This document shows positions 1 through 64,000 of a DNA stretch of 64,000 bases, piece after piece (the first letter of the stretch is position 1; every line of letters begins with the position of its first letter). This DNA comes from Bacteroidales bacterium. GTDB taxonomy: Bacteria; Bacteroidota; Bacteroidia; Bacteroidales; PXBB01. A program made the translations under genes and the position numbers. The stretch is taken from assembly GCA_028698995.1 (NCBI GenBank), contig JAQVVM010000024.1, positions 1-64,000 on the forward strand, written 5' to 3'. The notes beneath the pieces are model-generated. The model worked only from the letters and a program-made list of their open reading frames with translations. It searched no databases and was not told the DNA's origin.

Positions 1-150
1 AACATAGAGTAAAAGTAAGAAAAAGGAGGCTGGGTCACCCAAAAGTACCTCAAAAATTTAATTAATAAATAGATTATCAAGTAGTTATAAAATAATCTAA
101 TATATTAGTGTCGAAGTCAGGAAAAAAGCTATTTTTTTAAACAAATGGTC

Positions 151-1872
151 TTAAAAATACCTGATAGCCCTTACATTAATGGAAAAATCCTTTAAATCAT
201 TGACTTGTGCGCCATTGTTCCACCCATCAAAAATGACACCCCAGGCATTGTTGGCATCTCCTTCGGACGAGCTCCAGTAGGCGTACCCGCTCAGACCACC
301 AATGGCCACTTTACTCTCGTACAGTTTGCTTAGCTCATCCCGTGAAGGTAGGTGCCAGTCGCTGTAACCACCCAGCACAAGGTCGCTGCAGATTCTTGCG
401 GCGCATCCAAGGTCGCTGCAGCCGCTTACTATGGCTGCTGTATTTGAAGAGCCGCTGCCCAAAACGAATGCAGTGTTGCCTACGGCAGTACCTGAACAAC
501 CCCATGAAGCAGTTGTACTATGGTCGGCAGGCGCTGCAATGATACCATGGGTTTGACCTGCAATATAACCAGGGTCTCCGGGCTGGTAAATATAGGCAAT
601 GATACCACCCTGAAAGTTGCTTCCAATAAGTTCAGTCGTAAAACTCACTTCCTGCCCGTAGAGTGTGTCCTGACTGTTGATGGCGTAGGCACGTACATAG
701 TAAAGAGTACCCGGTTGGAGATTAGTTAACTGGCTCACGAAAGCCCCTGTACCACTGCCATCAACAGTAGTGTTGTTCAAAACTGTCGGGTTGGGGGAGG
801 TGTGCCAGCATATCCCTCGTTCAATAATGGGGTAACCACCATCGCTACCTACTTCACCACTGCAAACGGCTGCATTATGAGTTATGCCTGAAACACTGGC
901 TGTAGTTATAAATAAAGTGCTGAAAGTCATGTCGTTGCTAATGAAAATACCTGCTGCATTAAGCGCCTTTAAGCGGTAGTGCCAAGTGGTGCCTGCACTC
1001 AGACTGAGTGTGTGACTTACATTGTGTGGAATGGAACCATTAAGCATAGGAGGCGTAAGCCATAAGGAGTCCCCATAGGTGCTGTCAGTACCCCATTCAA
1101 GTAGGACAGCTGTGCTCAGACCGAAACCACTGACAAGGGCATTGACGGTGCCTTCATATAGGCCAATCCCTGAGGGCGTCTGTATCTGAACATCAGGCCT
1201 CAGGTCCGTATTGCTGACAGGAATAACTACATAGCCACCGTCTGATAAAAATATTGTATCGTTACTTATACTGAGCATCTGTATTTCATTCTGAGAAGAG
1301 AGGTCACCGCTGTTACTGACTGTAAAACCGCTTATGCTGATACCTGTGCCCTGATAGTAAACAGGATAAGGGTTGGCCGCAGTTTTAAAACGTTGTTCAG
1401 TACTATTGTACACCAGTATGCGTCCATTCTGAGCACCTGTAGAATCAATATAGCTGACACTTCCGGCTTGAAAAGCATAAGGCACAGAGGCAAATGGCAC
1501 TATGCCCAGCGACAGGCTGAAACTGAAGGAATTTGTGGGGTCATAGTCAATTTTTAGGTGTTTTTTCCCTGTTCCCCAATTGATACCCTGATAGGTGCCC
1601 ACTGTAACATAATTGGGAGTGATGCCAATGTCAAAAGCAAAACTGCCATAGGCATTCGTTTGTAAAGCCCTCAATTCCTGATACACCACAGCACCGTTCT
1701 GTGCGCTGTCTATGACGCTGAGTCTCAGTTGAATTGTTGTGTTCAGTAACGGTTGCCCGCTGCTGTTGCGTGCGATGGCCTGAAAATGAATGCCTGCAGT
1801 GCTTTGCCCAAAAACGGGAACAGTCAACAGATGTGTTGTCAAGATAAGTAAGAAAATATATTTTGTTTTCAT
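151..1872 (-). CDS. Secreted modular surface protein with C-terminal DUF1566/Lcl-like domain
   Basis: 573 residues. A clear signal peptide (KTKYIFLLILTTHLL... ending near FGQ) is followed by an N-terminal module (about 25-140) with the pattern FQAIARNSSGQPL and 'YQELRALQTN', which is common at the start of Bacteroidetes surface proteins. Two FN3-like modules follow (about 225-415; 'YYVRAYAINSQDTLYG'). The C-terminal 155 residues resemble the DUF1566/Lcl fold: GGIIAYIY, SDWHLPSRDEL, YWSSSE and a terminal VRAIRYF. It is the last of four co-directional genes, about 22 bp after its neighbour, and is paralogous to the genes at 1895-3910 and 4470-7259. No sorting domain is visible, so the export route beyond Sec is unknown. 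A function in adhesion or glycan contact is only a guess. Confidence 0.85.
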   Translation of the reverse strand: MKTKYIFLLILTTHLLTVPVFGQSTAGIHFQAIARNSSGQPLLNTTIQLRLSVIDSAQNGAVVYQELRALQTNAYGSFAFDIGITPNYVTVGTYQGINWGTGKKHLKIDYDPTNSFSFSLSLGIVPFASVPYAFQAGSVSYIDSTGAQNGRILVYNSTEQRFKTAANPYPVYYQGTGISISGFTVSNSGDLSSQNEIQMLSISNDTIFLSDGGYVVIPVSNTDLRPDVQIQTPSGIGLYEGTVNALVSGFGLSTAVLLEWGTDSTYGDSLWLTPPMLNGSIPHNVSHTLSLSAGTTWHYRLKALNAAGIFISNDMTFSTLFITTASVSGITHNAAVCSGEVGSDGGYPIIERGICWHTSPNPTVLNNTTVDGSGTGAFVSQLTNLQPGTLYYVRAYAINSQDTLYGQEVSFTTELIGSNFQGGIIAYIYQPGDPGYIAGQTHGIIAAPADHSTTASWGCSGTAVGNTAFVLGSGSSNTAAIVSGCSDLGCAARICSDLVLGGYSDWHLPSRDELSKLYESKVAIGGLSGYAYWSSSEGDANNAWGVIFDGWNNGAQVNDLKDFSINVRAIRYF

Positions 1873-1894
1873 AATTCAGAAATATTATTCAGGT

Positions 1895-3910
1895 TTAGAA
1901 ATACCTAACAGCCCTAACAGCAACAATGTTGTCTTTTATATAAGATACAGCCCACATGCCTGACATATAATAACCATATACAAAATGTGCATCAGACTCT
2001 GTAGAGCTCAGGTAATAATACCCAATAGCACCCATAGTCCAAAGAGAATAAAGTTTTGACACTTCGTTAAGGCTTGGCAGGTGCCAATCGGTGTATTCGT
2101 TTAAGATAAGATGGGCACAGGTATAAGCAGCAGTGGTTGTGTCGGGGCAGGCGGCTACGATTTCGGCAGTGTTTTGTGCACCTGTTCCCAGTAGGGAGCC
2201 CTCACAGCCGGGCAAATTGGTGCCGTAACAGCCCCAGGGAAGGTTTCCAAGGTCAAAGGGAGTGCAGATTAAACCGTGAAATTCACCTGTTATATAGCCC
2301 GGGTCGCCAGGTTCATAAAGGTATGCGACTATGCCACCTTGGTAAAAATCACCTACGGTAACAGTGTCGGTATTAAAACTGATTTCATTGCCATAAGTTG
2401 TTCCTGCAGCGTTGGTAGCATAGGCACGTGCGTAATAAGTACGCCCAGTAAGCATTCCGTCAGCGGTACTCTGATAAATGCCTGTGCCGGTACTGTCGCT
2501 TGAAATGAAGTCGTTTATATCCGGTGTAGTATGCAGCGCCCAGCAGATGCCTCTTTTGAGGATTGGAGCACCGCCATTGGAGGTCACATGGCCGCCTCCC
2601 AATGCTGTTGAAGTAGTGACTGAAGTTATGGGCAGTGTCAGTACAAGAGGTTTGATAGGCAGTGTCGTAAAGACAACTTCATTGCCGTAAGATGTTCCTG
2701 CAATATTAATGGCGTATGCCCTCAGGTAGTATGTTGTAGCGGGTGCCAATCCCTGAATAAGCGCATTAAAAGGACTACTGCCTGCACCGCAAGACACATG
2801 AGCACCTGTTGCAAGTGGGTTAGGACTAGTACTCCAGCACAAACCCTTGTCGGTAACGGGTGCACCACCTTCATGCGTGATTTGTCCCCCTGCAGTGGCC
2901 ATAGATGTGTCAATGCCTGTTATGGATTGAGTAGTCACATGTGGGGGAGAAAGTGTTGTGGTGAAGCTCAGGGCATCTCCTGAGGCAATTCCTGCAGCAT
3001 TGTTTCCCTTAAGGCGATAATAATAAGTGGTGCCGGATTCAATAACTATGGAGGCACTTACAAATACATCATTGAAACCATCAGTGGAAAGGGGTAAAGC
3101 ATTAATAGTTTCTCCAAATGCAGGTGTGGTACCCCATTCAAATTGGGTGTAAGTTGTAAGTCCGCGCGGGTTGACCTTACCCATGAGTTTTGCACTGTAT
3201 TGTTGAATATCCGTAGCGGGTAAAGTTGTAACAGAAGGTGCTGCAAACGTTGCCGGAAAAGCATAGGGTAAACGCACAAAGTTACCGTTACTTATAAAAA
3301 GTGTGTCACCTGAAATGTGAATGGTTTGAATTTCGTTTAATGGACTGGCATCACCTGTGTTTGAAATTGTACTTCCGTTAATAGAAATGCCCTGTCCTGC
3401 GTTCATACTCTGATGGCCCGGTTCAAATGCGCCTGTGGCAGCATTATATTTCAGCACATCACCGTTCTCTGCACCATCAGGATTAATAAAAGTTATGTTT
3501 TCTGTCACAAAGGCAAAAGGCAGTGCTGAAAAGCTGATAAATTGTGGTGGCAATGAAAAACCTGAATTGTTTGCGGGGTCAAAGTCAATTCTTAGATACA
3601 GGTGCCCATATTGCCAGTTAATATTATCAAAAGCTCCTGCCAGAACAGTATATGGTGGCTGTCCTACTACAAAAGAAAAAGTACCGTTGTTGCTGGTGAT
3701 CACTGTACGCTGTTCCTGATAAACTGTCTGACCAGCTGAGCTGTCAACAATGCTGAGCCGTATCTGTGCCGTTGTGTTGGGAATAACATTGCCGGTGTTG
3801 TCGCGTGCAGTAGCCTGAAAGTTGATGCCCTGCGGTATCTGTGCATGTGACATGAATGCAGACAAAACTAGCAGAACAATGGCGGATAATAGTATGTGGA
3901 GGTATTTCAT
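1895..3910 (-). CDS. Secreted modular surface protein, paralogue of the flanking genes
   Basis: 671 residues with a signal peptide ending near SHAQ. The N-terminal module (FQATARDNTGNVI) matches that of the other two large proteins. Three FN3-like modules follow, each carrying the phrase 'TTYYLRAYAINIAGTSYGNE' or a close variant and a 'GLCWSTSPNP' phrase. The C-terminal DUF1566/Lcl-like domain carries GGIVAYLYEPGDPGY, TDWHLPSLNEV and a terminal VRAVRYF. It has one more module than the gene downstream, so module number varies between paralogues. It sits between the small T9SS-sorted protein gene and the 573-residue paralogue, probably in one transcript. Function is unknown; the architecture suggests a cell-surface or extracellular protein. 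Confidence 0.85.
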   Translation of the reverse strand: MKYLHILLSAIVLLVLSAFMSHAQIPQGINFQATARDNTGNVIPNTTAQIRLSIVDSSAGQTVYQEQRTVITSNNGTFSFVVGQPPYTVLAGAFDNINWQYGHLYLRIDFDPANNSGFSLPPQFISFSALPFAFVTENITFINPDGAENGDVLKYNAATGAFEPGHQSMNAGQGISINGSTISNTGDASPLNEIQTIHISGDTLFISNGNFVRLPYAFPATFAAPSVTTLPATDIQQYSAKLMGKVNPRGLTTYTQFEWGTTPAFGETINALPLSTDGFNDVFVSASIVIESGTTYYYRLKGNNAAGIASGDALSFTTTLSPPHVTTQSITGIDTSMATAGGQITHEGGAPVTDKGLCWSTSPNPLATGAHVSCGAGSSPFNALIQGLAPATTYYLRAYAINIAGTSYGNEVVFTTLPIKPLVLTLPITSVTTSTALGGGHVTSNGGAPILKRGICWALHTTPDINDFISSDSTGTGIYQSTADGMLTGRTYYARAYATNAAGTTYGNEISFNTDTVTVGDFYQGGIVAYLYEPGDPGYITGEFHGLICTPFDLGNLPWGCYGTNLPGCEGSLLGTGAQNTAEIVAACPDTTTAAYTCAHLILNEYTDWHLPSLNEVSKLYSLWTMGAIGYYYLSSTESDAHFVYGYYMSGMWAVSYIKDNIVAVRAVRYF

Positions 3911-3931
3911 GACAAATAATTTGAGCTATAA

Positions 3932-4447
3932 TTAAATTTTTGAAAATTTAAGATTTCCTACGTATGTGCCATTACGGGTCATTGCTGAAAATATGTAGAA
4001 ACTCGGAGGTAAATCCCTGACATTCAGTGTGTAAGTCCCAGAATTAACTACAGCATTATAGGTCATCACAACTTTACCACTCATATCAAATATTTGAATG
4101 TAGAGAAACCCGTCATCAAAACCTTCGATATTGAAATTCAAAAAGTCGCTCACCGGGTTAGGGAACAGTAACACAGTACCCCAGAGGGCGTCTTCAACTG
4201 TTTCAGCACCTGTTATAATACCTGTATTGTCATTGCTGCCTTGGGTGCCGCCTTCGAGTGTCAGATTGCCACCACTGAGGGTGAATACAAAAACCTCTCC
4301 CAAAGTGACATTTAATGAATCCCCTGCTTGGCCCCCGGGCGACAGGGTTATCCTGTCGAGTGTCTGGGCACTGGTTACAAAGGGGGATGTAAAGAGTGCT
4401 GTGAATATCAGAATAGATAAGTATTTTATTGATTTCATTTTAAACAT
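3932..4447 (-). CDS. Small secreted protein with type IX secretion C-terminal sorting domain
   Basis: 171 residues. The signal peptide (MKSIKYLSILIFTALF...) ends near TSAQ. The start may be the second Met (4438), since the first three residues precede a typical signal sequence. The last 75 residues are a type A T9SS sorting domain: LFPNPVSDFLNF, then 'QIFDMSGKVV', 'LNVRDLPPSFYIF' and a basic-rich end. Known family members are exported by the Por/T9SS machinery, with the sorting domain removed and the cargo anchored or released. The mature part is only about 70 residues with a 'GGNLTLEGGTQGSND' stretch and no recognisable enzyme. Lying among three surface-protein paralogues, it may be a small partner of them. 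Confidence 0.85.
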   Translation of the reverse strand: MFKMKSIKYLSILIFTALFTSPFVTSAQTLDRITLSPGGQAGDSLNVTLGEVFVFTLSGGNLTLEGGTQGSNDNTGIITGAETVEDALWGTVLLFPNPVSDFLNFNIEGFDDGFLYIQIFDMSGKVVMTYNAVVNSGTYTLNVRDLPPSFYIFSAMTRNGTYVGNLKFSKI

Positions 4448-4469
4448 TTTTCTGTTTTTTACATTGTAT

Positions 4470-7259
4470 TTAAAATTTGTTTATGGCCCTCACATGAACA
4501 GGCGTAGTAAGTTTGCTGAGCACACCATAGGCATTGCCGTTTGTAATTTCATAGCCGGAGAAGGCATTGCCGTTAAATTCGGAAGAACTGCCATACCAGC
4601 CGTTTGTAAATGTTGAAAGGCCGGTGAGGTGGAGGTTTGCATACATGTAGTACAGTTCTTCTTTAGAAGGCATATACCAGTCGCTGTAGCCATTGAGGAC
4701 AAGTGTGTCGCAGACGCGGGCAGGGATACCCGGGGTTGGGCAGCCATTGACAATGGCTGTCGTATTTGCCTGACCGGCAAAAATGCCCTGACCAGTTGCA
4801 CCGAAAAACTGTCCGAAGCAACCCCATACCAGACTCAGCGCCTGATCTGTTTCGGCAGCCACCAAACCGTGTTCGCCCGTTTGGTCAACATAGTACACAA
4901 TGCCACCCTGGTAGTGGTCGCCAATAATCATCTGCCCAGTGGTTTTGAAGGATATTTCATTGCCGTAAATAGTATCGCCGGCGCTGATGCCGAAAGCCTT
5001 GACATAATAGGTGGTGTGTGGGTGCAAGTCACGCATTTGGATGACAAAGCTGCCTGTGTCGGAACCTGAAAAGATGAGCAAATTGGACAAGTTGGGGTCA
5101 TGAGTAGTTTTGTAGCAAATACCTCTGGCAGTGATGGAGTCTCCCATGTCGTCGGCTATAAATCCTCCTGTGGTGCAGCGGGCACCTGTGATGTCAGAAG
5201 TGGCCAATGTCAGGATACGGTTTGCAGCGGTAAATGTTGTAAATGAAAGTGAGTTTCCGTAGGCAGTGCCTGAGCTGTTGGTGGCATAGGCGCGTACGTA
5301 ATAGGTGGTGCCGGGCTGCAAGCCTGTGATGTGATGGGTAAATGCATCGTTGGAAGTGCCATTGCTGCTGAAGCTGTTGCTGAGTGTAGGGTTGGGGGTA
5401 GTGCTCCAGCACAGGCCTTTTGCAGTAACATAAGCTCCGCCATTGTTTAATACCTTTCCGGTGCACTTTGCAGCAAATGAAGATACCTGATAAACCTGAA
5501 CAGTGCTCACTTCAGGAAGATAAACAGGAACACATGCGGTTGAAAAAGAACGTATGGGAAGAATACTGTAATATGTCCAGTCTTTGAAATAAGGTAAAAG
5601 GGGCCCATATGAAAAATTCTGGTACCAAAAATTATTACTGTCGGATTCGCTGGAGCTGGCATAATTGGTCTCCGGATAGTTGACAAGATTTGGAGCTTGC
5701 AGGACTCCATAAACCAAACTTATTTCATCTTTGGATGGCAGATACCAGTCGTCGAAACCTCCGTAGCTGAAATTTGATGCTATACGTGCACAGGTATTGG
5801 TACTGCAGTTGGCCACAATCAAAGCGGTATTGTTTTCACCTGAATACATTGCCGTAGAAGTTCCAATCAATTGTCCCTGACAACCAAAAGAAGAAGTGCC
5901 GGGAGCAGGGATGGGAGATGCAACAAGGCCATGGCCAGTCCCATCGTTATAAAATACATGACCACCTGCAAATAAAAATCCGATGGTATAGCCAGAGTTG
6001 AATGATATTTGCGCCCCGTAGGCTGTTCCCAATGCATTTGTGGCATATGCTCTAGCATAATAAAGGGTGCATGTATCAAGCCCCGTGAGGATGCTGTTGA
6101 AAGTTCCTGTATCACCGGCTTCAGTTGTATGGTTACCTGTTGCAACCGGCAGGGGAGAAGTGCTCCAGCATACGCCACGTGCAGTGATAGGCAGACCGCC
6201 GTTTTGGGATACCCATACCTGTACTGTTGCGCTGTTTCCTGAATAATTGAATGCCTGCATGGTATGTACTACAGGCAGGTTTGTACCCGACATAAAAGTG
6301 CTGCTGCCCGATGTAGTATCACCTGCTGCATTGATGGCTTTCATCCGGTAATAGTAGGTCGTGACGTTTTGCAAGCCGTTAAGTGTTAGAGTCACTGTTG
6401 TATCAGCAGTGCCATAAACCGGACTTTGCAAAGCAGGGGCTGCATTGGAAAATGTTGTATCGGTGCCCCATTCAAAAACCACTGAGGCTCCAAGCCCATG
6501 AGGGTTTACATGGCCTCTCAGAACAGCAGAATCACCGGAGATGCCGTAGGGGATGAGCAATTCTATCTCAGGAGGCAGAATACTTACCGTCCCTTGTGGT
6601 GGAATCACAGCAAAGCTGCCGTTCTGGCTCAGGTAAATGGTGTCGTTGCCCTTGTTAAGCTGTTGTATTTCATTAGTTGTACTTAGGTCTCCGGTATTGC
6701 TGATAGTGTTGCTGCTAATGCTGATACCGCTACCTGCACTCAATACGCCTGTTGCAACGGTACCAGGTTCAAATTTATTTGTTGATGCATTGTAAATAAG
6801 TGTTTCTCCATTTTGCACACCAGTAGTATCAATATATACCACTTGGTCTGCGGCCAGTGTGTAAGGCATGCTTACTATCTTTATTAAATCAAGGCCCAAA
6901 TTGAAACTCATGGTATTTGTAGGGTCGTAATCAACTTTTAGATACATTTGTCCACTGAGCCAGTTGATGTTTTTAAAAACACCTGCGGTGGTAAATGCAG
7001 GGTCTTTGCCTATCTGAAAAGAAAACGACCCTTGTGGGTTGGTTTGCACGGCCCTGAGTTCTTGGTAAACTACTTGTCCAGCGAGGGCACTGTCGCTTAC
7101 AGTAAGCCGTATCTGAATGTTGGTATTGGCCAGAGTTTGACCGTTGGCATCTGTTGCAATGCCTTGAAAATTAATAAATTGTGGAACCTGAGCGGCAGCG
7201 CTTAAGACTATAAACAGCCCAGATAATACAAGATAAATATACCTAAAGGGGGATTTCAT
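4470..7259 (-). CDS. Large secreted protein with two DUF1566/Lcl-like domains
   Basis: 929 residues from the Met at 7259. A longer frame begins at 7304, but the 15 extra residues precede an ordinary signal peptide (MKSPFRYIYLVLSGLF... ending SAAAQ), so the later start is preferred. Order: shared N-terminal module (FQGIATDANGQTL), FN3-like modules, a first DUF1566/Lcl-like domain (about 425-575; DDWYLPSKDEI, YASSSESD), further FN3-like modules ('TTYYVRAYATNSSGTAYGN'), and a second terminal DUF1566/Lcl-like domain (SDWYMPSKEEL, VRAINKF). The internal duplication of the end domain is not seen in the two shorter paralogues. This is the first gene of the four-gene run. No sorting domain is seen. 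Function is unknown. Confidence 0.85.
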   Translation of the reverse strand: MKSPFRYIYLVLSGLFIVLSAAAQVPQFINFQGIATDANGQTLANTNIQIRLTVSDSALAGQVVYQELRAVQTNPQGSFSFQIGKDPAFTTAGVFKNINWLSGQMYLKVDYDPTNTMSFNLGLDLIKIVSMPYTLAADQVVYIDTTGVQNGETLIYNASTNKFEPGTVATGVLSAGSGISISSNTISNTGDLSTTNEIQQLNKGNDTIYLSQNGSFAVIPPQGTVSILPPEIELLIPYGISGDSAVLRGHVNPHGLGASVVFEWGTDTTFSNAAPALQSPVYGTADTTVTLTLNGLQNVTTYYYRMKAINAAGDTTSGSSTFMSGTNLPVVHTMQAFNYSGNSATVQVWVSQNGGLPITARGVCWSTSPLPVATGNHTTEAGDTGTFNSILTGLDTCTLYYARAYATNALGTAYGAQISFNSGYTIGFLFAGGHVFYNDGTGHGLVASPIPAPGTSSFGCQGQLIGTSTAMYSGENNTALIVANCSTNTCARIASNFSYGGFDDWYLPSKDEISLVYGVLQAPNLVNYPETNYASSSESDSNNFWYQNFSYGPLLPYFKDWTYYSILPIRSFSTACVPVYLPEVSTVQVYQVSSFAAKCTGKVLNNGGAYVTAKGLCWSTTPNPTLSNSFSSNGTSNDAFTHHITGLQPGTTYYVRAYATNSSGTAYGNSLSFTTFTAANRILTLATSDITGARCTTGGFIADDMGDSITARGICYKTTHDPNLSNLLIFSGSDTGSFVIQMRDLHPHTTYYVKAFGISAGDTIYGNEISFKTTGQMIIGDHYQGGIVYYVDQTGEHGLVAAETDQALSLVWGCFGQFFGATGQGIFAGQANTTAIVNGCPTPGIPARVCDTLVLNGYSDWYMPSKEELYYMYANLHLTGLSTFTNGWYGSSSEFNGNAFSGYEITNGNAYGVLSKLTTPVHVRAINKF

Positions 7260-7353
7260 TTTTTTTGGATTAAGATGAATGGCTGTCAAGCCTGAATAAT
7301 TCAAGCAAATTTACAAAAAAAAGTGCTGATTAGAGCATCTCTAAAGAAAATAA

Positions 7354-7809
7354 TTATTTAGCTATGACCAAAAAATCTTTTAAAAACTCAAAAGCTTCAA
7401 ACAAATTTTTTTCAGCCTTAGGAGTCAGTTCTTCTTTAAAGTCAAATTCATATGCTTTTACATGCAAAACATAAGCTTCAGGGGTTTTATCATAAATCTT
7501 TCTGCACAAATCAACAACATAAGAAGTTGAAACGGCATGCATTGTAAATTCTATTGTGGCATTGTTAGGTTCAACCTTTTCAATTTTATAGTTTTCGACA
7601 TCTTCAACCACAGAGGCATCTACAAAAATGACCCTGTCAAAGTCTGCAATAACCCCCGAATCTTCAATATTTAATTGGTAATTGCAGTCTGTAGATAAAT
7701 CTGCAATATTTTCTTTTTCAATCCAATCTTCAACAAGTTCAATAAAACGGGCACCGATGCCATCATCTTGCCTTCCGGGATTGCCGTAACCGTAAATAAG
7801 TGTATGCAT
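7354..7809 (-). CDS. [NiFe] hydrogenase maturation protease (HoxW/HyaD family)
   Basis: 151 residues, the usual length for the family. These endoproteases clip a short C-terminal peptide from the hydrogenase large subunit after nickel insertion. The sequence shows the N-terminal YGYGNPGRQDDG motif with the acidic nickel-contact residue, a second acidic residue in 'VIFVDASVV', and the conserved His in 'FTMHAVSTSY'. The likely substrate is HoxH encoded at 15835-17286, which retains a cleavable tail after its DPCLSCATH motif. The gene stands apart from the hydrogenase operon, and no hypA-F maturation genes are in the window. The family call is firm; the pairing with HoxH is inference from co-occurrence. 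Confidence 0.9.
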   Translation of the reverse strand: MHTLIYGYGNPGRQDDGIGARFIELVEDWIEKENIADLSTDCNYQLNIEDSGVIADFDRVIFVDASVVEDVENYKIEKVEPNNATIEFTMHAVSTSYVVDLCRKIYDKTPEAYVLHVKAYEFDFKEELTPKAEKNLFEAFEFLKDFLVIAK

Positions 7810-7988
7810 TTCGATAATTTTACAGCAAATATAAAATTAATTGGTCAGTTTAAAGGATATTCATTTAATAGAATTCCTATTAATATTACTGTTATTAATA
7901 TTTTGAAAAATGGAATTCAATCTTATCAAAATTTGTATTCTATTTATTAGTTTTGCATCATGCAAATATTAACAGTATATAAATTAAG

Positions 7989-8438
7989 ATGACACATATA
8001 AACAGCAAATTAATTCTTATCGCACTTTTGGGTTTTCTTTCTCTTGGTGCTTTTTACGGAGGCATCTTATTAATTCTTTATCCGGATGGTTCTTTTTTAA
8101 GAATACCACTTGAGTTATTAAGCAATTCTCCATTTGAAAATTTTTTAATACCCGGTATTATTTTGTTTACAACATTTGGAATTTTCCCTGTTTTTGTCAT
8201 TTACGCATTAATAAAAAAACCTCAATGTAGGGTTTTAGATAAGTTGAATTTGTTTTACGATTATCATTTTGCATGGACTTTTTCTGTTTATATCGGCTTT
8301 GGACAAATCATCTGGATTAATGTTCAAACACTCATGTTTAATGCTGTGGATATCATACAAACCATTTACTCAAGCTTGGGGATTTTGATAGTTTGTGTTG
8401 CATTATTACCACAGACTCGAAAAAGTTATAAACTTTAA
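7989..8438 (+). CDS. Small four-helix membrane protein
   Basis: 149 residues, almost entirely hydrophobic, with about four predicted membrane spans (around 8-30, 55-77, 95-115 and 120-140). No catalytic motif is recognised. It starts a short plus-strand run and is followed after 9 bp by a flavodoxin-like gene, which suggests co-transcription. The sequence TAGTTTTG at 7948-7955 fits a Bacteroidetes -7 element, though I could not find a well-spaced -33 partner. Function unknown. Confidence 0.7.
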   Translation: MTHINSKLILIALLGFLSLGAFYGGILLILYPDGSFLRIPLELLSNSPFENFLIPGIILFTTFGIFPVFVIYALIKKPQCRVLDKLNLFYDYHFAWTFSVYIGFGQIIWINVQTLMFNAVDIIQTIYSSLGILIVCVALLPQTRKSYKL

Positions 8439-8447
8439 TATTTTTTT

Positions 8448-8978
8448 ATGAAAACAATCGTTTATTATTACTCCCATAAAGGCAGTAATAAGTATTTAGC
8501 TCAGAAAATCGCTCATGATTTAAGTTGCGATATTGAAGAAATTAAACCGCTTTTAAATTCCCATATCCTAATGTTGATGGGAATTAATTTTGGAAATAAA
8601 GAATTACATACAAATATTAAAGCATACGAAAGAGTTGTTTTATGTGGACCAATATGGATGGGCAAATTGATTGTTCCACTTAAAAACTTTTTGAAAAAGT
8701 ATTGTAATAAAATCAATAAGTTAGTATTTGTTACTAGTTGTGGGAGTCCTTTCAATAAGAAAGATGAGAAGTTTGGTCATAATCTTGTTTTTAAGCAGGT
8801 TAAAGATATGCTGAATGAAAAATGTATTCATTGTGAAGCATTTCCCATTGGTTTGGTTTTACCGCCAGAACTTAAAGATGCCCCGGATGCTTTCATGAAA
8901 GCGCATTTGAATGATTTCAATTTTAATGGGGAAATTGTGGAAATTTACGAAGCTTTTATTAAGAAAATACAACCATAA
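8448..8978 (+). CDS. Flavodoxin-like protein
   Basis: 176 residues with a flavodoxin-type fold. The N-terminal strand and phosphate-binding loop read VYYYSHKGSNKYLAQKIA, and the FMN-contact region 'LCGPIWMGKL' lies near residue 65. Family members bind FMN and act as electron carriers or quinone/NAD(P)H reductases; the substrate here cannot be told. It lies 9 bp after the small membrane protein gene and 13 bp before the acetyltransferase gene. Family confidence is good, exact role unknown. Confidence 0.75.
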   Translation: MKTIVYYYSHKGSNKYLAQKIAHDLSCDIEEIKPLLNSHILMLMGINFGNKELHTNIKAYERVVLCGPIWMGKLIVPLKNFLKKYCNKINKLVFVTSCGSPFNKKDEKFGHNLVFKQVKDMLNEKCIHCEAFPIGLVLPPELKDAPDAFMKAHLNDFNFNGEIVEIYEAFIKKIQP

Positions 8979-8991
8979 ATATTTACATAAC

Positions 8992-9758
8992 ATGGACGGC
9001 TTTAAAATTATCGATCTTACGCCCGAAAATATTGCAAATTATGGTGTCTGTGGCTATAAAGATGTGAATAAGCATATCGAATTGAGAAATAAAATTGAAT
9101 GGCATAAAGAATATTTTCCAAAAGGTTTGAGAATTAAAGCACTTATTTCAGAAAAGGGTGGATATCAGGGAATGTTGGAGTATATTCCGGGTACATATGC
9201 GCATCGTCCCGTCGATGCTGATGGGTATATGTTTATTCATTGCCTATTCGTGGGTTTCAAAAAAGAGTATAAGAATAAAGGCTTTGCTTCTGCTCTAATT
9301 GATGTGTGTATTGAAGATGCTAAGAAAAGTAAAATGCTCGGTGTTGCTGTAGTTACACGAAAAGGGTCATTTATGGCTGATAATGCTATCTTTTTAAAGA
9401 AAGGCTTTCACGTGGTTGATCATGCCAAACCCGATTTTAATTTATTAGTACTAAAATTTGAAGAAAATCGAAAAATCCTAATTTTATTCAAATCACAAAC
9501 CCGCATTTGGAAAAATATAGCCATGGACTCACAATTCTGCGTTCTGCTCAATGTCCCTATACTGAGAAAAATGTGAATGCCATTATCGAAAGTGCAAAGA
9601 AAATGAAATTAGAAGTGCATTTGGTTGATTTAAAGAGTGTTTATGATGTTCAAAATTCACCATGTCCTTTTGGTACTTTTGGTATTATTTACAACGGAAA
9701 AGTGATTAGCCATCATCCAATCAGCAATACCCGATTTGAGAACATGATGAAAAAATAG
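8992..9758 (+). pseudogene. GNAT acetyltransferase with C-terminal YoaP-like thioredoxin domain, interrupted by a frameshift
   Basis: The first part, from the ATG at 8992, encodes a GNAT N-acetyltransferase (about 160 residues; acetyl-CoA loop region 'VGFKKEYKNKGFASALIDVC'). The family normally continues into a YoaP-type thioredoxin-like domain. That continuation is present, but in the -1 frame: '...NPHLEKYSHGLTILRSAQCPYTEKNV' ending GTFGIIYNGKVISHHPISNTRF at 9758. The frames cross near 9465-9476, beside a run of five A residues. Reading only the first frame gives a 48-residue nonsense tail. Either the gene is broken, or there is an indel error in the assembly; a programmed -1 shift seems unlikely because the site is not a standard X-XXY-YYZ heptamer. 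The product would be a two-domain enzyme of about 255 residues. Confidence 0.75.
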
Positions 9759-9764
9759 ATTATT

Positions 9765-10007
9765 ATGACAAAGCTCTGTTTTAACTGCGGAAATGCAACT
9801 GATAAAGAAATTTTTAATTACCCAGTATGTGATTTATGCAAATCTCAATTGAAATTGCTTAACGAAGCAACTATTAAAAAACACTATTGTAAAAATCCTG
9901 ATGGTTTTTCTTTGGAGATTCAGAGGAGATTAGACTTCATTGAAAAAGATTATATTAGTAAAAAAATCAAGCTGCTCCATGTACAAAAGCAATTAAGTAA
10001 TTTATAA
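9765..10007 (+). CDS. Small zinc-ribbon-like protein
   Basis: 80 residues. Cysteine pairs LCFNCGN (near residue 5) and VCDLCKS (near residue 23) form a four-Cys zinc-ribbon pattern, followed by a charged helical tail. It begins 6 bp after the acetyltransferase reading frame and probably belongs to the same transcript. No family was recognised; the Cys spacing is the only functional hint. Confidence 0.55.
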   Translation: MTKLCFNCGNATDKEIFNYPVCDLCKSQLKLLNEATIKKHYCKNPDGFSLEIQRRLDFIEKDYISKKIKLLHVQKQLSNL

Positions 10008-10328
10008 TTTTTCTAAAGAAACGCTATTTAATTTTTTTATAATATTAATCACGACTTACTGTTCTAATTTAAATAGGGCTTGCTGTTTTGATAACCATTG
10101 GAACACACAACACATACAATATTAGATACTTATGAATATTTTATGTAAAACAAATGCAAGGTATTTTATTAAAAACTTATGAAACCCATGTCTTTCCAAA
10201 AATTGAATCATCTTTTATAAATAGTTGATCTTTCTGTATAGCTCTCCAAATTCTATGTTTCATTAAATGTGAATTTTAAAGTACTTTTGTATATTATTCA
10301 TTTTTTCTCTATTTAAAAATGATGAATC
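10008..10328. other. 321-bp intergenic region upstream of the PEP/pyruvate-binding protein gene
   Basis: AT-rich DNA with no plausible coding sequence. Apart from the promoter-like pair at 10258-10289 I see no strong hairpin or repeat in it. No clear terminator follows the zinc-ribbon gene. Confidence 0.5.
10258..10289 (+). promoter_or_regulatory. Bacteroidetes-type promoter for the PEP/pyruvate-binding gene
   Basis: TTTC at 10258-10261 (one mismatch to the -33 TTTG) is separated by 20 nt from TACTTTTG at 10282-10289 (fits TAnnTTTG). Transcription would begin roughly 10296, about 30 nt before the ATG. Confidence 0.55.
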
Positions 10329-13300
10329 ATGTCAGAACAATTAAAATCAAAAGCTTTAGAAGCCAATCTGGCACAAACACGCATTGATACAATTAAATTA
10401 CCTCAGGCTCAGGAAGAATTTTTATCGTTGTCACAAAACCACTTTGGTATTCACAAACGTGCATCTGATTTTTTTTATGAGTTTAACCATCCCTACGCAA
10501 ATCATCCATTTCTGGCTGAGGAGTATCGCAAGATATTTCTGAGCGACTTCTGGTTTTATGCTCAAAAAGGGACGCTCCCCATTGTGGTATTGACAGAGAT
10601 AGCCCGCAATTATATCAACGGTGACTACAGCGATGAGGTTAAAACTATCATTTTACAAAGTGTGCTGGAGTTTTTGGGGCAAAACATACCCGACAAACTT
10701 TTTATTGATACCTATGCTGCTCTTATTGAGATAATTATTGAAGGCTTTGAGAACAATCAACTACTTTATGCAGCAAATTCAAATTATCTAAAGAAAAATA
10801 TGGCTATTGTTTCCAAAGAACAAATTGCTTCCGATGCACTTTTAAAATTCTTAAAAAAATACAGTCATTACAGTATTGAACTTTGGAAAAGCACAAGCGA
10901 TTTTGAATCCTGGTACGATGAAAAAAAACATATATTCAACAACGATTACAGCACTTATATATACAGCATCAGTAAAGAATATTTTGACCATATCACAGAA
11001 CTGGTGAACAGGTCTGAAAATGCACAAGACATACTTAAAGAAAATGTATTTTACAGTGATATTGCAAAACATTTCAGACAATCGTCAATGGGTTTTGAAA
11101 GAAGTATTGAGAAACTTTATTACACGATTTACCTTATTCATTTACCCTGCATGACACATCTTAAAGATCATTTGCTATGGGAAATTAACAGCACTTTAAG
11201 AGAAATTTGTAATGAATTAGAAATCAACGATTTAAAGTTTTTTATTGAAAATATTTTTCAATTATTTAAAGAGTTCAGCCAAAAGCATATGAATATAGTG
11301 CTTGATTGTATTCAGACATTGGGGAGAGAAATAATAAAGACAAAAAATGAAATATTGATTTCGATTTTTGAAAACCAGCTCATTTCTTTTGGTTTTGTAA
11401 CCCCCGGAAATGTATATATGAAAGGCAACTGGCAATGGCATACGGACACCAATCATTTAAAAAACTTAAGAATTTGGCTTGAATTTATTGGCAGTTGCCC
11501 TTTATCTTTTCGTAAACTACTATCAGCCCTTATCATTTATCTTAAAACCGGTGGTATTTTCATATTCGATACTGACCTGTTTCAACGCGACATAAGCAAA
11601 TTGCTTAATTCCAATATAGTAACAATATACAAACAAATCAAGCAATTAGCACGCATATTTCCTGTATATTTTAATGAAATAGGCGCCGAAGGTGAATTGC
11701 GTGATGTTACTACCCATTTAGACGAAATTTCTCACAGGCAGGACAAACTCATACATTTTTTACGCAAACAAATTCATATCGAAAGCAATAATGCCCATAT
11801 AGGCCTGATAGGTGCCATTTTTCAATTTTGGCTTACCCTTAAAAAGGACATTTTAATCAAATTTATTCCGGAGGATGTGCTTTTATCAATAGACATTAAC
11901 AACAATTGGTATAAGGAGCCACACCTCATTGTAAAGGAGCTATGTAAAAGGCATAAAATATCTGATGCGGAAGAATTGTTGCATATAGAAAAATCGAACT
12001 TTGAAAATATATCTGATGCTTTAAAAGGGTACGACTCAAAACAAATAGCACGCGTAAAGATGTTACATCACCTTAATATTCTCATTAAAGAGAAATACTC
12101 ATTTGAAGCAATAGACATTGGAAAAATATTACACAAACACAATTTCATAAAAAGCACAACAGTAAATAAACTTGAAAAATACATTAAATCCGGTTCTCAT
12201 ATAAATGCTATCAAGCAAGTATATGAATTAATGTTACAGTTGAACAACATTATTTTTGATCCTGAGCCCAGTGAAGGGTGGGAAAACATTTATCATAAAA
12301 GGCATATTGCTTTTGGTATTCCTTCAATGTACGGTGATTATCACGAAAAGAAGTTCGAAGCATTAGGTCTTACATTCCGTCTTGAATTTCTGGCTTCGCG
12401 ACTTATGGAAAAGCACATAAACGCTCTTAAAACAGATTATATAACAGGAAAACAGCTTAGTAAAATTTACTACATTTTTGAGCTCTTATATGAGGGCCTT
12501 AAGCTTGATGGCATCACCAATCAAGGATTTGAGTCCAATCTCATGATGTTTAAATACAGTCTTGTATCAAAAAGTTTTACGTTAGAACAATACATTAATC
12601 TTTTACAGTTTTTGGAAGAAAACATTAAAGAAATTATCAACAAGTACTTTATACGACCCTACGACCCACTGCTCAAGACCTGTCTGAACAATCTGAATAA
12701 AGACAGCATAAATGATGAGAAGAAAAATCTCGTATACCGGCATAAAGAAGCTGAGACGTTTTACAGAAATATGTTATCCTCAGCTTTTCTTATACAGTTG
12801 TTAGACAATTTTATTGCCAGGGTTATATATTCCATGCAAAACATGGTTGACAGACTCAGCAAAGAAGATATTACGAATATAATGACCTATAATCCAGATT
12901 TGATTATCAGCCCATTATACAAAAAGACCAAAAGGATGGACAATTCAGTTTTTCTCGGGTCAAAAGCATATTTTCTAAAAAAGATGTATTTGTCAGGTTT
13001 GCCGGTTCCTCCAGGATTTGTCATCACGACAGAAGTATTCAGAAGGAAACAATCCATATTAAACCATCCCAACCTCAACGAAGAAATAGATAATTTAATT
13101 AAGAAAAACGTACAACATTTGGAAAAAATGACAGGGGACCTATTTGGCAATCCGGAGCGGCCATTATTACTGTCGGTTCGTTCCGGTACTGCCTTTTCGA
13201 TGCCGGGTGCCATGAATACATTTCTTAATGTAGGCATGAACGACCAAATAGTTGAAGTATTCAGTAAAAAGAAGGATTTTGGATGGACTTCGTGGGATTG

Positions 13301-14435
13301 TTACAGAAGGCTTCTGCAAAGCTGGGCCATGGCTTACGGAATAGAAAGGGACGTTTTCGATAATGTTATGCTTTCTTTTAAGCAAAAATATAAAGTAGAA
13401 CAAAAAATAAATTTCAACAACGCCCAAATGAAAGAAATGGCACTTGCCTACAAACAAGTACTTCAGAAGAATAATATTGTATTTCCCGAAGACCCCTTTG
13501 AGCAACTGAAGCAAGCCATCCTGCACGTTTTCGAATCATGGGATTCGCCAAGGGCTAAAGTGTATCGCGAACATTTACATATTGCTCAGGAGTGGGGTAC
13601 AGCAGTAATTATTCAAAAAATGGTGCTTGGTAATATCTCTGATGAATCGGGAACTGGAGTGGTATTTACCCACAACACAAACAATCCGAAACCCGGTATT
13701 CACCTCAATGGTGATTTTGTTTTTTGCAGCCAGGGCGAAGACGTAGTAGCTGGCCTTGTTAAGGTGTTTCCTATTTCTTCAACACAAATCAAAGAAAATG
13801 AAAGCAAATTCAGTTTGGAAAACAATTTTCCTCAACTTTTTAATAAGATATTTTCAATTTCTGTAGATCTTTTAGAAAAATTAAAGTTAAACCATCAGGA
13901 AATTGAGTTTACTTTCGAGTCACCTCACCCGAAAGATTTCCATATCTTGCAAACACGTGACCAATACATAAAGAAAAAAGAAAAAGTGAGTGTTTTCAGC
14001 ACCTCTCAAAAAAGGATGAAACTCCTAACTAGAGGCACAGGCATAGGCAATGGTGTTCTCAATGGCAGAATTGCTTTTGATTTGGACGACCTTATGCAGC
14101 TAAAAAAACAGGATCCCGATGGGAACAGAATTCTCGTAAGGCCCGATACGGTACCTGATGATATAGCTCTTATCTTTGAATGTGAAGGTCTTATCACGGG
14201 TCGGGGAGGTATCACCTCTCATGCTGCGGTTACAGCGTCTCGCCTCGAAAAAATTTGTGTTGTAAACTGCTCAGAAATTGTTGTAGATGAGATAAATAAA
14301 AAACTTTTTATCAATAATCAGGTGCTCAATTCTTTCGATTTAATTGCCATAGACGGGAATGTTGGCAATATATATTTGGGCAACTATAAAACGGTATTTA
14401 AAGATTTTGAGAGTGCTAATGAATTAAACCCCTAA
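10329..14435 (+). CDS. Large PEP/pyruvate-binding (PPDK-like) protein with swivelling phosphohistidine domain
   Basis: 1368 residues. The first ~850 residues are helical and unrecognised. From about 870 the protein matches the ATP-grasp nucleotide-binding domain of pyruvate phosphate dikinase and PEP synthase: 'SKAYFLKKMYLSGLPVPPGF' and, near 947, SVRSGTAFSMPGAMNTFLN. Near 1289-1305 lies the PEP-utiliser mobile domain with TGRGGITSHAAV, whose His is the phosphate carrier in the family. The protein ends about 65 residues later, so the C-terminal PEP/pyruvate TIM barrel of PPDK and PpsA is missing. It could transfer phosphate to another acceptor, or work with a separate partner. The gene has its own promoter and is followed after 91 bp by a GAPDH gene with its own promoter, suggesting a central-carbon context. 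Confidence 0.8.
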   Translation: MSEQLKSKALEANLAQTRIDTIKLPQAQEEFLSLSQNHFGIHKRASDFFYEFNHPYANHPFLAEEYRKIFLSDFWFYAQKGTLPIVVLTEIARNYINGDYSDEVKTIILQSVLEFLGQNIPDKLFIDTYAALIEIIIEGFENNQLLYAANSNYLKKNMAIVSKEQIASDALLKFLKKYSHYSIELWKSTSDFESWYDEKKHIFNNDYSTYIYSISKEYFDHITELVNRSENAQDILKENVFYSDIAKHFRQSSMGFERSIEKLYYTIYLIHLPCMTHLKDHLLWEINSTLREICNELEINDLKFFIENIFQLFKEFSQKHMNIVLDCIQTLGREIIKTKNEILISIFENQLISFGFVTPGNVYMKGNWQWHTDTNHLKNLRIWLEFIGSCPLSFRKLLSALIIYLKTGGIFIFDTDLFQRDISKLLNSNIVTIYKQIKQLARIFPVYFNEIGAEGELRDVTTHLDEISHRQDKLIHFLRKQIHIESNNAHIGLIGAIFQFWLTLKKDILIKFIPEDVLLSIDINNNWYKEPHLIVKELCKRHKISDAEELLHIEKSNFENISDALKGYDSKQIARVKMLHHLNILIKEKYSFEAIDIGKILHKHNFIKSTTVNKLEKYIKSGSHINAIKQVYELMLQLNNIIFDPEPSEGWENIYHKRHIAFGIPSMYGDYHEKKFEALGLTFRLEFLASRLMEKHINALKTDYITGKQLSKIYYIFELLYEGLKLDGITNQGFESNLMMFKYSLVSKSFTLEQYINLLQFLEENIKEIINKYFIRPYDPLLKTCLNNLNKDSINDEKKNLVYRHKEAETFYRNMLSSAFLIQLLDNFIARVIYSMQNMVDRLSKEDITNIMTYNPDLIISPLYKKTKRMDNSVFLGSKAYFLKKMYLSGLPVPPGFVITTEVFRRKQSILNHPNLNEEIDNLIKKNVQHLEKMTGDLFGNPERPLLLSVRSGTAFSMPGAMNTFLNVGMNDQIVEVFSKKKDFGWTSWDCYRRLLQSWAMAYGIERDVFDNVMLSFKQKYKVEQKINFNNAQMKEMALAYKQVLQKNNIVFPEDPFEQLKQAILHVFESWDSPRAKVYREHLHIAQEWGTAVIIQKMVLGNISDESGTGVVFTHNTNNPKPGIHLNGDFVFCSQGEDVVAGLVKVFPISSTQIKENESKFSLENNFPQLFNKIFSISVDLLEKLKLNHQEIEFTFESPHPKDFHILQTRDQYIKKKEKVSVFSTSQKRMKLLTRGTGIGNGVLNGRIAFDLDDLMQLKKQDPDGNRILVRPDTVPDDIALIFECEGLITGRGGITSHAAVTASRLEKICVVNCSEIVVDEINKKLFINNQVLNSFDLIAIDGNVGNIYLGNYKTVFKDFESANELNP

Positions 14436-14469
14436 GAGGCAAAAGATTTTTTTTTAATTGTCCCATTTA

Positions 14470-14501
14470 TTTGCCCCATTAAAAAATATTATTTATGTTT
14501 G
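14470..14501 (+). promoter_or_regulatory. Consensus Bacteroidetes promoter of the GAPDH gene
   Basis: TTTG at 14470-14473, a 20-nt spacer, and TATGTTTG at 14494-14501 match the -33/-7 consensus exactly. The start site would fall near 14508, leaving a leader of about 19 nt before the ATG at 14527. Confidence 0.75.
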
Positions 14502-14526
14502 CCAAAACCTATAAAAACATATTATC

Positions 14527-15777
14527 ATGTCAATGCAATTAGAAAATAAAAATCTTATCGGCATTAATAGTATCGGCCGCATAGGCAAGCTTTTGTTATG
14601 GAATCAGTTAATCGAAAAACATTTTGACGGGGCAGTTATTAATGTAGGCAGAACAGTAGGGCAAAAGCTGGAGGATGTAATTCAGTCTATTGAAACAGAC
14701 ACAACTTATGGTTCATTATATCATTTTCTTTTTGGACACCAGGGGAAAAAGAAATGTTTTGAAGTGCTCGACTATGAAAATGCCCTCATATCCTTTGACG
14801 GGTTTTTGATAAAATTTCTTATGAATGAACGTAATCCTCTTCATATTAATTGGAAAAAAGAAAATGTACATATCGTTGTAGATTGCACGGGACAATTCAC
14901 AGACCCCACACTTAAGGCTGATAATAGTAAAGGCAGTTTAAGAGGGCATCTGGAAGGAGGTGCTGAAAAAGTTATTTTAAGCGCTCCTTTTAAAATTAAA
15001 GACAAGACATTAAAAACTCCTGATGACTGTATTATGATGGTTTACGGCATAAATCACCTCAGTTACAATCCTGCTATACATCAGATTATTTCTGCTGCAA
15101 GTTGCACTACTACATGTTTATCGCACATGATGAAACCCTTGCTTGAGCACGAAGAAACATCAAAGATACTTACAGCATCAATGTCCACTATTCATGCCGC
15201 TACAAACACTCAAAGTGTCCTTGACACAACTCCAAAAGCAGGAACAAACGACCTGAGAAAAAACCGCTCTGTTTTTAATAACGTCATTATATCTACTACA
15301 GGGGCTGCAAAAGCGCTGGAGGTAGTTATACCAGAGATTCAAAGCATCGGTTTTATGGCAGATTCTGTAAGAATACCCACCAATTCAGTATCACTCATAA
15401 TTCTTAATCTTACATTTAGTTCAGGATTAAATTCCAATGGAGAACCAGTCATCAACAAAAAACTGATTAATACTATTTATAAGCAAGCGTCAGAAGGTTC
15501 ACAAAAAGACTTACTGCATTTTAGCGATAATCAAAACACTTCGGTTGATTTTTTAGGTTTTAAAGCCGCAGCAGTTATTGAGGGTTACGAAACACATACA
15601 CGTACAGGTTTCCTGCCCCTTAAGGCCGAGGTCCTTAAACAATTTGATATCCACCATACAAAAGATATAAACCTGCCTGTAACACATGCAAAAATTTTCG
15701 GTTGGTACGACAATGAATTCGGAAGTTATGTAAATTGTTTATCCAGATTAGCTGTTTACATTGATAAAAAATGCTGA
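14527..15777 (+). CDS. Glyceraldehyde-3-phosphate dehydrogenase, long divergent form
   Basis: 416 residues, longer than the usual ~335. The NAD-binding start 'GINSIGRIGKLL', the catalytic Cys in SAASCTTTCL, the catalytic His in STIHAATNTQSVLD and the C-terminal WYDNEFGSY motif are all present, so the enzyme is probably active. It would oxidise glyceraldehyde 3-phosphate with NAD(P)+ and phosphate to 1,3-bisphosphoglycerate. Extra length lies in the N-terminal half (about 35-100), after the NAD-binding start. Bacteroidetes often carry such a second, divergent GAPDH beside a canonical one. It has its own promoter, and a shared bidirectional terminator lies after it. Confidence 0.9.
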   Translation: MSMQLENKNLIGINSIGRIGKLLLWNQLIEKHFDGAVINVGRTVGQKLEDVIQSIETDTTYGSLYHFLFGHQGKKKCFEVLDYENALISFDGFLIKFLMNERNPLHINWKKENVHIVVDCTGQFTDPTLKADNSKGSLRGHLEGGAEKVILSAPFKIKDKTLKTPDDCIMMVYGINHLSYNPAIHQIISAASCTTTCLSHMMKPLLEHEETSKILTASMSTIHAATNTQSVLDTTPKAGTNDLRKNRSVFNNVIISTTGAAKALEVVIPEIQSIGFMADSVRIPTNSVSLIILNLTFSSGLNSNGEPVINKKLINTIYKQASEGSQKDLLHFSDNQNTSVDFLGFKAAAVIEGYETHTRTGFLPLKAEVLKQFDIHHTKDINLPVTHAKIFGWYDNEFGSYVNCLSRLAVYIDKKC

Positions 15778-15792
15778 AAAATCTGACCTAAA

Positions 15793-15821
15793 AAAAAACC
15801 GCCTTTTGAGCGGTTTTTTTT
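15793..15821. terminator. Bidirectional intrinsic terminator between gap and hoxH
   Basis: Stem AAAAAACCGC (15793-15802) pairs perfectly with GCGGTTTTTT (15810-15819) around a 7-nt loop. The T-tracts serve the plus-strand GAPDH gene and, read in reverse, the converging hydrogenase operon. Confidence 0.85.
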
Positions 15822-15834
15822 AAAAAGAAATATT

Positions 15835-17286
15835 CTATGATTTAAAATGATCGAGAATTTCTCCTGTAGCGTTGTACAGTTTGATATCCAGAGGCATTTT
15901 ACCCAAAGCATGTGTTGCACAGCTTAAGCAAGGGTCATAAGCCCTGATAGCTATTTCTACCGCATTTTTCATGGGTTCGGTAATTTGTGCCTGACCATTC
16001 ATCATTTTCTTAGCAACAAAATTAACAGATTGATTCATTGGCTCATTATTATTTGTTGTTGATACAATAAGGTTTGCCATTTCAATCTGATCATTATCAT
16101 TGATTCTGTAGTGGTGGAATAAAGTGCCACGTGGTGCTTCAATTAAGCCAACACCTTCTTTTTGTTTTGTTCCTTTTACCACGAGGTCATCTTTTTGTAA
16201 ATCAGGATCATTAAGTAAGTCTTTAATAACCTCAGCAGAGTGTAATAATTCAATTAATCGAGCCCAGTGTGTATGCAAACAATAGTTGTTGGGTTTGCCG
16301 TTGGTATGAGCTTTGAAAATTTCGAATTCTTTCTGAGCCATTGGGGTAGGAATAAAATCAGCTGTATTTAAACGAGCCAAAGGTCCAACACGGTACCAGC
16401 CTTTTTCTTTACCTAAATGTTTGAGGTAAGGGAATTTCATGTAACTCCAAGATTTTACATCTTCTTCGATATAGTTGAAATAATCTTGATAATCAACATC
16501 ATTGAGGATTTTATTGCCATTGGTATCAACAGCACGTAAAACGCCATGATATAAATCCAAAGCACCGTCTTTTCTTACAAGGCTTAGGTGGTTTGATGGG
16601 AAGTATGCAAAATTATCAACAAATTCACGGTTTTTCATGTAATAACCTTTGAAAAATTGTAATGCACCATCAGCCCATGCTACCATTTGGTCAATATTTA
16701 AAGGACCGGCTCCATGTAAAAGGCTATCGCGTTCAGCAATGGTAAGATTTTTATTAATACCGCCCGGTATTGCACCGGTTCCATGAATTTTCTTTCCTGC
16801 AGTTAATGCAATTATTTCTTGTCCGTATTTACGCATTAAAACACCTTGTGTAGCTAATTCTGGGAAATTAATTGCCACACCGATAACGTTACGGATTGCG
16901 GGATCAGCATCATATCCTAACAAGAAATCAGGAGATGAAAGGTGGAAGAAATGCAAAGCATGCGACTGGAACATTTGTCCATAATGCATCAATCTTCTCA
17001 TTTTTTCACCGGTTGGAGTTAAGCCATGGCCGGTACCAGCACCAACTATTACATCAAGTGCTTTCGCAGCGGCGAGATGATGGCTTACAGGACAAATTCC
17101 GCATAAACGTTGAACAAGTACAGGGGCTTCCCAATAAGGGCGTCCTTGCACAAAGCGTTCAAATCCGCGAAATTCGACTATATGAAGACGTGTTTGAGCT
17201 ACGTTCATATTATCATCGAGATGAATGGTCACTTTGCCGTGGCCTTCAACTCTGGTTACAGGTTCTATTGTTACTTTTTGTGCCAT
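15835..17286 (-). CDS. hoxH: NAD-linked bidirectional [NiFe] hydrogenase large subunit
   Basis: 483 residues, the usual length for group 3 HoxH. It carries the [NiFe] active site that splits or forms H2. Both nickel motifs are intact: RLCGICPVSHH near residue 64 and DPCLSCATH near the C-terminus. About 23 residues (ALGKMPLDIKLYNATG...) follow the last motif, the peptide normally removed by a HoxW-type protease such as that at 7354-7809. It is the last gene of the minus-strand order hoxEF-hoxU-hoxY-hoxH, 18 bp after hoxY. Cytoplasmic; no signal peptide. Confidence 0.93.
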   Translation of the reverse strand: MAQKVTIEPVTRVEGHGKVTIHLDDNMNVAQTRLHIVEFRGFERFVQGRPYWEAPVLVQRLCGICPVSHHLAAAKALDVIVGAGTGHGLTPTGEKMRRLMHYGQMFQSHALHFFHLSSPDFLLGYDADPAIRNVIGVAINFPELATQGVLMRKYGQEIIALTAGKKIHGTGAIPGGINKNLTIAERDSLLHGAGPLNIDQMVAWADGALQFFKGYYMKNREFVDNFAYFPSNHLSLVRKDGALDLYHGVLRAVDTNGNKILNDVDYQDYFNYIEEDVKSWSYMKFPYLKHLGKEKGWYRVGPLARLNTADFIPTPMAQKEFEIFKAHTNGKPNNYCLHTHWARLIELLHSAEVIKDLLNDPDLQKDDLVVKGTKQKEGVGLIEAPRGTLFHHYRINDNDQIEMANLIVSTTNNNEPMNQSVNFVAKKMMNGQAQITEPMKNAVEIAIRAYDPCLSCATHALGKMPLDIKLYNATGEILDHFKS

Positions 17287-17304
17287 TATATTATTTTTTT
17301 TTAA

Positions 17305-17853
17305 TTAATCAAATTTAACTAATTCGTAAGGGATATTTAATTCATCTCCGGTTACTAATGCTACTACTGCAGCCCAAATAAGGTCAGCTCTTGGAGGGCA
17401 TCCGGGAAGGTAGTAGTCGATTTTTACAATTTCATGTAAAGGATATACTTTATCTAAAATCATTGGAAGCTCTGCATCATTAGGCATTACTTTTTCGGCA
17501 TTTAAGCCAACAGTTGGTCCGTTAAGATAGGCCTCTTCTAAACATTCCTTTACAGGAATACCGTTACGCATAGCTGGCAAACCACCCATGATGGCACATT
17601 CGCCTAATGAAATGAGAATTTTGCAATGTTTACGAAATTCTTTCAATACTTCAACATTTTCACTGTTACAGCATCCACCTTCAATGATTCCAATATCACA
17701 TTGTTTTGTAAATGTTTTTATATCATCAATAGGAGATTTGTTGAATTCAACTAATTCAATAAGCTGTAAAATTCTGTCATCAATATCAAGAATTGACATG
17801 TGACATCCAAAGCATCCTGCCAGGGAAGCTGTTGCTATTATAGGTTTACTCAT
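17305..17853 (-). CDS. hoxY: NAD-linked [NiFe] hydrogenase small subunit
   Basis: 182 residues, typical for HoxY, with no twin-arginine signal (cytoplasmic). All four ligands of the proximal [4Fe-4S] cluster are visible: the LAGCFGCHMS pair, 'ISLGECAIMGG' and 'LPGCPPR'. The protein relays electrons from the HoxH active site to the diaphorase subunits HoxU/HoxEF. Its start is fixed by a strong Shine-Dalgarno sequence 8 nt upstream, overlapping the end of the hoxU region. Third gene in the operon. Confidence 0.92.
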   Translation of the reverse strand: MSKPIIATASLAGCFGCHMSILDIDDRILQLIELVEFNKSPIDDIKTFTKQCDIGIIEGGCCNSENVEVLKEFRKHCKILISLGECAIMGGLPAMRNGIPVKECLEEAYLNGPTVGLNAEKVMPNDAELPMILDKVYPLHEIVKIDYYLPGCPPRADLIWAAVVALVTGDELNIPYELVKFD

Positions 17854-17860
17854 AATTATT

Positions 17861-17868
17861 TCCTCCTT
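17861..17868 (-). promoter_or_regulatory. Strong Shine-Dalgarno sequence for hoxY
   Basis: On the minus strand the sequence reads AAGGAGGA, then 7 nt, then ATG at 17853. This near-perfect anti-16S complement is unusual in a phylum where most genes lack one, and it supports the hoxY start. Confidence 0.7.
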
Positions 17869-17869
17869 A

Positions 17870-18574
17870 TTATTGATAAATATTTTTCAAATCTGATCCA
17901 ATGGGCTTATGGTCGTATTTTTTCGTGCCAATAGGTTCTACAAAACCAACTTCTTTACGAAGTATAGCCCCAACAGGACAAATATCCATAGCTTTTTTAG
18001 CCATTTCATCACTAAGGTTGGCTGCTAATTTTTTGTCTATGTTTATTTGTAATGTTTTGCCTCTTCCTTTGAAAGCAAAAACACTTCTGCCTTGGTCATC
18101 TTTTATAACTCTTACACAGCGTTTGCAGAAAATGCAACGGTTCTTTTCAAGGAAAATTTTAGGAGTGCTTGCTTCTAGCTCTCTGCGTTCAAAAGCATAT
18201 GGGAAACGAGGTGCCATCATTTGGTATTTATAACCTAATGCCTGAAGATCGCAGTTTCCACTTTTTTCGCATGAGGGACAAAAATGATTACCTTCTACGA
18301 AAAGCATTTCTACTATGGCTTTTCTGATATCAAGTAATTCCGGAGTGTCATTTTCTACTACTGTACCTTCATCAACAGGAGTAGTACAAGCAGCCATATA
18401 ACGACCGTTAACTTTTGTAGTGCATATTCTGCAAGAGCCTGCTGGTATGAGGTCTCTCATGTGGCAAAGCACTGGTATATAAACGCCATTATCGGCAGCG
18501 GCATCAACAATAAGCTGACCCTTTTTGCCCTGACATTCTTTGCCATCTATTGTGAATTTTACTATTTCACTCAT
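17870..18574 (-). CDS. hoxU: NAD-linked hydrogenase diaphorase iron-sulfur subunit
   Basis: 234 residues, homologous to the N-terminal part of complex I NuoG. In order: a plant-type [2Fe-2S] domain (VLCHMRDLIPAGSCRIC...C, residues about 36-65), a His-Cys cluster (NHFCPSCEKSGNCDLQ, about 97-112) and a [4Fe-4S] site (CIFCKRC with CPVGAI, about 147-200). It passes electrons between HoxY and the flavin subunit. Second gene of the operon, 35 bp after hoxEF and 16 bp before hoxY. Confidence 0.92.
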   Translation of the reverse strand: MSEIVKFTIDGKECQGKKGQLIVDAAADNGVYIPVLCHMRDLIPAGSCRICTTKVNGRYMAACTTPVDEGTVVENDTPELLDIRKAIVEMLFVEGNHFCPSCEKSGNCDLQALGYKYQMMAPRFPYAFERRELEASTPKIFLEKNRCIFCKRCVRVIKDDQGRSVFAFKGRGKTLQINIDKKLAANLSDEMAKKAMDICPVGAILRKEVGFVEPIGTKKYDHKPIGSDLKNIYQ

Positions 18575-18609
18575 TTTTATATATTTATTAATGTTAATAA
18601 CTAATTTAA

Positions 18610-20403
18610 CTATTCGTGAATTATGGCAGGACGACCAACAACTTCACAAGAATCTTTAACAGCCTTGCTCATATCAAATTCACTTTGATACTCTACATCC
18701 TTAACCCTCATATCATATAATTCTTTGAAATTTTTGATGGTAGTTGTAATAGGATTTGAAGAAGTCTGTCCCAGACCACAACGTGTTGTTTTACGTAAAA
18801 TTTCGCTCCAAGCCATCATCTCATCAATATTCTTCTTAATTCCGTGTCCCTCAACAATCTTTTCGATAGAATTTTTCAATATCATATTGAAAGAACGACA
18901 AGTAACACAAGAGCCACAAGATTCATCAGCAAAAAATTCCATGAAATTTAATACGACATCTTTTAATAAGTCGCGATTTTTACCAATAACAATCATTGAG
19001 CCTCCGGTTGGAAGATCTTCAAGAGCAATTTTACGGTCAAATTGACTGGGTGGTAAACAAATACCTGAAGGGCCTGCTACCTGAACAGCCTGAACATTTT
19101 CGGCACCAACCATATCAAGCATTTCTTTAATACTCATTCCCCATACAATTTCGTAAACCCCGGGTAATTTGCAATCACCGGAAATACTTAATAATTTTGT
19201 TCCTGCAGATTCTGGTGTGCCTATTGCTTTGTACCATGCAGATCCATTTTCTATTATTTTAACTGCAGAACAGAATGTTTCTACGTTATTAATAATTGTA
19301 GGTTTGTTTTTATATCCTTTTTGAACTGGGAAAGGAGGACGGTTACGAGGTTCGCCACGTTTACCTTCTGCTGATTCAATAAGTGCTGATTCTTCACCGC
19401 AAACATAAGCACCTGCACCATACTGAACCCTGATATCAAAATCAAATCCTTTACCATGAATATTTTTTCCTAAAATATTTTTATTTCTGAGTTCCGTAAG
19501 AACACTTTCCATATAAGCTTTAAGATAAGCATATTCATTTCTCAAATATAATATACCTTCTTTTGCACCAATAGCATATCCGGCAATGGCCATACCTTCG
19601 AAAAGCATATGGGCACGTTCGGTTAAAAGAACCCTGTCTTTAAATGTACCCGGTTCACCTTCGTCAGCATTGCACAACACATAATGGTCTCCGCTTTCAC
19701 GAGAGCAGAAATCCCATTTCATTCCTGTTGGGAATCCGGCACCACCACGTCCACGAAGATTAGAATCTTTTACTTCCGTAATAACTGCTTTTGAATCCAT
19801 TCCCAATGCTTTCATAAGACCTTTGCCAACAGTGTATTCGCCAAGGGTTACGGGACCTGCTTTGCGGATGTTGTTTTTAACCATTGATTTTACAAGTGGG
19901 TGTGCATTGATGCCATCTCCTAATTCAGTAAACATCTCTTGAACGGCTTTCCCTGCACGCATATCAGCAACTAATTTACGTACCTTTTCACGGTTAAGTT
20001 CTGTAAATACAACTGAGTTGATTAAAGCAGCAGGTTCCTGATCACTCATGCCTATACAGGCTGTGTAATGAAGACTGATAAGTCCGTCCTGGGTTTTGCT
20101 CCCGAACTTGATACCGGTTACTTTTTCGAACTCGTCAACCACTTCCGACATGCCTTTCATGCAAGACACAACACTGTTGTTAACATACACTGCATACTTG
20201 CCAACGGGTTGGCATGTAAAAAAATGATAGAATGAACGTGTCTGTGTTACATCAACTTCAGATACATTTAGCGCTGAGGCTATAATGCTTACTGCTTCGT
20301 GAGAAACACAACCGAATTCAGATTGGACTTCTAATAAGATGTCCATCATCCTGCCCGGATCTTTTTCAAAGTTTTCTACAATATTTAAAATTCTGTCTTT
20401 CAT
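18610..20403 (-). CDS. hoxF: NAD-linked hydrogenase flavin subunit, HoxE-HoxF fusion
   Basis: 597 residues: a NuoE/HoxE-like thioredoxin-fold domain (about 1-165) fused to a NuoF/HoxF diaphorase domain (about 170-595). The HoxF part has the NADH/FMN motifs 'GRGGAGFPTGMKWDF' and CNADEGEPGTFKDR and the [4Fe-4S] motif ESCGSCVTCR with a later Cys in TRCGLGQT. It is the site of NAD+/NADH exchange. In the NuoE part the [2Fe-2S] motif is degraded: the first pair reads NNSVVSC (first Cys replaced by Asn) and the second CIGMS (last Cys replaced by Ser), so that cluster is probably absent or altered. First gene of the hox operon. Confidence 0.9.
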   Translation of the reverse strand: MKDRILNIVENFEKDPGRMMDILLEVQSEFGCVSHEAVSIIASALNVSEVDVTQTRSFYHFFTCQPVGKYAVYVNNSVVSCMKGMSEVVDEFEKVTGIKFGSKTQDGLISLHYTACIGMSDQEPAALINSVVFTELNREKVRKLVADMRAGKAVQEMFTELGDGINAHPLVKSMVKNNIRKAGPVTLGEYTVGKGLMKALGMDSKAVITEVKDSNLRGRGGAGFPTGMKWDFCSRESGDHYVLCNADEGEPGTFKDRVLLTERAHMLFEGMAIAGYAIGAKEGILYLRNEYAYLKAYMESVLTELRNKNILGKNIHGKGFDFDIRVQYGAGAYVCGEESALIESAEGKRGEPRNRPPFPVQKGYKNKPTIINNVETFCSAVKIIENGSAWYKAIGTPESAGTKLLSISGDCKLPGVYEIVWGMSIKEMLDMVGAENVQAVQVAGPSGICLPPSQFDRKIALEDLPTGGSMIVIGKNRDLLKDVVLNFMEFFADESCGSCVTCRSFNMILKNSIEKIVEGHGIKKNIDEMMAWSEILRKTTRCGLGQTSSNPITTTIKNFKELYDMRVKDVEYQSEFDMSKAVKDSCEVVGRPAIIHE

Positions 20404-20730
20404 AAATTAAAATTAAAATTGGTTATCAATTTAATAAATTTTGTATATTTCGTCTAACTTATTCTTATGTTTCTTGATATTTAAATAAAACTTGTAAGAA
20501 AATCTTTGTTTTATTAGGCTTGAAGAGCAATAAGCAAAATATGGTCAGATTTTCATTTGCAATAATAAAAATATTAAACCTACTAAAATATGATAAATAT
20601 CATTTATATATATGATATTTATCATGTATAGTGAATACTTAAACAATATTTCAGTTTAATAAATTAAGCCCTATGACCAATTTAATTTATTAACATCATT
20701 ATGTTGTCAGTAAATAACGAAAAAAAAGAG
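20404..20730. other. 327-bp region upstream of hoxEF
   Basis: Very AT-rich control region between the hydrogenase operon and the Crp/Fnr gene, both on the minus strand. Besides the paired palindromes at 20590-20625 I see no other strong structure or coding potential. Confidence 0.5.
20590..20625. promoter_or_regulatory. Paired palindromic operator candidate upstream of the hydrogenase operon
   Basis: A 13-bp arm ATGATAAATATCA (20590-20602) and its exact inverse TGATATTTATCAT (20613-20625) flank a 10-nt spacer. Each arm is itself a palindrome of the form TGATA-NN-TATCA, and the two centres are 22 bp apart, about two helical turns. The block lies about 190 bp upstream of hoxEF and 105 bp past the end of the Crp/Fnr gene, which makes that regulator the natural candidate ligand. 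A hairpin is also possible. Confidence 0.55.
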
Positions 20731-21423
20731 TTAATTGGCAATTCTGTAAAGACCTTCGGGATTAAGAATTGTAATTTTTCTGCCCTTAATTGAAATAAGT
20801 TTTTCTTTATTAAATTCAGAAAGAAGTCTTATAATGGTTTCAGTAGCAGTTCCTACAATATTGGCTAAATCTTGTCGGGATAATGTAATTTCAGTATTTT
20901 GGTTTTCTTTTCCTTCAAATTTGAAAAGGAAATTTAAGTTGTAGAGCGTTTCTGCTAATCTTTCTCTGACATGTTTTTGTGCAAGAGAGGTGATTTTTTC
21001 ATTTGCATCATCAAGCATGCTGCTCAATTGTACAATTACTTCAACAAAAATATTTTGATACTTATCTAAAATTGCTTGAAAATTTGTTCTGCTTATAAAA
21101 CACATTTGAGAATCTTCTAAAGCAACAGCAGTGGAAGAGTAATTCCTCTCTCCAAAAAATGAACGAATTCCCAATATTTCACCGGGTACTACAAATCTTG
21201 TTATTTGTTCTTTACCGTAATTGCCTGTTTTGAAAATTTTAATTTTGCCTTTATTCAAACAATAAATACCATTAGGTTTTGTTCCCTGCGTAAAAACAGC
21301 TTGTCCCTTTTTGTATTTTAGGCAATATTTTTTTTCGTTAAAAGCAAACAAATCATTCTTCTCAAGCTTCGGAAAAAATGTTTTTGAAAAGCATGAGCAA
21401 TCATCACAGTTCAATTTCATCAT
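20731..21423 (-). CDS. Crp/Fnr-family transcription regulator
   Basis: 230 residues: an N-terminal cyclic-nucleotide-binding-type barrel (about 25-140; 'GTKPNGIYCLNKGKIKIF') and a C-terminal winged HTH (about 165-225) with recognition region LSRQDLANIVGTATETIIRLL. Residues 6-11 hold three closely spaced cysteines (NCDDCSC); further Cys occur near 33, 54 and 108. FNR uses N-terminal cysteines for an oxygen-sensing [4Fe-4S] cluster, so a redox role is possible but the spacing is not that of E. coli FNR. It lies upstream of and parallel to the hox operon and divergent from fdhD, so control of hydrogen/formate genes is a reasonable inference. Confidence 0.88.
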   Translation of the reverse strand: MMKLNCDDCSCFSKTFFPKLEKNDLFAFNEKKYCLKYKKGQAVFTQGTKPNGIYCLNKGKIKIFKTGNYGKEQITRFVVPGEILGIRSFFGERNYSSTAVALEDSQMCFISRTNFQAILDKYQNIFVEVIVQLSSMLDDANEKITSLAQKHVRERLAETLYNLNFLFKFEGKENQNTEITLSRQDLANIVGTATETIIRLLSEFNKEKLISIKGRKITILNPEGLYRIAN

Positions 21424-21586
21424 AAATTAATAATTTAGGATTGTAAAAATAATAATTTTTCAGGAAAGAAATGAACTTCATACTGTCATTTGAAATTTTT
21501 AAATGAAAAATAGTGTTAAGTTTGCAGAAGCAAAAGTTTTGTCTTCATAATGCCTATTTCAGAAAGGGAATTTAAAATAAAACAAA

Positions 21587-22366
21587 ATGAAAGAGTTTAA
21601 AGATGTAAAAATTGTCCGCTTTAAAAATGGAGTCAGAACTGAAGCATGTGATCCTGTTGTTACTGAAACATCAGTTATAGTTACCATACAATGTGAGCTT
21701 TTAGGTACGCTTACCTGCACTCCGACACATATGTATGATTTGGTTGCCGGTTATCTCATTACTTCCGGTATTGTTTGGGAGGGTAATAAACTTATCAACA
21801 TAGATTATCTTGAAGATAAAAAAAAGTATGATGTTACGCTTGAAAACAACAACATACTTAAAGAAGAGTCATTTACTGTTATACGACCTACAGGTTGTGC
21901 TGGAGGTGATATGGTCTTTATTAAAACCAAAGTTAGGGGAAGTAATAAAAAAAGGATAAGTATCACTTCTCAACAGATTTCTGCCTTAATGCAGGAATTT
22001 AATAAAACTTCTGAACTTTTCAAAGCTACTGGAGGGGTGCATAGTTCAGCCATTTCTGATACAGAAAGTATTATAGTTTTTAGAGAAGATATTGGTAGAC
22101 ACAATGCTGTAGATAAAACAATTGGTTTTATGTTTCGTAATAAAAAATCACTAGATGATAAAATATTGCTTTCCAGTGGACGTATATCTTCAGAAATTGT
22201 TCAGAAAGCAATAAATGCAGGAATTCAGATGATTATTTCGCGGAGTGCACCTACATTAAAAGGCATTGAAATGGCTGAAGAAAACGATGTTACATTGATA
22301 GGTTTTGCAAGAAGTAATAACTTTAATGTATATACTCATTTCAATAAGGTAGATTTTGGTACATAA
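21587..22366 (+). CDS. fdhD: Formate dehydrogenase accessory sulfurtransferase
   Basis: 259 residues, typical for FdhD, which moves sulfur from a cysteine desulfurase to the Mo/W-bis-PGD cofactor of formate dehydrogenase. Conserved family stretches are visible: 'RPTGCAGGD' near residue 105, 'TGGVHSSAI' near 145, 'REDIGRHNAVDKTIG' near 165 and 'ISRSAPTLKGIEMAEE' near 220. E. coli FdhD has a CxxC pair at the first site; here only one Cys is left in TGCAGG. The gene is 1 kb upstream of fdhA, separated by the ferritin-like gene on the other strand. Confidence 0.9.
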   Translation: MKEFKDVKIVRFKNGVRTEACDPVVTETSVIVTIQCELLGTLTCTPTHMYDLVAGYLITSGIVWEGNKLINIDYLEDKKKYDVTLENNNILKEESFTVIRPTGCAGGDMVFIKTKVRGSNKKRISITSQQISALMQEFNKTSELFKATGGVHSSAISDTESIIVFREDIGRHNAVDKTIGFMFRNKKSLDDKILLSSGRISSEIVQKAINAGIQMIISRSAPTLKGIEMAEENDVTLIGFARSNNFNVYTHFNKVDFGT

Positions 22367-22511
22367 TATTTAATGCCATAATAAAGCTTCTCGCCGCAGA
22401 GCCCATTAATGTCACTACATAAACCCACAAATATTATTATACTTATAAATGAGATAAATAAATGTGGGTGCATTATAGTTTCTGGCTGGCAGGCAATTAG
22501 GTATCCATTAA

Positions 22512-22571
22512 GAGGCTGTCTGAAAACTATCATAAATGATTTTCAGCTAAGGTCAGTTTTGAGACAGCCTC
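22512..22571. repeat. Imperfect 17-bp inverted repeat, mobile-element-like ends
   Basis: GAGGCTGTCTGAAAACT (22512-22528) and its inverse AGTTTTGAGACAGCCTC (22555-22571) differ at one base and flank 26 nt. The GAGGCTGTCT...AAAC sequence resembles terminal inverted repeats of IS families, so this may be a solo miniature element; it could equally act as a terminator for fdhD. No transposase is near. Confidence 0.5.
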
Positions 22572-22638
22572 AACAACAATTTAAATCGCAGAGCGGAAGG
22601 AATTAATCCATAAAAGGTTAAAGCAAATATCAAAACTT

Positions 22639-23094
22639 TTACCAGACCTCAGTATAAGCAGTATTTGAATAGAGATTTTCTAATTTTACTTTGTGTCCTT
22701 GCTCCATTTTTGCGAGTTGCATAAAGGTTTCTTTTTGGCTTTGTACTGTACTTGCTTCTGCAAATTTTGAGTACATCAGCATGGCTTCTTCTTCTTTTTT
22801 CATAGCCAAAGCTATACCATCAGCAAACGACATTTCAGATGTGAGCTTGGGCAATTCAACAGACTCTGTTATTTTATAATCTGTAACCGATTGAAATTGC
22901 ATTTGTTTGCCTTCATTGTTTAAAAAAGCTTCAAGTGTTTTTTTATGGTTCATTTCCTCTTCTGCCAATTCAATAAAAGTAGCTTTTAGATTGGCACTTT
23001 TTGATTTCTCAGCTGCATTGCTGTAAAATTCATATGCTTCAATTTCGTTATTTATAGCCATAGCTATAATTTCTTTATAATCATTTGTAGTCAT
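22639..23094 (-). CDS. Ferritin-like/rubrerythrin-type di-iron protein
   Basis: 151 residues forming a four-helix bundle. Metal-ligand patterns recur twice: NNEIEAYEFY with EEEMNHKK, and 'MKKEEEAMLMY' with KMEQGHKVKLE, as expected for a ferritin-like di-iron site. There is no rubredoxin-type CxxC domain, so it is shorter than classic rubrerythrin. Such proteins in anaerobes often help with peroxide or oxygen protection. It is on the minus strand between fdhD and fdhA, divergent from fdhA. Confidence 0.8.
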   Translation of the reverse strand: MTTNDYKEIIAMAINNEIEAYEFYSNAAEKSKSANLKATFIELAEEEMNHKKTLEAFLNNEGKQMQFQSVTDYKITESVELPKLTSEMSFADGIALAMKKEEEAMLMYSKFAEASTVQSQKETFMQLAKMEQGHKVKLENLYSNTAYTEVW

Positions 23095-23404
23095 AAAATT
23101 AATGTTAATTATTTAATAGGCTTGGTAAAATTATATTTCAGTATAAAATTAATATTTTTAATATAATTATATATAAAATAATAATTTTTATTATATTATT
23201 ATTTTCTTTTTGGGGCAGTTACAAAAGATTAGAACTTAAATTTGGACTGGTTTTGCAAATAACTTATAAAAGAAAAAATGTTTTAAAAACAAAAATTTAT
23301 TGTTTATTAAAAAAAACATTTTATTTTTGTGCGGAATTAGGTCAAGTTGTGTTTTATTTCATGTTAAATTTAGAATTATTATATATCAAATTTTTAACAA
23401 TTTT
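23095..23404. other. 310-bp divergent control region between ferritin-like gene and fdhA
   Basis: Extremely AT-rich (long A/T runs around 23140-23205), no coding potential beyond a spurious upstream extension of the fdhA frame. It contains the fdhA promoter candidate at 23299-23329. Confidence 0.5.
23299..23329 (+). promoter_or_regulatory. Bacteroidetes-type promoter for fdhA
   Basis: ATTG at 23299-23302 (one mismatch to TTTG), a 19-nt spacer and TATTTTTG at 23322-23329. The predicted transcript begins near 23336, downstream of the ATG at 23300, which supports the later fdhA start at 23405. Confidence 0.55.
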
Positions 23405-26116
23405 ATGGAAAATAAAGTAAATATTATTATCGATGGTAAGCAGTATGAAGCTGCCAAAGGTAAAACAGTGCTGGATGTTGCCCGTGAAAATGGTGTTTAT
23501 ATTCCTACACTTTGTTATCATGCCCGTACAGGCAAAGCCGGTAAATGTAGGGCTTGTTTAGTTGAAATTGAAGGTGTAAGAGGCTTAAAGGAAAGTTGTG
23601 CCATGGAGGTAAGGGAAGGTATGGTTATTAAAAGCAACTCTGAAAAGATAACAGAAGTGCGTAAAATGATTGTAGAACTTCACTTATCAAATGGTGAGCA
23701 CAATTGTATTGCATGTGAAAAAAACGGACATTGTGAACTTCAGGACATGGCATACCATCTTGGTATTGAAAGACCCCATTATGCTGTTGAATCACATACC
23801 ATGGAACTGGATTGTTCCTCAGAAGGCATTATAAGAGATCCCAATAAATGTATTCAATGTGGCAGATGTATTAAAGGCTGTAACCACAATGTGATGCATG
23901 AAGTTTTGGATTTTGGCTGGCGTTCAGGACACATGAAAGTTATATGTGATGATGATGTACCAATGGGTGAATCTACGTGTGTCCAATGTGGAGAGTGTGT
24001 TCAGTTATGCCCTGTTGGAGCTTTAACATTTAAAAATGCAAAAGGGAAAGGCCCCTATTGGGAGCTTAAAAAGGATAAAGTTATTTGTACTTATTGTGGT
24101 GTGGGATGCTCTGTAGATGTTTACACTAAAGATAATAAATATATATATTCTTTAGGTACAGAGGAAAACTGGGAAAATCAAACTAATAAAGGGATGTTAT
24201 GTGTTAAAGGCCGCTTTGGTTTCGATTTTTTAAATAGGGAAGACAGACTTAAAACGCCACTTATTCGTAAGAATGGGAAACTTGAAGAGGCTACATGGGA
24301 TGAAGCTTTTGACTTAGTTGTTACAAAATTAGGAGATATTAAAGCAAAACATGGTAAAGGTTCTATAGGTTTCTTTACTTCTGCTCGTATTTCTAATGAA
24401 GAAAACTATGCTGTAATGCGATTTGCCAGGGGGGTCATCGGCACTAATAACATAGACCATTGTGCGCGATTGTGACACAGCTCTACAGTTGCGGGACTGG
24501 CAACTACGTTAGGCTCTGGTGCAATGACAAACAGCATGCAGGAAGCAGATAAATCAAATGTAATATTCATTATCGGAACCAATACTACTTGGAATCATCC
24601 AGTTTTTGGAGGCATGATAAAGAAAGCCGTCAAAGAAAAAGGTGTTAAGCTTATTGTAGCAGACCCAAGATCTATTGGCCTCGCTAAATTAGCTGATATT
24701 CATATTAAACAGAATCCTGGTTCAGATACAGCTTTATTAATGGGCCTTCAACACATTATTATTAAAAATGGTTGGGAAAATAAAGAGTTTATCAAGGAAA
24801 GAACTGAAGGTTGGGATGAATATGTTAAAAGTCTTGAGTTCTATACACCCGAAAAAGTTGAAGAATTGACAGGAATTTCTAAAGAACAAATTTTTGAAAC
24901 AGCAAAATTATATGCTACTTCAGGTAGGGGTGCTATCTTTTATGCAATGGGTATTACCCAACATACTCATGGGGTAGATAATGTAATGTCGTGTTCAAAT
25001 CTTCAAATGATACTTGGTAATTTTGGTTTAGAAGGTACAGGGGTAAATCCGCTTCGTGGTCAAAATAATGTTCAGGGAGCCTGTGATATGGGAGGCCTTC
25101 CCAATGTGTTTACAGCTTATCAACCCGTAATCAATGAAGATGCCCGTAAAAAATTTGCTGAAGCTTGGGGTAAGAAATTGGAAGACATGGATGACAAAGT
25201 TGGGCAAACAATAACAGGTATGGTTGACAATGCCGGCGATTCTATTAAAGCCGTTTACATTGTAGGTGAAAATCCTATGATGTCAGACCCTGATTTACAT
25301 CATGCTAAAGAACAATTTGAAAAACTCGATTTTATAGTTGTTCAGGATATATTTTTAACAGAAACTGCTCAGGTTGCTGATGTGGTATTGCCTGCTGCGG
25401 CATTTGCCGAAAAGTATGGTACTTTTACAAACACGGAACGTAGGGTGCAGTTTTCAAATATGGCTCTTAACCCTCCTAAAGGCGTTAAGCATGATCATGA
25501 AATTATTGCAGAATTAGCAAAACGTATGGGTTGTAATGATTTTCCTGATACTGTTGAAGCATTGTATGCTGAAATCAGAAAACTGTCTCCCTCTTATGCA
25601 GGTATATCTTATGAAAGAATTAAGAAAGGTCCAGGGCTCAGATGGCCTTGCCCTACTGAAGAGCATCCCGGTACACCAGTCCTGCACTCTGGTAAATTCT
25701 CCCGGGGATTAGGCTTATTAAAAGCAATTACTTACAGACCACCGGCTGAATATGCTAATGCTGAATATTCAATGGTACTTACTACAGGTAGAATGCTCCA
25801 ACATTATCATACAGGTTCAATGACCAGGCGATCAAAAGTGTTGGATGGTATTGTCTCTTCAGGTATGATAGAAATTAATATTGAAGATGCACAGAAGTTG
25901 AATATTGTAAATGGTGAAAAAGTTAAAGTTTCATCTCGTCGTGGTGCTATTGAAATAACAGCATTGGTAACAAATAAAATAAAGAAGGGTATTGTATTTA
26001 TTCCTTTCCACTTTGCTGAAACTGCAGCCAATGTTTTAACCAATAACGCACTTGACCCTGTAGCTAAGATACCTGAATACAAGGTTTGTGCTTGTAAAGT
26101 TGAAAAAATAAGTTAA
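23405..26116 (+). CDS. fdhA: NAD-linked formate dehydrogenase catalytic subunit, selenoprotein (in-frame UGA at 24473-24475)
   Basis: 903 residues when UGA at codon 357 is read as selenocysteine. The codons on both sides give '...NIDHCARL-U-HSSTVAGLATTL', the exact site where molybdenum/tungsten formate dehydrogenases carry Sec or Cys. Domains: N-terminal [2Fe-2S] (about 1-80), His-Cys cluster (HNCIACEKNGHC), two [4Fe-4S] sites (CIQCGRCIKGC and CVQCGECVQLC), a further [4Fe-4S] motif (CTYCGVGC...C near 235-270) and the bis-MGD oxidoreductase core to the end. The enzyme interconverts formate and CO2. An earlier in-frame ATG (23300) adds 35 unconserved residues and lies before the predicted transcript start, so 23405 is preferred. 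fdhB follows after 24 bp. Confidence 0.93.
24473..24515 (+). promoter_or_regulatory. Bacterial SECIS element
   Basis: After the UGA (24473-24475) and an 11-nt gap, AGTTGC (24487-24492) pairs perfectly with GCAACT (24500-24505) around the loop GGGACTG. The loop starts 17 nt after the UGA, the same distance as in E. coli fdhF, and a weaker lower stem (AGC 24479-24481 with GCT 24513-24515) is possible. Confidence 0.85.
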
Positions 26117-26140
26117 TTAATAATCTTTAATTCAAGTATT

Positions 26141-27871
26141 ATGCTAAGCGAAAAAATAAAAAACGATATACAGCAAATAATTGCAAAATACCCCAGAAGA
26201 GAATCTGCATTAATGCCGGCTTTAACACTTGTTCAAAAAGCTCATGGAAATAATCTCACTAAAGAATTATTAAAAGAAGTTGCTGCATATATTGGCGTTT
26301 CTGATTCCAGAGCTTTTGGTGTGGCTACCTATTATTCAATGTATAATGTTGACAAATCTGTTGGTAAATATCATCTTCAGGTTGACACCAATGTGCCTGC
26401 AACTTTGATGGGTGCAGTAGAGTTATTTAACTACCTCAGTGATAAGCTCGGTGTTAAAAGTGGAGAAACTACCCCCGATGGTTTATTTACATTAACAAAA
26501 GTAGAATGTTTGGCTTCTTGCGGTACTTGTCCAGTCATTCAGGTTAATGAAAAATATTATGAACTGATGAACAAAGAAAAAGTAGATATGCTTATCGATT
26601 CTTTGCGTCAAGGTATCATGCCTGAACTTCCTGTGGAATACAATTGGGCTACGCAATGTAATGTGTTATTTAAAAACAGGGGTATTCAAAATGCCCATAA
26701 AATTGATGTTTATAAGCAGCATGGTGGCTATAAGATGTTAGCAAAAGCCTATGAAATGACACCTGAAAATATCATTCAGGAGGTGAAGATTTCTCAACTT
26801 CGAGGTAGGGGAGGCGCAGGATTTCCAACAGGCGTAAAATGGGGTTTCGTTTCAAAAAATACCGGAAAACCAATATATCTGGTTTGTAATGCTGATGAAG
26901 GTGAACCTGGAACTTTCAAGGACAGACAAATCCTTGTTTATGACCCTCATTTACTTATCGAAGGCATGGCTATTTCAGCATATGCATTAGGTTGTACTAA
27001 GGCATTTATTTATATCAGGGGTGAATTTTCATGGATAGCACGTATTCTTGAAAAAGCCATTGAAGAAGCTAAGGCTGATGGCGTTCTTAGAAATCTTGAT
27101 ATAGTGGTGCATGAGGGAGCAGGCTCATACATCTGTGGTGAAGAAACAGCCCTGATCGAATCAATTGAAGGAAAAAGAGGACTTCCGAGAATGAAGCCCC
27201 CATTTCCAGCAGTTGAAGGCTTATATGGATGTCCTACAATTGTAAATAATGTTGAAACGTTGGCAAGCATACCTTTTATAGTTGAAAATGGCGGAGATGC
27301 TTTTAAAAAATGGGGATCTGAAGGTGGTTATGGTTTCAAACTTTTTGGTGTATCAGGCGCAGTAAATAAACCAGGTGTTTATGAATGCCCTATGGGTATT
27401 TCTTTCGAAGAACTTATTCAATTAGCCGGTGGTTATAAGGGCAATATTAAAGGAGTTATTGTAGGAGGTTTATCTGTTCCAATTTTAACACCTGATGAAC
27501 TTAAAGCCAATGGTGGTTTGAAAATGGATTATGAATCATGTGCCAACTTCAACACTTCTTTAGGATCTGGTGGTGTGATGGTTATCAGCGAAGAATTTTC
27601 TATTCCGGATATTGCAACCCGTACCATTCAGTTTTATAATCACGAATCTTGTGGACAATGTACACCCTGTCGCATGGGCTCTGGTATGATTGTTCATTTG
27701 CTTAAAAAAATATCATCAGGAAAAGGAGAAAAAGGTGATATTGAAAAAGCAATATGGTTCTGCGATAATATTAAAGGAAATACCTTATGTCCAACAGGTG
27801 AAGCCTATGCCCATCCTGTTAAAACGATGATACTTAAATTCCGTAATGAGTTTGAGCAATTAATTAAATAG
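26141..27871 (+). CDS. fdhB: Formate dehydrogenase NADH-binding subunit, NuoE-NuoF fusion
   Basis: 576 residues: a NuoE-like domain (about 1-160) and a NuoF-like diaphorase domain (about 200-570). The flavin/NAD motifs 'GRGGAGFPTGVKWGF' and CNADEGEPGTFKDRQ and the [4Fe-4S] motif ESCGQCTPCR with a later Cys (NTLCPTGEA) are intact, so it should pass electrons between FdhA and NAD. In the NuoE domain the first Cys pair is replaced (DTNVPATLMG) while CLASC is kept, so the [2Fe-2S] cluster is unlikely to form normally. It lies 24 bp after fdhA and is architecturally the twin of hoxEF (18610-20403). Confidence 0.9.
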   Translation: MLSEKIKNDIQQIIAKYPRRESALMPALTLVQKAHGNNLTKELLKEVAAYIGVSDSRAFGVATYYSMYNVDKSVGKYHLQVDTNVPATLMGAVELFNYLSDKLGVKSGETTPDGLFTLTKVECLASCGTCPVIQVNEKYYELMNKEKVDMLIDSLRQGIMPELPVEYNWATQCNVLFKNRGIQNAHKIDVYKQHGGYKMLAKAYEMTPENIIQEVKISQLRGRGGAGFPTGVKWGFVSKNTGKPIYLVCNADEGEPGTFKDRQILVYDPHLLIEGMAISAYALGCTKAFIYIRGEFSWIARILEKAIEEAKADGVLRNLDIVVHEGAGSYICGEETALIESIEGKRGLPRMKPPFPAVEGLYGCPTIVNNVETLASIPFIVENGGDAFKKWGSEGGYGFKLFGVSGAVNKPGVYECPMGISFEELIQLAGGYKGNIKGVIVGGLSVPILTPDELKANGGLKMDYESCANFNTSLGSGGVMVISEEFSIPDIATRTIQFYNHESCGQCTPCRMGSGMIVHLLKKISSGKGEKGDIEKAIWFCDNIKGNTLCPTGEAYAHPVKTMILKFRNEFEQLIK

Positions 27872-27905
27872 TCAAATAATTATTATTAACCAAAAAAAAA
27901 GAAAA

Positions 27906-29258
27906 ATGTCAGAAAAAAAACACAATCGTTGGCTAATTGCCATCATGGGAACTGTTTTACAGTTAGCTTTAGGTACAGTATATGCCTGGAGTTATTTCCA
28001 AAAACCAATCATGACAGCTTTTGGCTGGTCAAATGTTCAGGTAATGTGGATTTTTAGTTTAGCTATTTGTTTTCTTGGAATTTCTGCCGCCTGGGGTGGT
28101 ATGAACTTGGCTAAATTAGGTCCAAAAAAATTAGCAATTTCAGGTGCTATATTATTTGCAGCGGGTTATTTTATCGGCTCTTTTGCCATGTCAATTAACA
28201 ATGTCGTATTATTATACATTGGATACGGTGTTATTGGTGGATGTGGTTTGGGTCTTGGTTATGTTACTCCAGTTGCAACAGCTGCCAAATGGTTCCCTGA
28301 TAAAAAGGGATTTATCACAGGAATGGTAGTAATGGGATTTGGTTTGGGAGCATTAATTATGTCCAAATTTATTGCCCCTGCTCTTATGACCAGTTTTAAC
28401 AGTATTTTAAAAGCAATTCCTGCTGAATCTTTTGTTGATGGCAAACTTATGGATGATGCTGTAAAACTTACCCTTCAGGGTGAATTGGTAAAAGTTTTTC
28501 TTTACGCTGGTGCTATTTTACTTGCTATTGCACTTCCTGCTGCACTTATTATGCGTAATCCCCCTGCTGGTTATGTTCCTGCCGGCTATAATGCACCAGT
28601 TAAAAGTGCATCAAATCAAGCTAGTGAAGATAAACTGACCGTTAAGGATTGTATTCTTTCAAGTAAATTTTTAAGAATGTGGTTGATCTTCTTCTTAAAC
28701 ATTGCTGCAGGAATTATGTTTATTGGTCTTCAATCACCTATGTTACAGGATTTGTTGAAAAATGCTGGATCTGCTATGGATGCAGCTGCTTTAGCCGCAG
28801 CGGGTGGAACTTTGATAGCTATCAGTTCTTTATTTAATGGTATTGGTAGATTTTTCTGGGGAGGTTTGTCTGATAAAATAGGTAGAATACAAGCTTTCCG
28901 TTTAATTTTAGCTTCTCAACTTTTTGTGTTTATTGCCTTTATTTGGGTTGGAAATCCCTGGATTTTTGGCGTCATGGTTTGCTACATACTACTTTGTTAT
29001 GGTGGCGGCTTCGGCACCATGCCTTCTTTTGTTGGTGATATCTTTACCGCCAAATTAATGCCTGTTGTGTATGGCTCTATACTTACAGCATGGTCTGTAG
29101 CCGGTATTGTTGGACCACAAATAGCTGCATTCATTAAAGATAACTATAAAGCTGATGCTCCTACTTACACTTTTGTAACTGGTGCAGCTTTATTAGCCTT
29201 AGGTGTAATAATATCTTTTACACTGGATAATAAATCACTTGCTGAAGTAAAAAAATAA
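27906..29258 (+). CDS. Oxalate/formate antiporter-family MFS transporter
   Basis: 450 residues with about 12 membrane segments and the start 'NRWLIAIMGTVLQLALGTVYAWSYF' typical of the OFA (oxalate:formate antiporter) family. The conserved cytoplasmic loop GRFFWGGLSDKIGR lies near residue 317. The gene starts 34 bp after fdhB and ends at a strong terminator, so it belongs to the fdh transcription unit. Formate (or a related carboxylate) uptake or release is the natural inference; substrate cannot be proven from sequence because the OFA family is broad. Confidence 0.88.
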   Translation: MSEKKHNRWLIAIMGTVLQLALGTVYAWSYFQKPIMTAFGWSNVQVMWIFSLAICFLGISAAWGGMNLAKLGPKKLAISGAILFAAGYFIGSFAMSINNVVLLYIGYGVIGGCGLGLGYVTPVATAAKWFPDKKGFITGMVVMGFGLGALIMSKFIAPALMTSFNSILKAIPAESFVDGKLMDDAVKLTLQGELVKVFLYAGAILLAIALPAALIMRNPPAGYVPAGYNAPVKSASNQASEDKLTVKDCILSSKFLRMWLIFFLNIAAGIMFIGLQSPMLQDLLKNAGSAMDAAALAAAGGTLIAISSLFNGIGRFFWGGLSDKIGRIQAFRLILASQLFVFIAFIWVGNPWIFGVMVCYILLCYGGGFGTMPSFVGDIFTAKLMPVVYGSILTAWSVAGIVGPQIAAFIKDNYKADAPTYTFVTGAALLALGVIISFTLDNKSLAEVKK

Positions 29259-29280
29259 AAACCTTTTCTGTCGTAAATGA

Positions 29281-29316
29281 AAATACCTTAAAGTTATCCT
29301 TTAAGGTATTTTTCAT
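29281..29316. terminator. Intrinsic terminator after the formate transporter gene
   Basis: A 13-bp perfect stem, AAATACCTTAAAG (29281-29293) with CTTTAAGGTATTT (29299-29311), 5-nt loop, followed by a T-rich tract. It separates the fdhAB-transporter unit from mobA. Confidence 0.85.
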
Positions 29317-29333
29317 TTTTATTTTATTAATTT

Positions 29334-29340
29334 AAAGGAG
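29334..29340 (+). promoter_or_regulatory. Shine-Dalgarno sequence of mobA
   Basis: AAAGGAG ends 2 nt before the ATG at 29343. The strong motif, though unusually close, supports this start over internal alternatives. Confidence 0.45.
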
Positions 29341-29342
29341 TC

Positions 29343-30491
29343 ATGCTTGTAAAAGGCAATTTTATAATTATTGATGCTGATAGAAGTTATTGCTATTCGA
29401 ATAAACTAGCTTCTCAAATTATTGGGTTGATTGCAGCAAACCATGCTATTATAAGCCTTAAATTTAACTGCATTGATGAAAATGCCTCTGATTGTAATTT
29501 CGTTAAACAAAACAATGTTAAATCTCAAAGTTTTACCTATGAAATTAATGAAATACAATTCTCAGATTCAGTAAATAAAAATATTAATGTTTTAAAATCT
29601 GGCGCAAAAAAGGTTTTTCAAATATATACCCATAAAAATTATGCTCTTAAAGCCTGTATGGATTTTCTAAATAGAATACCCGAAAATTCTATGGTAATTG
29701 TAGAATCTAATTCTTTGAGAGATTATATGGAGCCGGGATTGTTTTTCGTCTTTAGTATTGAGAATGCCAATTCAAAAAGTAAAAAAGTTTTATCCCATCT
29801 TGCAGATAAAATTGTTGTTCTGAAAGATAGTACCTTGGAATTTGAACCAGAACGTGTGATGATAAGCCAAAATAAATGGTGTTTCAAACATAAAGCTACT
29901 GCTATAATTCTAGCTGGTGGTAAAAGTTCACGTATGGAAGGAGCTGAAAAAAGCCTTCTGAATTTTAATGGGAAGCCTTTAATTCAACATATTGTTGAAC
30001 AATTGGATATGTGCTTTGATCAAGTTATTATTGGTTCCAATGAGCCTGATAAATTTAAGTTTCTAAACAAAGAAGTAATTCCCGATATTGAGAAAAATAA
30101 AGGTCCCCTAATGGGAATTATGTCTTGCCTTAAATCATCAAAAAATGAATGTAATTTTATTACTGCATGTGATATTCCTGAAATGAATATTAATCTTATT
30201 AACAGAATGATAAGCATGTCTTCAGATGTGGATATTGTTATGCCTGTTTCAGAAAATGAAAAGTATGAACCTTTATATGCTGTGTATAATAAAAAAGTTA
30301 TTACTTTTGCCGAAGAAATTTTAAAAAATAACGGCAGAAAAATTACAAATGTATTAAAATATGCAAAAGTAGAGTTCGTAGATTTTGATAATGAAACTTG
30401 GTATTTTAATATCAACAGGAAATCTGATTTTATTGAGTTTATAAAAAGTAAAAATTATTGTAATAAAAGTAGATTGATAAACCAGTTATAA
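29343..30491 (+). CDS. mobA: Molybdenum cofactor guanylyltransferase with an extra N-terminal domain
   Basis: 382 residues, about twice the usual MobA length. The C-terminal half (about 185-375) is MobA: 'AIILAGGKSSRMEGAEKSLL' with the nucleotide-binding glycines and Lys, and 'ITACDIPEM' with the metal-binding Asp. It would add GMP to molybdopterin to make the MGD cofactor that FdhA needs. The N-terminal ~180 residues resemble a MobB-like P-loop fold, but the Walker A position reads DADRSYCYSNKLAS with no GxxxxGKS, so it is probably not a working nucleotide site. The location, just after the fdh unit, fits cofactor supply. Confidence 0.85.
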   Translation: MLVKGNFIIIDADRSYCYSNKLASQIIGLIAANHAIISLKFNCIDENASDCNFVKQNNVKSQSFTYEINEIQFSDSVNKNINVLKSGAKKVFQIYTHKNYALKACMDFLNRIPENSMVIVESNSLRDYMEPGLFFVFSIENANSKSKKVLSHLADKIVVLKDSTLEFEPERVMISQNKWCFKHKATAIILAGGKSSRMEGAEKSLLNFNGKPLIQHIVEQLDMCFDQVIIGSNEPDKFKFLNKEVIPDIEKNKGPLMGIMSCLKSSKNECNFITACDIPEMNINLINRMISMSSDVDIVMPVSENEKYEPLYAVYNKKVITFAEEILKNNGRKITNVLKYAKVEFVDFDNETWYFNINRKSDFIEFIKSKNYCNKSRLINQL

Positions 30492-30520
30492 ATTAAATGT
30501 TAAATTAAATTAAAAATCAA

Positions 30521-31744
30521 ATGAAAAAAAATGTATTTATTTTAGTAATAGGCATGTTTTTTCTTGTCGGAAATATATTTTCACAAGAAGAAAACAAAAA
30601 ATTAGAGTTTAAACCCTATGGCTTTGTTAAAGGCGATATGATTTACACTATGGGAGGTGTATATTCATTCGGGAATGTAGCTAATTGTTACAACTCTTCA
30701 CCTCAGTTTGCCAGTGGTTTGGATACAACGGCTATTGGTTTTACAGGACAACATTCACGTTTAGGTTTTAAAGCTTCCACCGGTGAAAAAATTAAAGTCA
30801 GTGGACTTCTTGAAATTGACTTCTATGAAGGCCCTATTAACAGTAATGTTAAACCTCGGATGAGATTAGGATATGTTTCTGTTTCAAAAGGTGGTTTTGA
30901 AGCCCGCTTCGGACAACAATGGGATTTGTATTCTTCATTAAATCCAAATACAAACAATACCAACGGAAATATGTGGTATGCAGGAAATAAAGGCTTTCGA
31001 AGGGGTCAAATTCAGTTAAGTTATGTTCTTAAAAATGATAAAATTTCCCCAATGATTCAACTTTCTGTTGGAGAAACAACCCGAGAAGACGCCGGTATTG
31101 GAAAAGACAACATCTCCGGTATCCCAATGCTTCAGGGAAGAGTGTCAGCTAAAATTTTAGATAAATATTCTTTAGGTGTTTCTTATGCATATGGTACTTA
31201 TCTTGAGAAAAAAGGTTTGATTGAAACAGGCGTAGGTTTAGGCATTGCCGATACATTATTATCTGATTTTACTGTTAATACTTCTGGTATTAGTGTTGAT
31301 CTCAGTCTGCCTATTCATAAATATTTTTCATTAAATGGTGAATTTAATACAGGAACAAATTTAAACAATGCAAACCTTTTCAGCGTTGCAGGTAATTATT
31401 CTTGGAGTATTCATGATTCTTTGAAAACCCTTTCTGTTAGTGATAAAAATAGCATGGGTATGTGGTTTAATGCACAGTCTAATATAACCGACTGGTTTCA
31501 AGTCGTTGTTGGATTTGGTATGGATAATAATACTTCAGAAACATTTGCTGTTAATAATATTGAAAAGAATACAGTCGTTTATGGCGACTTGATTTTTCCA
31601 ATAAAACATGGTTTTTCAATTGCTTTAGAGGTTATGAATATCAATACTACTGTTGTTTCTAAAGTTGATGTAAACAAGAAAATTACAGAAAGAAAAAGTA
31701 ATATTGCTAACGTGGTAAATCTTTCCGCAAAAGTTAATTTTTAA
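30521..31744 (+). CDS. Outer-membrane porin-like beta-barrel protein
   Basis: 407 residues with a signal peptide (KKNVFILVIGMFFLVGNIF...S) and alternating polar/hydrophobic strands typical of an outer-membrane barrel. N-terminal features such as 'PYGFVKGDMIYTMGG', 'HSRLGFKAST' and FGQQWDLYS resemble the DcaP/porin type found in Gram-negatives, ending in an aromatic residue (AKVNF) as barrel proteins do. It lies 29 bp after mobA and ends at a terminator. Passage of small anions such as formate is a plausible but unproven role. Confidence 0.75.
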   Translation: MKKNVFILVIGMFFLVGNIFSQEENKKLEFKPYGFVKGDMIYTMGGVYSFGNVANCYNSSPQFASGLDTTAIGFTGQHSRLGFKASTGEKIKVSGLLEIDFYEGPINSNVKPRMRLGYVSVSKGGFEARFGQQWDLYSSLNPNTNNTNGNMWYAGNKGFRRGQIQLSYVLKNDKISPMIQLSVGETTREDAGIGKDNISGIPMLQGRVSAKILDKYSLGVSYAYGTYLEKKGLIETGVGLGIADTLLSDFTVNTSGISVDLSLPIHKYFSLNGEFNTGTNLNNANLFSVAGNYSWSIHDSLKTLSVSDKNSMGMWFNAQSNITDWFQVVVGFGMDNNTSETFAVNNIEKNTVVYGDLIFPIKHGFSIALEVMNINTTVVSKVDVNKKITERKSNIANVVNLSAKVNF

Positions 31745-31763
31745 ACTTTCCAAATATTCTTTT

Positions 31764-31801
31764 AAAGGGCTGTCACAAACTTGAGGCAGCCCTTTATTTT
31801 T
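31764..31801 (+). terminator. Intrinsic terminator after the porin gene
   Basis: AAAGGGCTG (31764-31772) pairs with CAGCCCTTT (31787-31795) and is followed by a T-rich tract. Confidence 0.75.
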
Positions 31802-31972
31802 ATAGTGAACTCCATGTGGTTATTGTGAATGTACTACCTGAAGATTCTCAACCTTTTATTTAAGTCTCTTATAACTCATTTTTTTAATAAATTTTAATTG
31901 CTGTTTAATGGAATTAAAAAAGTAAACAACAAAAATGTTTGCTTCAAAAATTCTTTAACAATAAAATTATTT

Positions 31973-31980
31973 TACTTTTG
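31973..31980 (+). promoter_or_regulatory. -7 promoter element just before the complex-I-like operon
   Basis: TACTTTTG fits TAnnTTTG, but no well-spaced TTTG is visible. It ends only 8 nt before the ATG at 31989, so a transcript from here would be leaderless or nearly so. Confidence 0.4.
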
Positions 31981-31988
31981 CACCTCAA

Positions 31989-33974
31989 ATGGATATTCTT
32001 ACATGTAAAATATTAATATTATTAACCCTCGTGGTTTTTGTAATCCCTAAAAATTACCACTATCTATGGGGATTGATGTTGCATATAGGGCTCATTACAA
32101 TAAGTAGTATATGGGCAATTCAAAGCTTGTTTTTTTCGGATCTTACACTAAGCAAAGCTTTTATGCCTCTCATGGGTCATGCTCTTTTCCTTGAAATTGA
32201 CAAATTATCTGCATATTTTATTTTAGTTGTGAACTTCACAGCATTGACAGGAATTATATATGCAAAGTCCTATTTAGAACCCTATTTCAAAGTCAAAACT
32301 AAGTCAGAAATGGCTTTGCATTTTTTTAGCTTTCTCTGGTTGCATATTTCTATGTTACTAGTCTTAATGTTTAGAGATGCCCTTGCATTTTTAATCGCAT
32401 GGGAACTGATGGCTTTGTCTTCTTTTGTGCTGGTCATCTTTGAATCAGATAAAAAAGAAACAATTAAGATTGGTATTCAGTATCTTATCCAAATGCACAT
32501 AGGTTTTGTTTTTATTTTATTCGCTTTTTTATGGGCACACACACAAGCCGGAGCAGTCTTTAGCTTTGATGGTTTATTCTCTTATTTTGAAACCCATAAT
32601 CCATTAGGATTATTTGTTCTTTTTTTTGTGGGTTTTGGAATCAAAGCCGGATTCATTCCTTTTCATTCATGGTTGCCACATGCCCATCCGGCTGCTCCTT
32701 CTCATGTATCGGGTGTAATGAGTGGGGTGATGATTAAAATGGGTATATTCGGAATACTCAGAGTTCTTACTTATATCCATCATGATTTCTTTTATATAGG
32801 ATTACTTATTTTATCTGTTTCTATGATTTCAGGTATTTTAGGCGTAAGTATGGCTATAGTACAACACGATTTTAAGAAGCTATTGGCTTATCACAGTATT
32901 GAGAACATTGGTATCATTGGTATTGGAATAGGTTTAGGGGTCATTGGTATGGCAGTTCATATTCCTGTTTTAACAGTACTTGGTTTTGCAGGGGCACTAT
33001 TACATGTACTGAACCACTCTCTTTTTAAGTCATTGCTATTTTATACCGCAGGCAGTGTTTATCAGCAGACTAAGACACGTAACATTGAGAAACTTGGAGG
33101 CTTGATTAAAAAAATGCCTGTTACTGCCTTATTTTTTCTTTTAGGATCTTTGGCTATTTGTGGTTTACCACCTTTTAACGGCTTCATTTCTGAATTTCTA
33201 ATTTATTCAGGGATTTTCAAATCCCTGCAACCTGGTGGTTTATTTACAGATATTATACTTCTTTTCAGTTTTATTGGCTTAGTTCTAATAGGAGGACTCG
33301 CCGTTTTTTGTTTTACAAAAGTATTCAGTATTATTTTTCTTGGAACACCCCGTTCAGAAAAAGTGTCTGAAGCAGTGGAAGTGGATGCTTCAATGATTAT
33401 GCCCGATTATATGATTGGTTTTATGATTGTTGCAATTGGCATTCTGCCTTCCATTTTTATTTATCCTCTGTCGATGGTTGTTTCACAATTTTCAAATGAT
33501 ATAATATTAATAAATCAGATGATTCCAATCTTAAACAAAGTTGGCGTTATTTCCGGGATTTTTATTGGATTAATAGGTCTGTTATGGATTTTAAGAGCCT
33601 GGCAACAAAGAAAACATGATGTTTCGCAGAGTGCAACTTGGGGTTGTGCTTATACAGGTGCTGATCCTGCCTTACATCAATACACAGCTACATCTTATGC
33701 CGGAAACTTTATTCAACTTTCAAATAAGATTGTCAATGTGAATAAAGATGCTATTGAATTTCAAGAATCTGAAATTTTTCCTCAGGAAAAAGCGTTTGAG
33801 ACACATTCAAGCGACATTTTTGAGGATCATTTAATCCTTAAACCGGTTCAAAAGATGCTTAAATGGTTTGAACGTTTTGCAGTATTTCAGACCGGTAGAA
33901 TTCAGCATTACCTGCTATATGCACTTGTTTTCTTAATAGTAATTTTTGTTTTAACTCTTCTGAACTGGATATAG
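31989..33974 (+). CDS. Complex-I-like antiporter subunit, HyfB/NuoL-like
   Basis: 661 residues, about 14-16 membrane helices. Proton-channel residues of the NuoL/Mrp antiporter family appear intact: the Glu in 'LIAWELMALSSF' (near 138) and the Lys in 'FVGFGIKAGFIPFHSWLP' (near 220), plus the 'HPAAPSHVSGVMSG' loop and later 'HSIENIGIIGIGIG'. The C-terminal part contains WGCAYTGADPALHQYT, typical of hydrogenase-4 subunit B. It would form a proton-translocating channel of the membrane arm. First gene of a tightly packed six-gene operon. Confidence 0.88.
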   Translation: MDILTCKILILLTLVVFVIPKNYHYLWGLMLHIGLITISSIWAIQSLFFSDLTLSKAFMPLMGHALFLEIDKLSAYFILVVNFTALTGIIYAKSYLEPYFKVKTKSEMALHFFSFLWLHISMLLVLMFRDALAFLIAWELMALSSFVLVIFESDKKETIKIGIQYLIQMHIGFVFILFAFLWAHTQAGAVFSFDGLFSYFETHNPLGLFVLFFVGFGIKAGFIPFHSWLPHAHPAAPSHVSGVMSGVMIKMGIFGILRVLTYIHHDFFYIGLLILSVSMISGILGVSMAIVQHDFKKLLAYHSIENIGIIGIGIGLGVIGMAVHIPVLTVLGFAGALLHVLNHSLFKSLLFYTAGSVYQQTKTRNIEKLGGLIKKMPVTALFFLLGSLAICGLPPFNGFISEFLIYSGIFKSLQPGGLFTDIILLFSFIGLVLIGGLAVFCFTKVFSIIFLGTPRSEKVSEAVEVDASMIMPDYMIGFMIVAIGILPSIFIYPLSMVVSQFSNDIILINQMIPILNKVGVISGIFIGLIGLLWILRAWQQRKHDVSQSATWGCAYTGADPALHQYTATSYAGNFIQLSNKIVNVNKDAIEFQESEIFPQEKAFETHSSDIFEDHLILKPVQKMLKWFERFAVFQTGRIQHYLLYALVFLIVIFVLTLLNWI

Positions 33975-33975
33975 A

Positions 33976-34890
33976 ATGTTAGGTGTACTTTTGATATTAT
34001 CTTCTGCAATTTTTTTTCCTGGTATTACTGCTAAAGTTAAAGCAAGATTAGGAGGAAGAAAGATGCCGCACCTGTTTCAGCCTTTGTTTGATGTTGTGCG
34101 TCAGTTTAAAAAGAGGACCATTTATAGTCCCGTTACAAGTATTATATTCAAAATGGCCCCAATAATCTATTTTGCCTCAGTACTTGTAGCAATTATGTTA
34201 ATTCCCTTGGGAGAACAAAAGGGCTTGATATCTTTTGATGGAGATTTTGTGTTTTTTGCATACATTCTTGCTTTAGGGAGATTTATGATGATTATTGGCG
34301 CCATGGATACAGGAAGTGGTTTTGAGGGAATGGGTGCCAACCGTGAAGCCTTTTATGCATTGCTCGTAGAACCTGCCTTTTTTATCCTAATGGGTTCTAT
34401 GGCTCTTTTTACCGGCTTTCCATCTTTCAGCGACCTATACTCTAATATGCATATTAACACCAACCTGTCGTACATAACCGGTATTGCAGCTATTTATGTG
34501 TTAATGTACACGGCTATGGTTGAAAATTCCCGTTTACCGGTGGATGATCCCAAAACACACCTTGAGCTGACAATGATTCATGAAGTAATGATACTTGACA
34601 ACAGCGGCTTTGATCTTTCTCTGATGTACATAGCTTCATGGCTCAAATTTGCAGTTTTCGGTGCTTTAATATCAAATTTTCTGATTTATACATCATGGTC
34701 TATTTATATTCAAATTATTGTGTTTTATTTGATACAGTTTGTTTTTGCAGTAGTTGTTGGCATGCTTGAATCCTTCAGAGCAAGAAATAAAATGGATAAG
34801 AATCCTCAATGGATTTTAATGCTTTCTGCAATTTCAATAGTTATCTTTTTAACGACATTAATTATTACGCAAAAAATAATTTTAAATTAG
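33976..34890 (+). CDS. Complex-I-like membrane subunit, HyfC/NuoH-like
   Basis: 304 residues with about eight membrane helices. It matches the NuoH/HycD/HyfC family, which joins the membrane arm to the soluble arm: 'GRKMPHLFQPLFDVVRQFKK' near the N-terminus (quinone-site side in complex I) and 'ENSRLPVDDPKTHLELTMIHE' near 175-195, the acidic loop typical of the group 4 hydrogenase branch. It starts 1 bp after hyfB-like and ends 3 bp before the next gene. Confidence 0.88.
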   Translation: MLGVLLILSSAIFFPGITAKVKARLGGRKMPHLFQPLFDVVRQFKKRTIYSPVTSIIFKMAPIIYFASVLVAIMLIPLGEQKGLISFDGDFVFFAYILALGRFMMIIGAMDTGSGFEGMGANREAFYALLVEPAFFILMGSMALFTGFPSFSDLYSNMHINTNLSYITGIAAIYVLMYTAMVENSRLPVDDPKTHLELTMIHEVMILDNSGFDLSLMYIASWLKFAVFGALISNFLIYTSWSIYIQIIVFYLIQFVFAVVVGMLESFRARNKMDKNPQWILMLSAISIVIFLTTLIITQKIILN

Positions 34891-34893
34891 CAA

Positions 34894-35523
34894 ATGGTAT
34901 TACTCTTTATTATATTTTACGCCGTAACTCTTATTTACTTTGCTCTCTCAGAAAGGGTTAAAAAATTTGTTGTTTTGTTGTCTTTACAAGGTTTTCTTTT
35001 GTTTGGAGTGGTATTTTTCAGCTTGTATAAAATTGAAATTTTTGATTTCATCTTTATCCTTATTGAAACAATTTTGGTGAAAGCTATAGTAATACCATGG
35101 TTCTTAAATAAAGTCCGTAAACATAATAATTTAAAAAAAGTACATGAACCTTCTGTTCCTGTTTTTTATTCGATAATTGTTGTTGTTACCAGCCTCATAT
35201 TTAGCTTTCTAATAAGTAACTATTTGAAAGATAATCAAATACATACATTGTACTTTACGGTTGCTTTTTCTTCAGTTATTTTTGGTCTTTATTTTATAAT
35301 TATTCATAAAAATATTTTTTCACATCTTGTTGGATATATCATCATTGAAAATGGTATATTTCTATTTTCTCTCGCTGTTGGCAGTGTGATGCCTTTAATG
35401 GTTAATTTAGCCATCCTCCTTGATGTTTTTATGGGTGTTTTGGTGCTTGGTACTTTTGTGAACAGAATTGGAAACACCTTTGATAGTATCGAAACTGATA
35501 ATTTGACAAAATTAAAAGATTAA
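34894..35523 (+). CDS. Hydrogenase-4-like membrane subunit, HyfE/NuoK-like
   Basis: 209 residues, about six membrane helices, length and position as for HyfE, which contains a NuoK-like half. A buried Glu in 'VGYIIIENGIFLFSLAVG' (near 150) matches the NuoK-type channel glutamate. Lies between hyfC-like and hyfF-like genes with 3-4 bp spacing. Confidence 0.8.
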   Translation: MVLLFIIFYAVTLIYFALSERVKKFVVLLSLQGFLLFGVVFFSLYKIEIFDFIFILIETILVKAIVIPWFLNKVRKHNNLKKVHEPSVPVFYSIIVVVTSLIFSFLISNYLKDNQIHTLYFTVAFSSVIFGLYFIIIHKNIFSHLVGYIIIENGIFLFSLAVGSVMPLMVNLAILLDVFMGVLVLGTFVNRIGNTFDSIETDNLTKLKD

Positions 35524-35527
35524 GAAA

Positions 35528-36946
35528 ATGTTGATTTTATTTTTTATATTTTCAATTTGTATAAGTATCTGCATTTTTATTGCAAAAAGTAAAATTGTCA
35601 ATCGAATCCTGTTTCCATTATTTATTACTTCACAAATTGCTTTAAGCGCATTTTCATATACCCATCAGGATATTGTAGATTCATACTTCTTCAAATTTGA
35701 CGCATTAGGAATATTATTGGGGGCTGTATTAACAATTCTAAGTTTATGTACTTATTACTATAGTCTTATTTATCTAAAAAGAAAAGGCGTTAAAGTCAAA
35801 TCAGAGAGCCAATATTTTGCTGCTTTGATTCTTTTTATAACAGCTATGGTCAGTTCAAATTACACGGGAAATATTGCATTACTTTGGGCCAGTATTGAAG
35901 CAACGACTTTATTTGCATCAATTTTAATTTTTCATGAACGAACAAAGGATGCTTTGGAAGCAGCATGGAAATATTTGTTTGTTTCATCTGTGGGTATAGC
36001 AATTGCTTTTATCGGCATACTCTTTATGAGTATTATTGCCAGCAATAGTGGACTTAATAACCTGAGTTTTGATAATCTGGCATCCGCATCCGAAAATATG
36101 AATCCTATATGGTTAAAAATATCATTTTTACTTATTCTTACAGGTTTTTCTGTTAAGATCAGTTTGTTCCCATTATATGCAGTTGCTATTGATGCAAAAA
36201 CAATTGCTCCATCTCCGGTAAATGCATTGATGTCAACAGCACTTGTGAATGTTGGATTTCTTGTGATTTACCGTTCTTATGTAATAATATCAGGAACAGA
36301 AGTAATGGCATGGGCTCAGCATGTGCTTATGCTAACCGGCATTATTTCATTGATAATTGCAAGCATACAATTAACACGGGTCAAAAGATTAAAAAGATTG
36401 TATGCTTTTTCGACCATGGAACACATGGGTATTGTATTCTTAGGTCTTTCTGTTGGAGGTATTGGGTATTATGCTGCTGTGTTGCATTTGATTTTTCACT
36501 CCTTTGTAAAAGCAGGTTTATTTTATCAGATTAATCAAATTCATACGCTTTTTAAATCCAAATGGATTTATAACTTTGGCGGTTTTTTCAAACTCAACCC
36601 GTTTGCAGGATTAGCAATGCTTTTAGGTCTGGTGTCAATAACTGCAATGCCACCTTCAGGGCTTTTTGTAAGTGAATTTATGATTTTTAAGGCTATGTTT
36701 TTTGGAGATAAATTTATTTATGCTGGTGTAAGTCTTTTTTTTATTACAGCCATTTTATACTTTTTTATTAAAAATTTTCTGCAAATTCTGTATGCGCCAA
36801 GCCAAGGAACTATTGAATTTCAAGAAAATGAACCTTATGAAAATGTCATTCAAATACTTCTTTACAGTCTTGTTATTTATCTTGGGGTAACACCTCCTTA
36901 TATATTTACTGACCTTATTAATGCTGTAGTTTCCGGATTAAATTAA
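35528..36946 (+). CDS. Complex-I-like antiporter subunit, HyfF/NuoN-like
   Basis: 472 residues, about 13-14 membrane helices. The channel Glu in 'ALLWASIEATTLFAS' (near 120) and a Lys in 'LTGFSVKISLFPLY' (near 210) are visible; 'HSFVKAGLFYQ' (near 325) carries a further membrane Lys. It is the second antiporter-like subunit. A HyfD-type third antiporter subunit is absent, so the membrane arm would hold two NuoL/N-type channels plus HyfC and HyfE. Confidence 0.87.
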   Translation: MLILFFIFSICISICIFIAKSKIVNRILFPLFITSQIALSAFSYTHQDIVDSYFFKFDALGILLGAVLTILSLCTYYYSLIYLKRKGVKVKSESQYFAALILFITAMVSSNYTGNIALLWASIEATTLFASILIFHERTKDALEAAWKYLFVSSVGIAIAFIGILFMSIIASNSGLNNLSFDNLASASENMNPIWLKISFLLILTGFSVKISLFPLYAVAIDAKTIAPSPVNALMSTALVNVGFLVIYRSYVIISGTEVMAWAQHVLMLTGIISLIIASIQLTRVKRLKRLYAFSTMEHMGIVFLGLSVGGIGYYAAVLHLIFHSFVKAGLFYQINQIHTLFKSKWIYNFGGFFKLNPFAGLAMLLGLVSITAMPPSGLFVSEFMIFKAMFFGDKFIYAGVSLFFITAILYFFIKNFLQILYAPSQGTIEFQENEPYENVIQILLYSLVIYLGVTPPYIFTDLINAVVSGLN

Positions 36947-36954
36947 TTAAAAAA

Positions 36955-38478
36955 ATGACTGCACCTTCATTATTATTGCGCATAAAAAATGGTCAATCTG
37001 TTGATTTGAAAGCTATTCCGGTATTGAATTATGATGAATTTTCTGACCTGGCAGTACTTTTATTGAAAGAAGAAACTTGTCATTGTGTTAGCTATTATGC
37101 TTTTAAGCAAGAAAATGGTTTAAAGTTTATTATGGCAATAGCTGATGACAGTCAGCACGATGTTATTATTTTTTCTCATCACTTACTTAATGGTAGCCAA
37201 TTTGAGCTCCCATCTTTAACACCACATATTTTTGCTTTACATATCTTTGAACGGGAAATCCATGAAAACTTTGGCGTTAAATTTACAAATCACCCATGGT
37301 TAAAACCTGTCCGGTTTTCTCAAAATCGTTTTAACAATGATTTGAAAATTAATGATTATCCGTTCTATTCAATAAAAAGCGATGAATTGCATGAAGTTGG
37401 GGTTGGTCCTGTTCATGCAGGAATTATTGAGCCCGGTCATTTTCGTTTTATCTGCAATGGAGAGAATGTTTTACATCTTGAAATTCAATTAGGATGGCAA
37501 CATAGAGGCATAGAACAATTGTTCCTCGACAAAAAGAAGATGCTTCAAAGAAATATTTTAGCTGAAAATATTGCCGGAGATACAGTCATAGGACATACAA
37601 GTACTTTTGCTCAACTAATGGAATCATTGTCTGATATTGAGATTACTGAGCAAATACAGATAGAAAGAGCATTAGCCCTTGAGTTGGAGCGTATTGCCAT
37701 TCATACCGGAGATACTGCTGCTTTATGCGTTGACGCAGCCTATTATCTGGGAGCTAATGTTTTTGGGATTCTGCGTACCGGTATTATCAACTTTACTCAA
37801 TCATGGTGTGGAAATCGCCTCGGAAAAAGTCTTATCAGGGTAGGGGGTACCCATAGTTCATTCACAGAAGACTTGAAGCAAACATTGCTAAATGTTTTAG
37901 CAGCTTATGAAAAAATGTATATTGAAATGTCGCATCTGACCTATCGCTTACCAAGTGTTCAAAACCGTTTTGATAATGTAGGCAATATCTCTAAAAATCA
38001 AGCTCATTTATTAGGGACAGTAGGTCTTTCTGCCCGTATGTCGAATGTGATGCGAGATATCAGAATTTCTCACCCGACATGGGCCTATAGTAGTTTCCCT
38101 ATTGAAACAATTATGACTTTAAAAGGAGATGTTTTTGCACGCTTTTTATTAAAACGTAAAGAGATTAAACGTTCTGTATTATGGATTCATAATTTACTTG
38201 ATAATTACAATTTCGACAGTTCAAAAACTAAAAAACCGATTTATAGCAAACCCTTAAAACCTGACAGCTTTGCCATTTCATTAACCGAGGGTTGGCGTGG
38301 AGAGATTTGCCACTGTGCTGTTACAGATGATAAAGGGGAGTTGTTGCATTATAAGGTAAAAGACCCTTCAATGCACAATTGGAAAGCTCTGGAGATTTCA
38401 TTAAGAGATGTAGAAATATCCGATTTTCCCATCAACAATAAGAGTTATAATTTAAGTTATTGCGGACACGACCTTTAA
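36955..38478 (+). CDS. Large subunit of a hydrogenase-4-like complex lacking the [NiFe] site (NuoC-NuoD fusion)
   Basis: 507 residues: a NuoC-like part (about 1-130; 'HIFEREIHENFGVKF') fused to a NuoD/hydrogenase-large-subunit part ('LHLEIQLGWQHRGIEQLF' near 165). The family's first nickel motif, CxxC, is replaced by AENIAGDTVIGHTS near 200, and the C-terminal DPCxxC motif by NKSYNLSYCGHDL. With both cysteine pairs gone it cannot carry a [NiFe] centre, so this is not a hydrogenase. The pattern is that of the so-called Ehr (energy-converting hydrogenase-related) complexes. The substrate is unknown. Confidence 0.87.
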   Translation: MTAPSLLLRIKNGQSVDLKAIPVLNYDEFSDLAVLLLKEETCHCVSYYAFKQENGLKFIMAIADDSQHDVIIFSHHLLNGSQFELPSLTPHIFALHIFEREIHENFGVKFTNHPWLKPVRFSQNRFNNDLKINDYPFYSIKSDELHEVGVGPVHAGIIEPGHFRFICNGENVLHLEIQLGWQHRGIEQLFLDKKKMLQRNILAENIAGDTVIGHTSTFAQLMESLSDIEITEQIQIERALALELERIAIHTGDTAALCVDAAYYLGANVFGILRTGIINFTQSWCGNRLGKSLIRVGGTHSSFTEDLKQTLLNVLAAYEKMYIEMSHLTYRLPSVQNRFDNVGNISKNQAHLLGTVGLSARMSNVMRDIRISHPTWAYSSFPIETIMTLKGDVFARFLLKRKEIKRSVLWIHNLLDNYNFDSSKTKKPIYSKPLKPDSFAISLTEGWRGEICHCAVTDDKGELLHYKVKDPSMHNWKALEISLRDVEISDFPINNKSYNLSYCGHDL

Positions 38479-38491
38479 TACAAAAGCATTT

Positions 38492-39247
38492 ATGTTTAAG
38501 GAAACAAAAATACTATATCAAAACGGAAAGCAATATATTCCTGATTTACGCAGGGTAGTACTTAAACCACCGTACAGAGGAAGACCCGAAATCAGTTCAG
38601 CTCAGGTTGATGAACATGCTCTTGAGGAACTTTGCCCATTGGGTGCTATTTCCAGAAAACCATTCTGCATTGATTTGGGGAAATGTGCTTTTTGTGGAGA
38701 ATGTGCTTATGCATTTCCCGAGAAAATTAAATTTACAACAGATTATAAAATTGCTTCTAATAAAAGAGATCATTTGAAAATATATGAAGGCATCAGTACC
38801 GGAATAGTAATAGATGAACATAGCATAAATCCTGTTATTAGAAAAGTTTTTTCAAAATCTCTTAAACTTAGGCAAGTTTCAGCAGGAGGTGATAATTCAT
38901 GTGAATGGGAATTGAATGCCTGTGGAAATGCAAATTTTGATATGGGCCGTTTTGGAATTGAATTTCTAGCTTCTCCCCGCCATGCAGATGGCATAGTTGT
39001 TACCGGACCTATTAGTGAAAATATGGCAGAAGCTTTAAAAATTACTTATGATGCTATTCCTGACCCCAAGATTGTAATATTATGTGGTGTTGATGCCATT
39101 AGTGGCGGAATTTTTTCAGATAGTAAAGCTATTAACAGAAGCTTTCTGAATGATGTTCATATTGATTTATTTATACCCGGCAATCCCCCACACCCGCTTA
39201 CAATTATTAATGGCATACTAGATTTAACAAGAGGAAAGAAAGGTTAG
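38492..39247 (+). CDS. Fused ferredoxin-HyfI/NuoB-like subunit with depleted iron-sulfur ligands
   Basis: 251 residues, a fusion of HyfH-like (about 1-110) and HyfI/NuoB-like (about 110-245) parts. In the ferredoxin part, ELCPLGAI with KCAFCGEC supplies one complete [4Fe-4S] set; the other cluster is lost (the last Cys-Pro reads FPE and the first CxxCxxC is absent). In the NuoB part, the four proximal-cluster ligand positions read Asp (GGDNSCE), Cys, Asp (CGVDAISGG) and Asn (IPGNPPHP), so three of four are not Cys. The redox arm of the complex is therefore strongly reduced. Last gene of the operon, 13 bp after the large subunit. Confidence 0.85.
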   Translation: MFKETKILYQNGKQYIPDLRRVVLKPPYRGRPEISSAQVDEHALEELCPLGAISRKPFCIDLGKCAFCGECAYAFPEKIKFTTDYKIASNKRDHLKIYEGISTGIVIDEHSINPVIRKVFSKSLKLRQVSAGGDNSCEWELNACGNANFDMGRFGIEFLASPRHADGIVVTGPISENMAEALKITYDAIPDPKIVILCGVDAISGGIFSDSKAINRSFLNDVHIDLFIPGNPPHPLTIINGILDLTRGKKG

Positions 39248-39707
39248 GCTCTTTTCTTTTTATTTAGGGACATTAGCGTCTGATAAAATATTTGTTTGGT
39301 GAAATTTATTTTATAGAAACAATAAAAATAAGGTGAAAGATATAATTTTAATAAAACCGGTGTCTTTATTATCCAATTTAGTGCGACGTGTAATTTACTA
39401 TTGTTTCAACTCCCGTGTTTACATTGATTTGCCCTAATGATTCGCCATAGGCGAAGAAATATCTCATTTAAAAGAATAAACATTTCAGAGTTCGACCTCA
39501 AATCTTTTTGGACTTCACAACAAGTTTTAAAATAATTCTAATTTTGAATGGCAATAAAAAGGGGGAAGCTTACAATACAACAAAACAGCTTGGTACACCC
39601 AACCTAAAACATAACTTCATGCAGAAATAGCTTTTCCTGTAAATTAAATTTATCTATAACCAACGGGTAGGGTTTTTTACCTCTTTTTGACCATACTAAA
39701 AACAAAA
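39248..39707. other. 460-bp non-coding stretch between the Ehr-like operon and the island boundary
   Basis: AT-rich, no plausible gene. A small hairpin TTCGCC-ATAG-GGCGAA-like structure lies at 39441-39455. No terminator with a clear T-tract was found directly after the operon. This is probably ancestral chromosome next to the tRNA gene. Confidence 0.4.
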
Positions 39708-39732
39708 AAAACCGCCCTTTTGAGGCGGTTTT
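39708..39732. terminator. Intrinsic terminator of the truncated tRNA gene
   Basis: AAAACCGCC (39708-39716) pairs with GGCGGTTTT (39724-39732). On the minus strand it sits directly after the tRNA 3' end and reads into T-rich DNA. Confidence 0.8.
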
Positions 39733-39759
39733 GCGGACCGGACGGGACTCGAACCCCTT
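39733..39759 (-). other. 3' fragment of a tRNA gene, likely attachment site at an island boundary
   Basis: On the minus strand the sequence reads GGGGTTCGAGTCCCGT then CCGGTCCG: T-loop TTCGAGT, the 3' half of the T-stem, a 7-nt acceptor strand and discriminator G. The acceptor's 5' half would be GGACCGG. Upstream of the T-loop the sequence stops fitting: position 50 pairs G with G, and no anticodon arm or D arm is present. CCA is not encoded. A tRNA 3' end with its terminator but no 5' part is what site-specific integration leaves at one end of an element. The other, complete copy should lie beyond the right edge. The amino acid cannot be told. Confidence 0.8.
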
Positions 39760-40222
39760 ATATTATTTGTCTGTATTTCAATCCGTTAACTCAAAGAAAT
39801 TTTTATTAATTCCCGCTTAATTCCCTCGTTTTTTGCTTTTTTTTGCTTTTCTTTTCCTGTTCTACAATGCCATAAAGTTATGAAAAAAATCTGTATTTCA
39901 TGAAAATATTTTATACTTTTTTTTGCTTTTTTTTGCTATAAAATTTTGTTTTGTTAATTTTGTTGAAAATAAATGTATAATCTATCATTTGGTTATTATT
40001 AAGAATATTTACTATAATGTTCCTTTTTGCAGACTTTTACTTTCTGTTTCGATTTTTTATTTTATGTTTTATTATTTTCATTTTATGATAAAATTCTGTA
40101 TATCAAATCATTATTCTTAATTAACGACATATTGTTAAAATAAAAATGGAAATGTTAAAAATTCATTTATTGTAAACAAGTGTAATTCAGTAAATTTGTA
40201 AATATTAATTTCAATAAATTTA
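39760..40222. other. Non-coding left end of the island
   Basis: 463 bp of very AT-rich DNA between the tRNA fragment and the first island gene. It contains the direct repeats listed separately. An open frame at 39923-40120 has a low-complexity Phe/Ile-rich product and is not credited. Confidence 0.5.
39770..39937. repeat. Direct repeats next to the attachment site
   Basis: TCTGTATTTCA occurs at 39770-39780 and 39890-39900, 120 bp apart. A T-rich motif TTTTTTGC-TTTTTTTTGCT occurs at 39829-39847 and again at 39919-39937. Repeats beside an att core are typical arm-type or accessory binding sites for a tyrosine recombinase and excisionase, although no integrase gene is in the window. Confidence 0.5.
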
Positions 40223-41323
40223 ATGAACCACATCCAAACATTTTCTGAGTTAAACTCAGAAAAAGTAAGATTTTTATTGTCCGAAAAGTTCCCTTACCGG
40301 GATGTACTTTCTCTTGTTAAGGAAGTGAACACCCGTATTATTTATGAGAATGTAACCGACGAACAGTTACATATATATACCAAAAACTTTAATTACAAAG
40401 CTTTCGGTTTTAAAGGGAAAAACGATTTCAAACTAACGACTTCTGCAGGCGATAAGCCCGAGTTTAAAAACATTTCGGTTACGCCTGTATGCTACTACTC
40501 TTTACATGATAATTTTACTTTAGCACCCCCTCCTGATGTGCGTAGTAAGATTATTGTAGGACTACTTGCCGATGAATTTGAACGTATCAAACTCAGGGCA
40601 ATATATACCTTTGAAACATCTAACGACGAAAACCAAGTCAAGATGTATGCCCGTAAAAACAGACAATTTATTAAAACTTGCTTTCACAATCATAAGGCAA
40701 CTTTTCACGACTTGTTTACACTTAATCCTAATTACTTGCACCATCCAGAATCCTACATTTATTTTTACATTAACTTTTTCCTTATCAAGTTGCGGCTCTT
40801 TTACGAAAAATTCTTTATCGATTTTTTAGGTCCTGGCAAGAAGAACGAAAAACAACTGCTGGCTGAATTATTTCAGGTAAATCCTGCATTGATGTACAAG
40901 CAGAATGATGCCATTTCACCCTCTATTAAAGAAGAACATAATACTAATTTCTCGGAAACGGCTCAACAGCACTTCGCCACCGGCACTTCGCTGGCTATGG
41001 CTTACCAAGCTATTGCTAAAGAAAACAATATAACTGCTGAAAATCTTAAGCTTTTATTAAGTCTTGTTGGTAAAATAAAGTGGAATGGGTACAAAAACAC
41101 TCTTGCTGATTATATACTTCAACTCATGGAAACAAAATCAAAAGATGGCCTTTCTTTGCTTGAAACAACTCCCGATGACATATCTTCTTTATTATCTATT
41201 GTTGCTATTGATAAAGATGGCTATATGCTAAGCAAAGAAACTATTAAAACCTTGCTACAACCAAGTAAAAGTGCAAAAAGACCTAAAGATGGAGCTAAAG
41301 GAAAAGTAAACATTAAAATATAA
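40223..41323 (+). CDS. Uncharacterised island protein
   Basis: 366 residues, soluble, mixed alpha/beta then helical. No family recognised. The N-terminal half has several conserved-looking aromatic stretches ('NFNYKAFGFKGKNDFKL', 'VTPVCYYSLHDNF', APPPDVRSKIIVG) and 'YARKNRQFIKTCFHNHK' near residue 140. The C-terminus is Lys-rich (PSKSAKRPKDGAKGK). It is the first gene of the island and has good coding character and a following terminator. Position beside the att site suggests a mobility or maintenance role, but this is a guess. Confidence 0.65.
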   Translation: MNHIQTFSELNSEKVRFLLSEKFPYRDVLSLVKEVNTRIIYENVTDEQLHIYTKNFNYKAFGFKGKNDFKLTTSAGDKPEFKNISVTPVCYYSLHDNFTLAPPPDVRSKIIVGLLADEFERIKLRAIYTFETSNDENQVKMYARKNRQFIKTCFHNHKATFHDLFTLNPNYLHHPESYIYFYINFFLIKLRLFYEKFFIDFLGPGKKNEKQLLAELFQVNPALMYKQNDAISPSIKEEHNTNFSETAQQHFATGTSLAMAYQAIAKENNITAENLKLLLSLVGKIKWNGYKNTLADYILQLMETKSKDGLSLLETTPDDISSLLSIVAIDKDGYMLSKETIKTLLQPSKSAKRPKDGAKGKVNIKI

Positions 41324-41355
41324 TTCGACTGTTTACTCTTTCTAATATCTTTTCA

Positions 41356-41412
41356 AATGCTGCTAAAATTTATGCTTCTATATAAATCTTAGCAGCATTA
41401 TTTATGCTATTT
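41356..41412 (+). terminator. Intrinsic terminator after the first island gene
   Basis: AATGCTGCTAA (41356-41366) pairs with TTAGCAGCATT (41389-41399), 11 bp, followed by T-rich sequence. Confidence 0.65.
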
Positions 41413-41486
41413 TTGTTTAATTTGTTTTCCTTATAATATTAAAAGAAAACTTCATTTAAATACAACTAAATCAAAACTCTTTAAAT

Positions 41487-42119
41487 GTGTTAGTGCCTGA
41501 TAAAACTTATATTTATAAATGCCCCTCTTGCAATAGACTTTTCAAGGAAATAAGTTTAATAAGTGGCAATTTTTCTAATAACAAGACGTATTCCGATTTA
41601 AAGAAACTGCCATCAATGCGTTTTGGCGCAATTTGCCTTATGTCTTGTTTCCATTGTAATCATAGCTTTTGGCTAAACAAATTAAAACCAATTAATGCTT
41701 TTGAACCTTTCGACGAATTACCATTAAAATATGCCAATCTTGCACATCCATTTTTTGCTGATATTGATGCCTATTTTAATGCACTGTATTCTGATTTGTG
41801 CGAAAACTTAAACGAAGAATTTTTTATCCGTATTAATATTTGGTGGAGCTATAATGACAGACTAAGAGCTAACCGAAATATGTTTATTGATGATAACGAC
41901 AAACTCGACTGGCTAAACAATACAAAAAAATTTATTGACCTACTCAATCCAAATAATTCTTCACACAAAATGATGAGAGCCGAACTACACAGAAACCTTG
42001 GCAATTTTGATAAATCTCTGGAAATTCTAAATACAATACACCTAAAAAAATACGATAAGCTAAAAAAAGCAATGATTAACGAATGTTACAATAAAAATAA
42101 TTTGCTTTTCAAGCTCTAA
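41487..42119 (+). CDS. Uncharacterised protein with N-terminal zinc-ribbon
   Basis: 210 residues from a GTG start (no in-frame ATG nearby, so the start is uncertain). Two Cys pairs, YKCPSCNRLF near residue 10 and SCFHCNHSFW near 53, form a zinc-ribbon. The rest is helical; the C-terminal 'AELHRNLGNFDKSLEILNTIH' resembles a TPR-like helix pair. Function unknown. It stands alone between a terminator and the AAGACCT repeat region. Confidence 0.6.
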   Translation: MLVPDKTYIYKCPSCNRLFKEISLISGNFSNNKTYSDLKKLPSMRFGAICLMSCFHCNHSFWLNKLKPINAFEPFDELPLKYANLAHPFFADIDAYFNALYSDLCENLNEEFFIRINIWWSYNDRLRANRNMFIDDNDKLDWLNNTKKFIDLLNPNNSSHKMMRAELHRNLGNFDKSLEILNTIHLKKYDKLKKAMINECYNKNNLLFKL

Positions 42120-42698
42120 TCATTCACTACTTATTTGATATGTCATAACTATACGCTGTGGCTTCACATAAATTTACATCCTGTGATATTTTTTAGTTTC
42201 AACATTAACCTGTTCATTTTATAATTTCAAAACAATTAGAGAGTACCAATTTGAATAAATAGCTATTCAAAACCCTACTTTTACCTTGTTTCTCTTTCTT
42301 AGTCAATCTTTTCAAATTATGCAACTTTCTATATAGGTCTTTTCTCTCTAAAAAGACCTTTTTTAATCGGTTTTACCCTTTTAAAATGTAAAACAATTAA
42401 AATCAAGCACATCCAAAAAAAAAGGTCTTCGAAGACCTTTTTCTTACCCCAAAAGACCTTTTTTGGCACACCCTGTGCTGCAAATTTGCATTTATTTGAT
42501 TTTCAATCACTTTCATTTTTACTAAAATAAAAATGGTCTTCAAGTCATTCCGAAGACCTTTTTTTTGTTCTATGACCTTTTTTTTAGTAATTTATTTGCA
42601 GAGGTTTTCTTCTCGGGAAAAAACCATTTATAGAATCCTGATGCACAGGCCTTGCAGAAAGGATAAAACAAATGTTAAACCTCTAAATTAATTAAATT
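42120..42698. other. 579-bp non-coding region with hairpin array
   Basis: No gene. The right half (42335-42590) holds the AAGACCT hairpins listed separately, with further small stems GCACA-ccc-TGTGC (42466-42478) and an imperfect GGTTTT/AAAACC stem at 42603-42625. It precedes the excisionase-like and primase-like genes. Confidence 0.55.
42335..42590. repeat. Cluster of AAGACCT/AGGTCTT hairpins with T-tracts
   Basis: Plus-strand AAGACC or GACC followed by 5-8 T residues occurs five times (about 42354, 42432, 42453, 42553, 42574). Three copies have an inverted partner: AGGTCTTTT (42335-42343) with AAAAGACCT (42351-42359); a perfect 24-bp palindrome of AAAAAGGTCTTC plus its inverse (42419-42442); and GGTCTTC (42535-42541) with GAAGACC (42552-42558). 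The copy at 42453 could compete with that at 42432 for the same GGTCTT. Options include stacked terminators, attenuator/antisense control, or protein-binding iterons for the downstream replication genes. Confidence 0.75.
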
Positions 42699-42983
42699 AT
42701 GGAATTAATAACTTTCGAATCCGACGCCTTCAAAAAAATCATTGAACAAATCAATGTACTATCAGTTAAAATTGACACAAGCATCCGCAAGCAACCCCTG
42801 TCCGACATTTGGCTCGACATTCAGGAAACCTGCCAGCTCCTTAAAGTGTCTAAACGCACTTTGCAAGCATACCGTGATAACAACATCCTCAGCTTTTCTC
42901 AAATCGGTGGCAAAATTTATTTCAAAGCTTCCGATATTGACGAGCACCTCAAAAAGCACTACCACAAGTGCAATAATGGCTAA
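42699..42983 (+). CDS. Excisionase-like helix-turn-helix DNA-binding protein
   Basis: 94 residues. After a short N-terminal helix comes an HTH_17/MerR-like winged domain: 'DIQETCQLLKVSKRTLQAYRDNNILSFSQIGGKIYFKASDIDEHL'. Such proteins act as excisionases or small regulators and are common before replication genes in Bacteroidetes mobile elements. It starts just after the AAGACCT hairpin cluster and is 125 bp before the primase-like gene. Confidence 0.82.
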   Translation: MELITFESDAFKKIIEQINVLSVKIDTSIRKQPLSDIWLDIQETCQLLKVSKRTLQAYRDNNILSFSQIGGKIYFKASDIDEHLKKHYHKCNNG

Positions 42984-43108
42984 ACTTTACCACATTTCTT
43001 TTTTGCACGCTTGCAGCCCTCTTCCTTGTTGATGAATTGATTTTCATGCTGTCAACCCTCAGGGAAGAGGGGCATAGTGCTTATTATTAACTTTTAAATT
43101 TCAGGACC

Positions 43109-45292
43109 ATGAAGCTTACAAAAGAAAGCATATTAAACGCAACAACCTCTTATGACATACTCAACCACTATCTGAATCCTTACAAACATTCAGGGCAACG
43201 CTTAACGCCGGGTAAGCACATCAGCAATCCTTTTCTCAGCGAAAAACAAAAAACACCATCATTCAACATTTACTACTCTCGTGCATCAGCAGAATGGCGG
43301 TATAAAGACTTTGCCACAGGTGATGATGGTTCTTGCTTCGACCTGGTAATGAAACTCCACAGGCTCTCATTTCCCGAAGCATTAGCCCAAATCAATAATG
43401 ACATGAGCCTTAATATTGTGTTACAAAATGATAACACCAATTTTACACCCCCATTACACGCCCCTGATACTCCTTTACAATTTGGCACTTCTTCCCTTAC
43501 AATACAGCCCTTCCAGCCACTAGAACTACAATATTGGCAGCAATACGGCATTTCCGAAGCGGTTATGAAGCGGTTCAACCTGCGCTCCGTTCGGGCTTTT
43601 TCTTCTACCGACAAAAACAACAAGCCCTACACCTTCAAATCCCTGCCCGATAATCCCATTTTTGCTTACATCAATAAAGAATGGGCAAAACTTTACCGCC
43701 CCCTCAATAAGGCATTCCGTTTTCAATACCTTGGCGAAAAACCTCCCGACTATATTTTTGGCATTGAACAATTGCCCGATTTTTCTGAATTTATTTTCCT
43801 TACCGGTGGCGAAAAAGATGTCATTTCATTATACGCTCATGGCTTTCCTGCAGTTTCTCTTAACAGTGAAACCGCCATGCTTTCGCAGGATGCCTTGCTT
43901 TTATTGCGTTCTCGCTCTCGCTTCATTATTGTACTTTACGATAACGATGAAACAGGCACCACCCAGAGCGATAAAATTTCCAAAACTTGGAACCTCAGGC
44001 GTATTGTGTTACCTCCCATGAACAATGGCAAAGACATATCAGATTATTTCAAACTGGGCTTACCTCTTGCCGACCTCCAACAGCTTGCCGTTGAGAGCTG
44101 CAAACAATTTAAACCCCTGCCTGCTGCTAATCCCGAACTGACACGACTTGAAAAAGTCCTCAGCACCCGTAAAATTCTCGAAGAAAACAAATCTAAAGAA
44201 ATCACGTTTAGCAAGCCCATCCTCAAACAAAACGAAAACCCTGTATTCTTTCCCAAAACCATCAACGTCATTCAGGGCAAAGCAGGTGTGCATAAAAGCC
44301 GTCTGGCTCAAACCATCTGTAGTGCCTTACTTAAAAAGAACGGCGAACACATTCCCTTGCTCAACTTCGTGAAGGACCATGCCAAAGAATATGCAATCTG
44401 TTACGTGGACACCGAGCGTAACCTTTCCGAACAATTGCCTTATGCCCTGCAAAAAATTCAGGTGCATGCCGGTTACAAAATTGAAGAACATCCCGTAAAC
44501 TTCGACTATATTTCTCTGCTTGAGTTCCCTCGAGATGAAAGGTTCGAAGTCCTGAACGAATACCTTGACTATGTGCGCACCAAATACAACCGCCATATAT
44601 TCATTATTCTTGATGTCATTACCGACTGTGTTAACAACTTCAACGACTCTAAAGACAGCATGGCGCTTATTGACATGATGAACATGACCATCAACCGCCA
44701 CGATGTTACATTTTTGTGCCTCATACACGAAAACCCGGGCAATACCGATAAAGCCCGTGGGCATCTGGGCACTGAAATCATGAACAAAGCTTCAACTGTC
44801 GTTCAGGTTGGTTTTGAACGTGACCACGACCGCCGTGAAACCGACCTCATTAAGGTGGCTTACCTTAAATGCCGCAGCTCCAGAAAACACGAGCCCTTTT
44901 ATGTGAAATATTCTGATACTGAAAACACCCTCGTTTTGGCTGATGATGAAACCCTTACTGCTTATTTACGTGATGGCAAAAAACGCCTCGATGTGAGTTC
45001 TGTGATTGAACAACTCGAAGTTATACTTACTAAGCCCTGCCCCCGTAAAGAAGTTATTGAATGCCTCAGGGAAGAATTTAACTGCTCAGAGCGATTCGTT
45101 GAAGAATATATTAAAATCATTGTCAAACAGAAACTAACACTCTCAAATAGCTTAAACAACCTATGCTACTTGTATAAGTACCGTAAGGACCGCTCTGTTT
45201 ACTATTGCCTGCAACCCATCACAGAACAACAGGCAGAAATGGCAATGCAAGAACCATTTTCTGAAACTTCAGCAGAAAAATGCCCATTTTAA
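43109..45292 (+). CDS. Mobile-element replication protein: primase-like/Toprim plus RepA-like ATPase
   Basis: 727 residues. N-terminal primase-like zinc-finger region (about 15-100; 'NPFLSEKQKTPSFNIY', 'YKDFATGDDGSCFDLVM'), a Toprim domain (TGGEKD near 231, DNDETG near 278) and a RecA/AAA-type ATPase with Walker A GKAGVHKS near 390 and Walker B 'IFIILDVITDC' near 497. The 'CHC2' cysteines are not evident, so zinc binding is uncertain. Known relatives serve replication of plasmids, phages and integrative elements. Tandem and inverted repeats follow directly, consistent with an origin. Confidence 0.85.
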   Translation: MKLTKESILNATTSYDILNHYLNPYKHSGQRLTPGKHISNPFLSEKQKTPSFNIYYSRASAEWRYKDFATGDDGSCFDLVMKLHRLSFPEALAQINNDMSLNIVLQNDNTNFTPPLHAPDTPLQFGTSSLTIQPFQPLELQYWQQYGISEAVMKRFNLRSVRAFSSTDKNNKPYTFKSLPDNPIFAYINKEWAKLYRPLNKAFRFQYLGEKPPDYIFGIEQLPDFSEFIFLTGGEKDVISLYAHGFPAVSLNSETAMLSQDALLLLRSRSRFIIVLYDNDETGTTQSDKISKTWNLRRIVLPPMNNGKDISDYFKLGLPLADLQQLAVESCKQFKPLPAANPELTRLEKVLSTRKILEENKSKEITFSKPILKQNENPVFFPKTINVIQGKAGVHKSRLAQTICSALLKKNGEHIPLLNFVKDHAKEYAICYVDTERNLSEQLPYALQKIQVHAGYKIEEHPVNFDYISLLEFPRDERFEVLNEYLDYVRTKYNRHIFIILDVITDCVNNFNDSKDSMALIDMMNMTINRHDVTFLCLIHENPGNTDKARGHLGTEIMNKASTVVQVGFERDHDRRETDLIKVAYLKCRSSRKHEPFYVKYSDTENTLVLADDETLTAYLRDGKKRLDVSSVIEQLEVILTKPCPRKEVIECLREEFNCSERFVEEYIKIIVKQKLTLSNSLNNLCYLYKYRKDRSVYYCLQPITEQQAEMAMQEPFSETSAEKCPF

Positions 45293-45354
45293 GAAAGCAT
45301 ATACATTTCTTTTACAGGGCTTTTACACAACCATTACACCTTCCTTATTTTCCC

Positions 45355-45397
45355 TTTAAACTTTTAACTTTAAACTTTTAACTTTGAACTTTTTAAC
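45355..45397. repeat. Three tandem 14-bp AT-rich repeats (iteron-like)
   Basis: TTTAAACTTTTAAC occurs exactly at 45355-45368 and 45369-45382, and with two changes (TTTGAACTTTTTAAC) at 45383-45397. The block lies 62 bp after the replication protein gene. Confidence 0.7.
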
Positions 45398-45572
45398 TAC
45401 ACCTCTATGTTGATGAACACTAACAGTCCGCTATGTTTAAACCCCTCAAAAACACCTTGTTTTACTAGCTTTTTTATATCCTTTTAGGTCAATCACAATC
45501 TTTCACTTATTTGCCTCTTGCCATACCCCCATAAATTTCACTTTTATACTTTTGTTTTCATTACATTCCACG

Positions 45573-45615
45573 TTTGCACTTTTGCACGCATATATAGGCG
45601 CTGCAAAAGTGCAAA
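45573..45615. repeat. Perfect 14-bp inverted repeat built of TTTGCAC units
   Basis: TTTGCACTTTTGCA (45573-45586) is exactly inverted at 45602-45615 with 15 nt between. Each arm contains two TTTGCA units, and another TTTGCAC occurs at 45691-45697. It may be an operator or part of a replication origin. Confidence 0.65.
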
Positions 45616-45962
45616 ACTCAAATGGGGTATTTGGCAAAATAGTGAAAATAACTATATATATTATATACCTTTTTATTAAATGTTTGATTTTTTGCACATT
45701 CTGAAATTACTAAAATGTGGTATTTATTTTGGCGTTTTGTCAAAATAAATATTTTTCTATTTAACAATTAATTAATTTATATTCATGAAGAATTCCATTA
45801 TTTTAAGCTCATTGAAATTTCTAAAACCACAATACATTTTAAACAACAACTTAATATTAGAATCACTAAGAATCTATATTTTGTTAAAGAATGTGTTAAT
45901 TAATGAAACCAATTGAAATGTATATTATTCATATAAAATGTATACATTTAAACATTTTATTC

Positions 45963-45970
45963 TATTTTTG
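45963..45970 (+). promoter_or_regulatory. -7 promoter element just upstream of vsr
   Basis: TATTTTTG fits TAnnTTTG and ends 4 nt before the preferred vsr ATG at 45975. The transcript would be leaderless; no convincing -33 TTTG was found. Confidence 0.4.
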
Positions 45971-45974
45971 TAAT

Positions 45975-46382
45975 ATGGTAGATGTTCATGATAAAAAGAC
46001 CAGAAGCTATAATATGAGCCGTATTAAAGGCAAAGATACTAAGCCTGAAATGTTGGTACGTAAATTTCTTTTTGCTAATGGTTTCAGATACCGTCTATAT
46101 GATAAAAAGTTACCTGGTAAACCCGATATTGTATTACCAAAATATAAAACCGCAATTTTTGTTAATGGTTGTTTTTGGCATGGTCATAAGAATTGTAAAA
46201 AATTTGTTGTTCCAAAAACAAGATCTGAATTCTGGCTTAATAAAATCAATACAAATATTTTAAATGACAAAAAAAATATTATTACACTTAAAAATGCTAA
46301 TTGGAAAGTGATAATTATATGGGAATGTCAGATAAATAAAACAAATACTTTCAAAGACATTTTAAATCAGATAGAAAAATAA
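45975..46382 (+). CDS. vsr: Very short patch repair endonuclease
   Basis: 135 residues from the ATG at 45975, chosen because the family begins MxDVHxxxxRSxNMxxIKxKDTKPE; the longer frame from 45903 adds 24 unconserved residues. Vsr nicks beside T:G mismatches made when 5-methylcytosine deaminates. The catalytic Asp (PD at residues 50-51) and the His of FWHGH (H69, H71) align with E. coli D51, H69 and H71; E. coli H64 is Asn here (VNGCFWH). Its TAA is immediately followed by the ATG of a cytosine methyltransferase. It serves to protect the methylated sites of that enzyme pair. Confidence 0.93.
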   Translation: MVDVHDKKTRSYNMSRIKGKDTKPEMLVRKFLFANGFRYRLYDKKLPGKPDIVLPKYKTAIFVNGCFWHGHKNCKKFVVPKTRSEFWLNKINTNILNDKKNIITLKNANWKVIIIWECQINKTNTFKDILNQIEK

Positions 46383-47813
46383 ATGCTGGAATTTTACTAT
46401 ACATATCATCCTAAAAATTTTAAAACTAAAGCAAAACAGCTTGCCGCAGAGCTATTATCAATCTTTAAAAATGAGAAAATAAAATTAGAGTCAACAGAAA
46501 TAGAAAACATACCACAAAAATATTTTAGTTTATTAGGAAATGATTTGTTCACTAGGTTAAATAATATTTATTACACAATTCGCCAGAATAACGGAATTAA
46601 CCATTCCCTACTAAAAAAATATTTGCCCGAATTAAAACAAGAACCTATATCAGATTTTTTATTCGCAGATTTTTTCAGTGGTGCAGGGGGTTTAAGTCAA
46701 GGTTTAATCAATACAGGTTTCCAACCTGCCTTTGTAAACGATAATTACACCACTGCTTTAGAAACTTATTATTTCAACCATACTTTACAGTTAAGTCATT
46801 TTTTCAATGGAGACATTAAGGAATTAGTTGAAAACTTTGATGGCTACAAACACTTGTTCAAAGGTGTAAAAATAATTTGCGGAGGACCTCCCTGTCAGGG
46901 CTTTAGTACTGCTAACAGATGGAACTTTGAAATAGAAAAAAAAACCAAAGAAAAGCGTTTTATTGAAGATGAAAGAAATGTACTTTACAAATACTTTGTG
47001 AAACTTATAGGCTTAATCAAACCTGATTTTTTTATAATGGAAAATGTGAAAGGAATGATGAGAGTTGAAAAACAAATAGAAGAAGATATTCAGAAAGAAA
47101 CCAAACATGAATATTCATTCATTCCACTTGAATTGGATGCACAAAATTTTAATATTCCGCAAAGCAGAAAGAGATACATTTTAGTTGGAGGTAAAAATTT
47201 TATGTTTATCAAACTGTTTGAAAGCATTATTAAAGAAAAGAAAAATGGCATGAGCAAATATAAACTTGCAGATGCTTTGTATGGCTTACCCGTTATTGGA
47301 ACAAATCCTTTTAAATTAAAATCTGAATTTGAAAGTGATAGAAATGGATATGCAATCCGCAAATTTAAAATTGAACAAAATGAATTTTTGGAAGGAATAA
47401 ACGGTAAGCGACAAATAGATTATTTATTCAACCATAAATCACGATACAACAACGAAAATGATTTAGAAATTTTCCGAACATTGCCGGAAGGAGAAAATTC
47501 ACTTCACCCAAGTGTTCAGAAACTGAGCAATTACAACAACCGCAATCATATTTTCAAAGACAAGTATTACAAACTGAAACAGAACGAAGTATCTAAAACA
47601 ATTACATCACACATGAAATACGACTGCCATATGTATATCCATCCGACACAAGCAAGAGGTTTAAGCCCACGGGAAGCAGCACGGATTCAGACATTTCCAG
47701 ATGATTATGTTTTTAGAGGATCGCTTAACGACTGGTATAAGCAAATAGGAAATGCAGTACCTGTAAAACTAGCAGAAGTAATTTCATCAGAATTAATGAA
47801 ATATTACACATGA
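46383..47813 (+). CDS. DNA (cytosine-5-)-methyltransferase 1
   Basis: 476 residues. An unfamiliar N-terminal extension (about 90 residues) precedes a standard C5-methyltransferase: motif I DFFSGAGGL (near 97), motif IV 'GGPPCQGFS' with catalytic Cys (near 170), motif VI MENVKG (near 220), motif VIII QSRKRY (near 260), and motif X GNAVPVKLAE (near 456). The target-recognition region lies between about 280 and 410. It overlaps the start of the second methyltransferase by 4 bp (ATGA). Likely role: one of a pair marking self DNA. Confidence 0.93.
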   Translation: MLEFYYTYHPKNFKTKAKQLAAELLSIFKNEKIKLESTEIENIPQKYFSLLGNDLFTRLNNIYYTIRQNNGINHSLLKKYLPELKQEPISDFLFADFFSGAGGLSQGLINTGFQPAFVNDNYTTALETYYFNHTLQLSHFFNGDIKELVENFDGYKHLFKGVKIICGGPPCQGFSTANRWNFEIEKKTKEKRFIEDERNVLYKYFVKLIGLIKPDFFIMENVKGMMRVEKQIEEDIQKETKHEYSFIPLELDAQNFNIPQSRKRYILVGGKNFMFIKLFESIIKEKKNGMSKYKLADALYGLPVIGTNPFKLKSEFESDRNGYAIRKFKIEQNEFLEGINGKRQIDYLFNHKSRYNNENDLEIFRTLPEGENSLHPSVQKLSNYNNRNHIFKDKYYKLKQNEVSKTITSHMKYDCHMYIHPTQARGLSPREAARIQTFPDDYVFRGSLNDWYKQIGNAVPVKLAEVISSELMKYYT

Positions 47814-48865
47814 AATACGCAGAATTATTTTCCGGCATTGGAGGTTTCAGAAATGCAGCCGACCACATTTCACAAGACACGAATGTAAATTTCAAGTGCA
47901 TTGGCTTTTCTGAAATTGACCAGCATGCAATTTCAACTTACATCACTAACTACAAAATAAACGGAGAAATACCGATGCGGGACATCACTCAGTTTGTAGA
48001 AGATAAAAAGGAGTTGAGGCGAATGGAGAAATTTGATTTGTTGCTTGGTGGTTTTCCGTGTCAGTCATTCAGTTTGCTTGGAAAAAAATTAGGGCTTGAA
48101 GATGAAAGAGGAAAAATTCTTTTCAGCATTGACAAACTTCTCACGACCAAAAAACCAAAATTCATTGTGCTTGAAAATGTTCGTAACATCATTCAGCACG
48201 ACAAAGGCAATACACTGAATCAGATTCTGAATTACTTCAAAGAACACAATTACAGGTATGTGAATTATGTAATTCTTGATTCACAGAATTTCGGTTTACC
48301 ACAAAAGAGAGCAAGAATTTTTTTCGTATGCAGCAAGAAGAAATTAAATATTGACCTAAGTGAAAAAGCAATCATTGAAAATTTCAGACAGATAAAAAAA
48401 CACTCACTTTTAACTTACAGAAATGTCCTCAGCATTCTTGAAAAAAATGTTGACAATAAATATTATCTCTCTGAAAAAATCAAACACACAATCCTTGATG
48501 GTGGCTCAAAAAATTTCTGGAGCAAATCTCAGATTGACCTTGACATTGCAAGGACTCTTACCGCAACAATGGTGAAGTTGCACAGAGCATGTCAGGATAA
48601 TTACTATTCAGACGATTTTATTCTCAGAGGAGAATCACATATGGACACAGCTAAAGAAATTCTTTTCAAAAAACCAGTGAGAAGACTGACACCGAAAGAA
48701 GCGCTGCAACTGCAAGGGTTCAGCACAACTTTTTATCACAAAGCGATTGCAGCTGGTGTAAGCGAACATCAGTTATACAAACAGGCAGGCAACGCATTAA
48801 GTGTAAATACAGGTTACGCTTTGCTCCACTATCTATTTGTTAATTTAAAAATTCAAAATATGTAA
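47810..48865 (+). CDS. DNA (cytosine-5-)-methyltransferase 2
   Basis: 351 residues. Motif I LFSGIGGF (near 7), motif IV 'GGFPCQSFS' (near 84), motif VI LENVRN (near 121), motif VIII 'PQKRARI' (near 163) and motif X AGNALSV near 330 are all intact. It is not a close copy of methyltransferase 1. Two different C5 enzymes in one operon suggest an asymmetric recognition site with one enzyme per strand, as in known type IIS systems; this is inference. Confidence 0.92.
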   Translation: MKYAELFSGIGGFRNAADHISQDTNVNFKCIGFSEIDQHAISTYITNYKINGEIPMRDITQFVEDKKELRRMEKFDLLLGGFPCQSFSLLGKKLGLEDERGKILFSIDKLLTTKKPKFIVLENVRNIIQHDKGNTLNQILNYFKEHNYRYVNYVILDSQNFGLPQKRARIFFVCSKKKLNIDLSEKAIIENFRQIKKHSLLTYRNVLSILEKNVDNKYYLSEKIKHTILDGGSKNFWSKSQIDLDIARTLTATMVKLHRACQDNYYSDDFILRGESHMDTAKEILFKKPVRRLTPKEALQLQGFSTTFYHKAIAAGVSEHQLYKQAGNALSVNTGYALLHYLFVNLKIQNM

Positions 48866-48867
48866 AA

Positions 48868-49578
48868 ATGAAAAACCCAAATTTCAATAGAGAAGAACTT
48901 ATACTTTGCCTGGATCTTTATTTTAAACTTGATTATGGACAAATGCATGGAAGAAATCCTGAAATTATCAAACTTAGTGAGGATTTAAGAAATTTGAGTT
49001 TGCATAAAAAAATTCCAAACGAAATAAAATTCAGAAGTGTAAATAGCGTTGCTCTAAAACTTGCCAATTTTAAAAGATTGGACAGCAATTTTGAAGGTAG
49101 GGGTATGAAAATGGGTGCAAAAATGGATAGAGTAATATGGAAAGAATTTCACGGTCACAGGGATACACTTAAAAAGGAAGCATTTATTATTCGTCAACTT
49201 AATCTTAAAAACCAATCGAAAAATAAAAACACAGCATCAGATCCGATTGTTAGCTCCAAATCTGAATTTTATTTTCAGTATCACAAAAACAGAGAAACAG
49301 ACCCTTTAGTTTTGAAAGTGAAAAAAGAAATTGTATTTGATGAAACAAAAAAACTTAAATGCGAAGTGTGCGGTTTTGATTCACTGGCTTTTTATGGTGA
49401 GATTGGAAATGATTTGATGGAAATTCATTACGTCAAAGTAATAAAAAACGAGCCCGGCCTTGAATCAAGCGACATGAAAGATTTCATAATCATTTGCAGC
49501 AATTGCCACAAGGCACTTGATAAAAATTATGGTTTGCTTGATGCAGGTGATTTAAAAAAAATTATCAAAAAAAAATAA
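48868..49578 (+). CDS. HNH-family endonuclease
   Basis: 236 residues. The C-terminal third is an HNH/McrA-type domain: 'KCEVCGF' (CxxC), 'DLMEIHYVKVIKN', and 'IICSNCHKALDKNYG' (CxxC, H). The usual His-His pair reads His-Tyr (EIHY), so activity should be checked. The N-terminal 100 residues (NREELILCLDLYFK..., 'RSVNSVALKLANF') match an accessory domain seen in HNH restriction proteins. It lies 2 bp after the second methyltransferase, so it is likely the restriction nuclease, or one of two in the operon. Confidence 0.85.
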   Translation: MKNPNFNREELILCLDLYFKLDYGQMHGRNPEIIKLSEDLRNLSLHKKIPNEIKFRSVNSVALKLANFKRLDSNFEGRGMKMGAKMDRVIWKEFHGHRDTLKKEAFIIRQLNLKNQSKNKNTASDPIVSSKSEFYFQYHKNRETDPLVLKVKKEIVFDETKKLKCEVCGFDSLAFYGEIGNDLMEIHYVKVIKNEPGLESSDMKDFIIICSNCHKALDKNYGLLDAGDLKKIIKKK

Positions 49579-49579
49579 A

Positions 49580-51049
49580 ATGATTAAACAGAATCAGCAA
49601 TATGACATTGTAAGACCTGAACCGGAGAGTTTTCTCCAGTCAGCAAGAGCATTTGGTTATTCTGTTGAAACTGCAATTGCCGATTTGATTGATAACAGTA
49701 TTACAGCTAAAGCAAGCGAAATAAAAATCACATACGGCATTGACCGATATACATCATTTGTGAGAATTGAAGATAATGGAAAAGGAATGAATGAAAAAGA
49801 ATTGCTGAATGCAATGAAGATTGGTAGTTTCAATCCTCTTCATGCAAGACATGAAAATGATTTAGGAAGATTTGGTTTAGGTTTAAAGACAGCATCCTTT
49901 TCACAGTGTAGAAGGTTGACTGTAAAAACCAGAAATAAATTAGGCAAAGAATTTATCCGTTGTTGGGATTTGGATTTTGTTGCAGATAAAAAAGATTGGG
50001 TTTTACTTCGTAATTGTGCAGACACAAAATCAGAAAAAATACTTTCTGATTTTTCATTTGATGGTGCAGGCACAATAATTCTTTGGGAAAAGTTGGACAG
50101 GTTGGTTGAATCTATAGAACTGAAATCAGATAAAGAACATTTCTATCGAAAGTTTGACAATGTTAGGAAACATTTGGGTATAACTTTTCATCGGTTCATA
50201 GAGGCTGATGAAGTATCAATCTCCGTAAACACAGAAGGAGTTGAAGCATTTAATCCATTCAATATCTCTGTTGATGTTCCTTCTACAGAATTACAAGAGG
50301 AACAACTTTCAATAAGAAATCAACAAATAAGAATACAGCCCTATATTTTGCCGCATGAATCAAAACTTTCATTGGATGAAAGAAAAGAGTTGCAAATAAT
50401 AAAAGGTTGGACAGAACATCAGGGTATTTATTTGTATCGGAACAGACGATTGATTGCAGATGGATCTTGGCTTGACTTGAATTTTAGAAAAAAAGAAGCG
50501 CAGCGACTTTGTAGAATTTGTATTGATATACCAAACACACTTGACACTGAATGGCAAATTGATGTAAAGAAAGCGTCAGCAAAAATTCCAGATGTAATCC
50601 GCAAGCGGGTTAAGAGCATTTGCTTTTCATCCATTGAAAAAGCAATTAAAATTTACACTTCGAGAGGTGCTTATATAAAAAGAAAAGGGCAGAAAAAAGA
50701 AATCGTTTATCTTTGGCTAGCAAAACAAAAACACGGCATCAAAACTTATTTCATTAATGAAAAACATCCGTTATTTGAACTGATTGCAGAATTTCTTTCT
50801 GATGAATCAGATGTTTTCACGAACTACATGAAACTAGTTGCAGAAGCAATTCCTGTAAACCTCATTGCAAATGATTTTTCAGATCCCGAAACAATTATTG
50901 AAACTCCATTGCAAAACAAAACTTCCGCATTGGAAAAAATTTTTTATAGCGCCTTGTCAATACTGATTGGTGCAGGGGTGTCGGAAGCAGAAGCAAAAAA
51001 ACAACTTAACTCAATGGACGTATTTCAAAAACTTAACAATAAATCATGA
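49580..51049 (+). CDS. MORC/MutL-like GHKL ATPase
   Basis: 489 residues. The N-terminal 200 residues form a GHKL ATPase: motif I 'AIADLIDNSI' (near 33), motif II IEDNGKGM (near 63) and motif III GRFGLGLKTASFSQC (near 96). A second S5-like domain follows ('RIQPYILPHESKL', 'GIYLYRNRRLI'). Such ATPases, related to MutL and eukaryotic MORC, occur in bacterial restriction-modification loci together with Z1 helicases (Iyer, Abhiman and Aravind 2008), and likely clamp or remodel DNA. It begins 1 bp after the HNH gene and overlaps the next gene by 4 bp. Confidence 0.9.
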   Translation: MIKQNQQYDIVRPEPESFLQSARAFGYSVETAIADLIDNSITAKASEIKITYGIDRYTSFVRIEDNGKGMNEKELLNAMKIGSFNPLHARHENDLGRFGLGLKTASFSQCRRLTVKTRNKLGKEFIRCWDLDFVADKKDWVLLRNCADTKSEKILSDFSFDGAGTIILWEKLDRLVESIELKSDKEHFYRKFDNVRKHLGITFHRFIEADEVSISVNTEGVEAFNPFNISVDVPSTELQEEQLSIRNQQIRIQPYILPHESKLSLDERKELQIIKGWTEHQGIYLYRNRRLIADGSWLDLNFRKKEAQRLCRICIDIPNTLDTEWQIDVKKASAKIPDVIRKRVKSICFSSIEKAIKIYTSRGAYIKRKGQKKEIVYLWLAKQKHGIKTYFINEKHPLFELIAEFLSDESDVFTNYMKLVAEAIPVNLIANDFSDPETIIETPLQNKTSALEKIFYSALSILIGAGVSEAEAKKQLNSMDVFQKLNNKS

Positions 51050-53838
51050 TTCATTTTAACGAACTTAAATCAAATGCAAGGAGCATGTATGAAACTTTCA
51101 AAAAAGTTTTGGAATACGATGCAGCAATAACACAGGCAATAAATTCTGTTTGCAGTCCATTTACACATGAGCAGGTCTTGCTCGCAGGTAAGGCATTCAC
51201 AAGCATGGATGAAGTGAAAGATTTTATCCGTCAGAAATTAGACGAAGAAGTAAATGTGATTGTAGAAGAAGGAACTCACTTTTCACTTACAGATAGCGAA
51301 GGACACATTGATTGGTATAGACCAAAGAGAGCAGACGATAGAATTAATTTCAGATTTTGGAAACGATACAGAAAATATCTCACACATATAAAAGGTTGGG
51401 CTGAAACGTCTGTAGATAAAATTGATACTATCTCTGATGAAATAATGGAAGATATTGAAGACCCAACTGTAACGAACAGACCATTTGATCGGAGAGGGCT
51501 AGTTGTTGGTTATGTTCAGTCAGGCAAAACAGCAAACTTCATGGGCATCATCAACAAGGCAATTGATTCAGGTTACAGAATCGTTATTGTTCTTGCAGGT
51601 ATGCATGAGAATTTACGGCAGCAGACACAGGAAAGAATTGATGAAGAAGTTTTAGGCATTGACACAAATCCAGAGGAGAAACAAAAACGAATTGGTGTTT
51701 CAACTTTGCCTGGTGAAATGTATTATCCGATTGATTACTTCACAGAAAGCAATTTAAATCCTAAAAAAAACGGAGATTTCAATAAAAAAAAAAGATGGGG
51801 AACTCCACCAAGTATTGATAGACCAATAATTTTTGTTGTAAAGAAAAACAAATCAGTTCTCAATAACCTAAGAGATTATTTTCAGAATTGGATAAGCATC
51901 TTTGATGAAGATTTTACTTACAAAAAAGATGGTGCAAATCAGTTCAACAATTTGCCATTGCTAATCATTGATGATGAATCCGATCAGGCATCAGTAAATA
52001 CAAAAGCATCAAGAGACAGAGAAGGTGAAGAATTAGATCCGACTGCAATCAATAACTGCATCAGACAAATTCTGAATTTATTCAGACAGAAAATTTATAT
52101 CGGTTACACCGCTACACCTTTTGCAAATATTTTTATCCACCACGATAATCAACACACTGTTTTAGGTAGAGATTTATTCCCGTTTGCATTTATCAAAACA
52201 TTGGGAGCACCTTCAAACTATTTGGGGCCGAAAGAAGTTTTCGGTTTGCGTGAGGGAGTTGAAGAAGGTTTTCCTATTTACAGAGAAGTGAATGATGCAG
52301 GGCAACCATTGATTGAAGCAGGTCTTGACAATTTTACTTTCATGCCAATCAGACACCAACCTGATTATATACCAACTGAAATACCAAATTCACTGAATCA
52401 GGCTTTGAAAACATTTATAATTTCAAGTGCTATCCGATGGCATAGAGGACAAGAACACAAACATAATACAATGCTGATTCACTGCACTCGATATAATTCT
52501 GTTCAGAGCGCATTAGCAGAATTGGTTAATAATGAATTAACAGTCTTGAGAAATGCTATTCTTTCAGGTGATGTTGATGTCCTGAATGAAATGCAGGTAC
52601 TTTATGAAATTGATTTTATCCCGACATCACTTGAAATGGATAAAGAGGTATTAAATTGGAACGATGTTATTCCATTTCTTTCAAAAGCAGTAAGAAAAAT
52701 TGAACCGAAATGTTTGATAATAAATGGAGATGTAAAAGATATATTGGATTATAAAGCAAAATCACAGACTGGTTTAAGTGTAATTGCAATTGGTGGTGAC
52801 AAGCTTTCAAGAGGTTTGACATTAGAAGGCTTAACTATTAGTTACTTTACACGGAACACTTCCCTATATGATACTCTTATGCAAATGGGCAGATGGTTTG
52901 GGTACAGAAATGGTTTTGAAGATTTATGCAGAATATACACAACAGCAGAATTGTTCAGTTGGTATAGACATATCTCTACAGCATTTGAAGTATTGAGATC
53001 AGAGTTCATTGAAATGACACGATTGAAGCTAACTCCTAAAGATTTTGGACTTCGTGTTGAAGACCATCCTGATTTAATGGTAACGAATGTGATGAAGATG
53101 AGAGCAGCAGAAACTATGTTACTGAATTATCAGGGAACGCTTACAGAAACAACTACATTACCATCAAACGAAGAAATTCTAAAATCTAATTATCATGCAG
53201 CGGAGGATTTTATTCTGTCACTAGGAAAGTCTTCAACCAAAGAGTTAATTGGAAAGAATGTTTGGTTGGATGTTTCAGTAAATCGAATTCAGGAATTTCT
53301 AAAAAACTTTCAGACTTATAAAGGTTTGCCTGCAGCAAATTCAGTTCGTATAAATCAATACATTGAATTTCAGAAACAAAATGAAATTTCAGAATTTTTG
53401 AAATGGAATGTTGTTCTCGTTTCACTTGAAAAGAACGCAAAAAGTAAACTGTTTTCTTTTGCAGGAAGAGAGATTGTATTGCCTGAAAGAAAAATTACAG
53501 AGCGAAGATTTTCAAACGAGAAACTTGACAGATATTTTGTTCAGAGAATGCATGACCCAGTATTTGAATTTTCAGATTATTCAAAAACAGAAAAGAAAAA
53601 TATTGACGACAACCATCTTACAAATAGGGAAGCTAGAAGTTTGAAGCCTAGAAAAAACAGCCCGTTGTTGATGATTTATGTCTTGTCATTAGCAGATGGG
53701 AAACCAAAAGTTGCTGTTAATTTTAAATTCCAACCAGTAGGTTTTGCAATCAGCTGGTGTGCTTCATCTCAGGCAATACCTATCAGCTATGTAATAAATT
53801 CAGTTTATCAGGAACTTGAAATGAACGAAAATGATTGA
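51046..53838 (+). CDS. Z1-domain superfamily II helicase-like protein
   Basis: 930 residues. Helicase motifs: Walker A GYVQSGKT (near 155), Walker B 'LLIIDDESDQAS' (near 305), motif III GYTATPF (near 352), and the Z1 C-terminal part 'GGDKLSRGLTLEGLTI' (near 582) with 'MQMGRWFGYR' (near 612) containing the arginine finger-like residues. It should hydrolyse ATP and translocate on DNA. The Z1 family is almost always next to GHKL, PD-(D/E)XK and AIPR genes, as here. It overlaps the MORC gene by 4 bp and the next gene by 8 bp. Confidence 0.92.
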   Translation: MIHFNELKSNARSMYETFKKVLEYDAAITQAINSVCSPFTHEQVLLAGKAFTSMDEVKDFIRQKLDEEVNVIVEEGTHFSLTDSEGHIDWYRPKRADDRINFRFWKRYRKYLTHIKGWAETSVDKIDTISDEIMEDIEDPTVTNRPFDRRGLVVGYVQSGKTANFMGIINKAIDSGYRIVIVLAGMHENLRQQTQERIDEEVLGIDTNPEEKQKRIGVSTLPGEMYYPIDYFTESNLNPKKNGDFNKKKRWGTPPSIDRPIIFVVKKNKSVLNNLRDYFQNWISIFDEDFTYKKDGANQFNNLPLLIIDDESDQASVNTKASRDREGEELDPTAINNCIRQILNLFRQKIYIGYTATPFANIFIHHDNQHTVLGRDLFPFAFIKTLGAPSNYLGPKEVFGLREGVEEGFPIYREVNDAGQPLIEAGLDNFTFMPIRHQPDYIPTEIPNSLNQALKTFIISSAIRWHRGQEHKHNTMLIHCTRYNSVQSALAELVNNELTVLRNAILSGDVDVLNEMQVLYEIDFIPTSLEMDKEVLNWNDVIPFLSKAVRKIEPKCLIINGDVKDILDYKAKSQTGLSVIAIGGDKLSRGLTLEGLTISYFTRNTSLYDTLMQMGRWFGYRNGFEDLCRIYTTAELFSWYRHISTAFEVLRSEFIEMTRLKLTPKDFGLRVEDHPDLMVTNVMKMRAAETMLLNYQGTLTETTTLPSNEEILKSNYHAAEDFILSLGKSSTKELIGKNVWLDVSVNRIQEFLKNFQTYKGLPAANSVRINQYIEFQKQNEISEFLKWNVVLVSLEKNAKSKLFSFAGREIVLPERKITERRFSNEKLDRYFVQRMHDPVFEFSDYSKTEKKNIDDNHLTNREARSLKPRKNSPLLMIYVLSLADGKPKVAVNFKFQPVGFAISWCASSQAIPISYVINSVYQELEMNEND

Positions 53839-54832
53839 TTACCACAAAATTTGGAACTCCATTAACACGGAATCACAAGGCAGTAGTGTAAAGACGCAAA
53901 TTGCCAGAAGAATTCCATCTGAAAATGTTTTCCCTGTTTTTCTTGCAACAGATTTCAAGAAAGGTGTTCGTTTACTTTACATCAAACTGGACAGCGAACA
54001 TAATATTGTAACCGAGAATTTACCACGCTTCAGAGGTCTTGAAATTTCACTTTCAGTAACTTCAATTGGGCAATTCAAGAACGAAGAATTTTTAAAATTC
54101 ACCCAGTCAATTCCTAACACTGACAACATTTTTGAACTGGTGATATCAGATATATGCGACAAAATTATTCAAATTCAGAATAAGAAAAACTTGAACGGAG
54201 TATTGACAAAAGTTGTAAATGAATGGAAAATATTTTTTCAGAAACAGGAAAATGAAATTCTTTCAATTGAAAGCCAGAAAGGGCTTGTAGGCGAATTACA
54301 TTTTCTAATAGATTATTTATTTAAAAAATATTCGTTTTCTGAATCGCTTTTTTATTGGACTGGCTCTGAAAGAACCAACCATGATTTTCAGATAATGAAT
54401 AATGCTGTTGAGGTAAAAACCACTTCAAGCAAGCAACATAAAAAATTTACAGTCTCATCAGAAAGACAACTTGACAGTACAGGACTCGAACATCTTTATC
54501 TTTCATTATTTGCTTTAAATCTTCATACTAACATGCCTGAACGGACATTGCCAGCTCTCATTCGAGAGATTTACAAACAGATACAAGATGACACGATTGC
54601 AAAATTTCAGTTGCAGTTAAAATTGGCAAAGTATGGATATAACGAAGCTCTATCTGAAAAATACACAGTTGGCTTTTCTATATTTGATATGAAATTTTTT
54701 GAAATAGTTGAAGGTTTTCCAAGATTATTACAAAACAATTTACCTAATGGAGTTGGAGATATTAAATATTCAGTAATTGTTTCAGCCTGTATCCCATTTG
54801 AAATTAAAACAGAAATACTAAATAAATTATAA
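53831..54832 (+). CDS. PD-(D/E)XK motif protein (DUF4420-like) of the MORC/Z1 system
   Basis: 333 residues. Nuclease core: a Glu in KGLVGELHF (near 154), an Asp in NHDFQI (near 183) and EVKTTSSK (near 193), spaced as in PD-(D/E)XK restriction nucleases. The call as DUF4420-type rests on these motifs and on position next to a Z1 gene. It overlaps the Z1 gene by 8 bp and is followed 3 bp later by the AIPR gene. Probably the cleaving subunit of the system, alone or with the HNH protein. Confidence 0.85.
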   Translation: MIDYHKIWNSINTESQGSSVKTQIARRIPSENVFPVFLATDFKKGVRLLYIKLDSEHNIVTENLPRFRGLEISLSVTSIGQFKNEEFLKFTQSIPNTDNIFELVISDICDKIIQIQNKKNLNGVLTKVVNEWKIFFQKQENEILSIESQKGLVGELHFLIDYLFKKYSFSESLFYWTGSERTNHDFQIMNNAVEVKTTSSKQHKKFTVSSERQLDSTGLEHLYLSLFALNLHTNMPERTLPALIREIYKQIQDDTIAKFQLQLKLAKYGYNEALSEKYTVGFSIFDMKFFEIVEGFPRLLQNNLPNGVGDIKYSVIVSACIPFEIKTEILNKL

Positions 54833-54835
54833 ACT

Positions 54836-56857
54836 ATGGAATTAACTGAGTTTGCTATAGATTTTTTAGAAAATGCACTAATCTCTGTAGAGGAAGAAAA
54901 AATCTCTCAAGAAGATGCTATTACCAATGATATTCTTGAATATATAATTGATTCCGGAGAGGTGGTTGCACATGAACTTTGTCATTATAAAGTCAGAGGG
55001 TTAAAAATTAATGCTTGGAATTATGATGATGATAATGAAGCAATCGATTTATTTATTACAATTTTCAAAAGTGATCAACGCTTAACTAGAGTTTCAGATA
55101 AAGATATTACTGATGCTTTCAATAAAGTGGAAAATTTTTTCTTTTCAGCCAGAGATGGTAAACTTTCTGCTAAAGTTGATGAATCAGACACAGCAATTTT
55201 TGATGTTGTACAGATTATTGAACAGACAAAAGATATCGTTAAAAATGTAAGAATTTTTGTTATCACAAATGGTCAGTCATCAGCTGATATTATTCCTGAA
55301 ACAATAGAAGAAAATGGAATTTGTATTGACTTTCAGTTGTGGGATATTGAAAGAGTTTATCAGCAATATTTAATAAGATCAGGCAAACAGAAAATAGAAA
55401 TAGATTTTATTAATGATTTTAATCATAAACTAAAGTGTTTACACATGGATGAGGTCAGTGATAAAGTTGATGCTTATTTAGCAATAATTCCAGGGAAAAT
55501 TCTTGCTAAAATATATGATACATACAGACAGGGTTTACTTGAAAAAAATGTCCGTACATTCCTCCAATTTAAAGCAAAAGTTAATAAAGGAATCCGGGAC
55601 ACAATAAGAAAAGAACCAGATATGTTCTTTGCATATAATAATGGAATCTCAACAACAGCTGAAAAAGTTGAAGTTGAGTTTGAAGATAATGTTCCCTATA
55701 TAACTCGTATTGAAAACTGGCAAGTAGTAAACGGAGGTCAGACAACAGCATCCATTTTTTCAACATCAACTGAGAAGGACATTGATTTGTCAAAAGTTTT
55801 TGTTCAAATGAAAATTTCTGTAGTGAAAAAACAAGATGATATTGATAGTATTATTCCTAATATTTCCAGATTTGCAAATACACAAACAATAATTAAAGAT
55901 TCAGATTTTAGTTCAAATAGTGAATATCATAATGCTATTCAGGATTTCTCCAGATCTGAATGGTCACCTTCATTGACAGGAGGAAAAGCAACAAATAAAT
56001 GGTTTTACGAAAGAGCGAGAGGTCAGTATCTTGATGAAAAATCAAAGAGGACAGGTAAAGAACTTAAAATATTTGATAAAGAATATCCCAAAAAACAAAA
56101 GTTTACAAAAACAGATCTGGCTAAATATGAAATGAGTTGGTGGCAAAGGCCTTTTGACGTAGGAAAAGGGGCTGAAAACAATTTTAAAATTTTTACAAAA
56201 GAGTTGGTTTCTGATAAAAATGAGGTCAGTAAAAAATATTATCAGCGTTTAATAGCGAAAGCAATACTTTTCAAAGAAATTGACAGGTTAGTTACTAAAA
56301 GAAATTTAGGCGGTTATAAAGCAAATATGGTTTCTTACATACTATCATGGCTGTCTTACAAGTCTAATAAGAAGTTAAACCTTGATAATATCTGGGATAA
56401 GCAAGACATATCAGAATCTGTAAATAATCAGATAGAACAAATGATAGATATTGTATGGAAGCATATTTGCACTCCTTCAAAATCAGGGATGAATATTGGT
56501 GAATGGTGTAAAAAACAGGAGTGTTGGTTAACATTGAAGGATAAATTTATTGATACTAGCTTAATTCAAGATGAAATAAGAAATGATGCTGACACTTATG
56601 TTGAAACAGATTTGATAGGTCAGGAGCTTTCTCCTCAGGATGCGAGAATAATAGATGAAGCTGGTAAAATAAAAGGGGAAGTTTGGTTTTCTCTTTCAAA
56701 ATGGGCAAAAGAAAATAACCGTTTTACACCATTTGACAGAAAGTTAGCATATAATCTGGGTGTTTTAGCTAACAGAAAAACTGTTCTTTCTTCAAAACAA
56801 GCAAAAAGTGCATTAAGAATATTAAAACAAGCTAAAGATGAAGGGTTTAGTGAATAA
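54836..56857 (+). CDS. AIPR-family protein
   Basis: 673 residues, matching the AIPR (abortive infection phage resistance) family. Characteristic stretches include 'MFFAYNNGISTTAEKVEVE' (near 265), 'WQVVNGGQTTASIF' (near 297), and 'ISRFANTQTIIKDSDFSSN' (near 350). The N-terminal 120 residues resemble a nuclease-like fold ('INAWNYDDDNEAIDLFITIF'). Known relatives are linked to phage resistance, some with phage-inhibiting activity; the mechanism is not settled. Last gene of the eight-gene operon starting at vsr. Confidence 0.88.
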   Translation: MELTEFAIDFLENALISVEEEKISQEDAITNDILEYIIDSGEVVAHELCHYKVRGLKINAWNYDDDNEAIDLFITIFKSDQRLTRVSDKDITDAFNKVENFFFSARDGKLSAKVDESDTAIFDVVQIIEQTKDIVKNVRIFVITNGQSSADIIPETIEENGICIDFQLWDIERVYQQYLIRSGKQKIEIDFINDFNHKLKCLHMDEVSDKVDAYLAIIPGKILAKIYDTYRQGLLEKNVRTFLQFKAKVNKGIRDTIRKEPDMFFAYNNGISTTAEKVEVEFEDNVPYITRIENWQVVNGGQTTASIFSTSTEKDIDLSKVFVQMKISVVKKQDDIDSIIPNISRFANTQTIIKDSDFSSNSEYHNAIQDFSRSEWSPSLTGGKATNKWFYERARGQYLDEKSKRTGKELKIFDKEYPKKQKFTKTDLAKYEMSWWQRPFDVGKGAENNFKIFTKELVSDKNEVSKKYYQRLIAKAILFKEIDRLVTKRNLGGYKANMVSYILSWLSYKSNKKLNLDNIWDKQDISESVNNQIEQMIDIVWKHICTPSKSGMNIGEWCKKQECWLTLKDKFIDTSLIQDEIRNDADTYVETDLIGQELSPQDARIIDEAGKIKGEVWFSLSKWAKENNRFTPFDRKLAYNLGVLANRKTVLSSKQAKSALRILKQAKDEGFSE

Positions 56858-56964
56858 TATTTTTTTCTGATTTTTTAACTATAAGAAAATTTAAAATTAC
56901 TAATACTTTAACCTACAGGAATAGTAATATTAAAATAAATATTAAATCAAAATAAATCAAATCT

Positions 56965-58392
56965 TTGTTACAAGCATTTACACATAATAAATTAGGTCGT
57001 TGGTTGACAAAATCTCCTTGGCAAATTGAAGATTTGCTTACCTCTGTCTTTTTTGGCACTTGTGAATATGCTGGAATTGACGGATGGAATTATGTTTTGA
57101 ATCCTGTTTTATCGAATGCCTGCTTTATCAATGATAATGGAAAAAAAACTAAGTTGAACACACTCCCCGATGATGTAAAGGAGATAGAATACTTATTTTG
57201 GGAACATTTCAGTGCATTTGAAGAGAATGGAATAACTACTAGCTCAGGTGAGCCTGAAGTTATAATTATTATTACTAGTGAGTCAAATGAAAGATATGTT
57301 ATTTTGATTGAGGTTAAGTTAAATATTGGGAAAAGCTCCATTGCAAATGAAAGTGAATTGATTATTAGCGATCAATTATCAAAATATTATAAACATCTTC
57401 AGAAATTTGCTACAGAAAAAAATGCCATTCCTTTGGGTGTCGTCTATATTACTCCATCCGTAGCATATCCTAAAGAAGAAATTATAGATTCACTTACTGA
57501 ACTAAAAAAACTTGGTGAAACCGAAGATGCTAAAATATTTTGGCTTTCATGGCGCTCAGTGCCGGTAATAATGGATAAAAACAAAAATGATTTGCCTTGT
57601 ATTTTATTAAACCTTAGGGATACTTTAGTTTATAACTGGGGCTACTTTTATGAGGAAATCAAACCTTTTCATGTCGAAGAAATTGATGATATTCCGATTT
57701 TTCAAACAACTTTTCTGGATTTACAAACTATTGATGATATAAATTTAAATTTAACTTTTATAAAATATTTTATTATGAAAAGTGAAAATGAAAAAATTAA
57801 AATGACATTTCAAAATGCAAATGAAATTTACAGAAATTGCTTAAGGATTATTCTGTCAGCTGATTTATACCTTCAAGAAAACAATTTTATTAAGTATGGT
57901 AACGACTGGAAGCATTTTTATGATGAACCAGGTGGTCCACCAAAACCAACACAGTTTATGGATATAAATAATGCTAACGGCCTTTTATACTCATATTTTA
58001 TCCATCAATACTCTTCTGCAGACTATCCGAACTACCTTATAACTATTTGCGTTGCTCCTTGGAGGTTTATAAAATCTGAAAACTTCACCCCGGTTTGCTG
58101 TTCAACATTACTCAAACAAAAATCTACAGCTGGAAATGATCCATATTTGCTCGGCTCCATTCCTCTATGGGATATTGAAAACGATTTCAGCGGCAAAATT
58201 ATTGAATATAAAGAGTATGGACAATTAGTGAAAACCGAAAACTCAAGAGCTAAGTTTAATGAAATTGTTGAGAATCAGATTATTTATGGGGTTTCACTCC
58301 CTCTTGACAAAATTGCTTCCTCAAGTGAACTTTCAAAACTTATTATTGATCCTATTTTAAACAAACAAAAAGAAATATATTCATTAATTTAA
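56965..58392 (+). CDS. PD-(D/E)XK-type nuclease-like protein
   Basis: 475 residues from a TTG start; no in-frame ATG occurs before about residue 190, so the start is uncertain. The N-terminal part carries a restriction-nuclease-like core: SGEPEVIIIITS (Glu near 93-95, then Ile-rich strand) and VILIEVKLNIGKSS (near 110), then 'DQLSKYYKHL'. No other family match. It follows the AIPR gene by 107 bp and is not overlapping, so it may be an independent defence gene. Confidence 0.65.
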   Translation: MLQAFTHNKLGRWLTKSPWQIEDLLTSVFFGTCEYAGIDGWNYVLNPVLSNACFINDNGKKTKLNTLPDDVKEIEYLFWEHFSAFEENGITTSSGEPEVIIIITSESNERYVILIEVKLNIGKSSIANESELIISDQLSKYYKHLQKFATEKNAIPLGVVYITPSVAYPKEEIIDSLTELKKLGETEDAKIFWLSWRSVPVIMDKNKNDLPCILLNLRDTLVYNWGYFYEEIKPFHVEEIDDIPIFQTTFLDLQTIDDINLNLTFIKYFIMKSENEKIKMTFQNANEIYRNCLRIILSADLYLQENNFIKYGNDWKHFYDEPGGPPKPTQFMDINNANGLLYSYFIHQYSSADYPNYLITICVAPWRFIKSENFTPVCCSTLLKQKSTAGNDPYLLGSIPLWDIENDFSGKIIEYKEYGQLVKTENSRAKFNEIVENQIIYGVSLPLDKIASSSELSKLIIDPILNKQKEIYSLI

Positions 58393-58458
58393 AACTATAA
58401 CCTTCTATTGCCGATGTTGATAAATTTATAGACAAGGTTTAAATAATACAAATAAAAC

Positions 58459-59268
58459 ATGACACTTCTTCCGACCTCAAAAAGATGTAAATTATTTGAA
58501 GAAATTGCTAATAAAACTTGGAATCATGTCATAAGGAATCACAGAACTAAATCACCAGCCAGTGAAGTAGGTTTTACAAATGATATTGTTGCAATAATTC
58601 GGGACAATGTACTGTCTTTTCCAAATATTGGCATTTGGGCTAATCTTGGTTATAAGGAAAACATTTATGGAAGTGATTTAGATATATTTGTAGAAGAAAG
58701 TCCTGGTCGTTATATTTGGTGGGCTCTACAAGCTAAAGTTCTAACCAAAGGTGGCATTTATAAAGATCTTAAAAAGAAACATAATAATGAATATCAATGG
58801 GAAAAATTAAATAAACTTTCGATGAATTCCGGATGTATTTCAAGATATTTATTTTATAATGGCATGGCTGACTACTCTTATAGTGGATCAGACAAATGCA
58901 ATAGAGCATTTAATGAAAAACAATTTGGTTGTTCTTTAGTACTAACTTCTGATGTTGAGCAGATTGCATTAAGTGCAACTCCAACCTTCTATCATTTTCA
59001 TCCTTCTTTGGCTCAACCTTGGCGCATTATAACTTGTTGTCTTTTTAACTCAAAAAAAGAAAACGCTACACACTATTCGCATTCACAAATAAGAGAAGCT
59101 GTGAAATATTATCCAGAATCTCCAGAAAATATAAAAATTATGTCATTTATAAAACAAGAAACAAAGAAATTAAATCAATTTCCAATTGATGCAATTAACG
59201 AATTTTCAAAATTAATTGACCATAACCCTGCTTATAGAATTGTTATTAGATCTACTAATTCACTATAA
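58459..59268 (+). CDS. Uncharacterised nuclease-like protein (DUF6615-like)
   Basis: 269 residues. The first half shows a PD-(D/E)XK-like pattern: Glu-rich helix with 'SEVGFTNDIVAIIRD', 'ENIYGSDLDIFVEE' with the Asp, and 'WWALQAKVLTKGG' with the QxK variant. The second half is unrecognised ('CSLVLTSDVEQIALSAT'). My assignment to the DUF6615-type family is tentative. It is 67 bp after the preceding gene and 16 bp before the next. Confidence 0.6.
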   Translation: MTLLPTSKRCKLFEEIANKTWNHVIRNHRTKSPASEVGFTNDIVAIIRDNVLSFPNIGIWANLGYKENIYGSDLDIFVEESPGRYIWWALQAKVLTKGGIYKDLKKKHNNEYQWEKLNKLSMNSGCISRYLFYNGMADYSYSGSDKCNRAFNEKQFGCSLVLTSDVEQIALSATPTFYHFHPSLAQPWRIITCCLFNSKKENATHYSHSQIREAVKYYPESPENIKIMSFIKQETKKLNQFPIDAINEFSKLIDHNPAYRIVIRSTNSL

Positions 59269-59284
59269 TATAAAAATATTAAAA

Positions 59285-59770
59285 ATGTGTAATAGAATAA
59301 AATATCAATCAATAGCTTTAAAAGCATATTTTGATGCATTAAAGGAATTGTATGAAGAAGGCATTCTGATAAATAAAAAGGATTTTACAGGTCAAATTGG
59401 AGAATGGATAGTTTCATCCATTTATAATGGTGAGAGAGCTAAAAGTGGTGTTCAAAAAGGATGGGACGTTGTTGTAAATGGGAAATACATACAGGTAAAA
59501 TCTCATGCAAAAGCACTTAAAAACTCTGTTAAATGGTCTGCCATAGAAATCAATTCAACAGAAATCATTGATGAATTAATTATAATTATTTTTTCTCATG
59601 ATTATAAAATCAGAACGTTTTATAAACTCCCATGGAAAGATGCCTTAAAACATATAGAACAACGTGGCAAGAAAAAAATTAAAAATATTATTAAATGGGA
59701 AAAACTTAAGAAATTTGAAGTTGAAATAAACAGGTTGCCAAAAAAAGAAATTATTTCTCTATTCATTTAA
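59285..59770 (+). CDS. Small PD-(D/E)XK-type nuclease-like protein
   Basis: 161 residues from the ATG at 59285; a longer frame from 59216 overlaps the previous gene and is not supported. Pattern: GQIGEWIVSS (Glu near 42), 'KGWDVVVNGKYIQVKSHAK' (Asp near 63, Gln-x-Lys near 73), as in compact restriction-nuclease folds. The C-terminus is Lys-rich. Unknown specific function; follows the DUF6615-like gene in the same direction. Confidence 0.6.
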   Translation: MCNRIKYQSIALKAYFDALKELYEEGILINKKDFTGQIGEWIVSSIYNGERAKSGVQKGWDVVVNGKYIQVKSHAKALKNSVKWSAIEINSTEIIDELIIIIFSHDYKIRTFYKLPWKDALKHIEQRGKKKIKNIIKWEKLKKFEVEINRLPKKEIISLFI

Positions 59771-59808
59771 TATCTAAAGAAAAGGATTATAATTAATATT
59801 TAAGAACT

Positions 59809-61884
59809 ATGAGGTTAGCTGCAATTTATATTGAGTCACATGATTACATTTTTGACAAACCACAAACTATAAATTTTGGTGGTAAATATCAATACACATT
59901 TAAAAATGAGAGCAATACTGTTTTTATTGATCGTAAATTAAATGAACAATTTATTCAAGATTTTTTTAATTATAATAACGGGTCCAGATTAACAAATATA
60001 AATGCTATTGTGGGGCAAAATGGTGCTGGGAAAACAACTATTTTAGACATTATTAGAAAAAAATATATTGATAAGGGTTCAGCATTGCCAGATAATAAAT
60101 CACTTTTCTTAGTTGAGAAAGATGACTATGAATACCCATTTATTATATACTCAGATTTTCCAAAAAAAAACATTTTTATAAATGAAATTGATGTAAATAA
60201 TAAAAATATAAATTGTAAAAAATTAACAGAGATACCTTTAATAGAAAAATTACAGACTATATATTACTCCCCTCATTTTGAATTTAAATTTAACCCTAAT
60301 TTTGATAAGATCGATTCTCATGATATATCATTTGAAAAATTCCTTGAAAAAGACTTAGAACCACTTCCATACTTAGAGGGTAATGAAAATGGCTGGGGGT
60401 ATGCACCAAGACAACAATTATTATTTAAAAACACTATACGACAAATTGAATTCTTATCTTCTGATTTGATTTTAAAAAATAACATTTTTGAGAATATTTT
60501 CCAATTTCGTGAACATCATAAAATACAACTAATATTTAGAGGCTATAATGTTATAAAGGAATGGAATACGCCATGGGCTTTTAGAGCGCCATTAGCAAGT
60601 GTAGCAGGTAAAATAGATGAAGAAATTAAAAATACTGATAAAATACGAAAATATGATTCAAAATTAAGAGTAACAAATCAGTTAGAAGTAAATAAATATT
60701 TCTTAAAAAGAATTATATTAAAACAAATTATTAGTTTGTTATATGCACAAATGGAAAGATCGAATGATTACCTATCTGATTCGCATTTTAACATCAAACT
60801 CTTTAATAAGAGGGTAAAAGAAATTGAATCGAATGAAGATTTATCAGCAACTCATTCTGTAGAAATATTTTTAACTTTTTTGAAATTTTGTAAAGTTGGA
60901 TTTTTTGTGGATAAAGGAGGTGTTAAAATTAAAATTTTTAATCAGAATCTATTCAGGATATTAATTAATCTATTAAAAAACTCAATTGATTCAGCTACCT
61001 CCTTAGATGAAATTGATGAATATAAATTATTTCCTAGTAAAGATGATGCAATTAATATACTTAAGGCGCAAAACAATCTTTTAAATGATCTGAATAGATA
61101 TTATTACAAACTGCGAAAAGATGATAAAAACATAATAATTTCAGAATCTAATAGACTAGAAGAATTTGTAAACTTTATGCCATTTAATTGTTCTTTAAGC
61201 ACAGGAGAAAATGCGCTTCTGAATCTTTTTTCAAATTTATATTGCTTAATACAAAAATCTCTTAATGAAAAAAGCAGATACTTGAAAATTAATGACCACT
61301 ATATTTTGTTAATTGATGAAGGAGATCTGGGATTTCACCCAACTTGGAAAAAAAAATATATAAATTCTTTATGTAAAACTTTAGCATATTTTTTTGAGTT
61401 AATTGAAAATAAACCATCATTTCAAATAATATTTACAACTCATGATCCTTTTACACTTTCAGATTTACCAAATGCTAATGTTGTATATGTTGAAAGAAAA
61501 GATTATAATTCAAAATCGAATATTTTAAATATTGAAGAGAGAGAGAGCCTTTCAAAAACTTTTGGAGCAAATATTCATTCTCTTTTAACAGATTCTTTCT
61601 TTTTAGAAGGTGGTTTAATGGGTGAGTTTGCCAAAAGCAAGATAGAGGATTTGGTAAGGTACTTAAAGGGTGCTGAAAAAGATGAACTAAATGAAGAATG
61701 GGATGAAGAAAAGGCTAAGGGGGTGATTGGGATTGTGGGGGATGAAATTGTAAAAATGAGATTAGATGATTTATTTGAGCAGAAGTTCAATAAAAAAGCA
61801 CATTCACTTGAACAAAGAAAAAAAGATTTATTAAAGGAGCTAAAAGAAATTGAAAATCATTTAAGAAAAAATGATAAAAATTAG
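59809..61884 (+). CDS. AAA/SMC-like ATPase of a Septu-like defence pair (PtuA-like)
   Basis: 691 residues. Walker A 'IVGQNGAGKTTILDII' lies near 69, a signature-like 'CSLSTGENALLNLF' near 465, Walker B 'ILLIDEGDLGFHPTW' near 500 and the H-loop 'IIFTTHDPFTLSDLP' near 543. This is the ABC/RecF-type layout of PtuA and other ATPases that pair with an HNH nuclease. Its C-terminus is a coiled charged tail overlapping the HNH gene by 14 bp. Known Septu acts against phages; ATP is thought to restrain the nuclease. Confidence 0.87.
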   Translation: MRLAAIYIESHDYIFDKPQTINFGGKYQYTFKNESNTVFIDRKLNEQFIQDFFNYNNGSRLTNINAIVGQNGAGKTTILDIIRKKYIDKGSALPDNKSLFLVEKDDYEYPFIIYSDFPKKNIFINEIDVNNKNINCKKLTEIPLIEKLQTIYYSPHFEFKFNPNFDKIDSHDISFEKFLEKDLEPLPYLEGNENGWGYAPRQQLLFKNTIRQIEFLSSDLILKNNIFENIFQFREHHKIQLIFRGYNVIKEWNTPWAFRAPLASVAGKIDEEIKNTDKIRKYDSKLRVTNQLEVNKYFLKRIILKQIISLLYAQMERSNDYLSDSHFNIKLFNKRVKEIESNEDLSATHSVEIFLTFLKFCKVGFFVDKGGVKIKIFNQNLFRILINLLKNSIDSATSLDEIDEYKLFPSKDDAINILKAQNNLLNDLNRYYYKLRKDDKNIIISESNRLEEFVNFMPFNCSLSTGENALLNLFSNLYCLIQKSLNEKSRYLKINDHYILLIDEGDLGFHPTWKKKYINSLCKTLAYFFELIENKPSFQIIFTTHDPFTLSDLPNANVVYVERKDYNSKSNILNIEERESLSKTFGANIHSLLTDSFFLEGGLMGEFAKSKIEDLVRYLKGAEKDELNEEWDEEKAKGVIGIVGDEIVKMRLDDLFEQKFNKKAHSLEQRKKDLLKELKEIENHLRKNDKN

Positions 61885-62908
61885 TCATATAGAGCCATTA
61901 GAGGGAAATCTTGGCAAAGTACCAATTCGCAAAATCAGGAATGATTTTTTTGCCAGACTTAATAATAATGAGAATAGAAAAATCATTAAAATTTTCAAAG
62001 TCGCATTAAAAAAGAAAAAGTTATATGGATTCAATTTGAACCGCAAACCAGAACATAGATCATTTATCAAGTTTATTATTAAAAATTACAAGAAAATACT
62101 TATTGGAAATTTAGACCTACTTGAAAAGATAAAAAAAGAAATTAAAAATAACGGATGGCAAAATTTAATCTTTATTAATGATTCGACCACGCATTTTGGT
62201 GATGAAGTATTAAAAGCGTTCGGATATACAAAATATTTCAGATCAGAACAAGATAGAGGCATATGGCTGGCAAAACAACTTAACATTAAAGCATGCCCTT
62301 ATTGTAATGCACAATACACATTATATGTTGATGTAAATGATACAGAAGGATTAGCAAATTTTCAATTTGATCACTTTTTTCCCAAAGATAGGTATCCATA
62401 TTTTTCGGTTTCACTATATAATTTAATCCCATCTTGTGCCAATTGCAATCACTCAAAAAGCAATAATGATGTTACACTAAAGAACAACTACCACCCTTAT
62501 TATAATTCAATGGCTCTGGTGTCAGAATTTTATGTAAAATATCCCGATGAAGTTGAAAAACTTAGTCTTAAAAGCATTCAAGCAATGAACTATGATAATG
62601 AAATAGAAGTATCATTCCGCTCAAAGTATTCAGAAACAACGGATTTTGTTAACACCCACAACAATGACTTTCATATAGAATCGATTTATAAACGACATAA
62701 AGATATCGCTCACGAAATACTTGTAAAATCAATATTAAACAATAGATATTATCAAAAGTCAATACTTAAAATCGAAGGTCTTTTCCCAGATAAACACACA
62801 ATGCTTAAATATATTCTTGGCAACTATATGAGAGAGGATGAAATATTGAAACGTCCCTTGGCTAAGTTTACGCAGGATATTGCAAGGCAGTTGAGTTTGT
62901 TAAAATAG
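61871..62908 (+). CDS. HNH endonuclease of a Septu-like pair (PtuB-like)
   Basis: 345 residues. The HNH core is complete: KACPYCNAQYTLY (near 140; CxxC), FDHFFPKDRYP (near 165; His-x2 with acidic and Lys) and SCANCNHSK (near 190; CxxC, H). It is longer than the usual ~240-residue PtuB, with an N-terminal ~130-residue extension. It overlaps the ATPase gene by 14 bp. Other ATPase/HNH defence types and retron-linked versions exist; no reverse transcriptase or msr/msd is adjacent, so Septu-like is preferred. Confidence 0.85.
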   Translation: MIKISHIEPLEGNLGKVPIRKIRNDFFARLNNNENRKIIKIFKVALKKKKLYGFNLNRKPEHRSFIKFIIKNYKKILIGNLDLLEKIKKEIKNNGWQNLIFINDSTTHFGDEVLKAFGYTKYFRSEQDRGIWLAKQLNIKACPYCNAQYTLYVDVNDTEGLANFQFDHFFPKDRYPYFSVSLYNLIPSCANCNHSKSNNDVTLKNNYHPYYNSMALVSEFYVKYPDEVEKLSLKSIQAMNYDNEIEVSFRSKYSETTDFVNTHNNDFHIESIYKRHKDIAHEILVKSILNNRYYQKSILKIEGLFPDKHTMLKYILGNYMREDEILKRPLAKFTQDIARQLSLLK

Positions 62909-62937
62909 TTTAAAGATGATTATAACAAAACGTCCTT

Positions 62938-63372
62938 TCAATTCAGGTTATCTACATCAAAATACACTTTATCAAGATGATCAAAGTCCTTATCTGTTGT
63001 CAAAAGGATAGCATTTACCAAATGGCTTGTTGCTGCAATCCAAAGATCATTTTTTCCCATATTACGTGAAGACATCCCTAATGGCTTGCCTTCCAATTTA
63101 TTTTGGCTATAGGTATCTATTTCAGCATAAGTCTCAATCAATTGGTCATTATCAATAGGTATTATCAAAAATTCATCAAGCAACTTATTTAAAATTGATG
63201 TCTTTTTCTCACCCCATTTATTTTGTTTTGCTATAGATAACATTTCGGCTTTTGTTACTATAGAAATAATATAATAAGAAGTGCTTTCTTGCATTTTTTG
63301 TTTTGCTTTTAAGCCAATAACAGAACCCGTTAGTATATGAATCAATATATTTGTATCTAAAACGTAATTCAT
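62938..63372 (-). CDS. PIN-domain RNase toxin (VapC-like)
   Basis: 144 residues. PIN domain acidic residues are present: Asp in YVLDTNILI (residue 6), Glu in KAEMLSIAK (near 42), and Asp residues in KNDLWIAATS (near 111) and TTDKDFDHLD (near 130). Likely a ribonuclease toxin acting on tRNA or rRNA. Its ATG overlaps the stop codon of the upstream partner gene (TAATG), so translation is coupled. It is convergent with the HNH gene, 30 bp away. Confidence 0.88.
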   Translation of the reverse strand: MNYVLDTNILIHILTGSVIGLKAKQKMQESTSYYIISIVTKAEMLSIAKQNKWGEKKTSILNKLLDEFLIIPIDNDQLIETYAEIDTYSQNKLEGKPLGMSSRNMGKNDLWIAATSHLVNAILLTTDKDFDHLDKVYFDVDNLN

Positions 63373-64000
63373 TATTTTAGCATTTCTAGAAGTTGGTCGG
63401 TAGTTTCATCGCCTGGCCATTTCCCTATTAAATTTTCAAAATTGGTACCTCTGTATTGTTTTTTCTCAACAAGACGCTGAATATCAAATTCTTTAAATAA
63501 TGGTTGGGGGACACCCCTAAAAAAGTTATCTTTTTTATCAGCCTTTTTTATTTCCTTTATTTCAAATGACGAAACCGCTCCTGCCGGATTAAAATTGGCA
63601 ATACCTGTTATTGAAACATCCTGCCCAAAAAAGGGAAATATATCATTAAAGCTTAGTTCGTTTGATAATAAAGCTCTTATTTTTTTATTGTCGGTTAATA
63701 TTTCTAATTGTGATTTGGAATATTGAAGAACATCAAGTTTGCCAACAATTTTTGCATTTATACTTGGTGGTGTTTTCTCTTCTAAAATTTTTATTTCAGA
63801 AAGTGTATCCTTTGTAATTTCATATATGTCATTTTCACTTTCAAAAATAATTTCAGCTTTATCACTACTAAGTATTTTTTTTAATTTCGTTATTTCTTTC
63901 AGTAAGTTTTTATCAAGTAAATATGAATCTTGGAGGTTTTTAGAAGCCAGCCCATACACATAAAAGGAAAGATCTAAGGCTGATGAAGCGGGTAATTTAT
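63372..64000 (-). CDS. Partner of the PIN toxin, 5' end outside the window
   Basis: At least 209 residues; the reading frame is open to the window edge with no stop, so the GTG at 63959 is only one possible start and the gene is probably partial. The last ~20 residues (NLIGKWPGDETTDQLLEMLK) look like the toxin-binding tail of a VapB-type antitoxin ('GxWxGDExxxxLLxxL'). The rest (about 1-175) is unrecognised, charged alpha/beta, and much longer than a normal 70-90-residue antitoxin. It may carry a DNA-binding or extra sensory part upstream. Confidence 0.65.
   Translation of the reverse strand, partial: KLPASSALDLSFYVYGLASKNLQDSYLLDKNLLKEITKLKKILSSDKAEIIFESENDIYEITKDTLSEIKILEEKTPPSINAKIVGKLDVLQYSKSQLEILTDNKKIRALLSNELSFNDIFPFFGQDVSITGIANFNPAGAVSSFEIKEIKKADKKDNFFRGVPQPLFKEFDIQRLVEKKQYRGTNFENLIGKWPGDETTDQLLEMLK

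Follow-up and report, generated by a model that had tools for sequence, protein, structure and literature searches.

Energy-converting-hydrogenase-related (Ehr) complexes, which are group-4-hydrogenase-like and complex-I-like, are defined by missing NiFe ligands (PMC6349859, PMC10284858). Published examples (ehrABCDLS; Geobacter, Methylacidiphilum, Nitrospira, Margulisbacteria) are group-4-hydrogenase-like membrane complexes, and that of Methylacidiphilum has six subunits (PMC6349859, PMC10284858, PMC6688271). Geobacter Ehr proteins are more abundant during growth on formate (PMC7894505), and complexes of formate dehydrogenase (FDH) with Ehr have been proposed for Margulisbacteria and Saganbacteria (PMC6349859). 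A precedent for redox-free coupling is provided by DAB2, in which a NuoL-type proton path is coupled to CO2 hydration (PMC13144422). The coupling of electron transfer to distant ion channels in complex I is a long-standing question.

The window, by which we mean the whole 64,000-nucleotide stretch of DNA analysed, encodes a six-subunit Ehr complex in six consecutive genes at 31989-39247 (+). The original prediction had described a complex-I-like pump at 36955-39247; the extent held only in part, because the feature spans the whole operon beyond the two genes named. We refer to the genes as EhrB, C, E, F, G and I, whose products are, in gene order, HyfB-, HycD/NuoH-, HyfE-, HyfF-, NuoC+NuoD(HycE)- and ferredoxin+NuoB(HycG)-like:

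31989..33974, +, EhrB, HyfB/HycC/MbhH-like antiporter-type membrane subunit, 661 aa (Pfam PF00361; PRK06521, hydrogenase 4 subunit B)
33976..34890, +, EhrC, NuoH/HycD-like membrane subunit (PF00146; HycD alignment)
34894..35523, +, EhrE, HyfE/NuoK-like membrane subunit (PF00420; PRK11492, hydrogenase 4 membrane subunit)
35528..36946, +, EhrF, HyfF-like antiporter-type membrane subunit (PF00361; residue conservation)
36955..38478, +, EhrG, fused NuoC-like (30 kDa) and NuoD/HycE-like (49 kDa) large subunit (PF00329 and PF00346; HycE/MbhL alignment)
38492..39247, +, EhrI, ferredoxin-like domain fused to a NuoB/HycG-like small subunit, 251 aa (PF01058; AlphaFold model; MbhJ fold match)

The HyfBCEFGI-like subunit set within one operon is that of an Ehr complex, and the large subunit without NiFe ligands fits the published definition (PMC6349859, PMC10284858). 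The locus departs from published Ehr in its small subunit, which also lacks ligands of the proximal [4Fe-4S] cluster; the four proximal Cys, usual in Ehr though not stated as defining, are replaced by D, C, D and N, with the Asp/Asp/Asn conserved in relatives (hereafter acid-type, as opposed to Cys-type). We found no report of proximal-cluster loss in Ehr in the open-access literature searched, but the original Ehr papers lay outside it, and an earlier mention is possible.

Other related machines differ more widely. The complex has equivalents of HyfB, C, E, F, G and I with an order and folds like those of E. coli formate hydrogenlyase (HycBCDEFG, PDB 7z0s) and Hyf, but it has neither a NiFe site nor a proximal cluster, carries one ferredoxin cluster rather than two, and has the ferredoxin and small subunit fused. 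It shares with respiratory complex I (Nuo/Nqo) the E-channel, the antiporter-type ion path and NuoC/D/B/H/K/L-N-like parts, but lacks the N2 cluster, so that complex I membership, which calls for N2 ligands in NuoB and the quinone tyrosine in NuoD, is not met. DAB/DAC (DabA-DabB) has a NuoL-like proton path put to redox-free use (PMC13144422), whereas Ehr keeps a NuoB/NuoD-type arm; DAB/DAC membership was ruled out because DabA (PF10070) was absent from all 12 acid-type genomes tested (that of the window and 11 relatives). Mrp antiporters have MrpA/D-like membrane subunits homologous to those of Ehr, but the small subunits MrpE, F and G that accompany them are not in the Ehr operon, and Mrp membership is likewise not met. 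MrpF was not found in the window's genome, and it occurred in 3 of 12 acid-type genomes as against 12 of 48 other relatives tested; lacking any association, the idea that Ehr replaces Mrp was rejected.

The window's genome (4.47 Mb, 98% complete) contains one match each to EhrI and EhrG, both being the window genes, and these searches found no second NuoB-type protein or standard complex I. This genome has Rnf/Nqr-type subunits, as do 10 of the 11 related genomes that carry the acid-type complex.

Metal sites of the large and small subunits

The positions that bear on the lost and kept metal sites are as follows:

37561..37599, +, AENIAGDTVIGHT, where the N-terminal (first) NiFe CxxC motif would lie, with neither Cys (alignments)
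38437..38475, +, NKSYNLSYCGHDL, C-terminal stretch where the second NiFe CxxC motif would lie (alignments)
38633..38704, +, C48, C65, C68 and C71, single kept [4Fe-4S] site of the ferredoxin domain (conservation in relatives)
38891..38902, +, D134 (GAT) and C137 (TGT), proximal-cluster ligand positions one and two (alignment)
39092..39094, +, D201 (GAT), proximal-cluster ligand position three (alignment)
39182..39184, +, N231 (AAT), proximal-cluster ligand position four (alignment)

Aligned to HycE, MbhL and NuoCD, EhrG has neither NiFe CxxC motif, and Ser501 and Gly504 of NKSYNLSYCGHDL are invariant where two Cys would stand. The NiFe ligands are absent from acid-type and Cys-type clades alike, and the mark of a group 4 [NiFe] hydrogenase, two Ni/Fe-binding CxxC motifs in the large subunit, is not met. 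In EhrI, alignment to MbhJ and HycG places D134, C137, D201 and N231 (codons GAT, TGT, GAT and AAT) at the proximal-cluster positions. Missed cysteines, which the original prediction had named as one way it could be refuted, were ruled out, since no other Cys aligned at these ligand positions against MbhJ or HycG. The ferredoxin domain keeps the cluster that is nearest to the NuoB site by homology, that of C48/C65/C68/C71, and lacks the other. Thus the claims of the original prediction that the nickel cysteine motifs are missing, that the proximal positions read Asp, Cys, Asp, Asn, that one ferredoxin cluster of two is kept, and that loss of nickel is already known for Ehr (PMC6349859, PMC10284858) all held.

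An AlphaFold model of EhrI (pLDDT 93.5) superimposes on MbhJ with a TM-score by target of 0.82 and an rmsd of 1.6, and also matches NuoB/PSST chains of complex I. The NuoB fold is thus predicted to be intact despite the lost ligands, although only the fold, and not the geometry of the pocket, was compared. In the large subunit, the position of the complex I quinone tyrosine, Tyr87 of NuoD, is Gly in nearly all EhrG rows, in a register set by eye from the Nqo4 sequence and HMMER alignments. The same register indicates that the His38 equivalent is kept; an equivalent of this residue is also found in hydrogenases.

A lineage-wide change with a second origin

The window's complex is no lone oddity but a typical member of its clade. 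A contig scan of genomes yielded 80 loci, and among 92 aligned EhrI homologues (two pairs of them identical) 59 are acid-type, with Asp/Asp/Asn at 134/201/231, and 33 have all four Cys. Within the acid-type rows D134 is conserved at 97% and D201 and N231 at 98% each; position 137 is Cys in 46 of the 59, and the remaining 13, which carry A, G, N, D, V, S or H there, thus lack Cys at all four proximal positions. The Cys-type rows come from Gastranaerophilales/Melainabacteria, Ignavibacteriales, Lentisphaeria, Aminicenantes, Nitrospirota and others. No EhrI columns other than 134, 201 and 231 split the two types at ≥80%, and the acid-type rows form one clade (SH-aLRT 96), implying one change, in a tree of the 92-row set built without the four ligand columns. 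Loss of the three proximal ligands is coordinated and lineage-wide. A Cys-type locus found later (L128) is unresolved at the base of the acid clade in a tree of EhrG and EhrI, which fits either a single gain or a gain plus a reversal. The ferredoxin cluster Cys are present in every row covering the site, 57 of 57 acid-type and 33 of 33 Cys-type. Sequencing error in the three substituted codons, the other way in which the original prediction could have failed, is ruled out by conservation of the substitutions across dozens of independent genomes.

The change in proximal ligands arose independently in a second lineage. Locus L142 (genome G014, contig 386, 536-7752) is a second kind of Ehr operon, with the gene order NuoB, B, C, E, F, G, and its NuoB protein of 175 aa reads D-C-D-D and has no ferredoxin domain; there is also no ferredoxin gene in the 620 bp upstream. 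Both the ferredoxin Cys and all four proximal Cys are retained in its closest kin, L112/L143 and L113/L144. The large-subunit tree groups L142 with L143 and L144, and the branch dividing them from the window's family has 100% support. For the NuoB tree, a topology with one acid clade is rejected (AU p = 0.003), a test that we regard as supporting rather than final evidence given the long branches. No recognisable redox site was seen in any of the six L142 subunits, and by inspection the channel residues are intact. Of 393 genomes in its order, only one was found to have this fully cluster-free form. The further claim of the original prediction, that near-complete loss of proximal ligands comes on top of nickel loss and puts redox drive in doubt, is supported by the lineage-wide change, by the 13 complete cases and by this second origin.

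The ion path is conserved. Acid-type and Cys-type complexes alike show next to no variation in the Glu, Lys and His residues of the antiporter-like subunits or in the Arg, Glu and Asp residues of the NuoH-like subunit, so that the predicted retention of membrane-subunit Glu and Lys held. In EhrB these are TM5 Glu139, Lys219, Lys296, His343, Lys347 and Glu402 (HycC and MbhH alignments and residue conservation), and in EhrF Glu124, Lys210, Lys289, His324, Lys328 and Glu383 (residue conservation); the E-channel residues R123, E124, E132, E183, D190, E197 and E203 of EhrC are invariant among the relatives compared. Pumping by the acid-type complex is inferred from these conserved residues alone, without biochemical data, and to that extent the word pump in the original prediction held only in part. 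In a subgroup of acid-type loci, among them L040, L053 and many more, EhrB is present as two full-length genes (order B1-B2-C-E-F-G-I), which would give three antiporter-like subunits.

Genes around Ehr operons

The window's Ehr operon comes after formate dehydrogenase genes, and a Hox-type hydrogenase is nearby:

23300..26116, +, FDH alpha subunit, NAD-linked, read through an in-frame TGA (TGA at 24473-24475)
26141..31744, +, NuoE/F-like FDH subunit, OFA-type MFS transporter, MobA and an outer-membrane-protein-like gene (upstream of the Ehr operon)

The in-frame TGA occupies the active-site position (HCARL-U-HSSTVAG). There is also a SECIS_3 match, at 24470-24528, that falls under the gathering score, and from these we infer that the FDH alpha subunit is a selenocysteine enzyme. 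Among the fetched flanks, 53 of them from loci of ≥12 kb, only that of L063, from Spirochaetia, matched the window's FDH, MFS and Hox proteins (blast, E ≤ 1e-4), so the FDH partner proposed for other Ehr (PMC6349859) is not general in this family and was ruled out as such. No conserved redox partner gene was found in the fetched flanks. L063 shares the whole FDH-NuoEF/OFA transporter/Ehr/Hox set, with 78-81% identity in HoxH and HoxY, a likeness that suggests transfer of the cluster between phyla.

SulP anion transporters occur in or beside Ehr operons in three arrangements. They lie directly downstream of EhrI in two acid-type loci (L049 and L068) and in a Cys-type locus, L161, from the genome that carries L128. 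One clade of Cys-type operons has SulP upstream, accompanied by an EIIA-type gene, and in L144 a SulP-STAS-EIIA fusion (4922-7138) stands between the EhrG and EhrI genes. The genes next to EhrI are:

L049, 5989-8740, SulP, including a carbonic-anhydrase-like gene
L068, 10827-12539, SulP
L161, 7114-8898, SulP

The carbonic-anhydrase-like gene that follows SulP in L049 is a match below the Pfam cut-off (E 1e-4). Counting the 83 loci with most of the operon, SulP lies within 3 kb at 2 of 41 acid-type, 8 of 37 Cys-type (where L105 and L167 look like one locus) and 1 of 5 other loci. The link is real in several lineages, yet it is missing from most acid-type operons and is merely a hint. EIIA-type PTS genes stand just upstream of the Cys-type operons L079, L088, L097, L100, L103, L105, L109 and L162-L173, at least one of them with a helix-turn-helix, and none was seen by acid-type operons. 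ACR3 arsenite transporter genes lie near the Ehr operons of L067, L097 and L169, with ArsC in L097 and L169; these recur more rarely than SulP.

Possible roles of a complex without a proximal cluster

On balance, we lean towards the view that acid-type Ehr is a non-redox membrane complex, disabled in electron transfer and linked to an ion gradient, an inference made without biochemical data. The known electron route into the cavity is missing because there is no nickel, proximal cluster or quinone tyrosine. A non-redox function linked to an ion gradient is favoured by several observations in combination: the membrane arm and the replacement residues are conserved, the second origin went with loss of the ferredoxin domain, and no redox partner is conserved. 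In this view, electron transfer into the former catalytic cavity would be abolished, while the membrane arm, with its two antiporter-like subunits and NuoH-like E-channel subunit, would survive as a functioning machine for ion translocation. A coupling role would remain for the large/small-subunit module, now without proximal cluster, nickel or complex I quinone tyrosine, and a non-electron event in the cavity, be it binding or conversion of a small ligand or a plain change in protonation, would be exchanged with a flow of ions along the E-channel and antiporter subunits, making the complex a transporter or enzyme linked to a proton or sodium gradient. The kept ferredoxin cluster, which by analogy with complex I geometry we infer to be too far from the cavity for direct transfer, may be structural or a redox sensor. 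Because cofactors are invisible in sequence, the non-redox function, the direction of ion flow and the reaction in the cavity are all inferred.

Several observations count against this reading. Chief among them, and unexplained, is the retention of the ferredoxin cluster throughout the acid-type rows that cover its site. NAD-linked FDH adjoins the operon, with Hox-type hydrogenase near, in both the window and L063, and the formate-linked abundance of Geobacter Ehr (PMC7894505) and the FDH-Ehr proposal (PMC6349859) point the same way. Furthermore, there are no biochemical data, and the fully cluster-free case is one genome. As far as the literature limit given above allows, proximal-cluster loss in Ehr is what is new here, nickel-free Ehr being already known. 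If the non-redox reading is true, electrons are not needed to drive the coupling module, and the complex would offer a clean natural control for models of complex I coupling. Part of the Ehr class, which is frequent in Bacteroidota and so far without an assigned role, would also gain a function. A bolder version, which we consider no more than possible, is that the vacated cluster and nickel pockets (Asp/Asp/Asn with the conserved large-subunit cavity) form a new site for a non-electron reaction, most likely of CO2/bicarbonate, exchanged with proton or sodium flow through an intact membrane arm of complex I type. Acid-type Ehr would then be non-redox members of the complex I superfamily whose peripheral-arm fold is fully kept, and the change, having arisen at least two times, would in one case have left the encoded subunits without any recognisable redox site.

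Alternatively, Asp134, Asp201 and Asn231, with Cys137 where present, may hold another metal (mononuclear Fe, Zn or Mn) or an O-ligated cluster, and the complex may remain a redox-driven pump in which electrons pass from the kept ferredoxin cluster to a substrate in the cavity. The replacements are specific, conserved and non-random, the ferredoxin cluster is in all covering rows, FDH and Hox are neighbours in the window and L063, and the NuoB fold is kept with high confidence in the model. However, eight different residues occur at position 137 (C, A, G, D, N, V, S, H), so that only Asp, Asp and Asn remain as constant ligands, which are poor for a [4Fe-4S] cluster; the D-C-D-D lineage has no ferredoxin domain; and without the quinone tyrosine and NiFe ligands there is no known acceptor. 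We therefore think a substitute cofactor improbable.

A specific form of the non-redox reading, an inorganic-carbon machine, also seems doubtful. Here the cavity would hydrate CO2 or handle bicarbonate and exchange the proton with the membrane arm, as a functional analogue of DAB/NDH-1MS on an Ehr scaffold. The three SulP arrangements, the carbonic-anhydrase-like gene of L049 and the DAB2 precedent (PMC13144422) speak for it, but SulP is near only 2 of 41 acid-type operons and can carry other anions, the carbonic anhydrase match is under the Pfam cut-off, ACR3/ArsC genes also recur beside some Ehr operons, and no carbonic anhydrase motif was recognised in Ehr subunits.

Less likely still is a supercomplex in which FDH and its NuoE/F-like partner dock on Ehr so that formate oxidation drives ion pumping. 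The FDH, OFA transporter and MobA genes lead into the window's operon, the L063 set is alike, and the idea has been proposed (PMC6349859), but outside the window FDH, NuoEF or Hox matched only in the L063 flank, the electron path from a docking site to the cavity is cut at the proximal cluster, and the window FDH has its own NAD module and has no need of Ehr. Decay of a vestigial peripheral arm under relaxed selection, with genes heading to loss, can be practically dismissed: the losses of NiFe, one ferredoxin cluster and the proximal cluster resemble stepwise erosion, but the ORFs are intact in dozens of genera, replacement residues are 97-98% conserved, many residues are invariant in both arm subunits, and ion-path residues are essentially all conserved.

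Elsewhere in the window, 45903-56857 holds what we take to be a Vsr-like nuclease, two DNA methyltransferases, a GHKL ATPase, a Z1-type ATPase and AIPR-like genes, and by the look of these genes we take the region to be a restriction/defence island.
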